Positions 1 through 45,127 of a stretch of 45,127 bases of DNA are shown piece after piece (within the stretch, counting starts at the first letter, position 1; each line of letters starts with the position of its first letter). Source of the DNA: Peptococcaceae bacterium (lineage in GTDB: Bacteria > Bacillota > DSM-12270 > Thermacetogeniales > Thermacetogeniaceae); assembly GCA_023249405.1 (NCBI GenBank), contig JAHFCR010000021.1, positions 1 to 45,127 of the forward strand, read 5' to 3'. Below the pieces are notes generated by a model, which was not told the DNA's origin, did no database searches, and saw only the letters and a program-made list of their open reading frames with translations. The position numbers and the translations under genes were made by a program.

Positions 1-60
1 CAGATGATATGGTCATTATAATCGTCAATCCCTGGACAGGCAATTACATCAGATTTTGGA

Positions 61-534
61 TCATATAGGGCGGCTCAAACAAGAAAGTCCCACAATGCTT
101 GGGTTGATCTCCTGTGCTTTGTTAAAGAAAATTTCGGTAGAAACATCAATTCCTAGATCAATCACTTCAAAACCAGATGCGGTCCACATCATTTTAACCA
201 TGTTTTTTCCAATTGTATGAATGTCCCCCTTTACTGAACCAAGAATAATTTTATGTTCCATGGGGACATATTCCTGATTACTCGCTAGCACCGGGTTAAG
301 TATACCAACCGCCATTCCCATTAAATCTCCAGACATAACTAATTCAGGTAGATATACCTCTCCCTTACAGAACCTTTCTCCTATTCCCTCCAATATTTTT
401 GATAAGTGACTTAAAATAGATATAGCTTCAATTTCCTGCTCCAACGCTAGACGAATTTTCTCTTCGAGAAGCTCCGTGTCGTAATCGCAAAAAGCATCCG
501 CAATCTCCATAAATATTTGTTCTTTGGTGGCCAT
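61..534 (-). pseudogene. Corrinoid (B12-binding) methyltransferase carrier protein, C-terminally truncated
   Basis: The product carries the methyl-cobamide cofactor between a substrate methyltransferase and a methyl acceptor in the cytoplasm (MtbC/MtmC/MttC family). The 157-residue frame has the four-helix cap (about 1-90, with LPELVMSGD near 62-70) and the B12 motif DIHTIG at 104-109, whose His ligates cobalt. Family members run about 210-230 residues. Here the sequence stops being family-like after VGLSCL (about 148-153) and ends at TGA, so the last third of the Rossmann domain is lost. Past the stop, another frame over 1-60 reads DPKSDVIACPGIDDYNDHII, which I do not recognise. The start has a good ribosome site (aaaggagg). 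The gene is separated from its paralogue at 957 by IS3 debris. A tail lost by deletion or insertion is more likely than a working short form. Confidence 0.8.
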
Positions 535-623
535 TATTATGCCTCCTTTTAGTAAGTTTGTTTATTAATAGCTGGGTCTGCCACACCCGCCACGAACTTG
601 GGGTTTCCATACCAAATAGCGGG

Positions 624-681
624 AAAACGTGCAGATCGGCTCCTGTCAGTCATGACTGACAGGAGCCGATCTGCACGTTTT
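624..681. repeat. 58-bp perfect palindrome, no loop
   Basis: Positions 624-652 are the exact reverse complement of 653-681 (29-bp arms, centre between 652 and 653, core gtcagtcatgactgac). I checked every pair by hand. A T run follows on the plus strand, and by symmetry the minus strand has A/T at the same place, so as RNA it could be a bidirectional terminator between the two corrinoid genes. A spacer-less palindrome this long is unstable in bacterial DNA. It may be the fused ends of a lost mobile element or an assembly fold-back. Confidence 0.9.
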
Positions 682-709
682 TTCTACGGTTACTTACTTG
701 CCTACGAAA

Positions 710-740
710 AGGCTGCTGACATCTTCTTTGTCAGCAGCTT
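710..740. terminator. Hairpin (11-bp stem, 9-nt loop)
   Basis: Positions 710-720 pair with 730-740 (gctgctgac against gtcagcagc, one G-T wobble), loop 721-729. It lies directly downstream of the IS3 orfA tail on the minus strand and 28 bp from the 58-bp palindrome. A transcription-terminating role is inferred from structure only. Confidence 0.6.
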
Positions 741-741
741 G

Positions 742-770
742 GTGGTTGGGAAGAAATTCTTCCCAACCAC
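742..770. terminator. Near-perfect palindrome (14-bp arms, 1-nt centre)
   Basis: Positions 742-755 (gtggttgggaagaa) are the exact reverse complement of 757-770 around a single A at 756. It sits immediately after the stop of the IS3 orfA fragment and one base from the previous hairpin, so three strong inverted repeats are stacked within 150 bp. Confidence 0.75.
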
Positions 771-771
771 T

Positions 772-957
772 TTACTGTTTTGTTGCCCAGGTACCTCCAT
801 TGTCAAGATTGACCAGTTTTTTGAGCCAGTCGATCTTGTAGGTCATCTGACCGATGATCTTCTGGTACCGGGCTTCCTTTTCAATCAAGCTCCTTTTGTA
901 GCTTCCGCCAATACATCCCGGGATACTCTCACAGTCCGAATCAAGATAACGACAATT
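772..957 (-). pseudogene. IS3-family orfA C-terminal remnant
   Basis: The frame ending at 772 contains the stretches SLIEKEARYQK and IGQMTYKIDWLKK, which look like the leucine-zipper end of IS3-family OrfA. The N-terminal helix-turn-helix is absent, and there is no orfB. The fragment abuts the stop codon of the corrinoid gene at 957, so an element (or part of one) was inserted between the two corrinoid genes and then decayed. The assignment rests on about 35 residues. Confidence 0.5.
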
Positions 958-1592
958 TAGATCCCAAGAAGCTTCTTGCACAAATCACTTGCCGATGCAG
1001 CCTCGGGGGCAAATCCATCAGCGCCTATTTCATCCGCAAATTCCTTAGACAAAGGAGCGCCACCAACAATAACTTTAATTTTATCCCTTAGCCCCTCCTC
1101 CTTTAATACCTCTATCGTATCTTTCATTTGAAGCATTGTCGTGGTGAGCAGGGCAGACATGCCCAAAACATCTGCCCGTGTTTCTTTTATTTTTGCCGCA
1201 AATACCTCAGCTGGTACATTAACACCCAAATTGATTACTTTAAATCTAGCGCTTTCAAGCATCATTGCAACCAGATTTTTGCCGATATCATGCAGATCGC
1301 CTTTTACAGTTCCTATTAGAACTGTTCCACAAGTTGGTATATCCTCTTCGGCAATCAGTGGTTTGAGGAGTTCAATCCCACTAGCCATTGCTTTTGCTGA
1401 CATTAATACTTCCGGAACAAACATTTCCCCATTCTTAAATCGGCTACCTACCACACTCATACCAGCGATCAAACCAGAAACAATAATATCCAACGGATTT
1501 GCCCCTGAATCAACCAAAGCCTTAATTTGATCTTTTACTTCTGCTTCTTTTCCAAAGATTACGCTTTCTGAAAGACTAGTAAAAACCTCCAT
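957..1592 (-). CDS. Corrinoid methyltransferase carrier protein (MtbC/MttC type)
   Basis: A cytoplasmic corrinoid protein that accepts a methyl group on Co(I) from its partner methyltransferase and passes it on. At 211 residues it is full length for the family: helical cap 1-90 (MFVPEVLMSAKAM at 57-69), then a B12-binding Rossmann fold with DLHDIG at 99-104 (cobalt ligand His101) and a GGAPLS loop near 175. Start ATG with aaaggag upstream. It lies 173 bp downstream of the MttB-family gene on the same strand, the usual order of methyltransferase then corrinoid partner, so these two are the likely pair. The exact methyl donor is not evident from the corrinoid protein. Confidence 0.93.
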   Translation of the reverse strand: MEVFTSLSESVIFGKEAEVKDQIKALVDSGANPLDIIVSGLIAGMSVVGSRFKNGEMFVPEVLMSAKAMASGIELLKPLIAEEDIPTCGTVLIGTVKGDLHDIGKNLVAMMLESARFKVINLGVNVPAEVFAAKIKETRADVLGMSALLTTTMLQMKDTIEVLKEEGLRDKIKVIVGGAPLSKEFADEIGADGFAPEAASASDLCKKLLGI

Positions 1593-1765
1593 AGCTTTTT
1601 CTCCTTTATATTTTAAATATTAGTGAAACTCTAACACGAATGAGCTTGTCTGACACTCTTTAGGATTATAGCCCAGCAGCCTCGCCTCATTTTCCAGAAG
1701 TACGTGAGGATATGGCACAGCAAATTGCCTACTCGACATAGGGCATTTAGAAGTTAAAGGGTTGA

Positions 1766-3226
1766 TTAGTGTCTAGCATTCCTTTGCAGGCTTTCTTCTG
1801 CAGCTTTTTTTATATCAGACAATTCTTTGACCAATTCTTCAGATAGTTCAACCTCTTTATATTTTGTTTTAATTGATCTGTAGAGATCTTTCGCCCGGCC
1901 TACCATATCCTTGCGACCATTTTCCAGCCATGTCAACCTGGGCGTATAGGTAAATGTCTTGGCGCGATAGATCTCCCTAAAATGCCGAAAAGAATGTTCA
2001 AGGGTAATAAAGCTCTCAGTTTCTCCATCTAAGTTAAGTATCTCATTATAAGCCAGAGATTCGTCATCAATAGCATAGCTCTTTTTCATGACCTTCAGCA
2101 TTCCCAATACATCATTATCAATAATTAACTGTACGGGGGCGATAGTCCTCCCTGTTTCTAGTTGCCCCAAATCACCTAAAATCGTACACCCGCATAAGAC
2201 ATCACCGTAAGCAGTAATCGCTTGATTGAAAATGCTTTCTTCTCCAACCGTATAAGCATCAGAACCACCACCAAAAAGATGCACTGGAATCTGGTATCCA
2301 TCCTGTATAACCTGGGTGATCAGCATTCGACCCCAATTGACTTCCACTGTCGATTGGAGCGTATACATGCTGATCATATCCATAGCAAAGTGTTCGGGGC
2401 ATGCGATACAAGGAGTGCCAGGCTCAACACATTGGGCCATATAAATCATGGCTAAACATTCTGCTGTCATCATTAAGACTGATCCGGGTTGGGTAATAGG
2501 TGCGTTGGCTCCAGATGTAGGCAATGTGCAGCAATGAATGGGTACACCATACACAGCACTTTGATAAATCGCCTCAGAATCCATATATTTAAGAAATAGG
2601 GGGTTCATCGAGCAGGAAATCATGCTGACAATGGGACGACGGCGCAATTCATCGCGCCCGCCAACTCGCGCTGCAGACATTTCCAAAAGCCATTTAACGT
2701 TTTCTCCTTCATAAGGCTGCAGCCACCCATGCTTTGTGGTATTTTTAAATACTGTGTACATTGAATTAATATCAATTGCCTCGGCAGGAAAATCTTTTGC
2801 TTTTAGTGTTAACAGCGAATAGAAATCCATATGCTCTAGATTATGGGTCAGCCTCGTCCACTCGGCTAAATCCTCCAGGCCGACTTCACGGTATTCGTCA
2901 TCTTCTGTGAAGGTATACATTGAGCCCGTTACCGGTCTGCTATAAAAGAGGCTTTCCGGATGAGGAATTTTCAGGTCGTATTTTGGATCGATACCTGCTA
3001 ATAAGAATTCTTTAGGCGCCGCTTTAAGGCATTCTTCCTGTAGTTTTTTAGGGAACAAGATATTCCCGGTAGTACTGGAAATCTGAGCCCCAGCTTTTTT
3101 ACAGCATTCTACTAACTTAGGATGGTCAACTTTCATGCCTCTTTTTTCCAAAAGTTCTGCTGCTTTTCGCTTAATTAACTCAACTTCATCTTCAGACGCA
3201 ACTTTAAGCAATAAATCTAAAGCCAT
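1766..3226 (-). CDS. MttB-family (trimethylamine-type) corrinoid methyltransferase, non-pyrrolysine
   Basis: Transfers a methyl group from a (usually quaternary or tertiary) methylated amine to a corrinoid protein. The 486-residue frame matches the COG5598/MttB superfamily in length and in landmarks such as TSGANAPITQPGSV (238-251) and GDLGQLETG (351-359). There is no in-frame amber codon, so it belongs with the non-pyrrolysine members, which include the glycine betaine enzyme MtgB and enzymes for other N-methyl compounds. Start ATG with ggagggg upstream. Neighbours are hyuA upstream and a corrinoid protein downstream. Next to an N-methylhydantoinase-type gene, a methylated hydantoin, creatinine-derived or betaine-like donor is conceivable, but the substrate cannot be assigned. 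Confidence 0.88.
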   Translation of the reverse strand: MALDLLLKVASEDEVELIKRKAAELLEKRGMKVDHPKLVECCKKAGAQISSTTGNILFPKKLQEECLKAAPKEFLLAGIDPKYDLKIPHPESLFYSRPVTGSMYTFTEDDEYREVGLEDLAEWTRLTHNLEHMDFYSLLTLKAKDFPAEAIDINSMYTVFKNTTKHGWLQPYEGENVKWLLEMSAARVGGRDELRRRPIVSMISCSMNPLFLKYMDSEAIYQSAVYGVPIHCCTLPTSGANAPITQPGSVLMMTAECLAMIYMAQCVEPGTPCIACPEHFAMDMISMYTLQSTVEVNWGRMLITQVIQDGYQIPVHLFGGGSDAYTVGEESIFNQAITAYGDVLCGCTILGDLGQLETGRTIAPVQLIIDNDVLGMLKVMKKSYAIDDESLAYNEILNLDGETESFITLEHSFRHFREIYRAKTFTYTPRLTWLENGRKDMVGRAKDLYRSIKTKYKEVELSEELVKELSDIKKAAEESLQRNARH

Positions 3227-3499
3227 TTGATTAACCCCTCCAGGTTTTTAATTGAAAACGTGCTGTAAAACTCGTTGATACCGCTTAGAGCAAAATACTC
3301 TGACCACCCCCCCCTCACTTACCCAATCTAATTCTTTTACTTTTAGTAACTTTACGAAATCTTTTGTGGTTAGCGTTGGTATTCTGCTGTACATATTAAC
3401 GTTTTTTCATATACTGCCTGGCCTTCGAGAGACAGATCATAATTGTTGTTAATGATCGAGCTATACTCCATTCGGGGCAATACTTTTCCTCGAATTCTA

Positions 3500-5458
3500 C
3501 TACCATTCCGGGCGACCGACTGCCGTCACTTCTATCCGCGATTCCACATAAATATTATTTTCCTTATTAGCATTTGATGCAAAAACATCTTCGTGATTGA
3601 TCACCATTTCATAATCTTTGGCGCCAGATTTCTCTGCGGCGAGAGCCGCATGCTTCTTGGCCTCACACAAAGCATATTCTAGCGCCCTATCAAACAGTTC
3701 GAAGTATTTCCGTTCCCAGGGAGCATGTATCAGGTATCCGCAGCCATCCTCTCCAGGTTTAATCAATACTTTAATGGTTTCCATAATTTTTCCGGTAGCT
3801 GCTCCTACAGCATTGGCAACTTCCGCATACTCGGGAATCACAAGCGATGCATGGATTTTTTGTGCCATTTTAGGAAGCCATGCCCTTGCAGGAGCTCCGA
3901 TACCAACAATCGGCATTTTAACTTTAAAGGAACTGTCATATAAGTAATCTGCTTTTGGGGACAAGGCTTTATTAATAAAATACATTGCAGCCTCATTATT
4001 CTTCAGCCAGATATTTTGACCTTCACAAGCCGATAAGCTTTGCAAACAGGTCAGGCAAAGATCATTGACAATCGCTTCAGATGCCATCTCGATAAATTTC
4101 TCTCTAGTAACAGCAAGTCTGCTAGCGAGAATATCTACGCCGATATTCGAAGCATCCCTGTTCCATTGTACATAGGTGCCTTTGGCGTGGAGAATATCTG
4201 TAGGGGTCACCGATATTCTGGAAATTATTCCTAAGTTAACCATGCGTTGGAGGTCAAGCAGATTAGGGTCAATTTCAATCCTTTGCGCAAGGCTAAAAAG
4301 GCTTCTGGGGCCATTTCTCAGAATATCAATGGCCTCTTCTTCGTATTTAGTCATATTATCTACAGTAGGCTTTTTTAGGAGCATAAAGCAGTCGCTAGCT
4401 TGGGCAAACAATAAATCATAGTCTTTTTTGCAACTAGTCTTTAGCTCTTCCATAAGGTAAGGGTATCGATAGGCAACAACGCAAAGAGGCCATACTCTCT
4501 GAGGACCGGCGACTATTCGCCGGTCTTTTGTTAGCTGAATATAACTGTCCCCACCAAGCCCATAAGTAAATATTTCTGCCGCCCGGATTCTGGTCAGCCA
4601 TTCACCGACCACTGCCCCTTCTTGATTGATTCTGGGAACCCCATTTTTCAAGACGGCAATATCGGTGGTTGTGCCTCCCATATCAAGTACCAAAGCCTCG
4701 GAATTCTGTGTTAAAAAGGCTGCTCCAATAATACTTGCCGCTGGGCCGGAGAGTATCGTCTCAATCGGCTTTTCCCGGGCGAGACGTTCACTCATCAAAC
4801 ATCCGTCGCCTTTGACAGTCATGACATAAGCTTTAATTTCTTTCTCTTCCAGAACTTTTTTGACTGATTCAATCAACTCGGTAATAATCGGAATTAACCT
4901 GGCATTTAATACAGCTGTTACAGTCCGTTCGTGAAAACCTAATGATGTCGTCAGCTGATGTGCGCATACCACAGGGAGGTTAGAAAGCTCACGCACCATC
5001 TCGCTGACAATAATTTCGTGTTCCGGATTGCGCACACTTAAATAACTTGAAATGGCTATAGCGTCGACCTTGCCCATCATTTTTTTAATTGCTTGCCTTG
5101 TTAATTCCAGGTCAAGGTCTGCTTGTGGTCTCCCCTTAATATTGTGCCCACCGGGAAGTACAGAATAATGATTAACCGGGAACTGACCTGTAGGTTCATG
5201 GCCAATCAATAGCAGTCCTACTTCACAGCCACGGCCTTCCACGATAGCATTGGTGGCCAAAGTAGTCGAAAGAGAAACTACATTAACATTCTTCACATCT
5301 GTAAAATCCAGATTATCTATGCAATCACGAATGCCTACCGTTAGATCTTCTCTCGTAGTTAAGGCCTTTGCCATCTTAATTATTTCTTTGCTCTTAAGAT
5401 CGACCACTACCGCATCGGTGTAGGTACCTCCCGTATCTATTCCCAGCACTAGCGACAT
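3500..5458 (-). CDS. hyuA: Hydantoinase A / oxoprolinase family ATPase
   Basis: Members use ATP to open hydantoin- or oxoproline-type lactam rings (N-methylhydantoinase A, 5-oxoprolinase) or act as the ATP-binding subunit of acetone carboxylase-like enzymes. The 652-residue product has the actin/hsp70-like phosphate loop [11 protein letters not shown] (6-16), SGPAAS (237-242), DMGGTTTD (259-266) and GLGGDS (300-305). No hyuB partner is in the window, although many family members need one. Start ATG with aggtggaagg upstream. The gene ends in two consecutive TAG codons, 273 bp before the MttB-family gene. An IS3 remnant lies immediately upstream, so the native promoter is probably displaced. 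The family is secure; the substrate is open. Confidence 0.85.
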
Positions 5459-5858
5459 TGCCCTTCCACCTCATATTCTGGTGAGATTACATACTGTTGA
5501 TTAGCAAATAAGGAAGGAAACAATTTTACATTCATGTTGGGGCTACCAACGCCAGTGTTCCTGTTCAATATGTTCTCCGCCACCGGCAGATTGTGCTTGG
5601 AATCAGTGGTCACCTTGAGCTTGCGTTTTTGAATAGCCCGAATATCGGCTTCCCGCATCAGTCGTTCGATTCTTTTCTACCGCAATGTACACCCTGCTTG
5701 GAGAGTTTCCAGCGAATGCGGGGACTGCCATAGGTCTTGCGGCTCTCTTTGTAAATCTTCACGATCTTGATAATTTCATCCTGTTCCTGGCGCCGGCTGA
5801 CGGGATGAATCAGCCAGCGGTAATATGCCGTCCGGGAGACCTTTAATACCCGGCACAT
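5459..5858 (-). pseudogene. IS3-family orfB fragment, frameshifted and missing the catalytic core
   Basis: Two adjacent frames carry the start of an IS3 integrase: KVSRTAYYRW and YGSPRI in 5658-5858, then [16 protein letters not shown] in 5449-5658. One frameshift separates them near 5658. Family similarity ends after ENILNRN, so the DDE domain (about 160 residues) is absent. The residual frame runs into the ribosome binding region of hyuA. The element cannot transpose by itself. Confidence 0.8.
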
Positions 5859-6265
5859 CTTCCCGACACGGAACTCATCCGTGTGTTCCCGGAGGAACGA
5901 TAGGTCATTTCGGTGTTCTTGAGAAGATGGCCATGGCTTTTTTTAAAATGTCCCGCTCCTCCCGGATGTCAACCAGCTCTTTTTTGAGGCGCCGTTTCTC
6001 CTCTTCGAGATCGGTGCCATGCATCCGTTTCCCCAGGCCAGGAAATGCGCGATCGCCATAACTCGCCTGTTCTTTCCTCCATCTGCTGAGCATGTTGCTG
6101 TCGATTCCCAGGTCCTGGGCCACTTGACTGATTGCCTTTCCGCTGTTGTAGGTAAGTTTTACGGCATTGCGCTTGAACTCTTCATCATAATGACGTCTCG
6201 ACTCTCCCATTGGACACAGCGCATCCCTGAATCAATTATAGTCTTAACTCTGTGTCCTACAAATC
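5480..6265 (-). mobile_element. IS3-family insertion sequence, 3'-truncated
   Basis: Holds orfA and a broken orfB. The left end is probably the tgtaggacacagag sequence near 6250-6265. The other end is lost and fused to the upstream region of hyuA, so the exact inner boundary is uncertain. Confidence 0.65.
5905..6210 (-). CDS. IS3-family transposase OrfA
   Basis: DNA-binding subunit of an IS3-type transposase, 101 residues, full length for the family. The helix-turn-helix lies at about 18-45 (ISQVAQDLGIDSNMLSRWRK), followed by a coiled-coil/leucine zipper at about 70-95. Normally OrfAB forms by programmed frameshift with orfB, but the orfB here is truncated, so this is a relic. Start ATG at 6210; the outer end of the element (tgtaggacacagag on the minus strand) is near 6265. 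Confidence 0.85.
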   Translation of the reverse strand: MGESRRHYDEEFKRNAVKLTYNSGKAISQVAQDLGIDSNMLSRWRKEQASYGDRAFPGLGKRMHGTDLEEEKRRLKKELVDIREERDILKKAMAIFSRTPK

Positions 6266-6329
6266 GGGGGAGGGCCACGACCCCTGCTAGCGACAGGGGC
6301 CGGCCTGCATGTCTTATTTCTACAGTTTC

Positions 6330-7730
6330 TTATTTGTCACAGTTAACCACCTGACGGGCAAAGATCAGATAAATAGCACCGGCAACAATAAAGCCTACAA
6401 GATTGGAGAGATCACCGAGATTCGGATGGGCGGCAGCAAACGGTCCCGTGTAAAGACTCTGATTCCAGAAGGGTATTGAAACCACAATACCAATCAGCCA
6501 AGCCCAGAAACCTACGTAAAACTTATTACGGCTGCCATAGAAGGGCGACAGTCCATACTGACCGCGGTGAACGATAAGATAGTCCCACACGACCACAGAC
6601 ACCCAGGGAACAATCCAGTAGGCCATGACCAGAAGAAAACTCGCAAATCTGCTGTAGTAGCCGCTATTTCCGGCAAAGGCAAGGGCTCCCCCCAGGATGC
6701 CCATCGCCAGGGCGGCGGCCCATCTATATGGAAAGATCCTCCTGATAGCCGCGACATCGATCGCCATGATGGAAAGAGCGCTGCTGTAAATGGAGGGCAC
6801 GTTAGCCGTAACAGTACCCAGCACCACGGCTAACATGGCAAAAATCGCCAGAGTGTACGGTAGCAGGTTGGTAACCAGGTCAGTGGGCACGTTAATGGAG
6901 TGGATTGTGGCCAGAGCAGCTCCAAGCATCTCAACCCACACGATTGAAATAAAGTTAGATAGAAAAATATTCCAGAACACGCTGCTCGAAGAGGTCTCCT
7001 TCGGCAGGTACCGGGTGTAGTCGGATGAATAGGTAATCCAGCCCATGATATAGGAAAAGGCAGTACCAATACCCAGGATCATGCCACCCAGTAAAGTACT
7101 CCAGTACGGGGCATGGGTGTTTGCCGGAAAAGCAACATTGAAATGCAGTAGGGCAAAGTAGGTAACCATGATGAACACAACCGTCAGGATGACAGAGCAT
7201 ACTTTCTGTAAAGCATGCATCATGTTGTAACCGTAGACGGCAAAGATGATACAGATTATGGTCATAATGATAATACTCAAGGCTAATCCCAAGTGGAAGA
7301 GCCAATCCAGAGCGAATGCCCCCAGCACAGTGTTAACACCGAACCATCCCACACCGCAGATCCAGTTCATAGCGGCAGGAAAATAGTTGCCGACAAGGCC
7401 GAATGCCCGGCGAGATTGAATCAGTTGCGGAATCCCCAACTTGGGTCCGAAGGTGGACAAAATGGCCATTAGCGCTACTCCCAAGGCAGTACCGATCACT
7501 ATTGCCACAGTCGACTGCTTGAAGCTCAACCCAAAAAGGGAGACCAGTAAGGCGCCCATCGTCAAATTGGCGAATACCACGTTGGCTGCGAACCAGAAGG
7601 TAAAACCATCGAACGGGTGGCCATGCCGCTCAGCGTCTTTGACGGGCTCGATACCGTGTGGTTCCACAGCCAATATCTGATCAATATACAGATCTTCCTT
7701 CAGACATTCGGTATTCATCTTTCCGTCCAT
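6330..7730 (-). CDS. NCS1-family nucleobase:cation symporter (cytosine/purine/allantoin permease type)
   Basis: Imports a nucleobase, hydantoin or allantoin together with a cation across the cytoplasmic membrane. The 466-residue protein is all-helical, about 12 membrane segments, with a hydrophilic N-terminal tail of about 40 residues; the FTFWFAANVVFANLTMGAL segment is typical of CodB/PucI-like carriers. Start ATG with a strong aggaggag upstream. Within a purine/hydantoin locus it is the obvious entry point for substrate. It is the only intact host gene in the decayed 5.5-12.7 kb zone, flanked by IS3 debris and a broken hydroxylase subunit, so its regulation may have changed. Cytosine, purine, allantoin and hydantoin specificities cannot be separated by eye. 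Confidence 0.88.
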   Translation of the reverse strand: MDGKMNTECLKEDLYIDQILAVEPHGIEPVKDAERHGHPFDGFTFWFAANVVFANLTMGALLVSLFGLSFKQSTVAIVIGTALGVALMAILSTFGPKLGIPQLIQSRRAFGLVGNYFPAAMNWICGVGWFGVNTVLGAFALDWLFHLGLALSIIIMTIICIIFAVYGYNMMHALQKVCSVILTVVFIMVTYFALLHFNVAFPANTHAPYWSTLLGGMILGIGTAFSYIMGWITYSSDYTRYLPKETSSSSVFWNIFLSNFISIVWVEMLGAALATIHSINVPTDLVTNLLPYTLAIFAMLAVVLGTVTANVPSIYSSALSIMAIDVAAIRRIFPYRWAAALAMGILGGALAFAGNSGYYSRFASFLLVMAYWIVPWVSVVVWDYLIVHRGQYGLSPFYGSRNKFYVGFWAWLIGIVVSIPFWNQSLYTGPFAAAHPNLGDLSNLVGFIVAGAIYLIFARQVVNCDK

Positions 7731-7794
7731 TTTTCTCCTCCTTCATTTTGTTGGCGAACTATAGAGCCAGAGGCTTTGGTTCCTTAACAACCGC

Positions 7795-7809
7795 ATAGCC
7801 CAAGTTTCG
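7795..7809 (+). repeat. 15-bp direct repeat, copy 1 (atagcccaagtttcg)
   Basis: Identical to 8496-8510, where it forms one arm of a 16-bp hairpin. The two copies bracket the broken 2Fe-2S subunit gene and the transposase scrap, as would the ends or a duplicated target of a lost element. Confidence 0.6.
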
Positions 7810-7863
7810 ATTTGAATGCGTAAAAAGCTTGCCACATCAAGGATCTTCAATTTTATTTGGTCA

Positions 7864-7975
7864 CTACAACCTTGAACCGGCCAGTCGATGCGTCCTTTTA
7901 AGGGGATTTTTCACGCCGAGCAAACGGTAAATTTCCTGGTGCTCCTGCTCCGGCTTCTTGCGGATGCCAACATCA
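7864..7975 (-). pseudogene. Possible IS1634/IS4-type transposase C-terminal scrap
   Basis: The 7731-8045 interval has no intact gene. One minus-strand frame reads KPEQEHQEIYRLLGVKNPL and then a TAG stop. This resembles the end of IS1634-like transposases; the copy at 11.5 kb ends with a comparable EQ..LYDALGL. The match covers fewer than 30 residues, so this is tentative. I see nothing else in the interval apart from a 15-bp repeat at 7795. Confidence 0.3.
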
Positions 7976-8045
7976 ACAAGATCGCATATTTATACTGGGC
8001 CTGTTAGGCGCCTCCCTTCTCACCCTCGCTTATCTCACCGCTGAT

Positions 8046-8497
8046 TCATCTCCTTGATGCAGAAACGGGAATCCCGGTTATACTTTTTATTGCTGCTTTT
8101 TGCACAGCCTTGACAATGCTTTCATATCCTGCGCACCTGCAAAATTTTCCCAACAAACCTGTCCTAATCTCTTCTTCTGTTGGATTCTTGTTTTCTTTTA
8201 AAAGCGCATGCGCTGACATCAAGAACCCGGGTGTACAATAGCCGCACTGCACAGCTCCCTCTTCGATAAAGCTGTCCTGAAGAGCCGACAGCATGCCGTC
8301 TACGGACAACCCCTCAACAGTCTGTATTCTTTACCATCAGCCCAGGCAGCCAGATATAAACATGAATTTACTGCCTCGCCATCAACGACTACCGTACACG
8401 CCCCGCATTCTCCAACTCCGCATCCTTTCTTGGCGCCTGTTAGATTCATTCGATCTCTTATTAATTCTAATAAAGATTCCTGTACGTTTATTTCTAT
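8046..8497 (-). pseudogene. Molybdenum hydroxylase 2Fe-2S subunit (xanthine dehydrogenase small subunit), broken
   Basis: The intact form passes electrons from the molybdenum centre to FAD through two [2Fe-2S] clusters. The upstream frame has the plant-type cluster motif CGVGECGAC and the downstream frame has VQCGYCTPG and FCRCAGY. The two are joined by a one-base deletion near 8327: restoring one A in the run before ATACAG (minus strand) gives a continuous family sequence. The start codon is also missing, because the coding sequence begins abruptly at the hairpin at 8498-8533. The gene is therefore doubly damaged. An intact equivalent is at 24844. The frameshift alone could be a read error in a short A run, but not the lost 5' end. 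Confidence 0.8.
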
Positions 8498-8533
8498 AGC
8501 CCAAGTTTCGGCTTATCAGCCGAAACTTGGGCT
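8498..8533. repeat. 16-bp inverted repeat with 4-nt loop
   Basis: Positions 8498-8513 (agcccaagtttcggct) pair exactly with 8518-8533, loop tatc. It sits where the 5' end of the hydroxylase small subunit gene should be, and one arm recurs at 7795. It may be a terminator or the end of a lost mobile element. Confidence 0.75.
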
Positions 8534-8782
8534 GGGACTAATTGAACATATTTTAGCTAAATCTTGCTATTAAAAGTATCATTTAGCAGATATTCGGCAT
8601 GATATGAGGCTTTGACCTTCGTGATTTGCATTATTTGGAGACACCGAACTGCCATTATATGGTAGGGTCGGATACTGGCGTGGTAGTAGTACAGACCTTG
8701 TGAGGCCAAGCCGTTTCTCCCCTTTCGGGCGAGTGTCCCCCTCAAGCGGGTCATCTGCCCCGTTTCCAGCATCCGCCACATC

Positions 8783-8815
8783 AAACCGGACGTGCGGTTT
8801 TCCCGCATCCGGCTT
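8783..8815 (-). ncRNA. Group II intron domain V
   Basis: The minus-strand sequence begins AAGCCGGATGCGGG, with a GAAA-like loop and the complementary return CCGCACGTCCGGTTT. It carries the AGC catalytic triad and the small hairpin shape typical of domain V, which forms the active site of the ribozyme. Confidence 0.8.
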
Positions 8816-8875
8816 ACCTGCTAGCTTCACATCAAGGTTTATGAGACCTATCGGCCTGGTCGTGCTTTCGAGATT

Positions 8876-10154
8876 TCAACAGTACCGTATCCGGAAATCG
8901 TTATAGAGCTTCAGGTACTTGTAGATGAATTCCCTACTCCACCATGCCCAGCCGAAACCTGCTTTTTGCCTTGCCCGTTGCAGATGTCGTCGCACCTTTA
9001 GCTCCGCCCATCGCCTTATGTAGCTGAAGCGCTTGGCGGAGTTGCCGACCCGGAAGTAGTTGACCCAGCCGCGGAGGATGGGGTTAATCAGAAATATCAC
9101 CGTCCCGATAGGCTGAGATTTGTAGCGCCGGAAGATATCCTTGAGTTTTTGCAGCAGTTTGGAGCGAGATTTGAGCTTGGGCGTTCTTATCGCAATCCAT
9201 TTGCCCTTGCGGCTGCGCCCCAACCGAAAATCAAAGCCCACGAATCCGAAGCTTTCCTTCTTCCACAGGTCTACAATCCGACTTTTCTGCTCGTTCACCC
9301 GGACGCCCAGCTTCCCGAATTCCTCAAGGAGTCTCTTGTGAGCCATTTCCACCAGCCACTGCCGCTTCGGATGACCGTCCACCAACACCACCAGGTCGTC
9401 GGCAAAGCGAGCATATTCGATATGCCATGCCTCGTCCGTCCTTGGTGACCGTTTTGGCCTTCTCCAGCATCCTGTCAACTTCATTTAGGTAGAGATTCGC
9501 AAGCAACGGCGATAGTGGTGCCCCCTGCGGCACACCGCGTTTGCCGCCAGCCTTGAGAATCAGTTTAAGCAGATGCATCACCTCGGGGTCGTTCACCCTG
9601 GCTGCGACTTTCTGCAACAGGATGTCGTGACGGATGTTATCAAAGTACGCTTCGAGATCAACGTCGATAACTGTTGTTTTCCCGCAGTATGCAGATCCAC
9701 CGACTCTCTTGGCGGCGTCTTGGGCTTTTCGCCCGGGGCGGTACCCAAATGACCCCTCTTGGAAATCCGCTTCGAAGATGGGTTCCAGAATGATCTTGAG
9801 GGCACCCTGGACAACTCTGTCCCGAATAGTGGGAATGCCCAGGGTGCGGAATTTTCCCCCGCCCTTTGGTGTCTCCTTTTTCCGGTTCGGGGCGGGTTGA
9901 TACGTTTCGGAGACCAGTTCGTTCCGTATCTGCTCCAGATACTCCTGCACTCCACTCTCTTCGATGGCTTCAAAGGTGACCCCGTCGATGCCCGGAGCTC
10001 CATTGTTCTTGCTGGCCATCAGATAAGCTTCAAGCAAGGTATCCAGTTTGCATACATGGACGTACAACCCCCAGAAACGCCAGGTCTTATCCGCCTTCGC
10101 CTTGATGTAAATCCTCTCCCGCAGGTCATGCAGGCTGATAGGCGTGTTTGTCAT
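8876..10154 (-). pseudogene. ltrA: Group II intron reverse transcriptase/maturase, frameshifted
   Basis: The protein would help the intron splice and copy itself into DNA. The N-terminal frame (9324-10154) has NNGAPGIDGVTF, FRTLGIPTIRDRVVQ and RGVPQGAPLSPLLANLYL. The C-terminal frame (8876-9484) has the polymerase motif YARFADDLVVLVD and a maturase domain ending in WWSREFIYKYLK. The frames meet with a single shift near 9420-9450, just before the FADD catalytic box. Joined, they make about 425 residues, the normal size. Start ATG with agggaggc upstream. Unless the shift is a sequencing error, the enzyme is dead and the intron would depend on another copy. Confidence 0.85.
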
Positions 10155-10769
10155 TCCGCCTCTGCCTCCCTTATTGATTGAGGAATGCTAAAACAGCAGG
10201 GCTCCTTCCCTCTGCGTGCATTACCGCGACTCATCGGTACTACGAACCCATCCGCCACCCTCTCACCTTTCCGCCCACTTCCCGGGTGCTCCGGTTATAG
10301 GGCTTACCTTGCTCCGGGAATTTCTTCCCGGGGTGAGGAGGGCTTCTCCAGTTGCTTAGCGAGTCCTTGCTGCCATGCCGTCGCTACCACCCCGCCAGAG
10401 CGGAACTGCCGTATCAGCCACTTTCGGCAGTTCGTGCTGCTTTCGTCTGATTAAGGGAGACTCGGCCTCCGGAGTTAGTGTTTGTCGAGGCCACCTATGC
10501 GTTCACTTTCGTTACGGCCTGGCAACTCGCGATCACTCTAGCAGTGACCCTGTCGATAGACTCCAGCACACTCAGTTTCCCAAGAGCACTGCTATCCGAG
10601 CTACGGGGCTTTGGCTATTACCCCGGCAGGACTAACTCCTGCTGAACTCGCCAGCCTTCGCTGGACATACCTTAACCGAACACCGATGTGCGGATCTTGA
10701 GTTCGGCCATATGCCCTGCGACAGGGAGGTCTTAACAGAACATCTATACAGTCTTCACCTGGTTTCTAT

Positions 10770-11288
10770 TTCGTAATCATTCTTGAATTGCCTATTTTAA
10801 ACCTTTGACCATCATTACAATAAAGAACAGTTTATTTCTTATATTCCCCTTGGATTTTGTGAAAATGTACAGAAGATTTATTATACTGCTCACATAAGGC
10901 GGGCTATCTCAAAGTGTATGCCCTGCGCGAACCAGACGTCGTCATGCAATCAACAGAGCCCTCAGCCCGCAGTGGATTGAATCCCCTCCTGACTGATAAA
11001 AACTAAGCCCGCTACCTGAGAGGTGGCGGGCATAAGTTGAATGAGAGCCCAATAGTCGCCTAAAAAAGTTTCTTAATATTGACCATAGTTCCTTAAAAAC
11101 CGTAGGTATTATGCCAAATAAGCAGTTATTCTCCGTTTATGTAGTATTATGTAAACTCTACCATATACAAACATGTAAACAAGACTCTTTTACTGCCAGC
11201 GTTGGATACCCCGATTACCCTATTCGCCGTGCTCCCACCAGCGAAGTACCCCGGGGATTTGCCAGTCCCGAGAACGAATTCTATGCTG
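10770..11288. other. Gene-free interval between intron and pucR remnant
   Basis: I find no convincing coding frame on either strand in this 519-base stretch. The only structure is the hairpin at 11007-11031. It is part of the decayed zone and probably holds degraded upstream sequence of the intron target. Confidence 0.5.
11007..11031. terminator. GC-rich hairpin (11-bp stem, 3-nt loop)
   Basis: gcccgctacct at 11007-11017 pairs with aggtggcgggc at 11021-11031 (one G-T wobble) around the loop gag. There is no long T run on either side, so termination would be weak. The structure itself is clear. Confidence 0.5.
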
Positions 11289-11455
11289 TCACTCTTCGAT
11301 ATTGATTAATGGCAAGATCTATAAAGATATCTCCATGTTCAGGCGGTCATTAGCACATTTCAAGCTCACCCTGCATAATTTTTCGATATTGGCAATCCTG
11401 TATCTCACAGCATTGGAATGTAAATACATTTTTTTGGCAGTATCCCGATAACTAG
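11289..11455 (-). pseudogene. PucR-family regulator, C-terminal remnant
   Basis: The minus-strand frame matches the last 55 or so residues of the intact pucR at 18647: YRDTAKKMYLHSNAVRYRI against YRDTATIMYMHPNTVRYRI, and then NIEKLCRV and DRLNMEI in both. After DRLNMEISL a TAG at 11319-11321 replaces the AAG that encodes K in the intact copy, but the frame continues ILPLINIEE to TGA at 11289, so this is a nonsense mutation inside the old reading frame. Upstream similarity stops at about 11452, exactly where the IS1634-like sequence starts on the other strand. The insertion plainly destroyed a second pucR. Confidence 0.85.
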
Positions 11456-12570
11456 CCGGGACGGCGGTGCTCCCCTGTTCTTTGACGTCTACCAGGGGAA
11501 CGTGTCCGACCCGGTGGAGTTCGACCATTTTATCCGTGACCTGGTCGAGCGGTTCAACGATATCTTTACGTCTTGCGATGATCTGACCATCGTCTGCGAT
11601 AAGGGCAACAACTCTAAAGATAATCTGAAACTTTTAGGGGCCACCCCCTTTCACTTCGTGGCATCCCTGGCGCCGTCTCATCTGAAGCAGGTCCTGGAGA
11701 TACCGCTTGAAGAGTACCAGACTTGCAAGAATAAGCGCCTGGATGGAGAAAAGTACTGCATCACCAGAGCCGATGTCTACGGAATTGAGCGGACAGTGGT
11801 GCTGGTCTATAACCCCGCCCTGTTCGAGGGACAGCTCCAGGGCATCATGAACAATCTGAATAAGACCCTGAAAGTGCTCATGATGCTTAAAGAAAAGCTC
11901 GCCGCCTGGAAGGGCGAGAAACGGAAGGGCCGGAAACCGACCGCCGCTTCGGTGGAGAAACAGGAAAAAAGGATCCTCTGCCGGGAGTACATGAAGACGC
12001 TGATCAATTACACAGTGCAGGAAGTCGGTGGTTGGTGGGTCGATCTGCAATACGGTGTCGACCAGCAGGCTTTTGATAAACTGAAAGCGACGTCTCTGGG
12101 CAAGACGATCCTGTTCTCCGACCGGGAAGACTGGGATGCTGAGCAGTACATCCTCACCTACCGCGACCAGTACGGGATCGAACACGATTTCCGGCAGATG
12201 AAAGACCCTTCCTGGGTCAGTTGGGACCCTCTCCTGCACTGGACGGATCAGAAAATCAGGGTGCACGCCTTTTACTGCTTCACGGCGCTTCTGATCTCGT
12301 CACTGCTGAAAAGGGATCTTCAGGCGAGAAAGATTTCCATATCCCTGCCCAGGGCGTTTGAAAAGTTGTCAAAGATCCAGGAAGTGACGATCACGTATCC
12401 CTCGTCCAAGCGGGCCAAAGAACCGAACCAGGTGGCGATGCTCTCGGAAATGGATCAGGAACAAACAATGCTCTATGATGCCTTGGGTCTTGATGATTAT
12501 GCAGTTGGTACTACGTTTTAAGACCTGAAAGCCTTGATATTAAAGGATTGCAAAAAGTGAGAAATAATAA
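11450..12570 (+). mobile_element. IS1634/IS4-type insertion sequence, 5'-truncated
   Basis: The element reads on the plus strand and is joined to the pucR remnant at about 11452. The distal end beyond the stop at 12521 is not resolved; I do not see convincing terminal inverted repeats. Confidence 0.6.
11463..12521 (+). pseudogene. IS1634-family transposase, N-terminus missing
   Basis: DDE transposase. The open frame runs in without a start codon from DGGAPLFFDVYQGNVSD (family form: two catalytic-fold strands ahead of the first long spacer), through QEVGGWWVDLQYGVDQQAF, to the catalytic-Glu segment YGIEHDFRQMKDPS and the C-terminal end. Intact relatives are about 550-580 residues, so roughly 200 N-terminal residues, including the first catalytic Asp region, are missing. 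The GTG at 11502 is an artefact of the truncation and not a true start. Confidence 0.8.
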
Positions 12571-12720
12571 TTCGTAAAGTCCCGGTAGACAGCATCCCCG
12601 GCATTGACAAGGTGGCAGCGGCCACCAGGCGCACCATCCTTTAAAATGCCATTTTAGTCGCGCCTTGTTAAAGAATTCCTTCTTGGTTTAGAAATATTTT
12701 TGAGATAATTTTTTAAGCGA

Positions 12721-15018
12721 TTAAATTTTGCTTAGCACGGAAGCCGGGCATGTACGTTCCTTAAACAGTTGCTGCATGCCAGCATATATATCTTCCGCAG
12801 TTGCTGGCAATTGTCTGATCCTGACTCCCACCGCATCATAGATGGCATTGATAACAGCCGGCGTCATGGCAGCGCTCAAGGACTCGGCAATGCCCTTGGC
12901 GCCGAAAGGGCCGGTCGCTTCCAGTTCCTCCACCGGCGTCACGGTGATGTCGGGGCAGTCAAGCGCTGTCGGGATCAGGTAGGTGGCATAATTGTCGGTC
13001 AGCATGTGGCCATCCTTGATGATGCCTTTTTCCATGACCGCATATCCCATGCCCATGACCGTTCCTCCTTCGGCCTGGCCCTCCAGCCCCTGAATATTGA
13101 TGATTTTGCCGGCATCGGGGATGCAGACGGTCTCTACGACATCCACGGCACCCGTCCTGATGTCCACCTCCACCACGGCGATCTGAGTAGTCGATCCGAA
13201 CAGGAGGCTGGGGATGCCATACAACCCCTGCACACCCTTATCTGCAACGGGCATGTCGAAGAGACTTGAGGCCCGGATGGCCGATCCCTGCTCTTCGGCC
13301 AACTGGGCCAACTCCGGAATGGACATCTTCCTGGCGCCATCATGAACCTCATGGTCACCAAAACAGACTTCATCTGGCAGCACTCTCCAGATCTTGGCCG
13401 CAAACCGCTGCAGTTGCCGCCTGATCTCTGCCGCCGCCAGCAGGATGGCATTACCAGCTGCGTACACCGTCCGCGAAGCCGCGGCGACACCCGAATCCGG
13501 AGTGCAGGAAGAATCTCCCTGGATCACCTCCACCATGCTCAAGGGGCATTGCATGGCCTGAGCCGCGATCTGGGCAAAGACGATGTGGTTGCCCTGCCCC
13601 ACTTCCGGGCAACCGACCATTACCTGATAAGTTCCCCGGCTTGTTAGCACGATCTCAGCCGCACTGTAATCGGGGAGCCCCCGGCCCAACCCGACTCCCT
13701 TGATGCAGGTGGCAATACCGACACCCCGCTTGAGCCAGGGCTTGGCAAGATGCCGCCGGATCTGGGCACGCTCGCTCCAGAGTTTCGTGTCTCTGGCCTT
13801 CAACAGGGCCGGCACCGTACCCATGGCCATGGTCAGGGTATTGCCAAGAGGGCCGTGGTCGCCGGTCACCAGGCTGTTTTTCAGCCTGATCTCCAGCGGA
13901 TCCCACCCCTGATCGGCAGCGATGATCTCCATCTGGCTTTCCATGGCAAAATTAACCTGGGGAACTCCGAAGCCCCGCATGGCCGAACTGGGGCAATTGT
14001 TCGTATAGACACAATAGCCTGTCACATCCATATTGGGAACCCGATAGGCGCCGCAAGCGTGCCCGATGGCATTGGTCAGCACCGCTCCTCCCAGGCCGGC
14101 ATAGGCCCCCGTATCCGCCACTATCGTCACCTGGTTGGCCAGCAGTATACCGGCCCGGCTCACCGCAGTCTTCATGGTGATGGACATGGCATGCCGCTTC
14201 CAGCCAGTCGTGTTAGACTCCTCCCTGGTATTGACCAACTTGACCGGTCTCCCGATCTTAACCGCCATCACAGCCAGTTGTGCCTGCACAGTCAGATCGT
14301 CCTTACCGCCAAAAGCCCCTCCGACCGGATTGGAAACGATCCGGATCCGCTCTTCGGGTATGGCCAGCACCCGGCTCAGTTGGCGCTGATCCTGGCTCGG
14401 ATACTGGGAACCGCACCAGATCGTCATGTGCCCATCCCTGAAAACAGCCACGCCGCCCTCGGGCTCCAGGTAGACCGGAAACTGGATCGGGCTGTAATAG
14501 CTCTGCTCGACAATCAGGTCTGCCGATTTGAACGCCGCTTCCACGTCTCCGTTAGCGACATGAGCTTGAAGCAGCACGTTACCTCCGTCATGCACCAGAG
14601 GCGCTCCCTCTGCAAGCGCCCTGTATGGATCAAAGACGCCCGGCAATTCCCGGTAGGCGATCCGGATCTTCTCTGCGGCACGCGCCGCTATGTCCCTGGA
14701 TTCGGCCAGTACACCAGCTATCGGATCGCCCTCATATCTAACCACGGTATTGCAGAAGACCGGCTGGTCGTCAACGACAATACCGTAGCCGTTGCATCCG
14801 GGAACATCCCGGTATGTCACCACGGCCAGCACGCCTGGATATTTTTCTGCCTCCGCTGTATCTAGCTCTAATATCTCTGCATGGGGCACGCCGGCGCGCA
14901 CGATCACGCCCCAGACCATGTCAGAGAAACGCAGGTCGGTCATATACCGGATCTTTCCGGTAGTCTTGTCCTGGGCATCCTCTCTTCTTATCGGTTTGCC
15001 GATCCACTCGTAGCTCAT
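12721..15018 (-). CDS. Molybdenum hydroxylase large (molybdopterin-binding) subunit, xanthine dehydrogenase family
   Basis: Hydroxylates a purine or related N-heterocycle at the Mo centre in the cytoplasm. The 765-residue product has the a/b-hammerhead domain at 1-130, VGGAFGGKDD near 235, MRGFGVPQ near 350 and GPFGAKGIAE at 703-712, whose Glu712 is in the position of the catalytic glutamate. Start ATG with aaaagggg upstream. It needs 2Fe-2S and FAD partners. The small subunit nearest to it (8046) is broken and no FAD gene is adjacent, so it may borrow the intact subunits at 23913-25338. It follows the truncated amidohydrolase by about 50 bp, last in the run starting at pucR. Substrate among xanthine, purine, urate-type or methylated purines is unknown. 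Confidence 0.9.
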   Translation of the reverse strand: MSYEWIGKPIRREDAQDKTTGKIRYMTDLRFSDMVWGVIVRAGVPHAEILELDTAEAEKYPGVLAVVTYRDVPGCNGYGIVVDDQPVFCNTVVRYEGDPIAGVLAESRDIAARAAEKIRIAYRELPGVFDPYRALAEGAPLVHDGGNVLLQAHVANGDVEAAFKSADLIVEQSYYSPIQFPVYLEPEGGVAVFRDGHMTIWCGSQYPSQDQRQLSRVLAIPEERIRIVSNPVGGAFGGKDDLTVQAQLAVMAVKIGRPVKLVNTREESNTTGWKRHAMSITMKTAVSRAGILLANQVTIVADTGAYAGLGGAVLTNAIGHACGAYRVPNMDVTGYCVYTNNCPSSAMRGFGVPQVNFAMESQMEIIAADQGWDPLEIRLKNSLVTGDHGPLGNTLTMAMGTVPALLKARDTKLWSERAQIRRHLAKPWLKRGVGIATCIKGVGLGRGLPDYSAAEIVLTSRGTYQVMVGCPEVGQGNHIVFAQIAAQAMQCPLSMVEVIQGDSSCTPDSGVAAASRTVYAAGNAILLAAAEIRRQLQRFAAKIWRVLPDEVCFGDHEVHDGARKMSIPELAQLAEEQGSAIRASSLFDMPVADKGVQGLYGIPSLLFGSTTQIAVVEVDIRTGAVDVVETVCIPDAGKIINIQGLEGQAEGGTVMGMGYAVMEKGIIKDGHMLTDNYATYLIPTALDCPDITVTPVEELEATGPFGAKGIAESLSAAMTPAVINAIYDAVGVRIRQLPATAEDIYAGMQQLFKERTCPASVLSKI

Positions 15019-15070
15019 GCCACACCCCTTTTCCGGCCAGGCTTAGCCCGCATTCGCGCGCATCCTGCGC

Positions 15071-15403
15071 TCAGAGCACGCCGGCCCTTCTGCCAACCCG
15101 AGAATAATAGAGAGATTCAGGATCGTGGCTCCTCTCCAACGGCCAAATGCGCAGCCGTAACCAGTCTAGCAGCTCCATATCGCTGGCCTGCCCCCGAAAC
15201 AGTGTCTGGCAAAGGTGCACATGGCTCTGGACAAGACCTGGGATCACCGCCATGCCGGTACCGTCGATCACCCGGTCAGCAGTATTGCCGGTCTCGCCGA
15301 TGGCAACTATGCGGTCACAATCGACCAGGAGATTGCCCTGAAGCACCTGGTAGTCCTCGTTCATGGTGACGATAGTCGCATTCCTAATCAATATGCTCAT
15401 GCT
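15071..15403 (-). pseudogene. Amidohydrolase (AtzA/MTA-SAH deaminase type), N-terminal fragment
   Basis: Only about 110 residues of a normally 430-460 residue metal-dependent deaminase remain: the b-sandwich strand ILIRNATIVTMNEDYQVLQG and the metal motif PGLVQSHVHLCQTLFRG, followed by ELLDWLRLRIWPLE. Similarity ends after SLYYSRV and the frame stops 53 bp before the hydroxylase gene. The metal ligands of the later strands are lost, so it should be inactive. The chosen start is the ATG of MSILIRN; a longer frame to 15484 adds non-family residues. Confidence 0.8.
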
Positions 15404-15508
15404 TTCAGCGTCCCCTTGGATTTTTCGGAACGGTCCGGATCGCCCATAGACACAGGCCACGGACTCGGTATTATGCCGCCACAATTATAAATGAAAAGCC
15501 CGAATAAA

Positions 15509-15545
15509 CGAGAACTGATCCCCAGCAACCGGGGCTCAGTTCTCG
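15509..15545. terminator. Strong hairpin between ssnA and the truncated amidohydrolase
   Basis: cgagaactga (15509-15518) pairs with tcagttctcg (15536-15545), then one mismatch, then cccc/gggg, with a 7-nt loop. It lies in the 280-bp gap after ssnA. There is no clear T run, so it could terminate weakly or act as an attenuator for the downstream hydroxylase gene. Confidence 0.55.
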
Positions 15546-15686
15546 CTCCTCTCCTGGCTTGCCAATACCCGTCAATTCTTGCCATATGGCAATTGTCCCT
15601 CAATATTGTCAGCCCGCCAGTTGGTTTTGATCAGATCGGCATCGCTTATAGTCTGCCCGACGCAGTTCCGGCGAATCAGTGGACGA

Positions 15687-17009
15687 TCACAGCCGCGACC
15701 ACAGGCGGCCTGCCAACTCCCGGGACTTGGCCGTTATGGCCGCATCGTCGAGATTGAGCAAGCGTCGCCCTTTCATGAGTACCTTGCCTCCGACCATGGT
15801 AGTATCGACAAGGCCGCTACTAAACCCAAAAAGAACGTGGGCGAACCAGTTGGATGCTGTCATCGGCGTCGGCGCCTGATAATTCACCAGGATGATGTCT
15901 GCATAAGCCCCTGGCTCCAACCGGCCTAACAGGTGTGGATAAAAGCTCGACATAATCGAACTGTTGTTATCGAAGCCCATCGCCGGCAGTTCCGACCCCG
16001 CCCCGGGATCCCCCGCCATGAACTTGCGCAGCACATTGGCCACCTTCAACGATTCAAACATATCGCTTGTATAACCGTCAGTGCCGAGACCGACAAGCAC
16101 ACCGCTCGCAAACAGATCTCCCACCGGAGCGCAGCCCACGGCATTGCTCATATTGGATTCCGGGTTATGCACCACCATGGTGTCAGTCTCTTTCAGTATG
16201 GCGATCTCCCTCTGTGTTACCTGCACGCAGTGCGCGGCAACAGTTCGGGAGCCCAAAATACCCTGTTCCGCAAGGCGTTCCACCGCACGTTTGCCGCAAC
16301 GCCTGACCGCATCCTCGGCATCCTGAAATCCCTCAGCCACATGGATATGAAAACCGCTGTGCAACTCCTGTTCTGCTTCCCTGCATGCCGCCAGCGTGCT
16401 GTCAGAAAGAGTCATTGAGGCATGAAGTCCAAAGGTGGCTGAGAGTGACCCCTCACTGTCGCGGTATTGTTTGATGGCACGCACGTTCTCTTCGATGCCT
16501 GCCCGCATCACTGCCTTGCCATCCCGATCGGATACCTCGTAGGCCAGGCAGGCGCGCACACCAGTTTCCCGAACAGCCGCAGCGATCGCATCCAGACTGC
16601 CCGCCACGGCATGGGGACTGGCATGATGATCCAACAGAGCGGTCGTGCCGCACTTGATGCTGTCGATCAGAGACACCAGAGCACTGTAATAAATGTCTTC
16701 CGGAGTCATGGACTTGTCCAACCGCCACCATAAACGTTCTAGAATTTCTACCAGATTCTTGGGTGGCGCATCCTTGAGGGCCATTCCCCGGGCAAAAGTG
16801 CTGTAAAGGTGCGTGTGGGCGTTGATCATGCCCGGCATGATCACCATGCCCCCTGCGTCCCACCATTCCGCCTCAGGATACGATCGCCGCAGATCGGCAG
16901 TGGGGCCTACGGCAACCAGGCGATCGCCGGCAATCGCCACTGCTCCGTCTGCTTGATAGGGATCATCGAGTACCAGGGTTAATAGCCGGCCGTTTCCGAT
17001 CAGCAGCAC
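15687..17009 (-). CDS. ssnA: Amidohydrolase SsnA-like (purine-locus aminohydrolase)
   Basis: Member of the metal-dependent amidohydrolase superfamily found with selenium-dependent hydroxylases in the E. coli yge/ssnA cluster and needed for anaerobic purine use. From the GTG at 17009 the protein has 440 residues, like SsnA (about 442). Metal ligands: MINAHTHLYSTF (HxH at 65-67), GFHIHVAEG, VAAHCVQVT and LGTDGYTSD. The GTG is preferred over the upstream ATG at 17075 because ggagga lies just before it and family similarity begins there (VLLIGNGRLLTL). It starts 70 bp after the upstream deaminase gene, probably one transcript from pucR side. The exact substrate is not established; deamination or ring hydrolysis of a purine intermediate fits. 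Confidence 0.88.
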   Translation of the reverse strand: MLLIGNGRLLTLVLDDPYQADGAVAIAGDRLVAVGPTADLRRSYPEAEWWDAGGMVIMPGMINAHTHLYSTFARGMALKDAPPKNLVEILERLWWRLDKSMTPEDIYYSALVSLIDSIKCGTTALLDHHASPHAVAGSLDAIAAAVRETGVRACLAYEVSDRDGKAVMRAGIEENVRAIKQYRDSEGSLSATFGLHASMTLSDSTLAACREAEQELHSGFHIHVAEGFQDAEDAVRRCGKRAVERLAEQGILGSRTVAAHCVQVTQREIAILKETDTMVVHNPESNMSNAVGCAPVGDLFASGVLVGLGTDGYTSDMFESLKVANVLRKFMAGDPGAGSELPAMGFDNNSSIMSSFYPHLLGRLEPGAYADIILVNYQAPTPMTASNWFAHVLFGFSSGLVDTTMVGGKVLMKGRRLLNLDDAAITAKSRELAGRLWSRL

Positions 17010-17078
17010 GTGTCTCCTCCAGGAGCAAAACTCGTCACACTCCAGACGCCAGGCATCCGACGCTTGGATATGCATCTA

Positions 17079-18446
17079 TTAATTGCGCACTCGATCATAA
17101 ATCTTGGCTACGGCGCTGGACGCCTGTTTTGTTATTTTTTCCTCATCCACGCCGGTCAGGTGGCCATCCCGATAAACAATTTTGCCGTTGATCACCGTAA
17201 CATCTACTGGACGGTAATAACCGACTGTAGCCAGGAATGAGGCCGGATCCAGCAAAGCCCCCACTAGTTCCAACTTGTTGACATCAATCATAAACAGATC
17301 CGCTGCCTGGCCCACCGAGATCGCACCGAGATCATCGCGGCCCAATACCCTGGCCCCGCCCACTGTGGCCATTTTCAGCACGTCATATCCAGTAGGCGCC
17401 ATGTTGCTGGAGTTCAAGCGGTGCAACAAATAGGCCACGCGGAGATCGGCGAGCAGGTTGGATGCATCGTTGCTACCATTGCCATCCACAGCCAGTCCGA
17501 CTGGAACGTGCTTGTCCAGCATCTGTGGAATCTTGGCCACGCCTGAAGCCAATTTCATATTGGATACGGGACAATGAGCCACCCCGGCCTGCGCCTGGCT
17601 CAGGAGATCGATCTCCCCATCGTTAAAATGGACAGCGTGAGCGAACCAGACATCAGAACTCACCCAACCGCAGTCCTCGGCCCAGGCCAGCGGCCTCTTG
17701 CCGTAAGTTTCCAGACAATACCGCTCCTCATCCAGAGTTTCTGCCAGGTGCGTATGCAACCTGACCTGCTTCGCCCTGGCCAGCTTGGCCGATTCGATCA
17801 TCACTGTCGAATCCACCGAAAACGGAGAACAGGGCGCTAGCGCTACCTGCCTCATGGAATACTGTCCTGGGTCGTGAAATTTATCAACTAGGCGGATGCT
17901 ATCAGTCAGCACCTCGTCCACGCTCTCTACCAACTCATCAGGAGGCAGACCGCCATCCTTTTTCCCTCTAGTAAAGCAGCTTCGACCGGCATGGAAGCGG
18001 AGGCCCAGCGCTGCAGCCGCCTCAAATTGGCGATCAATAATCTGGCGGCCCCTGCCCCTCGGAAAAGCGAAGTGCTGATCGAATAGCGTGGTGCCGCCGT
18101 ACTTGACAAAGTCCGCCATCGCCACCAGGGAACTGTAATAGACAAAATTCGGGTCGACCTTCGTCCAGACGCCGTACAGAAACAGCAGCCAGTCAAAGAG
18201 TTCTGCCGATTGGATTTCCGGAATATTGCGAGTGAAGGCCTGCAAAAGATGGTGGTGAGTATTGACCAAGCCGGGATAGACGAACATATCACGGGCATCA
18301 ATGACCACTGCCCCTTCATCCGGCAGATTAGCCCCAATCGCCGCTATGGCTGGCCCCTCGGTTAAAATACTTTCTCCCGTCAAAACCCGGTCACAAGCAT
18401 CACAAGTCACGATTGCTTTGGCATTATTGATCAACAACCTGGACAT
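17079..18446 (-). CDS. 8-oxoguanine deaminase-like amidohydrolase
   Basis: Zinc-dependent aminohydrolase that would replace an exocyclic amino group on a purine (8-oxoguanine to urate) or a triazine-like ring by a carbonyl. From the ATG at 18446 it is 455 residues. Motifs: VNTHHHLLQAF (metal ligands at 64-66), TLFDQHFAFP, LHTHLAETLDEE, WFAHAVHFND and VDGNGSNDASNLLAD; the last resembles the DGSASND box of 8-oxoguanine deaminase and hydroxyatrazine hydrolase. A 50-residue N-terminal extension to 18596 is not family-like and is rejected; gggggt precedes the chosen ATG. It lies 201 bp after pucR on the same strand. In this setting it would feed urate or xanthine-type bases to the pathway. Confidence 0.82.
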   Translation of the reverse strand: MSRLLINNAKAIVTCDACDRVLTGESILTEGPAIAAIGANLPDEGAVVIDARDMFVYPGLVNTHHHLLQAFTRNIPEIQSAELFDWLLFLYGVWTKVDPNFVYYSSLVAMADFVKYGGTTLFDQHFAFPRGRGRQIIDRQFEAAAALGLRFHAGRSCFTRGKKDGGLPPDELVESVDEVLTDSIRLVDKFHDPGQYSMRQVALAPCSPFSVDSTVMIESAKLARAKQVRLHTHLAETLDEERYCLETYGKRPLAWAEDCGWVSSDVWFAHAVHFNDGEIDLLSQAQAGVAHCPVSNMKLASGVAKIPQMLDKHVPVGLAVDGNGSNDASNLLADLRVAYLLHRLNSSNMAPTGYDVLKMATVGGARVLGRDDLGAISVGQAADLFMIDVNKLELVGALLDPASFLATVGYYRPVDVTVINGKIVYRDGHLTGVDEEKITKQASSAVAKIYDRVRN

Positions 18447-18646
18447 CCCGGACCCCCGCACAAAACTGAATTTACGTTTATTCTTCTGATGCCGATCTCT
18501 TCTCAAGCATATTAACGTGTTTATTCTGAATTGCGGCAACGCAATACCTTTATAAACAACTACAAATCTGCGGGCAATGTGACAATTAATAAACATGGCT
18601 ATTTGTAAGATCGGACAACGGTTTAGCGGGGCCAGACCTGCACCGT

Positions 18647-20245
18647 TTATTGCTCTTCGACGCTGATCAACGGCAAGATCTTTAACGCTATTTCCATATT
18701 CAGGCGATCATAGGCATACTTCAGATTTACTCTGCACAGTTTTTCTATGTTAGCGATTCTATACCTAACAGTGTTGGGGTGCATATACATTATTGTTGCA
18801 GTATCCCTGTAATTGTATCCGCTCTCAATAAAACAGGTCAATGTATTGATTAAAACGGAATTGTTATTTCCTCTTTTATTTTGTAACGGCTTCAGGTAAT
18901 CATTATAGTATTTTACCATTTCCTGGGCCACATCCGGCAGTTTTAACAGACGGTAAAAGCCCAGTTTGCTGAAGGAATAAATCTTGGGGTTCAAATTCAA
19001 ACAGGAGCCGATTGCAATGGCGTTTTTAGCCTCTTCAAAGCTTTTCCCAACATCCATAAAGGTGGCGGCTCTGCCGATACCGATGATCATCTGGGGATCT
19101 TTAAGGGTATCTCTCAACTGCTCGTAGAGCTTGTCAATTGACTGCAGGTAATCCGCCTGATCATCAGAGACGTATATGGCGATGCTATTGCACTCCAAGG
19201 GCCCGAATACGGTATGCGCATTAAAGGTGCCCGTCACTATGCCATCAATGGCCTCCATGCAGTTTTCATCAAAAACGTTGACGACCTCGGAGTCAAAACG
19301 GACGAACACTACTATGCCGCGCTCAGGCAGCACAAAGCCCAGTTCACCTGCTTGATATTTAGCCTCTTTCCATGCATACTGCTCATTGAAGAGGCTTTCC
19401 ATGAAGCTCTTTCGATATTTTCGCTGCACATTGACGATCGAACTTATTCTCTTAATTTCCATGCTGCAGGCTGAAGCGGCGCAATCAAGCAATATATAAT
19501 CTTCTTTGACATATTCTCTGTTCCCTTTCAGCAAAATCACATGACCTTGGCTGCTGCTATTATTTGTGATATCGGTAGCTATCCATTCCATGCTGCCCTT
19601 ATCGCTCTCCCAGTAAAAGCTTTCGATTTTTAAGAAGCTATTCTCTCTTTGATATTTCTTACGCCAGCGATGCGCTTCTACAGGGAATTCCCCGGGTATT
19701 GTCTCGTCTGGATAGGAGTATCTTTGTTCTCCATAAAATATTATTACACCTAATCCCGTCCACGTATAAAGAGCCTTGGCCACTCCGGGCAAACCATTTT
19801 TAGAGATACTCACTGTGATATCCTTAATAACTTCATCTTCCCGTTTTATCTCTTTATTGACCGAAATTAAGTTGGAATTTACGAATTCGTAGATATCCGT
19901 GTAGGCATACTCATCCGTGATATTGATAATGGGGAAATTGCAACGATCTGCCGTTTCTTTCATAACCCTTGGCAGTTGTTTATTAAAAAACCGCAGCTTT
20001 ATGCCCAAGCCCGCGGCGCCGCACTTGGCCAAGTTTTCCAGCACTTCCCGCTGAGCTGCCGGATCGTTCAGGAGACTATAGGCTGTCGTAATCACCAGAT
20101 CCCCCCCCCTCATATATTTGGGAGCATCTGGGGAGTCTAGTACCGTCACACTGGAAACTACGTGAGAAAGGCCCTTTTCACCAGCCAGCACTCTGGAGTC
20201 GGCAAAAAAATCGCAGCCCAACAGGTCGGATAGCCTAACTTCCAT
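18647..20245 (-). CDS. pucR: PucR-family purine catabolism transcriptional regulator
   Basis: DNA-binding activator or repressor of purine-use genes. From the ATG at 20245 it has 532 residues: N-terminal PucR domain at about 1-120 (MRGGDLVITTAYSL), a central GGDEF-like regulatory region, and the C-terminal helix-turn-helix with NYRDTATIMYMHPNTVRYRI and LKYAYDRLNMEIALKI. The chosen start has aaggagggc upstream; the ATG at 20272 adds only nine residues. It is divergent from the corrinoid/MtmB-like pair, with a 440-bp region between them that holds promoter candidates for both directions, so it is the likely regulator of that pair and of the downstream deaminase genes. A broken second copy is at 11289. 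Confidence 0.93.
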   Translation of the reverse strand: MEVRLSDLLGCDFFADSRVLAGEKGLSHVVSSVTVLDSPDAPKYMRGGDLVITTAYSLLNDPAAQREVLENLAKCGAAGLGIKLRFFNKQLPRVMKETADRCNFPIINITDEYAYTDIYEFVNSNLISVNKEIKREDEVIKDITVSISKNGLPGVAKALYTWTGLGVIIFYGEQRYSYPDETIPGEFPVEAHRWRKKYQRENSFLKIESFYWESDKGSMEWIATDITNNSSSQGHVILLKGNREYVKEDYILLDCAASACSMEIKRISSIVNVQRKYRKSFMESLFNEQYAWKEAKYQAGELGFVLPERGIVVFVRFDSEVVNVFDENCMEAIDGIVTGTFNAHTVFGPLECNSIAIYVSDDQADYLQSIDKLYEQLRDTLKDPQMIIGIGRAATFMDVGKSFEEAKNAIAIGSCLNLNPKIYSFSKLGFYRLLKLPDVAQEMVKYYNDYLKPLQNKRGNNNSVLINTLTCFIESGYNYRDTATIMYMHPNTVRYRIANIEKLCRVNLKYAYDRLNMEIALKILPLISVEEQ

Positions 20246-20316
20246 AACACCCAGCCCTCCTTCAGCGCACATTCTCAGCTCCTCCGCTCAACATGCCCCA
20301 CATCAGCCACCCCTAA

Positions 20317-20344
20317 CATATACCTTTTGGGGTACTATTGCCAA
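20317..20344 (-). promoter_or_regulatory. Candidate sigma-A promoter for pucR
   Basis: Minus-strand TTGGCA (20339-20344) and TATATG (20317-20322) are 16 bp apart, about 70 bp before the pucR start. The -10 box is a weak match. Inferred from sequence only. Confidence 0.35.
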
Positions 20345-20448
20345 TAATTGAATGCCATGGGGAATCAGGGCGGCCAATTCTATTGTTACGTCTTTATAAA
20401 GTCATTATTCGACATATATCTACTAATATCCTCTTCATAAGGCACTCA

Positions 20449-20477
20449 TTGACACAGCGCTTGTATAAAGCTACAAA
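20449..20477 (+). promoter_or_regulatory. Candidate distal promoter of the corrinoid/MtmB-like operon
   Basis: A consensus TTGACA at 20449-20454 and TACAAA at 20472-20477 with the ideal 17-bp spacer. It would give a leader of about 200 nt before the corrinoid gene. Confidence 0.4.
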
Positions 20478-20543
20478 ATACATGGTTTAAAAAACCCATT
20501 TTTGAGGCATTTTTTAGTTGAAATATTTAAAGGTTTTATCTCC

Positions 20544-20573
20544 TTGCCAATGGAAAAGTTATTAACTTATTAT
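20544..20573 (+). promoter_or_regulatory. Candidate proximal promoter of the corrinoid/MtmB-like operon
   Basis: TTGCCA (20544-20549) and TATTAT (20568-20573), each 5/6 to the sigma-A consensus, with an 18-bp spacer in very AT-rich DNA. The transcript would begin near 20580 and pass a purine-rich gagaggagagaggagag stretch at about 20589-20608. Confidence 0.5.
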
Positions 20574-20682
20574 ATTTATTTTTCTGCTTTGAGAGGAGAG
20601 AGGAGAGAAACCAATAAAAATCGCCGCAACCACATATACGACCGGATATGATCCCCAAAATGGGTATGCCTAAAACTAAAGG

Positions 20683-21396
20683 ATGGTAAATATCTTGAAG
20701 GAACAGATTTTACAAAATCTGCGTAACGCAATTGTAGAGTGCGACATCGATCAAGCCATCAAAGCATCTCAGGCAGTATTGTCTGCAGGTATTTCACCCT
20801 TGGAGGCAATTCAGCAAGGAGCATCCAAGGGATTGGACATCATCGGAGAAAGGTTCAGCGCAGGTGAGGCATACCTGCCGGAGCTGATCCTGGCCGGCGA
20901 TGCCATGAAGGCCGTATTTGACGTTCTGGCCAAGGCGCTGGCGAAAGAGGGCAAGAGCAAGAATGCCATTCTCGGCAAAGTCGTGATCGGAACAGTATCC
21001 GGCGATCTGCACGATATCGGCAAAAATATCGTCGGTGCCCTATTGGCCGTGAATGGCTTCGAGGTGTACGACATCGGCATAGACGTAGAGCCTAAGACAT
21101 TCGTCAAAAAGGCGACTGAGCTCGGCGCCAGCATCATCGCCTCGTCAACCCTGCTGACCACTTCAATGCCCTATCAGCAAGATGTGGTCCAGTACCTGGA
21201 AGACTCCGGTCAAAGGGACAAGTACTACTATATCGTTGGCGGCGGCCCGGTGACAGCCGAATGGGCCAGGCAGATCAAGGCGGATGGCCATGGTTATACC
21301 GCCACCGATGCCGTTGAGGTTTGCAAGAGGCTGGCCCAATCCGGTCAGACGCCAGGTACTTTCGAACCGATCATTCTTGAATATTACCAAGGTTAG
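20683..21396 (+). CDS. Corrinoid methyltransferase carrier protein (MtmC-like)
   Basis: Carries the methyl-cobamide between the MtmB-like methyltransferase encoded directly downstream and a methyl acceptor. The 237-residue protein is complete: cap domain with AYLPELILAGDAM near 63-75, B12 motif DLHDIG at 108-113 with the cobalt-ligand His, and the family C-terminal part. The ATG at 20683 touches its aaagg, so the in-frame TTG at 20695, eight bases after aaggatgg, may be the true start. The next gene begins 12 bp after its stop with taggagga between, so the two are cotranscribed. It differs clearly from the paralogues at 61 and 957, consistent with a separate partner. Confidence 0.93.
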   Translation: MVNILKEQILQNLRNAIVECDIDQAIKASQAVLSAGISPLEAIQQGASKGLDIIGERFSAGEAYLPELILAGDAMKAVFDVLAKALAKEGKSKNAILGKVVIGTVSGDLHDIGKNIVGALLAVNGFEVYDIGIDVEPKTFVKKATELGASIIASSTLLTTSMPYQQDVVQYLEDSGQRDKYYYIVGGGPVTAEWARQIKADGHGYTATDAVEVCKRLAQSGQTPGTFEPIILEYYQG

Positions 21397-21408
21397 GAGG
21401 AAATCGAG

Positions 21409-22821
21409 ATGTCACTGCGCACAGAAAAGATCCTGAGAAGCCTGGACCGCGCCTACACCGGCCCCATCTGCACCGTCAAGGATTGGGACACCAAAGTGAT
21501 CCCGCAGACCATCCGGGCCAAGCTAAAGAAATATGGTTTAGAGAAAACCTGCGACATGGAAAACCCGATCAATTGCGATGACGATCTGGCAGACCAGTTC
21601 TACAAAGCCGGATATGAACTGGCATTGGAGATCGGTATGCTCAACGTCGATACAGAAAGAATCATCAAGATCCAGGAGGATGAACTGCTGGATACCTTGC
21701 GCCATAAGCCCAGAGAAATCACGCTGGGCAGCGGCAACGACTCGGTAGTGTTGAAATACCGGAGACCCGAAGACCCGACCCCGCCGCTGCTGGCAGCATC
21801 GCTGGGCATTGTCGTTTCCGAGGAGTTGTACGTTCCGATCGTTTCCGGCATCGTCAAATACCGGGAACTGGTAGACGTGCTGCATGGGCCGTCCCTGTCC
21901 ACAGTCTACGGCAGGAAGATCCGCTCCGGTACCCCCTATGAGACCCTGATGGGCCGCTATGAGACTGAACTGCGCCGGGAGGCTCTCTGGCGTGCCGACC
22001 GGCCGGGCATGGCCCACACCGGCGTGGCTGGAGCCGTCACTCAGTATGGACACCTGGGTGGCGCCGCCTCCATTGGAGGCCCGGGCAATGTGACCATGGC
22101 TCTCTGTCCAGTAGAACTCAAAACCAACTTCTCGGTCTTCCACCGGATCATGATGGCCATTAACTATGGCATGCGCATCCGTGCCGGCGGATTCTCTTAC
22201 ATCGGTGGTTACGCCGGACCGCCGGAAGGAGCGGCTCTGGCCAATGTGGCCGTCGATCTGCTGATCGCCACCATCCTGGACAGCGACTATACCAGTTCCT
22301 ATGTCTACGACATCCAGTTGCTGGGCAACTGCGGGCGTAAGGCCCTCTGGGCAAACAGTGTGGCCATTCAGGCCATCAGCCGGAACACCTACCTGATCCG
22401 AAACAAGATCGTCAACGAAACCGGTGGCCCCTGCACAGATATGTTCATGTACGAGGCCGCGGTCGGTCTGATGAATCATTGCGTATCCGGCGCCTCCAAG
22501 ACCACGCAGCCGCGCTCAGCCGGCGGCAAATTCACCGATCACCTCACTCCCATGGAATGCTGGTGGTGTGGCGAGGTGTTCAAGTCCTGCGCCGGGATGA
22601 CTCGCAAGCAGGCGAATGAGATCGCCAAGCAGGTGCTTCCCAAGTATGAGGAGCAGTTGAAGAATCCGCCGAAGGGCAAGAGTGTCCTTGATTGTTTCGA
22701 CCTGCAAGAGATGAGGCCGTCTCCGGAGTATCAGCAGCTATATCTGGACATCAGAAAAGAACTGATGGATCTGGGCATGCCGCTCGACAAAGTATACAAC
22801 AATGTGGCCCTGGCCCGCTGA
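21409..22821 (+). CDS. Monomethylamine methyltransferase (MtmB)-family protein without pyrrolysine
   Basis: Would move a methyl group from a methylated amine or amide to the corrinoid protein encoded just upstream. The 470-residue frame shows MtmB landmarks throughout: LDRAYTG (12-18), WDTKVIP, RPGM (198-201), GGYAG (266-270), GGPCTDM (339-345), GEVF..CAGM (388-397) and the end segment with CFDLQEM and SPEYQQLY. Archaeal MtmB uses pyrrolysine at residue 202; here the frame is open with no amber codon, so the chemistry or substrate must differ. A CWWC pair at 384-387 plus Cys394 sits where methanogen MtmB (recalled from memory) has no such cysteines, suggesting a metal site or disulphide. Good ribosome site (aggagg). 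A terminator follows. Donor inferred to be an N-methyl group from purine or amide catabolism, not shown. Confidence 0.88.
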   Translation: MSLRTEKILRSLDRAYTGPICTVKDWDTKVIPQTIRAKLKKYGLEKTCDMENPINCDDDLADQFYKAGYELALEIGMLNVDTERIIKIQEDELLDTLRHKPREITLGSGNDSVVLKYRRPEDPTPPLLAASLGIVVSEELYVPIVSGIVKYRELVDVLHGPSLSTVYGRKIRSGTPYETLMGRYETELRREALWRADRPGMAHTGVAGAVTQYGHLGGAASIGGPGNVTMALCPVELKTNFSVFHRIMMAINYGMRIRAGGFSYIGGYAGPPEGAALANVAVDLLIATILDSDYTSSYVYDIQLLGNCGRKALWANSVAIQAISRNTYLIRNKIVNETGGPCTDMFMYEAAVGLMNHCVSGASKTTQPRSAGGKFTDHLTPMECWWCGEVFKSCAGMTRKQANEIAKQVLPKYEEQLKNPPKGKSVLDCFDLQEMRPSPEYQQLYLDIRKELMDLGMPLDKVYNNVALAR

Positions 22822-22882
22822 AGCCTTGCCCCGACAGTTGGCAACGATCAGCTCTGGCAGATTATAGAATCATCTTAGGCAC

Positions 22883-22919
22883 TGAAAAAGAGAGCCCTGC
22901 GTTCGGGCTCTCTTTTTCA
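22883..22919. terminator. Bidirectional intrinsic terminator between convergent operons
   Basis: A perfect 15-bp stem (22883-22897 with 22905-22919; core agagccc/gggctct) and a 7-nt loop, A-rich on one side and T-rich on the other. It ends both the plus-strand corrinoid/MtmB-like operon and the long minus-strand operon. Confidence 0.92.
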
Positions 22920-22946
22920 TGCATCGTACATATGCAAATACTCCCC

Positions 22947-23786
22947 CTAAACCAGAGACCCCATCCCAGGGATAGTCCCCAGGTCATTCAGTCGCCGGCG
23001 TACAGGCCCTTCCGGTGCGCTTTCAGATATCCCATTATCTTTTCCGAGCAGGGCCGCACCTGCGTAAATATCGCCCACCAGTTTTTTATCCAGAGGATCC
23101 AAAATAAAGGAGTCCATACCCATCGTCATCGTTTCGATGCAGAAGATCCGGTTGAGCACCCGTCTGTTTGGCAAGCCGAAGGATATGTTGCTCAGCCCGC
23201 AGATGGTATGCACGTCCGGATATTCATGCCCGATATATGCCAGGGTCTGTAAGACCTCCTGGCCAGCATCAGTGCCCGTGCTGATCGGCTTGATCAGCGG
23301 GTCAACATAAATATCGCCTGCAGGCACTCCATCCTTAATCAATCTGGGAATCAACCTGTCGGTTATTTCCTTCCGCCTCTCGTAAGTATCCGGCATGCCA
23401 GCATCGTCCATCAACAGGGCGACTACTTTGGCCTTGTATTCCAAGACCAGGGGAATAACCTGGCTGAATCGCTCTTCCTGGGCGGTGATGGAGTTGATCA
23501 TCGGCTGGCCGTTCCTGTGCAGCTTCAGGCCAGCTTGCAGCGCCCGGCAATTGGGGCTGTCGATGCACAGCGGAGTATCTGTCACCCTTTCCTGAACAAC
23601 TTTTACCAGCCATTCCATCATCTGCTCTTCCTTGCTGATCATGGTGCCACAGTTGACATCTATATAATGCGCCCCTGCCTCCGCCTCGTTCCTGGCGATC
23701 TCCTGAATGGCAGCGGCATCTCCTGTATCCACAGCGGTTTTAACGGCCTTTCTGCTTGTGTTGATCAATTCACCGACAATCAGCAC
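22947..23786 (-). CDS. Methyltetrahydrofolate:corrinoid methyltransferase (MtgA/AcsE-like)
   Basis: Pterin-binding TIM-barrel enzyme that moves methyl between a corrinoid protein and tetrahydrofolate, linking the carriers to one-carbon metabolism. The 279-residue product fits the family: VGELINTSRKAV at the N-terminus, AGAHYIDVNCGT (about 38-49), DSPNCRALQAGL, PMINSITAQEER and TICGLSNISFGLPNR (pterin-site loops). Start is GTG at 23786 with ggaggt 12 bases upstream. It is last in the long minus-strand run, 127 bp after the FAD subunit gene and directly convergent with the MtmB-like pair. With them it makes a complete methyl-transfer set: methyltransferase, carrier, methyl-THF enzyme. Confidence 0.9.
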   Translation of the reverse strand: MLIVGELINTSRKAVKTAVDTGDAAAIQEIARNEAEAGAHYIDVNCGTMISKEEQMMEWLVKVVQERVTDTPLCIDSPNCRALQAGLKLHRNGQPMINSITAQEERFSQVIPLVLEYKAKVVALLMDDAGMPDTYERRKEITDRLIPRLIKDGVPAGDIYVDPLIKPISTGTDAGQEVLQTLAYIGHEYPDVHTICGLSNISFGLPNRRVLNRIFCIETMTMGMDSFILDPLDKKLVGDIYAGAALLGKDNGISESAPEGPVRRRLNDLGTIPGMGSLV

Positions 23787-23912
23787 CGGCGTGATCGCAC
23801 CTCCGATCGTAACATGATTTGGATAATCTGCTGCCTCGCTGCCTCTGCTTCGCTACGGGACCATACCGCCAGCTGAAAGCACGGCCTGCGGTTGCTCGGC
23901 TGAAAACCGTTG

Positions 23913-24767
23913 CTAGCTGGTCAAATCATACAGCACCTCATAGAGCAGGGAACTGCACATGTTTCTCCGATATTCGGCAGAAGCCCTGAGATCTGATATG
24001 GGCGCACAGAACTCCCCGGCCCGCTCGGAGATTTCTTTGATTGCCTGCAGATCCAGCGGCCCCTGGCTAAGCATCCGTTCCAGCTCCGGCACTCTCCTGA
24101 TCACCGGCACCACCGCACCGAAGGCAATACCGGAGGCACTGCTTGTCCTGATGGCAGGATCGAAAGCCATCCTGACCGCCACGCTGGCGACAGAGATGGC
24201 CAGCGCCTTGCGTTGCCCCAGCTTCCTGTAAAGGCAGCGTTCATTGTCTTGCATTTTTTGCACTGCGATGCCGGTGATCAATTCGCCGGATCTTAATTGC
24301 GTTTTTCCAGGGCTGGTAATGAACGCATCCAGCGACAGCTCTCTCTTGCCTGCCAGCGATTGGATGATCACCCTGGCATCCAGCACAGTCAGAGGAGGCA
24401 GGGAGTCTGCCGCCGGAGAAGCGTTAGCGATATTACCACCCAGGGTGCCCGTGTTCCTGATCTGGGGAGAACCAACCGTAGCGCACCCCTGCACCAACAC
24501 CGGTAAATACCGGTTAGCCAGGGTCGACTCCACGATCTGCCCATGCGTGACCAGGGAACCGATAACGATCTGTTCTCTCTCATCCTCGATCTCGGTCAGT
24601 TCCGACAGTGCTGACAGATCAACGACCAGCTGCGGCTTCAGCAATCTCTTCTTGATCCGCACCAGCAGATCTGTACCACCGGCCAATAGTGTGGCGTTGC
24701 CATCGGCGATAGCGTCCAGCGCATCAGCAAGACTACGCGGCCTGATCACATCGAAAGCTTGCAGCAT
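23913..24767 (-). CDS. Molybdenum hydroxylase FAD-binding subunit
   Basis: Takes electrons from the 2Fe-2S clusters to FAD and on to NAD or another acceptor in a xanthine dehydrogenase-type complex. From the ATG at 24767 it has 284 residues. The FAD motifs are LLAGGTDLLVRIKK (about 33-46) and ATVGSPQIRNTGTLGGNI, followed by the CO-dehydrogenase-flavoprotein C-terminal domain. The frame extends upstream to 24878 but that part is not family-like, and ggggg lies before the chosen start. The 2Fe-2S subunit gene ends 76 bp upstream. Together they can serve XdhD (which lacks an FAD domain) or the orphan large subunit at 12721. Confidence 0.9.
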   Translation of the reverse strand: MLQAFDVIRPRSLADALDAIADGNATLLAGGTDLLVRIKKRLLKPQLVVDLSALSELTEIEDEREQIVIGSLVTHGQIVESTLANRYLPVLVQGCATVGSPQIRNTGTLGGNIANASPAADSLPPLTVLDARVIIQSLAGKRELSLDAFITSPGKTQLRSGELITGIAVQKMQDNERCLYRKLGQRKALAISVASVAVRMAFDPAIRTSSASGIAFGAVVPVIRRVPELERMLSQGPLDLQAIKEISERAGEFCAPISDLRASAEYRRNMCSSLLYEVLYDLTS

Positions 24768-24843
24768 CACAACGCCCCCCATGCAGAAGAGGAAAGGTCT
24801 CTTTTTTTCCTTGCCAGGACATAGACCCACCTGTATCCTGCCA

Positions 24844-25338
24844 TCATTTCTCACCGCCGGCGCTGCCGTCCCGAGCATTCATCGCAGCCAGCTGGACAGC
24901 CTTGATGATCTTCGTATATCCCGTGCAGCGACAAAGATTTCCCGAAATAGCCCGCTTGATCTCGTCTACCGAAGGATTGCTGTTTTTAAGCAAAAGGCTC
25001 TTGGCGGACATGATCATCCCCGGGGTACAGTAGCCGCACTGTACAGCTCCTGCCTCGATGAAGCTCGATTGAAGCAGGTCCAAAGAGCCATCCTTGCCCA
25101 GCCCTTCAATGGTAGTCACTGTCCGGCCCTGTACCTGGGAGATCAGAATCAAGCAAGAGTCGACAGCCTTACCATCGAGTATGACTGTGCAGGCCCCGCA
25201 CTCCCCCTGCCCACAGCCCTCCTTGGTTCCGGTCAAAGCAAACTCATCCCTGATCACTTCGAGCAGCGTCATGTTCGGCTTAACGGTGACGGTCCTGGGC
25301 TCTCCATTCAAAGTAAAATCCACCATAACGCTATTCAT
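24844..25338 (-). CDS. Molybdenum hydroxylase 2Fe-2S subunit
   Basis: Small iron-sulphur subunit of a xanthine dehydrogenase-family enzyme. From the ATG at 25338 it has 164 residues, the normal length. Cluster ligands: CGQGECGAC (Cys42, 47, 50) and Cys62 for the plant-type cluster, VQCGYCTPGM and LCRCTGY for the proximal one. The upstream extension to 25392 is not conserved, and agggggag precedes the chosen start. It is followed by the FAD subunit. XdhD already has its own fused 2Fe-2S domain, so this free subunit may belong to the large subunit at 12721. Confidence 0.92.
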   Translation of the reverse strand: MNSVMVDFTLNGEPRTVTVKPNMTLLEVIRDEFALTGTKEGCGQGECGACTVILDGKAVDSCLILISQVQGRTVTTIEGLGKDGSLDLLQSSFIEAGAVQCGYCTPGMIMSAKSLLLKNSNPSVDEIKRAISGNLCRCTGYTKIIKAVQLAAMNARDGSAGGEK

Positions 25339-25515
25339 TTGGCTACTCCCCCTCAGGATGCGCTTGCAGTCCGGTTCGACCGCAGAGGACAAGGCCTCCT
25401 TTCTACCAGCGCTCGAAAGAAAATTGAGCCATTAAAAACGAGTTCCAATAAAACCTTAGACAGGCTTCAGTTCGTCTGGGAGAAACACAAGCCAAGCCGC
25501 AGACAGTTATATCAT

Positions 25516-26904
25516 CTATAACAAAGCTGGCTTCTTCCTCCTTAAGAAGGCTCCACTACCCACAGACCCGGTGAATATGCCGTTCTGAAAAACGATCCGC
25601 CCCCGAGCAATTGTTACCACGGGCCAGCCCTTGACACACATCCCCTCATAGGGAGTGTAATCCACGTTTTCATGCAAAATCCCTTTGGTGATGGTGGTTT
25701 CCCGTTCCGGATCAAAAACCACCAGATCAGCGTCGCTGCCCGAGGAAATTGTTCCTTTTTGTGGATACAGACCAAATATGCGCGCCGGATTGGTAGCCGT
25801 CAATTCCACAAAACGTTGGATGCTCAGTCTTTTTTGGTAGACACCAAAATAATAAAGCAGGATCAACCGGGCTTCGATTCCGGGAACTCCATTGGGTATC
25901 TCGCTAAAAAAATTCTTGCCAATATCCTTCTGCCCGTCGAAGTTAAAGGGACAGTGATCCGTAGATACCACCTGGAGGCAATCGTTTGCCAGGCCATCCC
26001 AGAGAAGGGGCTGATTTTTTGCCGGGCGCAGTGGTGGCGACAGGACATACTTGGCTCCCTGAAAATCAGGCTCGTCGTATCTGTCGCAGGACAAGAGCAA
26101 GTACTGTGGACAAGTCTCGCCCATCACGGGAACGTTATTTGCCCTCGCCCTGGAGATCTCGTCCAGGGACTCCTGGCAGGTAACGTGAACTATATAGATA
26201 GGAGCATTCACCAGCCGCGCCAGCCTGATCGCCCTCCCCGTCGCCTCCTCTTCCACCAGCGGCGGCCTGCTCAGGGGATGATACCGAGGCCCGGTTTTTC
26301 CGGCCGCCCTCAACTCCTTGACCAGGTAGTCGATCATGTAATAGTTCTCCGCATGGACGCAAACCAGTCCCCCGGCATCCCTAGTCTTGACTAGAGCCGC
26401 CAGCAGTTCACCGTCAGTAACCCGTAAATTGTCATAGGTCAGATAAAATTTGAAGCTCGGATATCCATCGGAAATCAGGGAAGGAATGGCAGCAATGGTG
26501 CTGTCATCGATCGTCGTCGGGGAGATATGAAAACTGTAATCGATGGCCACCCTGCCACGGGCCTGCAGATGCCTGTCCTCAATTGCCTCCGCTAAGGATT
26601 GGCCCCTGTTCTGGGTTACAAAATCAATGATGGTGGTCGTGCCGCCGCAAGCCGCAGCGATCGTTCCGGTCGTAAAGTCGTCGCTGGATACAGCGCTCCC
26701 GACAGAGGCTGCCAGGTGAGTGTGCACATCTATCCCGCCCGGGAAGACATACATCCCGGTAGCATCGATCAACTGCTCGCCGCGCTCGTTGATATGATCC
26801 GCAATGGCCGCGATCTTGCCATGCCTGATGCCGATATCCCTAACGAGTACTCCGGATTCGTTGACGACCATTCCACCCTTAACCAGAAGATCAAAATCGT
26901 TCAT
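25516..26904 (-). CDS. Dihydropyrimidinase / D-hydantoinase
   Basis: Zinc amidohydrolase that opens dihydropyrimidine, hydantoin or related cyclic amide rings to N-carbamoyl acids. From the ATG at 26904 it is 462 residues. Metal motif GGIDVHTHLAAS (HxH at 61-63), the carbamylated lysine in FKFYLTYDN (Lys152), HAENYYMI, IVHVTCQES and VVSTDHCPFNF are all intact. gggag precedes the start; stop is TAG. In the E. coli purine locus this slot is occupied by hyuA (dihydropyrimidinase/phenylhydantoinase), whose name is confusingly shared with the ATP-dependent hydantoinase A at 3500. It lies between the PreA-like gene and the 2Fe-2S subunit. The carbamoyl product would suit YgeY/YgeW downstream in the pathway. 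Confidence 0.9.
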   Translation of the reverse strand: MNDFDLLVKGGMVVNESGVLVRDIGIRHGKIAAIADHINERGEQLIDATGMYVFPGGIDVHTHLAASVGSAVSSDDFTTGTIAAACGGTTTIIDFVTQNRGQSLAEAIEDRHLQARGRVAIDYSFHISPTTIDDSTIAAIPSLISDGYPSFKFYLTYDNLRVTDGELLAALVKTRDAGGLVCVHAENYYMIDYLVKELRAAGKTGPRYHPLSRPPLVEEEATGRAIRLARLVNAPIYIVHVTCQESLDEISRARANNVPVMGETCPQYLLLSCDRYDEPDFQGAKYVLSPPLRPAKNQPLLWDGLANDCLQVVSTDHCPFNFDGQKDIGKNFFSEIPNGVPGIEARLILLYYFGVYQKRLSIQRFVELTATNPARIFGLYPQKGTISSGSDADLVVFDPERETTITKGILHENVDYTPYEGMCVKGWPVVTIARGRIVFQNGIFTGSVGSGAFLRRKKPALL

Positions 26905-26958
26905 CAGACAGCGTCTCCCATTGTAGATCATCCACGCAGGCGAATTGTAAATCGCCGG

Positions 26959-28044
26959 TCAAGACGGCAACCTCAGCGCCCGGCGCTGGCAACGGGTCAC
27001 GCACAATCCGCAGCCAAAACACTTTCCGGCGTCGATCTCCAGTTTGTGTGTTCTGGAAACCGCTCCATAGGCGCAACTGGTTTCACATGCACCGCAGAGA
27101 TTGCACTGATCCTGCTCCACCACCGGCACCTTGGCATAGGTTCTGAAGGTCCGTTCCGACGATCTTCTGATGGCCAGACCTCTAACATCCTCTAACGACG
27201 CATACCCGTGGTTATCTAAAAATTCGTTCAGTTCCCTGACGATCTTGCCGTAGATTTTCGGCCCCTGCAGGATCGCCGCAGTACAGACCTGAACGGCAGA
27301 AGCGCCAGCCATCATCATCTCTGCCGCATCCCGGCCGTTGGCAACGCCGCCCACTCCGAAGATGGGAACACGCACTACCCTGGCAGCATCATATACACAG
27401 CGCAAGGCAAGAGGTTTGATGGCAGGTCCCGACAGCCAGCCATAGCCCTCCTTGCTGCCCATGTACGGAAGGCCAGTCTCGGCATCGATACCCAGGCAAG
27501 GGCCAAAGGAGTTGATCATGACCAGTCCGTCAGCTCCAGCCTGTTCCAGGGCCAGGGCAATCTCCTGGATGTTGTTATGCGGGGTCAGTTTGACGAAGAC
27601 AGGCACATCCACAGCATCCTTGGCGGCCTTCAGGCCATCCAGGATAGGAGAGATATCGTTGCCCACATAATGGGTGGATAATTCCAGAGCATCAGCAAAG
27701 GGACGGACCAGTCTGGCCAATATGGAGATCTGCGCTGCCGTGTAGCCAAGTCCGATAATCAGCGGCAGACCGGTTTCCCTGGCCTGTTCATACTCACAAT
27801 CCAGCCACTGTTCCTTGGGCAATTCCGACCACAACTCGGTGTTCAGGAGCCCTCCCCTAACCGCAGCCATGCACGGCCTCGGTACATCTGCAGGTTTATC
27901 CGACACTGTTTTAGTGATAATGGCTCCCGCTCCACCAGCAGCAGCCGCCTTGGCGGCTTCGCCATTCCGCACTGGAGGCCCGGCCGCCGGCATAATGGGA
28001 TTAGCAAAAGCAATCCCACAAATGTTGACATCTAATTTGGCCAC
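26959..28044 (-). CDS. PreA-like dihydropyrimidine/dihydroorotate dehydrogenase with 2[4Fe-4S] tail
   Basis: FMN TIM-barrel oxidoreductase of the dihydroorotate/dihydropyrimidine dehydrogenase family, which reduces or oxidises the C5-C6 bond of pyrimidine-like rings. The 361-residue protein has GIAFANPIMPAAGP near the start, FVKLTPHNN and FGVGGVANGRDAAEM (FMN-phosphate loop). It ends in a ferredoxin domain with CNLCGACETSC and CFGCGLCVTRC, two 4Fe-4S clusters. Start is GTG at 28044 with aaagaaagggga upstream. No PreT flavin partner is in the window, so its electron donor is unknown. In E. coli the purine locus uses the unrelated Fe-S protein YgfK, absent here; this gene might do a comparable reduction. 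Confidence 0.87.
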   Translation of the reverse strand: MAKLDVNICGIAFANPIMPAAGPPVRNGEAAKAAAAGGAGAIITKTVSDKPADVPRPCMAAVRGGLLNTELWSELPKEQWLDCEYEQARETGLPLIIGLGYTAAQISILARLVRPFADALELSTHYVGNDISPILDGLKAAKDAVDVPVFVKLTPHNNIQEIALALEQAGADGLVMINSFGPCLGIDAETGLPYMGSKEGYGWLSGPAIKPLALRCVYDAARVVRVPIFGVGGVANGRDAAEMMMAGASAVQVCTAAILQGPKIYGKIVRELNEFLDNHGYASLEDVRGLAIRRSSERTFRTYAKVPVVEQDQCNLCGACETSCAYGAVSRTHKLEIDAGKCFGCGLCVTRCQRRALRLPS

Positions 28045-28061
28045 AACAGCATCCCCTTTCT

Positions 28062-30845
28062 TTAAGCAGAAATAACACGATCCCTCGCCTTGATTGCCTT
28101 GAGCACTTTTTCAGGGGTAGCTGGCAATTCAGTCAAACGAACACCGACAGCATCATAGATAGCGTTGATGATGGCCGGGGCAGTAGGATTGACCGGCAGC
28201 TCGCCCAGGCCTTTGGCGCCAAAGGGACCGCCAGGCTGGATGTCTTCGATGATATAGACTTCAATATCTGGAACCACATTGCTGTATGGAAGATTGAGCT
28301 TCTTCAGGGTATCCGTCACAACCTGTCCCTGGCTCATCTGAAACTTTTCCATTAAGCCATAACCCAGGCCCATGACCACGCACCCTTCGATCTGGTTCTG
28401 AACATTTTGCGGATTTATAGCTTTGCCCACTTCATGGGCGGCGATCACCTTCAGAACCCTGACCGCGCCCGTCTCCTCATCAACTTCCACAATAGCCGCC
28501 TGGGTGCCAAATGAGTAGGCGAAATGCACCCGGTAGCGTTCCAGGTCCACTCCGGGTTCATGATCGGCACACTTAGGCAGCGGGTAGCACACCGGAGGAT
28601 CGTAGTGATATGAGACCTTGGTATTCAGCCCCTTGCTTGACAGCCAATAGTGTAATTTGGCATAGCTCATATGGCGTCTCCCCAAAACAGGCCCATCTTT
28701 ATTAAAAGCAATATCTGCGATATCGGCCGACCACTCATCGCTGAGAGCTTGTCTAATCTGTTCGCTCAGAGCAGTTGCGCAGTAACTGACAGCATTGCCG
28801 GAGACGTAGGTCTGCCGCGAGGCAGTGGTCATGCCGGCGTCGAGGCAGAGATCGGTGTCGCTGGACAAAACATCCACGCAACTGAGCGGAAATCCTCCTG
28901 CACCGGCGGCAATTTGAGCCATAGTGGTGTTGGAGCCCTGACCCATATCAGTAGCTCCCGTATATACCACAATTCGCCCGTCCAGATTCAATTCTACAGA
29001 GGCGCCGGCTCCATCAGGCTTGCCATCTCCAATTCCCACGTTTTTAAAAGCGCTGGCGATACCCACACCGATTTTTTTACAACCATGAGATTTAGGGATC
29101 TCTGCTTTGGCCAGGGCATCCCTGATCGCCACCAGAGTCTCGTCGTAGGCGATAGACGGTTCCAAGACCTGGCCAGTGGACGTGGTTTCACCCACAGCAA
29201 GGGCATTGCGCCTTCTGAACTCGATCGGATCCATGCCCAGCTTCCTCGCCAGGCGATCTATCTGGACTTCTCCGGCAAAGCAAACCTGCGTACTGCCAAA
29301 ACCGCGGAAGGCGCCCCCGATGGCGTTATTGGTATAAACACCCACTGCGTCGGAAAAGACGTGGGGAACCACGTAGGGGCCCGCAGCACAGACCGCCCCC
29401 CGGAATACAACCGGCATCCCCCAGGAAGCATAAGGGCCAGTGTCCGCCAAGATCCTGGCCTCGATCGCCACCAGTTTCCCATCGGCAGTCGCCCCATGTT
29501 TCATGTAAATCTTCTGAGCATGGCGCTTGGTGGATTTCATGATCGATTCTCGTCGCGTCAGTGTCATTTTTACCGGCCGGCCAGTCTTCAAGGCCCCGAG
29601 GGCAGCATGAATCTGCACTACCGGCTCTTCCTTGCCGCCAAAAGCCCCGCCAGTGGCCGTAAAGATGACGCGCACCCGATCCTCTGGAACGCCTAGAGCC
29701 CTGGCTATCTGCAGTCTGAAAGCATGGGAACTCTGGCTGCCTGTATAAACCGTAATCTTGCCGTCACCGTCGATCTCTGCCAGGGTGGATTCCGGCTCCA
29801 GATAGGCATGCTCCACCATCTGAGTCTGGTAGGTGTCTTCAATGATGATGTCAGCCTGATCAAAGCCCTTGCTGACATCTCCTTTCCTGACAGTGACGTG
29901 GTTGACGACATTGCCCTGCGGCTGCAATTGCGGGGCATCTTCACGCAGGGCATCCTCAGGGGTAAAAATCGGCTTTAGCGATTCTAGATCAACATTTACC
30001 AGTTTTGCAGCTTGAGCGGCAATAGCCTCAGTTTCCGCCAGAACCACTGCTACCGGATCACCCACATAGCGGATTATCTCGTTGGCCAATACAGGTTGGT
30101 GGGGTACGATACCGCCGAAAGCGTTCAGTCCGGGCACATCCCCGGCTGTCAACACTGCCACCACACCCGGCAAGCTCTTGGCCCGATCGATATCCAAGCC
30201 GACAATCCTGGCGTATGGTAAATTGCCATGCACCAGTTTCCCAAAAAGCATATTTTCCCGTTGCAGATCATCGGCAAATATGGGGGCGCCAGTCACCTTG
30301 GCACGGGCATCCACCCTGGGCACGGAAACACCGATCACCGCGGCGGTTTCCACTTCCGGACCCGGAATTCGTGGCTGGCTCGATGGATCCCTCAGCCAAC
30401 TTGCCGCCAAGCGAATTGCCCGAAAGATGCTGGTATAACCAGTGCAACGGCATAAATTATGCTTAAGCGCATTTCGGATTTCCTCGTCTGTAGGGTTCGG
30501 GTTGGCATCCAGCAGCCCCTTGGCAGCCATGATCATACCAGGTGTGCAAAAACCGCACTGAATTGCCCCTTCTTTGATAAAAGCTGCTTGCAGAGGATGC
30601 AGGCGCCCGCCTTGACCAAGACCATCAATGGTTTCGACTCTCACCCCGTCCAAATGCGCTATTTTAGTGACGCAAGCCCGGCGGGCCCTGCTATTGACGA
30701 GCACCGTGCAGCTGCCGCAATGCCCGTCACCACACCCGTTTTTAGTTCCCATCAACCCTAGTTTCTGGCGCAGAAAAGTGAGCAGACTCCCGTCCGGGTG
30801 CTCTACTATATATTCTCGATCATTGACATAGAGCCTAATGCTCAT
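28062..30845 (-). CDS. xdhD: Selenium-linked xanthine dehydrogenase XdhD (fused 2Fe-2S and molybdopterin domains)
   Basis: Hydroxylase for purines in anaerobic catabolism. About 928 residues, like E. coli XdhD (956): a 2Fe-2S domain (Cys39, 44, 47, 59 and Cys98, 101, 133, 135) fused to a molybdopterin-binding region from about residue 172, with GGAFGGKEE near 405 and [10 protein letters not shown] at 874-883 (catalytic Glu883). It lacks an FAD domain, so it must use a separate flavin subunit such as that at 23913. The ATGATG at the start allows M1 at 30848 or M2 at 30845; M2 is better spaced from gaggag. The maturation genes mocA, yqeC, yqeB and XdhC-like at 39.5-42.8 kb mark it as probably a labile-selenium enzyme. 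Confidence 0.92.
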
Positions 30846-30921
30846 CATTCTCTCCTCGTTAAAGCAACGATTGGGTTATATTCAACGTTTTGCTCCACCC
30901 TGTACCTGATTGTCCAGCAAC

Positions 30922-30939
30922 TTTTTCAACACTGAAAAA
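30922..30939. terminator. Weak hairpin in the ygeW-xdhD gap
   Basis: tttttca (30922-30928) pairs with tgaaaaa (30933-30939) around acac. It is short and A/T-rich. It could be a weak attenuator within the 225-bp gap, which is the longest break in the otherwise tight run. Confidence 0.3.
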
Positions 30940-31073
30940 ACATGCCGGCGCGGCAATACCCCACACACCGCATTAACGCCATATTTCCAAACTTTTAAAT
31001 AATACGGCGCTGCCACAGCCCATGCTGCCGATCCCTGGCTAAAAAGCACCCGCTGCTGGCAATACCGCTTATC

Positions 31074-32057
31074 CTACCTGCCGCCCATGGTCAGTGCCAT
31101 TACGGCCTTTGCCGTATGCAAACGGTTTTCCGCTTCGTCGTAGACCACTGAATGCGGACCATCGATGACAGAATCTTCTACCTCATTGCCCCTGTCTGCA
31201 GGTAGAGCGTGCATGTACAGCACTTTCTTACTGGCCAGTTGCATCATTTTTTCTGTACATTTCCAAACCTTGTACGACTGGAGCAGTTCGTCCACAACTT
31301 CTGTGCTTTGATTCGTAACCCAACTGCCCCAATTTTTCGGGTAAACCACATCTGCATTCCGGTAAGCATCCTCCATATCATGCGTGATCCTGAAGGAACC
31401 CCCGCCCCGTTTGGCATTCTCCTCAGTCTTCCCGATCACCCAATCTGGCAAGTCATATCCTTCCGGATAAGCCAGGGTTACATCCATTCCGTATCTGGGG
31501 AAGAGGAGTGCCTGTGAGATCGGAACAGAAATCGGTTTTTTATGGGTAGTGGCGTAGGCCCAGATGATCGACACCTTTGCCCTCTCAAGATTCCCCAGCT
31601 TTTCCTGCATGGTCATCAGGTCGGCAATCGCCTGCATGGGATGGTACAGATCACACTGCAGGCTGATAATCGGCACCGTCGACCATTTCGCCATCTCATT
31701 CAGATACTTGTTCCCAATCTCCCAGAAACAATTTCTGCAGGCAATGGCGTGCCCAAACCGGGACAGGATGACGGCTGTGTCTTTGGCCACCTCTCCGTGG
31801 GCCACCTGCATCGTGCTGGAATCGAGGTAGTTGCCATGTCCGCCCAGTTGGGTGATACCAGCCTCCATCGAATTCCTCGTTCTGGTTGATTGCTCGAAGA
31901 ACATCAGAAATACTGTTTTGTCCTGCAAGTACCTGGTGGGTATGCCCATGGCAAACTTTCTCTTCAGGTCGTAGGAGACATCCAGTAAAGTATCAAGTTC
32001 CTCTTTCGTCCAATCATCCAGGCTGATAAAGTGTTTCCCTCTAAAAACAGTGCGCAT
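31074..32057 (-). CDS. ygeW: YgeW-like carbamoyltransferase
   Basis: Aspartate/ornithine carbamoyltransferase-fold enzyme. In purine catabolism it is thought to phosphorolyse a carbamoylated intermediate to carbamoyl phosphate, from which carbamate kinase makes ATP. From the ATG at 32057 it has 327 residues. The carbamoyl-phosphate loop STRTR (57-61), HPMQAIADLM and HALPADRG are intact. It is shorter than E. coli YgeW (396). The start at 32057 is preferred to 32129 because of aggggga and because the extra residues overlap ygeY. It begins 20 bp after ygeY. An ordinary ornithine carbamoyltransferase is less likely given ygeY and xdhD on either side. Confidence 0.85.
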   Translation of the reverse strand: MRTVFRGKHFISLDDWTKEELDTLLDVSYDLKRKFAMGIPTRYLQDKTVFLMFFEQSTRTRNSMEAGITQLGGHGNYLDSSTMQVAHGEVAKDTAVILSRFGHAIACRNCFWEIGNKYLNEMAKWSTVPIISLQCDLYHPMQAIADLMTMQEKLGNLERAKVSIIWAYATTHKKPISVPISQALLFPRYGMDVTLAYPEGYDLPDWVIGKTEENAKRGGGSFRITHDMEDAYRNADVVYPKNWGSWVTNQSTEVVDELLQSYKVWKCTEKMMQLASKKVLYMHALPADRGNEVEDSVIDGPHSVVYDEAENRLHTAKAVMALTMGGR

Positions 32058-32076
32058 CTTAACAATCCCCCTATAT

Positions 32077-33297
32077 TTATCTAGTCCGATCGGCATATTT
32101 CTGCAAATAGATGGTGGGAACAACAGCATACATGGCAGCAGCTTTCACCAGTTCGCTTTTCAACGTCTTCTCATTGGGGGCATGGGCGAATTCCTCCCGG
32201 CCAGGCCCAAAGCCAATACAGGGTATCTGACACCGCCCCATGATCGCCACCCCATTTGTGGAAAAGGTCCATTTGTCAATCAGGGGTTTTTCATCGAATA
32301 ATCCCATATAAGCATCTACCAGCGTCTGGCATATAGAATGCTCCTCTTCAACCGACCAGGCTGGAAAGAAGGATTGAGTCGGGTATACTAGACCGGTATA
32401 GGCCGGTCTGCTATAATCATACATCGTCACTTCCGCGCCGGATTGTTTAACAGAGGGCAATTTCCTGATCTCTTGCATGGCCTGCTCCCATGTTTCCCCG
32501 GCTGTCAATCTCCTGTCGATGGAAATCCAGCAGCCATCAGCCACCGCACACCTGGAAGGTGAACTGTAAAATATTTCAGATACGGTTAACGTGCCCTTCC
32601 CCAGAAAAGCATCCTCTTTCAAGTTATTATTGAGCGACCTCAGCTCCAGAAGTATCGGCGCCATCTTATAGATGGCGTTGTCGCCTCTTTCAGGAGCTGA
32701 TCCATGGCAACTCATGCCATGCGTAGCTACCTTGATCTCCATACGGCCCCTGTGCCCTCTGTAGATCCTGCAAGCGGTAGGTTCTGTGATCAGCACAAAT
32801 TCCGGCCTGATCTTGTCTTCGTTGATTATGTATTGCCAGCAGAGACCGTCACAATCTTCCTCCTGAACCGTTCCTGTCACCACTAAAGTGTAATCCCCGT
32901 CCAGATGAAGATCTTTGATGATCTTTCCGGCATAGACAGCGGAGGCCATACCACCCTCCTGATCGCTCGCCCCGCGGCCACCGATATATTCCTCGTCCTC
33001 AAAACCCTCATAGGGATCGAACTGCCACAGGCCCCTGTCGCCGATCCCCACGGTATCGATATGGGCATCAAAGGAGAGCAGATGTTTGCCGTGGCCAATA
33101 TATCCCAGGACATTGCCCATCGGATCGAGCTCTACCTTATCGAATCCCACTCGCTCCATCTCTTCCTTAATGCGCTGGATGACACTGGCCTCCTGACAAC
33201 TCTCGCTGGGGATGGCGATCATATCCCGGAGAAACCTGGTGATCTCCGGCTTGTATTCCTCGGCCCTGGCCGCCACCCGTTCAAAATCGATCTTCAT
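32077..33297 (-). CDS. ygeY: YgeY-family M20-type metallohydrolase
   Basis: Zinc hydrolase of the ArgE/DapE/carbamoylase family, linked to selenium-dependent purine use. From the ATG at 33297 it has 406 residues. The metal motifs [23 protein letters not shown] and [11 protein letters not shown] (catalytic Glu pair), plus RGHRGRMEI and the lid domain, are present. It probably cleaves an N-acyl or N-carbamoyl amino acid. caggggatg precedes the chosen start; the ATG at 33315 adds six residues. It lies between the first PLP enzyme and ygeW in an operon with gaps of 67 and 19 bp. Confidence 0.9.
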
Positions 33298-33364
33298 GTT
33301 CATCCCCTGTCTCATAGCTTCGCCTTTTGTTTTGCCGGTATATCTGCACCAACCGAAATATTCG

Positions 33365-34720
33365 CTATCTCAGCTCGCTAATTCGCCGATCGTAATCCTT
33401 GATCTTTGTATATTCTTCTTCCCAAAACTCGGTATTTCGCAACCTGTCAAGGTATTCATTGGAATATCCGAAGGGCAGCCAATCCTTTTCTTTCTGCAAG
33501 AAGAGCCGTTCCTTGGCTGCCGTGTCGCGAAAGTCATAGATATCTGCAGCGTCCTGCTTCAGGAAGATCTCTTCCGCCCAACGCCTGAGAACGGAACTCC
33601 CGGTTTCCAGGTAGCGCCGCTCCAGCTCTTCCATGACCGACGGGTAACGGTCGAAGCCGTCGGTGGCGATCGTCACCACGTTGTCGTCAGGGCCCAGCTT
33701 CAGGTAGTCGGCCATCTTGATCGCCCCGAGGATGTTGCAGATGCCGGAGACGCCAAACAGGCCATGCATGCTGGCTACCTGTTCGGGGGCCACGCCCAGA
33801 TCCGCCAGGGCACTGCCGCCGTCCTGGATCACCTTCAGGCCGCGCACGGTATCCTCATCCTTGATCAGGGCCACAAAATCGGTGGTGAGAATATTGTGAA
33901 TCAGCGTGCACATCTTGTCGCCGATCCCCTCGATCCGGTGCTGCCCCCGGCCGCCGGTAGCAAGCGTGGAGCATTCATACGGTTCCAGGGCGACGATCTT
34001 GGCCTCGGGGAAGGCCTTCTTGATCTCGTCCCCCGCCGCCAATGTTCCGGCAGATCCCGGAGCGGAGGTGAAGCAGGCGATCCGGCCGTTGCCGATCCCC
34101 CTGACCGCCTCAATCGCCGAATTGCCGGTAACATAGCGGTGCCAACGGTAATTGGGCAATAGTTCGAATTGTGCCAGGGTGCGATTGGCGGGGTTCTTCT
34201 TCAACTCGTAGGTACGCTTCAGGGTGAGGATCACATCCGACTCCGTGCCCGGCGTCAGGTCGAGCTCGGCTCCGTATTTGCGGATCCGGTCGTAGCGCTC
34301 CTTGCTCATATTGTCAGGCATGATGATCACTGCCTTGTAACCCATCAGGTTGCAGATATAGGCGACTCCGATCCCGAAATTTCCGGTCGAGGGGCCAAGG
34401 ATCGTATGCTGCCCAGGAAGGATATCCCCATCGACACACCCCTCGATCAGCGTGGCGTAGGCTGGTCCGACCTTATGCGAACCGGACGGAAAGTACTTGC
34501 CCAGGAGCACCACGATATTGGCCCTGACGCCGGTCAGCTCCCTGGGGAGAACAAACTTGCGAACAACTCCCCGCTCATCTTTCCAGGTGATATTGAATAG
34601 ATTGAGCGGATCCAGTTCATTGGCGTCTTTCACTTTAAGCGCCTGTGTCCGCACATCCCCGGGGATCATCTCTGGATAGAGCATCTCCGTATAAGTTGGA
34701 CCAAAGGGAATCTTGGACAT
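33365..34720 (-). CDS. PLP-dependent fold-type II lyase/synthase (cysteine synthase-like)
   Basis: Cytoplasmic PLP enzyme acting on an amino acid by b-elimination or replacement. The 451-residue frame has the Schiff-base lysine in SGSHKVG (Lys83) and the phosphate-binding GPSTGNFG (109-116), with an unusual charged C-terminal 80 residues. It occupies the place of ygeX (2,3-diaminopropionate ammonia-lyase) in the E. coli cluster but is longer (451 against about 398), and the lysine context differs, so I do not name it ygeX. It is 22 bp from the upstream PLP enzyme and 67 bp from ygeY. Start ATG with a weak aggc upstream. Diaminopropionate or another ammonia-releasing amino acid is a plausible substrate. 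Confidence 0.8.
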
Positions 34721-34742
34721 CGTTGCTCAAGCCTCCGTTTTT

Positions 34743-35990
34743 TTAGTCTAGTCCTCGCCAGCTAAGCTCTTTCACCAAAAGCTGCATTGATGGTCCGATC
34801 CTGATCGGCTCTCCGGCGGCGGCGATGGCGTTATGGACATCCTTGAGGCCGTTGCCGGTCACGATCGCCACGATCGTCTCATCGCTCCCGATCACTCCAT
34901 TCCCCGCCAGGTACCGCAGGCCGGCCAAGCCGGCCACCCCGGCCGGTTCGCCGAAGATACCGCTGGTCCTCCCGAGCAGGCGCATGGCGTCGAGAATATC
35001 CTGGTCGCTGACGGCCACCATCGTGCCCTCTGATTCCCTCACCGCCCGGAGGGCTTTTTCAGGATTGCGCGGCACTCCCACGGCGATACTATCGGCGATG
35101 GTGTTCTCCCCGGTGGGCCTCCAGGGCCTGTTCTCCAGGAAGGAGTCAACCAGCGGGCTGCAGCCGCTGGACTGTACCCCCAGCAGCTTGGGCAGTTTAT
35201 CGATCCATCCCACCCGGTACAGATCGGTGAAGCCCTTCCAGACCCCGGCTATGGTGCATCCATCTCCCACCGAGACCGCCACCCAGTCCGGAACCTTCCA
35301 GTGCAGCTGTTCGGCTATCTCCATGGACACGGTCTTCTTTCCCTCGATCAGGTAGGGATTGATGGCAGCATTCCGGTTGTACCAGCCCCACCGCTCGATC
35401 GCCTCCGCCGAGAGGCGGAAGGCATCGTTATAGGAGCCCTGAACGCTGATCACATTGGCACCGAAGATCAGCAACTGGGCGATCTTCCCCTGGGGAGCCC
35501 GGCCCGGTACAAAGATAAAGGTAGTCAGACCCATCGCAGCAGCATTGCCGGCTAGGGAGGAGGCAGCGTTGCCGGTAGAAGAGCAGGCGATGGTGGTCAT
35601 CCCCTCCTCGACCGCCCTGATCGCGGCGATGGCCGATGCCCGATCCTTGAGCGAAGCGGTCGGATTCTGCCCATCATCCTTGATGTACAGATTATTGAAT
35701 CCGAACGCCCGGGCCAGACCTGACGGTCGATAAAGAGGGGTCCAGCCGATCCTCAGGTGTGGCCGGGGCGACTCCGGATTCACGGGCAGAAACGGGAGAT
35801 ATCGAAACATGGAATGGTCCGGTGATGCTTCCAGTGTCTGGACGTTATAGTCTTCTTTTATTTTTTGATAATCATAGACGACATCCAGGATCCCCTGTAA
35901 CGGCCCGCAGCTGGGGCAGGTATAGACTCCTGGCGCAGCCTGATACTCTGTTCTGCATTCAATACAGCGCAGGCTTGAGATGTAATTCAT
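34743..35990 (-). CDS. Threonine synthase-like PLP enzyme
   Basis: 415 residues, fold-type II PLP family. The N-terminus has a zinc ribbon (Cys9, 12, 25, 28), WTPLYR, and the PLP lysine in NPTASLKDRAS (Lys115), then CSSTGNAASSLAG for the phosphate. This is the architecture of threonine synthase or threonine/diaminopropionate lyase-like proteins. Its place at the head of the purine operon, before a second PLP enzyme and ygeY, argues for a catabolic role rather than threonine synthesis. First gene of the run; the upstream 650 bp holds no intact gene. Promoter not identified. Confidence 0.8.
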   Translation of the reverse strand: MNYISSLRCIECRTEYQAAPGVYTCPSCGPLQGILDVVYDYQKIKEDYNVQTLEASPDHSMFRYLPFLPVNPESPRPHLRIGWTPLYRPSGLARAFGFNNLYIKDDGQNPTASLKDRASAIAAIRAVEEGMTTIACSSTGNAASSLAGNAAAMGLTTFIFVPGRAPQGKIAQLLIFGANVISVQGSYNDAFRLSAEAIERWGWYNRNAAINPYLIEGKKTVSMEIAEQLHWKVPDWVAVSVGDGCTIAGVWKGFTDLYRVGWIDKLPKLLGVQSSGCSPLVDSFLENRPWRPTGENTIADSIAVGVPRNPEKALRAVRESEGTMVAVSDQDILDAMRLLGRTSGIFGEPAGVAGLAGLRYLAGNGVIGSDETIVAIVTGNGLKDVHNAIAAAGEPIRIGPSMQLLVKELSWRGLD

Positions 35991-36134
35991 CTTCCCCCAA
36001 CCCCCAGGTTGATGCCGGTTAAGTTATCACATTACGGCCGAGTCGGCCCGCAACATGTTGCTATGTCTTGATGAAGCCTGAAGACGAAGCCCCTGAACGC
36101 TTTTCTTACGTTAGCGGTCGTTCCGGTCACATGA

Positions 36135-36206
36135 TTATGAGTAGAACGGGAACCGCTCGCAAAGCTGCTGCACCAGCGTCCGCGCCTTGCCCCGTCCGGC
36201 TGTCTG
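36135..36206 (-). pseudogene. Possible serine hydroxymethyltransferase tail
   Basis: A minus-strand frame reads GKARTLVQQLCERFPFYS and stops. This resembles the last helix of GlyA (ELCxxFPLY type). Only about 20 residues are readable, with a TAA just upstream in frame, so the rest is lost. Tentative. Confidence 0.3.
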
Positions 36207-36648
36207 ACTGGTGTTGAATTACGCCGGATATCCATCGTTCCAGGCCACCATAAAAGCGTTTATCTTTAAGCTGGTGTTATGCAGTTTTCAGTGGATCTGC
36301 TTATCCTAACAATAAATAAGCAAATCCCATGCCAAAAGCTGATCGTTTCTGTTGCCGCATGCTCTGGGACTTGAAAAGGTTAGGCCGATCCTCCGGCTAT
36401 CAAAATGATAGCCCAAAAGAAGCGAACTAGTCCGGTACTGCCAACAGACCGCTGACTTTTATCATATAAAAAGCGCTGCAGAGGCGATTATGCGGTCGGT
36501 CCCTGCAGCCACTGTCAACCAGTCTCTAGCCGCTGAATGACTATCATTATGATAAGTACTCTTATCAATGTTGTAATCCCTCTAGAGAAGACCCGGCATC
36601 ACGGGCGCAGGGATCAAACGAAAGCGCTTCCGATACCGGCACCCCCGT
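36207..36648. other. Gene-free interval upstream of the PLP/yge operon
   Basis: I see no intact gene. There is a hairpin at 36395-36413 (ggctatc, loop aaaat, gatagcc) and the palindrome at 36542. It is the likely home of the operon's promoter, but no convincing -10/-35 or -24/-12 pair could be chosen. Confidence 0.5.
36542..36554. promoter_or_regulatory. Palindrome tatcattatgata (candidate operator, site 1)
   Basis: A 13-bp dyad identical to 44570-44582 and one mismatch from those at 37495 and 44702. It overlaps a second dyad (gataag, tact, cttatc at 36551-36566). Lies in non-coding DNA. Confidence 0.45.
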
Positions 36649-37460
36649 CTAAAGCCATTGCGACAGGTCCACTTGGGGGTAGGTCACCCGCTTATAATCC
36701 TTTTTGAGGGCCAGGTTGAGGGTGGCATCTATAGCCATCTTGGTGTTGGTACCGTCAGAGCGCCGGTAGTGGGGTCGTTCTCCATGCCCTGCGCATAGGG
36801 AACGATAAACAGGTCTCTGTTGGCATCCACCCTGGTAGCCAGCGCCCAGAGAATATCGCTGGGCTGGTAAATGTCGACATCGGTGTCCACCACCACTGCC
36901 AGCTTGATGTTCACACGGGTGGCCATGACTGCAAAGGCGATGTTTTTAGGTTCACCCTCGTTCTGCTTGTCGACGGCGATCACCGCCATGAAGCCTCCCG
37001 AGTAAGGAGTCAGGTGCACCGCCCGGACATTGGGCGAAACATGCCTGGTCAGATTCATCAGGGTGATCGGGTGATCTCCCTCGGCAACACGTTTCCGATG
37101 TAAATGTGCTCGATTGATGGCATCTCCGGTGAAGATATTCTCCTTGAAGGGAGCATCCTCTACTATCTGCGGATCGATCAGGTTGGTTAGAGCCTGTTCG
37201 AGTTTCCGGCTGATCCCCGAAGCATCGGTTTCCAGGGCCGTGGCGATCCGGTCGACGCTGCCGAGCAGGCCGCCGACAACCGGTATGTGAGAGGGGTGGT
37301 TGACGTTTTCAAACAGCCCGATGGCGGCATGCTGCTGCAGCATGGTATTCACTACTGCCGCCAGTTCATAATCCAGCTGCACCTCTCGCTGGATTCTGAC
37401 CAGCTAGCCCCTGGCTTCCAGTCTGGCAAGAAACTCTCTGAATTCCACGATGATGAGCAT
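36649..37460 (-). pseudogene. UbiD-family decarboxylase, multiply broken
   Basis: UbiD enzymes (de)carboxylate aromatic or unsaturated acids with prenylated FMN. The 812-bp remnant starts with the family-like MLIIVEFREFLARLEARG, is cut by a TAG at 37404-37406, continues LVRIQREVQLDYELAAV and NHPSHIPVVGGLLGS, then jumps from DAINRAHLHRK to the C-terminal half (AVHLTPYSGG, VVVDTDVDIYQPSDI, WALATRVDANRD). The active-site middle, some 200 residues, is missing. A further frameshift near 36761 separates the final GTNTKMAIDATLNLALKKDY. Nonsense, deletion and frameshift together rule out function. A good taggagaggg site precedes the old start. It follows the sigma-54 activator by 68 bp. Confidence 0.88.
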
Positions 37461-37494
37461 CCCTCTCCTATTCCCGTACACGCTGCCAGTATTG

Positions 37495-37507
37495 TATCAG
37501 TATGATA
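37495..37507. promoter_or_regulatory. Palindrome tatcagtatgata (candidate operator, site 2)
   Basis: 35 bp upstream of the ubiD pseudogene start and 20 bp downstream of the sigma-54 activator stop. One mismatch to the sites at 36542 and 44570. Confidence 0.45.
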
Positions 37508-37527
37508 ATTCAGCTCATTGTAGCCTG

Positions 37528-39312
37528 TTACCTGGGCGAGTTGCTGATACCGTAGCGCACCAGCTTGCGGTAGAGCGTGGCGATGCCGATGCCCAGCGCC
37601 TCTGCCGCTTTTTCCTTCCCCTGCAGGGTGGTCCCGTATTTCTGCAGGCAGCGCAGAATGGCCTCTCGCTCGATGGCGTCAAGGTTGTATGGCGAACCCG
37701 CCTCGCCGTTGACCCCGGTATCCCTGATCTTCGCCTGCAGGTGCTCCACATCCAGGGAATTTCCCGGAGCGAGGTTCATGGCGTATTCGATCGTGTTCTG
37801 CAGCTCGCGCACATTTCCTGGCCAGGCATATTCCTCCAGCTTGCGGCGAAACTCCGGCGATAATGTATTTACGCTCTTATTGAGTTGTTGATTGTAGACT
37901 GTGATAAAATGCTCACACAGGATCTCCAGATCTGCCTTTCGGGCGCGCAAGGGTTCGATCAGCATCGGAATCACATTGATGCGGTAGTAGAGGTCTTGTC
38001 GAAATTCTCCCTGCACAATCATCTGCTCGAGATTGCGGTGAGTGGCCACGATCACCCGCACGTCCACGGGTATCGATTGCAGCCCCCCGACCCGCTCGAT
38101 CTGCCGCTCTTGCAGCATGCGTAGAATCTTCGCCTGCAGAAAGATCGGCATATCCCCGATCTCATCCAGGAAGAGCGTTCCGCCATTAGCGAGTTCGATC
38201 TTGCCCAGCTTGCCTCCCTTGCGTGCCCCGGTGAAGGCCCCCTCCTCATAGCCGAAAAGCTCGCTTTCCAGCAGCGCTTCCGGTATGGCCGTGCAGTTGA
38301 TGGCTACAAATGGGGCTTGCCGGCGAGGGCTGAGGCTGTGGATCGCCCGGGCCAACATCTCCTTCCCGGTGCCGCTCTCTCCGCGGATCAACACCGTCGA
38401 GTTACTTGAGGCGATAATTTTGGCGCGCTCCCGGAGCTGGACGATCGTATCGCTGATTCCCAGGATATCATTGACGGTATAACTGGCTTCATGGGTGGAA
38501 AAACGGTTGACGATCCGGCTGATTTCGGTGATCCGGTCCAGGGTGACAATGATGCTCTCCTCGCCCATGTTCCCGATAATCGGCAGGGTGCGCAACACCA
38601 GTTGTAAACAATCCTGGCCGCTGCCGACGCGCACCTCTCGCTCTAAAATCTCCTTACCGTCTTTGGCGGCTCTGAGGATCTCTCCTGCAATCTTGTGCCC
38701 CAGCAGGAGATCCAGCGTAGCGCCAGGCAAAGTGATGCTTTTGGGAAAAAATCCTTGAGCCACCTGATTGTAATGAATGATCCTGCCATTCAGATCGACT
38801 GTCAGCAGCCCTTCTCGCAGGCAGTTCATGATCGAGTTGAGATACTGATTGGATGAGACCAATTTGTTGAGGAACTCGTTCTCCTTCAGTTTGAGTGCCA
38901 TTGTTTCGGCCATTTTACCGAGAAAAATGAGGTAGGAACTCTGGTTTTCAGTCACCAGCCTGGCTGACTCCTCGGAAAAACAAAGCAGTCCGATCACCCC
39001 TACAGCCTGGCCATCGAGGTTGATCGGGTAGGCGATCTCGCATTTTTCCAGGCAATTTCCCCACTGGGCGCATGGCTGGCAGAGTTCATGCTCGCCAGGA
39101 TTTTCGATCACCAATTGGTGGCCCTGCCTGATCACTTCACGATAAATATAGCCCTGCCGGTCCATCGATCTCCCGACCTTGTGGCTATAGATGCCGGTGC
39201 CGGCCACTCGCACCAGGTTATTATCGGCGATCTCGACATCGATCTTCAATACCGCAGCGATAGCCTCGGCAATCTGCTGGGCATACTCCCGCACATCCTT
39301 CAGCTCAAGCAT
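37528..39312 (-). CDS. Sigma-54-dependent activator with cysteine-rich sensory domain
   Basis: AAA+ enhancer-binding protein that drives transcription by RpoN-RNA polymerase. The 594-residue product has a GAF-like sensory region (1-140) with Cys78, 81, 87 and 91 in [14 protein letters not shown], a PAS-like domain (150-260), the AAA+ core with Walker A GESGTGKE (311-318), the sigma-54 loop GAFTGA (358-363) and LFLDEIGD (about 380-387), and a Fis-type helix-turn-helix at about 553-590. The cysteine cluster may bind an Fe-S cluster or metal and sense redox. Start ATG with aggagat upstream. The likely targets are the neighbouring operons, but I found no good -24/-12 promoter. The ligand is unknown. 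Confidence 0.92.
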
Positions 39313-39471
39313 GGCAGTATCTCCTGTGTATTATTGAACCCTCGCAGGGCATTATCAGCATACGAATTAGATGAGGCATAGTTCACCCCATTCTCCTAAT
39401 ATAATTATAATTGCTCGCCTGCTGATTGTAAGTGTTTTTTATTGTCTGATCGATTTACATCTGGAAATTCC

Positions 39472-40074
39472 TTATTCCCGTTCCTCATCCCAATAGGCCA
39501 GCACCCTCCGGTAGTCCTCCTCGGTGTCGACATCCAGGGATGTGCCCGGAGAGCACCCGGCTTCGGGGCAGCCCGGCACGATCAGCATTCGGTCCCGGTA
39601 TTTGTCCATCAACTGCCGCCCTCCGGTATCTCCGCTCAATTGCTCCAGTTCAGCCCGCAGGCTGATATCAAAGACTGTCGGCATGCCGTTGGCGGGCCGT
39701 ACGATCAGGGCATCAGATCTTCTATAGGCAGCGACCACCCTGTCGATGAACTCGGTAGGAATCAGTGGTTGATCGCCGACCATAAACAGGATGCCTCCGG
39801 CTGCCTGGTCCACGGCGGCAGCCCCTGCCGCCACCGAGCTGCCCTGTCCGGAAGCAAAGTGCGGGTTGAAGACACAGCTGACGGGATAGGAGGCGATACT
39901 TCGTTCGATCTGCTCCCTGTGGGCTCCCAGGACCAGGATGATCTCACCGACCCCGGCCTGGGCGACATGGTCGATCACATGTTCCAGCATGGTCTTGCGG
40001 CCCAGTTGCAATAGCTGCTTCGGCCGGCCCATCCTCGTGGAGGCGCCGGCCGCCAGAATTACTGCCGAGATCAT
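39472..40074 (-). CDS. mocA: Molybdenum cofactor cytidylyltransferase (MocA)
   Basis: Adds CMP to molybdopterin to give the MCD cofactor used by xanthine dehydrogenase-type enzymes. From the ATG at 40074 it has 200 residues, with the nucleotidyltransferase motif AVILAAGASTRMGRPKQLL, MVGDQPL and a C-terminal PGTSLDVDTEEDY. The start overlaps the stop of yqeC by four bases (ATGA), which decides it over the longer frame to 40149 and shows translational coupling. It completes the set yqeB-yqeC-mocA plus XdhC-like needed to mature the hydroxylases of this window. Confidence 0.9.
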   Translation of the reverse strand: MISAVILAAGASTRMGRPKQLLQLGRKTMLEHVIDHVAQAGVGEIILVLGAHREQIERSIASYPVSCVFNPHFASGQGSSVAAGAAAVDQAAGGILFMVGDQPLIPTEFIDRVVAAYRRSDALIVRPANGMPTVFDISLRAELEQLSGDTGGRQLMDKYRDRMLIVPGCPEAGCSPGTSLDVDTEEDYRRVLAYWDEERE

Positions 40075-40826
40075 GACAGCACTTCCAGCACGGGATCGGA
40101 TTGCAGGGCTGCAGCGATCAGGACTCGACCGGACAAAGGCAGCAGCCATTTGGCGATCTCGCTTGCCTTGCAGCGCAGCTCCTGATTATCCACTTTGTTG
40201 ATCACTGGTATGAACCTGCTGTTCGGGGCGATCTGCCTTACCGCATCCATGTAGTAGCCGATCAACCTATATACGGTCGATCCGGTGATCATCGAACCGG
40301 CCTCCTGACCAGCGATCTCTGCCGCCAGGAACGGGCGTTGTACGTATTGCTCGGTGAGAGGGAATCCCAGCGCCTCCACTCCGATAACGGCAAGGACACA
40401 GGCGGTGCTGGCAGGCACAACCGGTTCATGCGACGCCGGGGCCTTAAGTGGCCGGCAGCGGGCGCCATCCGCCTCCACCAGCAAGTTGTCAAACAATCCG
40501 GCCCTACCGACATCATCCAGAAACCCGCATCTAAGCCCGGCTACCTTGCCCCCATCCCTGAATTCCCGTCCAGCCGCTATTGTCAGGTTAGCCTTATCAA
40601 CAGCCTTAAGCTTAGTCAGCAACTGGCCCTCGTCAGCGTCCAGAATCAGGTCGCCACAGCCCAGAAGTTGCCAGTCAAACATCAGGGTACTGGTGGTCAC
40701 CAGTACCCGCCGCCTGCGAGAGCGGCACTCGGAGGCCAACCGCAGCATCAGACTGGTCTTCCCGCCTGCACCGACAAAGCAGATCGTCTCTCCCCTATTC
40801 AATTCAACGGCCTCAAACAGTTGCAT
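40071..40826 (-). CDS. yqeC: Selenium-dependent hydroxylase accessory protein YqeC
   Basis: Member of the YqeC family, found with selenium-dependent molybdenum hydroxylases; its biochemical role is not settled. The 251-residue protein has a P-loop ETICFVGAGGKTSLM near the N-terminus, DEGQLLTKL, and VEADGARCRPLKAP, consistent with an ATP-using accessory step for cofactor or selenium insertion. Start ATG at 40826; it lies 27 bp after yqeB, and its stop overlaps mocA. The order yqeB-yqeC-mocA is diagnostic of the selenium-hydroxylase system. Confidence 0.9.
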   Translation of the reverse strand: MQLFEAVELNRGETICFVGAGGKTSLMLRLASECRSRRRRVLVTTSTLMFDWQLLGCGDLILDADEGQLLTKLKAVDKANLTIAAGREFRDGGKVAGLRCGFLDDVGRAGLFDNLLVEADGARCRPLKAPASHEPVVPASTACVLAVIGVEALGFPLTEQYVQRPFLAAEIAGQEAGSMITGSTVYRLIGYYMDAVRQIAPNSRFIPVINKVDNQELRCKASEIAKWLLPLSGRVLIAAALQSDPVLEVLS

Positions 40827-40853
40827 GGTTTCTACCTCGGGGCTGATCGTCCG

Positions 40854-41729
40854 CTATAGACGCTGGATGCATGATTCAGCAAGCTGTCTCATCTTGATTC
40901 TTTTTCGGGATCCGGCTCCTTGCTTCTGACTTCTGAGTTTGCCTGTTCTCAGCATCAGAATTGCCTCCAGTACGCCGCCGGCAATAGCCCTGGCTTTATC
41001 GGAAATGGTATAGCAATGCTCAACCTTGTTGCGGGGATCCACGTCCCCGATCTTCAGGCCACGGCTCACGAAAATGCCGCCGCGGATCATTCCCCGCAAT
41101 ACTCCACTTAGCGGCGCGTGCACTGGATAAATTCCCACACGGCCCAGGATCTGTCCCGCCTCTACCAGGCTGCCGATGGACACGACCGGCTGAAAAACCC
41201 CGTCGGCCGGCGCCTTGACCAGACGCTCCCGCCCATAACCGTTGATAGGACCAGGAATACCGGTATCTGGCTCGGCGCTGCCATCCAAAATTACCCGCCC
41301 CAGGTTGTGCCCGCGGTTGGTCTCGACCACGGCGTGCACATCGACTCCGGCGGTAAAGCCTGGCCCCAGCCCGATCACCAGAGGAGCGCAGGTGATCCTG
41401 GTACCGGTGTTACGCTTGGCCAGGATGGCATCGACCACCACCGCCGGCTCCAGACGCAGTGCCCTTGTGGCTTCGGGATCGATCAGCACGGGGATCTCCC
41501 CCCGCTCCAGGATAGCCGTCGCCTCAACTAGACCGCAGACCAGCCGGGAGGTGATGCCTTCCACCTTGTGAAAACCGTCGTAGACCGCCTCGGCAAAAGA
41601 GACCGGGCGGCGGATCGCCATCGGTTGTGCGATTTCGGTCAGGATCACACGGAATCGGCAGCGGTGCAGCCGGTGAGCCACTCCTGTAGCCAGGTCGCCG
41701 CCGCCTCTTACTAAAACCAGTTCGTTCAT
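40854..41729 (-). CDS. yqeB: Selenium-dependent molybdenum hydroxylase protein YqeB (EF2563 family)
   Basis: A protein of 291 residues conserved as a marker of the selenium-dependent hydroxylase trait. It begins VLVRGGGDLATGVAHRL, a Rossmann-like glycine loop; VDVHAVVETNRGHNLGRVI and PADGVFQPVVSIGS follow, the latter a lipoyl/biotinyl-like segment. It is a little longer than usual: the last 25 residues after MLRTGKL are charged and low in complexity and may be a read-through tail. Start ATG overlaps the XdhC-like stop by four bases. Its exact activity is unknown. Confidence 0.9.
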   Translation of the reverse strand: MNELVLVRGGGDLATGVAHRLHRCRFRVILTEIAQPMAIRRPVSFAEAVYDGFHKVEGITSRLVCGLVEATAILERGEIPVLIDPEATRALRLEPAVVVDAILAKRNTGTRITCAPLVIGLGPGFTAGVDVHAVVETNRGHNLGRVILDGSAEPDTGIPGPINGYGRERLVKAPADGVFQPVVSIGSLVEAGQILGRVGIYPVHAPLSGVLRGMIRGGIFVSRGLKIGDVDPRNKVEHCYTISDKARAIAGGVLEAILMLRTGKLRSQKQGAGSRKRIKMRQLAESCIQRL

Positions 41730-42802
41730 TGGCCTATCCTCTCTAGAAAAACGTCTATGGCGCCGCCGCAGGACATTCCCTCTTCGGCGTCGACATCCGC
41801 ATCCATGGGCACCCGGATCAGTTTGTGCCGTCCGGAACCAAACAGCATCATCGCCTCGCTGCAGACTTCAGCCTCTCCGCAGCCTCCGCCGACAGTCCCA
41901 GACCTGCTGCCATCCGGCAACACCAGCAGCCTGGCTCCCGCCTTGCGCGGCGTCGACCCCAGAGTATGAATCACGGTAGCTGCCACGCAGAGCTGGCGCC
42001 GGTCTATGCAGTCCAGCAACTGCGCCAGCAGACTCCACTGCTCGATGGTAGAGGCAGGAGGCACGGGCTGGCGCGCCAGCCCGTGCCGGTTTGCCACCAG
42101 TTGAGCAACGATACTGGCAGCGATCTCCGCAGGCGTCTCTCCGCCTATCTCCAAGCCGATCGGCATATTCACCCGGCCGATCTGATCGTCCGGATAACCC
42201 AGGGCCGACAGGTGTTCCCTTACCAGCTTGGCCCGGCGGCGGCTGCCGATCATGCCCACATAGCCGGGCTCGTATTGCAGGACGTATTTCAGGCAGTCCA
42301 CGTCATGCTTATGCCCCCTGGTGATGATCACCACGCTGGTGCAGGCATCGATCCGTTCCCGTTGAAGCGCCGCGATAAAATCATCGCAGACCACGGAGCG
42401 GGCTTCGGGAAAACGCTGGGGGTTGGCAAAAGACGGGCGATCGTCGACGACAGTGATCTCGTAATCCAGCAGGGATGTGAAGGCTGCCAGCGGCCGGGCA
42501 ACGTGCCCGCCACCCAGAATCAGCAAGCGGGCCACCGGATGATATGGTTCGAAGAAGACGCTGACTGTGCTGAGATCACCGGCAAGCGGCAACAGCCTGG
42601 GCTCCTGCTGCTCCCGGACCTGCCTGGCCAGTTGTTCAATGGCGGAACCAAGGGGCGTATCCGCCAAGCTTCCGGATATGCCAGCCTCAGTAAGCAACAG
42701 CCTCTGGCCCACCAGTTCCTGCAGTTCAACCGGCGCCTTCACCAAAACAGCCAGGACCATCTTCGTCCTTTCCTGCACGGCCTGCTTCAATTGCTGGTAC
42801 AA
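41726..42802 (-). CDS. XdhC/CoxI-family hydroxylase maturation factor, Rossmann domain first
   Basis: XdhC-type chaperones bind the Mo cofactor, help sulphurate it (or selenate, here), and insert it into the apo-hydroxylase. In this 358-residue protein a Rossmann domain comes first (LLILGGGHVARPLAAF with GGGH at 97-100; GMIGSRRRAK), and the XdhC_CoxI domain last (GSTPRKAGA at 282-290, GGGCGEAEV at 305-313, MSCGGAID near 343-350). That is the reverse of the order in classical proteobacterial XdhC as I know it. The TTG at 42802 gives the N-terminal helix; an ATG at 42760 with aaagga is an alternative start. Overlaps yqeB by four bases. Confidence 0.88.
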   Translation of the reverse strand: MYQQLKQAVQERTKMVLAVLVKAPVELQELVGQRLLLTEAGISGSLADTPLGSAIEQLARQVREQQEPRLLPLAGDLSTVSVFFEPYHPVARLLILGGGHVARPLAAFTSLLDYEITVVDDRPSFANPQRFPEARSVVCDDFIAALQRERIDACTSVVIITRGHKHDVDCLKYVLQYEPGYVGMIGSRRRAKLVREHLSALGYPDDQIGRVNMPIGLEIGGETPAEIAASIVAQLVANRHGLARQPVPPASTIEQWSLLAQLLDCIDRRQLCVAATVIHTLGSTPRKAGARLLVLPDGSRSGTVGGGCGEAEVCSEAMMLFGSGRHKLIRVPMDADVDAEEGMSCGGAIDVFLERIGQ

Positions 42803-43091
42803 CCAGCGCTCACCCCACCTGAAACTACTGCACGGACCATACTATTGGCAGATCTAATAATTTACGGAAGATCCTGATCGCGGGTTATCAGATAATTATA
42901 GGGCGATCCTCTTGCAGTTTCCATACGCCCCCCCATCTTGATAGGGCGTACGGCGCCATCACCGTCAGATCAGCAGCTAATTTCACCGCAGCGATCAATC
43001 TCTGTTCGCCGCTGCATCTCTGATCAAGAATACTATTATAATGCACATGCGCAAGAACCACCAGGAGATTGCCGCTGAGGGTTGCGGCCGG

Positions 43092-44126
43092 TCACAGCAG
43101 CCTGATCGCTTTCTTGGGCCCCGTTTTGTTATTTTTGGCAATCTGAATCGGTTTCATTCCGGGCTTAGGGCCGCGCGGGGCAGGCGCCTCAATGATAGTT
43201 CCTGCCTGCCCGGCCAGGGCTTCTCTGGCCAATCTCAGCGAAGAGATGATCGCCCTGCGATTTGGCCCGGAAACCGCAAATCGGACAGCCGCCTGAACCT
43301 TGGGCAGCATCGAACCGGGGGCGAATTGCCCTTGTCTGATATACATTTCAGCTTCATCAGTGGTCATATATCCCACCGCTCTCTGGGCCGGCTTATTAAA
43401 ATCAAGACGGACCATATCGACGGCTGTCAGGATCAGCAGCTCATCGGCCTGGATATCTTCTGCCAGGCATTCGGAGCCAAAGTCCTTGTCGATTACCGCA
43501 GCGATCCCCCGGTGTTGATGATCGCCGGTTTCGATCACTGGAATGCCTCCGCCACCGACTGCAATCACCACGACGCCAGCATCGATCAGCGTCTTGATGG
43601 CAGCGATCTCGACTATCCTCACCGGTTTTGGAGAAGCCACAACCCTGCGCCAGCCTCGCCCTGCATCTTCCTTGACAATATAGCCTCTTTGCAGGTGCAG
43701 CGACTCGGCTTCGTACGCGGTATAGAACGGCCCGACGGGCTTGGAAGGTTCTTGAAAGGCAGGATCGTTGATATCAACCACTGTCTGGGTAAGCAAGGTG
43801 ACTACAGGCTTAGAAATATTTCTGACGGCGAGAGCATCGCCGATTGCCTGCTGCAGGTGATAGCCGATATAGCCCTGGCTCATGGCGCCGCAGGCATCGA
43901 GGGGCATCGGAGGGGTCTCTGCCGCAGCCCTCTCGTTGGCTAGCAGAATCCTACCAACCTGAGGGCCGTTGCCATGAGAGACGACAACCCTGTTGCCCTG
44001 CCGGATGATATCTGCAATATACTCCGCCGTAAATCTGGCAACGTCCAACTGGGCTTCAGCCGTTGCCGGATCCCCGCTCTTTTGCAGCGCATTTCCTCCC
44101 AATGCGATGACGATAGTTTTTGTCAT
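43092..44126 (-). CDS. arcC: Carbamate kinase
   Basis: Makes ATP from carbamoyl phosphate and ADP, the energy-yielding step after YgeW. The 344-residue product shows VIALGGNALQKSG at the N-terminus, SHGNGPQVGRIL, AVGGGGIPV and DKDFGSECLA, all typical of the amino acid kinase fold. It ends with an extra lysine- and proline-rich tail of about 30 residues beyond the usual 310-315. Start ATG with ggagagg upstream. It is first in the minus-strand run leading to the maturation genes, with a 290-bp gap before the XdhC-like gene. The E. coli locus has the equivalent yqeA/arcC next to yqeB/yqeC. Confidence 0.93.
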   Translation of the reverse strand: MTKTIVIALGGNALQKSGDPATAEAQLDVARFTAEYIADIIRQGNRVVVSHGNGPQVGRILLANERAAAETPPMPLDACGAMSQGYIGYHLQQAIGDALAVRNISKPVVTLLTQTVVDINDPAFQEPSKPVGPFYTAYEAESLHLQRGYIVKEDAGRGWRRVVASPKPVRIVEIAAIKTLIDAGVVVIAVGGGGIPVIETGDHQHRGIAAVIDKDFGSECLAEDIQADELLILTAVDMVRLDFNKPAQRAVGYMTTDEAEMYIRQGQFAPGSMLPKVQAAVRFAVSGPNRRAIISSLRLAREALAGQAGTIIEAPAPRGPKPGMKPIQIAKNNKTGPKKAIRLL

Positions 44127-44371
44127 CAGCTTTCATGCACCTCTCCCAATTGGCTAGCATGCAATACGCCCTCGCGTAACAGGCTGGCCCAAGCAGTACA
44201 GAGCATGATCATCCTTACCCCGTTCTTTGCTGGCAGCATATTGCTGCTGCGACCGCCTGCCGATCTCTTCCCTTATGGTCGATACAATCATGGCGTCTCT
44301 ATGCACTGAATATCCCCAGAACAGAAAGCCATCCTATTCAGAGGGATACTCAATCTTTGCCGCAACGCTGC

Positions 44372-44464
44372 TTACTTGCCGAGAAACGCCATGGCCAGTG
44401 CCATGGCGCCCGCCGGGGTTGCGCCGCAACGCAATGCATAGATCGAATATTCAACCAGAGCGAG
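44372..44464 (-). pseudogene. C-terminal scrap of an unrecognised protein
   Basis: A minus-strand frame of about 31 codons reads LVEYSIYALRCGATPAG, then AMALAMAFLGK and TAA. Its composition looks coding (alanine/glycine-rich helix end), but I cannot name the family, and there is a stop just upstream. Confidence 0.25.
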
Positions 44465-44569
44465 GATCTCTTAGGCAGATATACATGCAAATCTCATGCC
44501 AATAAAAATTGGCGGATCATTTTGCAGTATTGTCAAGGCTTAGGGGAGAATCGGTTACATACAGGTATT

Positions 44570-44582
44570 ATCATTATGATAC
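44570..44582. promoter_or_regulatory. Palindrome tatcattatgata (candidate operator, site 3)
   Basis: Identical to the site at 36542, in non-coding DNA upstream of arcC. Confidence 0.45.
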
Positions 44583-44701
44583 AACCAGCGGTCGGGGCTC
44601 TTGAAAAATTTCAGGCGCTGAACAGGAATCAAGGAGCATAATCGCCCCCTCCAGACAGCGCCTGCAACAATCCTCGTACGGTCTCGCTCAGCGAGTTAAC
44701 A

Positions 44702-44735
44702 TATCATTCTGATATTTGTTCTTATCATTATAGTA
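44702..44735. promoter_or_regulatory. Two dyads 21 bp apart (candidate operators, sites 4 and 5)
   Basis: tatcattctgata at 44702-44714 (one mismatch to site 3) and tatcattatagta at 44723-44735 (a poorer match). Centre-to-centre spacing of 21 bp is two helical turns, as expected for cooperative dimers. Confidence 0.45.
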
Positions 44736-44842
44736 ATCTTTCGTACCATCCCGGATCGGCATGCCTCCGCCCTGCGCTCTATTATGCTAAGATCCGGCGA
44801 TTGAGACGCTGTGCTCCGGGGGCGCCACCCAGCGGCATAGGT

Positions 44843-44893
44843 CCTGACCCACTCGTGATCCTCTGAATAATACAGACCGTCCTTGATTTCCAT
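44843..44893 (-). pseudogene. gcvH: Glycine cleavage H protein (gcvH) N-terminal scrap
   Basis: The frame starts MEIKDGLYYSEDHEWVR, the usual opening of GcvH, then leaves the family sequence at once. About 17 of 125-130 residues remain, so the lipoyl-lysine domain is absent. It suggests a former glycine cleavage gene near the purine locus. Confidence 0.6.
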
Positions 44894-45050
44894 CGCCCTG
44901 GGCGGGCGCCGGCTTGCTCCTTCGGTATGGAACTACTACCCCATTTCTTCCGCAACCTTCATCCGATCCGTATTTCATTGTTATGGCGTTATGGCAATTT
45001 GCAACTAAAACCTCCATGCCGGCGGCCGACACACAGAACGATGAAAATTA

Positions 45051-45127
45051 GGTAGAGCGCTTGCCCACTTGCATAAAGTTGTGTGATATTGGTAGAGCGC
45101 TTGCCCACTTGCATAAAGTTGTGTGAT
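45051..45127 (+). repeat. Tandem 37-bp repeat (2 copies, 40-bp period) at the window edge
   Basis: 45051-45087 and 45091-45127 are identical and are separated by att. The unit begins ggtagagcgcttgc, like a tRNA D-arm and 5' anticodon stem, but no complete tRNA cloverleaf is present. The second copy ends exactly at the window end, so more copies may follow or the end may be an assembly artefact. Confidence 0.8.

Follow-up and report, generated by a model that had tools for sequence, protein, structure and literature searches.

The window examined here, a whole contig of 45,127 nucleotides (ending at position 45127) from a 3.57 Mb genome, carries within a purine locus a corrinoid protein gene, an adjoining mtmB gene and a gene for a methyl-THF:corrinoid methyltransferase (MeTr) (Table 1). 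We propose, with a probability of roughly two in three, that mtmB-mtxC and MeTr constitute a three-component N-demethylase acting on N-methylated purines without oxygen. No biochemistry supports this reading as yet, and the methyl donor is inferred. The substrate class proposed is what is new; the three-component scheme and the family of MtmBs lacking pyrrolysine (non-Pyl MtmBs) were already known.

Table 1 Features of the window relevant to the putative purine N-demethylase and the surrounding locus.
Feature	Position	Strand	Basis
NCS1-type nucleobase permease	6330..7730	-	PF02133
XDH-type molybdenum hydroxylase subunit	12721..15018	-	PF02738, PF20256
SsnA, ring-opening step of reductive urate pathway	15687..17075	-	TIGR03314, 625 bits, above cut-off
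8-oxoguanine/guanine-deaminase-like amidohydrolase	17079..18596	-	NF006055, 519 bits, below cut-off of 532
PucR-type purine regulator, divergent from corrinoid-mtmB	18647..20272	-	PF07905 (E 3e-29), HTH_30
Corrinoid (B12-binding) protein, MtxC-type, cognate to MtmB	20683..21396	+	PF02310, PF02607, motif DLHDIG
Non-pyrrolysine MtmB-family methyltransferase (MT-I), candidate purine N-demethylase	21409..22821	+	PF05369
Perfect bidirectional terminator-like hairpin between convergent mtmB and MeTr	22884..22918	.	GAAAAAGAGAGCCC-loop-GGGCTCTCTTTTTC
Methyl-THF:corrinoid methyltransferase (MT-II, MeTr)	22947..23786	-	NF005719, AcsE-type motifs, structural relatives
XDH FAD subunit (YgfM-like)	23913..24878	-	PF00941
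Dihydropyrimidinase/hydantoinase (HyuA)	25516..26931	-	TIGR02033, 573 bits, above cut-off
DHO_dh/4Fe-4S protein, UacX type (replaces YgfK)	26959..28044	-	PF01180 and Fer4; PMC12507026
XDH-type hydroxylase with fused 2Fe-2S domain (XdhD-like)	28062..30848	-	PF02738, PF20256, PF01799
Carbamoyltransferase (YgeW-like)	31074..32129	-	PF00185, PF02729
YgeY hydrolase	32077..33315	-	TIGR03526, 692 bits, above cut-off
Two PALP-family PLP enzymes, one of which could perform the YgeX step	33365..35990	-	PF00291
Maturation genes MocA-like, YqeC, YqeB, XdhC	39472..42802	-	TIGR03172 and TIGR03309 above cut-off; XdhC models
Carbamate kinase	43092..44126	-	TIGR00746, 404 bits, above cut-off

The mtmB gene encodes a protein of 470 residues whose membership in the MtmB family is clear from a profile search (E 3.7e-76, 257 bits against a cut-off of 25), with residues 9–457 matching positions 4–450 of the 450-position profile and a score of 185 bits against the M. 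barkeri MtmB1 structures. The gene contains no in-frame TAG and thus does not meet the test for a pyrrolysine codon (codon 202). Only 12 bp separate it from the corrinoid gene, whose TAG stop overlaps the ribosome-binding site TAGGAGG and whose product has MtgC as its best NCBIfam match (226 bits, below the cut-off of 310). The earlier note had described an MtmB-family methyltransferase without a pyrrolysine codon, preceded at 12 bp by its own corrinoid protein and lying together with MeTr between pucR and the FAD-subunit, hydantoinase and XDH genes; the profile match, the absence of TAG, the coordinates, the B12-binding domains and the DLHDIG motif bear out each element of that layout. An AlphaFold2 model built from five sequences (pLDDT 53.5) was too poor for reading the binding pocket.

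MeTr is identified by its NF005719 score (325 bits against a cut-off of 259), by the AcsE-type active-site motifs IDSPN, INSI, DPL and SNISFGLP, and by relatives of known structure that include AcsE-type MeTr, 2yci and 4o0q, the last of which we take to be MtgA. Its proposed role is methyl transfer to THF. It had been described as directly convergent with mtmB; the two genes do converge, but a hairpin stands between them, formed by a 14-bp inverted repeat without mismatches and flanked by A/T tails. Because the hairpin separates the two, we predict that MeTr is probably part of the minus-strand purine operon and is transcribed apart from mtmBC. The glycine betaine system of Desulfitobacterium, MtgB-MtgC-MtgA, likewise moves methyl to THF with three components, and the resemblance of our MeTr to 4o0q and of our corrinoid protein to the MtgC model, its nearest, extends the likeness; the systems differ in that the MT-I of the window belongs to the MtmB family and not to MttB. 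With MT-I, a cognate corrinoid protein and MT-II in place, and the reductive activase RACo elsewhere in the genome (L087:13357-15336; L numbers denote loci and G numbers genomes), the test for a three-component corrinoid system is met. A CdhC-domain protein, from CO dehydrogenase/acetyl-CoA synthase, is encoded there as well and together with RACo indicates that the genome has the machinery for methyl-THF use; a separate, true pyrrolysine MtmB is also present.

Alignment with M. barkeri MtmB places T204 of the window protein at Pyl202, M230 at E229, G260 at E259, I334 at Q333 and N336 at Y335. All five of the original residues are retained in 9/9 pyrrolysine MtmBs (Pyl-MtmBs), and the test of a pyrrolysine monomethylamine methyltransferase by conserved E229, E259 and Q333 is not met in the window. 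The crystal-structure papers give these residues their roles, with E229, E259 and Q333 lying around pyrrolysine. Loss of the five residues makes pyrrolysine-adduct chemistry very unlikely, as judged from the sequence. The window protein and MtmB/MtmC (PDB 1L2Q, 1NTH) therefore share a family, about 30% identity (measured on the Formimonas orthologue) and a two-protein logic, but not pyrrolysine or the residues around it. We infer that an N-methyl azole or imide offers a leaving group good enough that Co(I) could plausibly attack directly, without pyrrolysine, by analogy with the quaternary amines that MtqB and MtgB demethylate. MtqB/MtqC of Methanococcoides methylutens, reported in 2026, comprises a non-Pyl MtmB acting on tetramethylammonium/choline (PMC13044021). 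Like the pair in the window it combines an MtmB-family protein without pyrrolysine and its own corrinoid protein; unlike that pair it belongs to a methanogen, delivers methyl to coenzyme M, has a proven quaternary-amine substrate and has no reported purine linkage.

The genes around the trio meet the test for a reductive urate cluster, with SsnA, HyuA and YgeY above their cut-offs and accompanied by XDH, UacX/YgfK, YgeW/UacY and PALP genes. The reductive (anaerobic) urate pathway was reported in 2025 as XdhD-YgfK/UacX-SsnA-HyuA-YgeW-YgeY-YgeX (PMC12507026), and each of its steps has a candidate gene in the window. That paper makes no mention of a methyltransferase or of demethylation, unlike the window with its mtmB and MeTr genes. 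The XdhD-like hydroxylase scores 764 bits against a Se-dependent XDH model (below the cut-off of 830), and the MocA-like gene is below the cut-off of the MocA model. The maturation genes serve the Mo/Se cofactor. For the deaminase-like protein upstream of ssnA, the nearest solved structures are 3hpa and 7ww2, of the 8-oxoguanine deaminase/triazine hydrolase class.

MtmB homologues were gathered from Ca. Formimonas warabiya and members of the phylum. In a maximum-likelihood tree, built without the MtqB sequence, the window MtmB falls in a non-Pyl clade of 26 rows (SH-aLRT 100) that stands on a long stem apart from the Pyl-MtmBs and is spread over at least six families; order- and family-level genome searches around the clade genomes yielded few further members. 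Purine linkage was counted within a 10 kb radius using identical reference proteins and the same score limit for clade, Pyl-MtmB and arbitrary loci. Core purine genes were present at 20/24 clade loci (two or more at 15/24), compared with 0/9 Pyl-MtmB control loci (p 1.9e-5) and 4/34 arbitrary windows of the same genomes (p 5e-8). The four clade loci with no core purine gene within 10 kb were L061, L066, L074 and L078, and some of these contigs are short. At the genome level, in a 398-genome sample of the phylum, SsnA exceeded its cut-off in 12 of the 13 clade genomes versus 73 of 385 others (p 5e-8), and the thirteenth (G168) has two SsnA pieces on different contigs, apparently a split gene. 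The p-values of 5e-8 must be read with caution because they assume independent loci or genomes, which is untrue for 13 genomes from six families with 9 parsimony state changes; in addition, some neighbour matches reach only 27–31% identity, and a PucR-family regulator does not by itself point to purines. Chance gene arrangement is nonetheless ruled out by the Pyl-MtmB, arbitrary-window and SsnA controls.

The link between clade MtmBs and purine genes is strong. The earlier note had called for a neighbourhood survey of MtmB-like homologues and would have been refuted had these never co-occurred with purine genes elsewhere. Instead, co-occurrence is conserved in at least six families and on several deep branches of the clade, and the N-demethylation module within a purine locus stands as a candidate.

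Two deep branches, about 44–47% identical, are both purine-linked: that of the window MtmB (the window, L003, L053, L056, L060 and L062) and one comprising L054, L055, L064, L073, L106 and L108. At L054, a single strand carries in succession an amidohydrolase, a corrinoid protein, mtmB, three XDH genes and MeTr. In Formimonas (85%; L003/L109), permease, deaminase and PucR genes surround two MtmBs within 21 kb, in the order permease, corrinoid protein, second MtmB, MtrH, adenine deaminase, PucR, corrinoid protein, MtmB, MeTr and chemoreceptor; the run ends with a xanthine/uracil permease and a deaminase, and further XDH, SsnA and deaminase genes lie alongside. G010 and G011 each carry two clade paralogues ~10 kb apart (L054, L055), one of them inside a run of SsnA, corrinoid protein, mtmB, XDH and MeTr; G065 and Formimonas likewise have more than one paralogue in purine loci. 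The branch-B MtmBs of Formimonas (L106), G065 (L064) and G168 (L073) lie among XDH, DHO_dh, carbamoyltransferase and YgeY genes. The commonest enzyme partner of window-type MtmB is the deaminase-like protein, with orthologues of 60–77% identity at L003/L109, L053, L056, L060 and L062 and relatives of 42–50% accompanying the related group C (L059, L070, L080). This partnership with a guanine/8-oxoguanine-type enzyme speaks for an amino-purine, for instance a methylguanine, entering the route first, although this remains an inference.

We infer that the donor is most likely methylguanine, methylxanthine or methylurate bearing its methyl on a ring nitrogen. The earlier list had ranged from purines to creatinine, sarcosine and N-methylhydantoin; the purine part gains support, while the purine permeases, guanine/8-oxoguanine-type and adenine deaminases and XDHs near clade MtmBs point to an intact N-methylpurine and disfavour the rest. 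In the proposed route, the base would be imported by the purine permease, and an amino-purine would be converted to xanthine or urate by the guanine/8-oxoguanine-type deaminase and XDH. The non-Pyl MtmB would bind the N-methylpurine and present its methyl to corrinoid Co(I), with the ring nitrogen leaving. MeTr would then move the methyl from Co(III)-CH3 to THF, from which it may enter the Wood–Ljungdahl pathway, and the demethylated purine would be broken down by the reductive urate route, yielding carbamoyl-phosphate and ATP. The step order and the direction of methyl flow are inferred, and the N-demethylase activity itself is supported by genomic linkage only.

A donor that is a methylated breakdown product rather than a purine, such as N-methylhydantoin, N-methylureido compounds, creatinine-derived sarcosine or N-methylurea, appears unlikely. 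SsnA and HyuA would release donors of this kind in opening a methylpurine or creatinine. HyuA, YgeY and the carbamoyltransferase do share the window locus, and at least one of them accompanies branch B at L064, L073 and L106, but hydantoinase is often not nearby (L003, L053, L060, L062) and window-type MtmB keeps company mostly with purine permease, PucR and guanine/8-oxoguanine-type deaminase. N-methyl substrates are also not discussed in the urate-pathway paper (PMC12507026).

That the protein is an MtqB-like methyltransferase of choline, tetramethylammonium or a similar quaternary amine, placed in purine loci by happenstance, is quite improbable given a purine linkage far above background that is absent (0/9) from Pyl-MtmB loci, which likewise have methyltransferase genes as neighbours. 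The case for it rests on MtqB, since tetramethylammonium/choline demethylation is the sole demonstrated function of a non-Pyl MtmB (PMC13044021), and on the fact that such genomes can be rich in corrinoid methyltransferases, Formimonas having 82 mttB genes (PMC6778437) and 8 MtmB-family genes. No betaine/choline transporter was recognised among the annotated neighbours, many neighbours being without annotation.

The main awkward fact, which purine use does not predict, is that dichloromethane induced an MtmB-family protein of Ca. Formimonas, Ga0180325_111810, more strongly than any other protein (PMC9768040). It is possibly the orthologue of the window MtmB, and a haloalkane donor such as dichloromethane or chloromethane could then be imagined. 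We consider this highly unlikely: most clade loci are purine-linked, and for dichloromethane the mec cassette has the better support (PMC9768040). The locus assignment is also uncertain. Interpolation of gene numbers between 16S genes puts Ga0180325_111810 at ~1.95 Mb, and the nearest MtmB genes, at 1.867 and 1.874 Mb, are a pair 7 kb apart, the neighbouring paralogue being equally close, so that the protein cannot be assigned to one of them, and it may be neither. The induction may concern the orthologue or the paralogue; nitrogen-dependent PucR control could account for it, though this is speculation. Equally slim is the prospect of a methylamine donor, freed by deamination of exocyclic N-methyl groups (N6-methyladenine, N2-methylguanine): amidohydrolases like the neighbouring one free amines from bases of this kind, and an adenine deaminase adjoins the second Formimonas MtmB, yet methylamine activation is thought to require pyrrolysine, whose site residues the window MtmB has lost, and a Pyl-MtmB is encoded separately in the genome of the window.

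Caffeine is N-demethylated in Pseudomonas by NdmABC, Rieske oxygenases that yield formaldehyde; enzymes of this type are the bacterial route known for methylated purines. The N-demethylase proposed for the window would share with them the removal of N-methyl groups from purines, possibly with one paralogue per position, but its fold is unrelated, and its route would be oxygen-free with the methyl saved. Only tentatively, and at somewhat less than even odds, do we extend this to the clade as a whole, as a family of corrinoid N-demethylases each specific for one position on the purine: its branches would serve N1, N3 or N7 methyls and do without oxygen what NdmA/NdmB/NdmC do with it. In the open-access literature, to which our searches were confined, we found no description of a corrinoid purine N-demethylase, no relevant paper on corrinoid and caffeine or on mtmB and xanthine dehydrogenase, and none linking monomethylamine methyltransferase to purine demethylation. 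Nor did the searched literature contain an enzyme for oxygen-free demethylation of caffeine, theobromine, methylxanthine drugs or the 7-methylguanine of RNA.

A corrinoid route would add the aromatic ring N-methyl group to the donors of corrinoid methyltransferases and would give a function to the purine-linked branch of the non-Pyl MtmBs, a group still largely uncharacterised. It would also join purine fermentation to acetogenesis. If the clade does consist of position-specific purine N-demethylases, acetogens could ferment the purine ring through the reductive urate route and live on its methyl groups as well, whether these come from caffeine, theobromine or methylguanine derived from RNA.

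The corrinoid protein gene of the window ends in a TAG stop codon (21394-21396) with mtmB in the same frame, an arrangement that recurs at four compared loci (L065, L066, L067 and L069), and the corrinoid and MtmB proteins would be fused if a pyrrolysine tRNA read through it. Because the TAG of the window belongs to a ribosome-binding site, TAGGAGG, that site is a likelier reason for its presence than read-through.

Corrinoid-dependent genes also adjoin the nucleobase permease, and this MttB/corrinoid set at 61-5458 is perhaps a second methyl-donor system. MttB homologues of 45–78% identity are likewise held by the purine superloci of genome G065 (L062, L063) and Ca. Formimonas warabiya (L003, L109).

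Features of the window outside the mtmB module.
Feature	Position	Remark
Two corrinoid proteins, MttB-family methyltransferase, Hydantoinase_A-type protein	61-5458	adjoining nucleobase permease
Non-pyrrolysine MttB-family methyltransferase	1766-3226	
Xanthine-dehydrogenase-type hydroxylase, Fe-S region	8091-8476	remnant
Group II intron reverse transcriptase	8876-10154	split
Second PucR	11292-11453	remnant, 76% identity
IS1634 transposase	11502-12521	fragment
UbiD-family decarboxylase	36729-37382	truncated

Formimonas carries a second, distant non-pyrrolysine MtmB, 28% identical to the neighbouring MtmB. It lies in a run of permease, corrinoid protein, MtmB, MtrH and adenine deaminase genes (L003:2285-7043), possibly a methyladenine system. 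The Formimonas protein most induced by dichloromethane is a non-pyrrolysine MtmB, Ga0180325_111810 (PMC9768040); it is possibly identical with either MtmB of L003, at about 1.87 Mb in genome G410.

The remnants listed between 8090 and 12521 are apparently what is left of a second, degraded copy of the purine locus, and the UbiD-family gene is apparently a pseudogene. In the 1.6 Mb genome G078 (L076, L077), the MtmB of the same clade as the window protein and other MtmB genes are present as broken copies, with PucR and the corrinoid activase RACo as fragments; there, the system is in decay. The 2.6 Mb genome G226 holds 14 MtmB-family matches, 11 of which cover most of the protein at 26–65% identity, suggesting a wide diversification of substrates.
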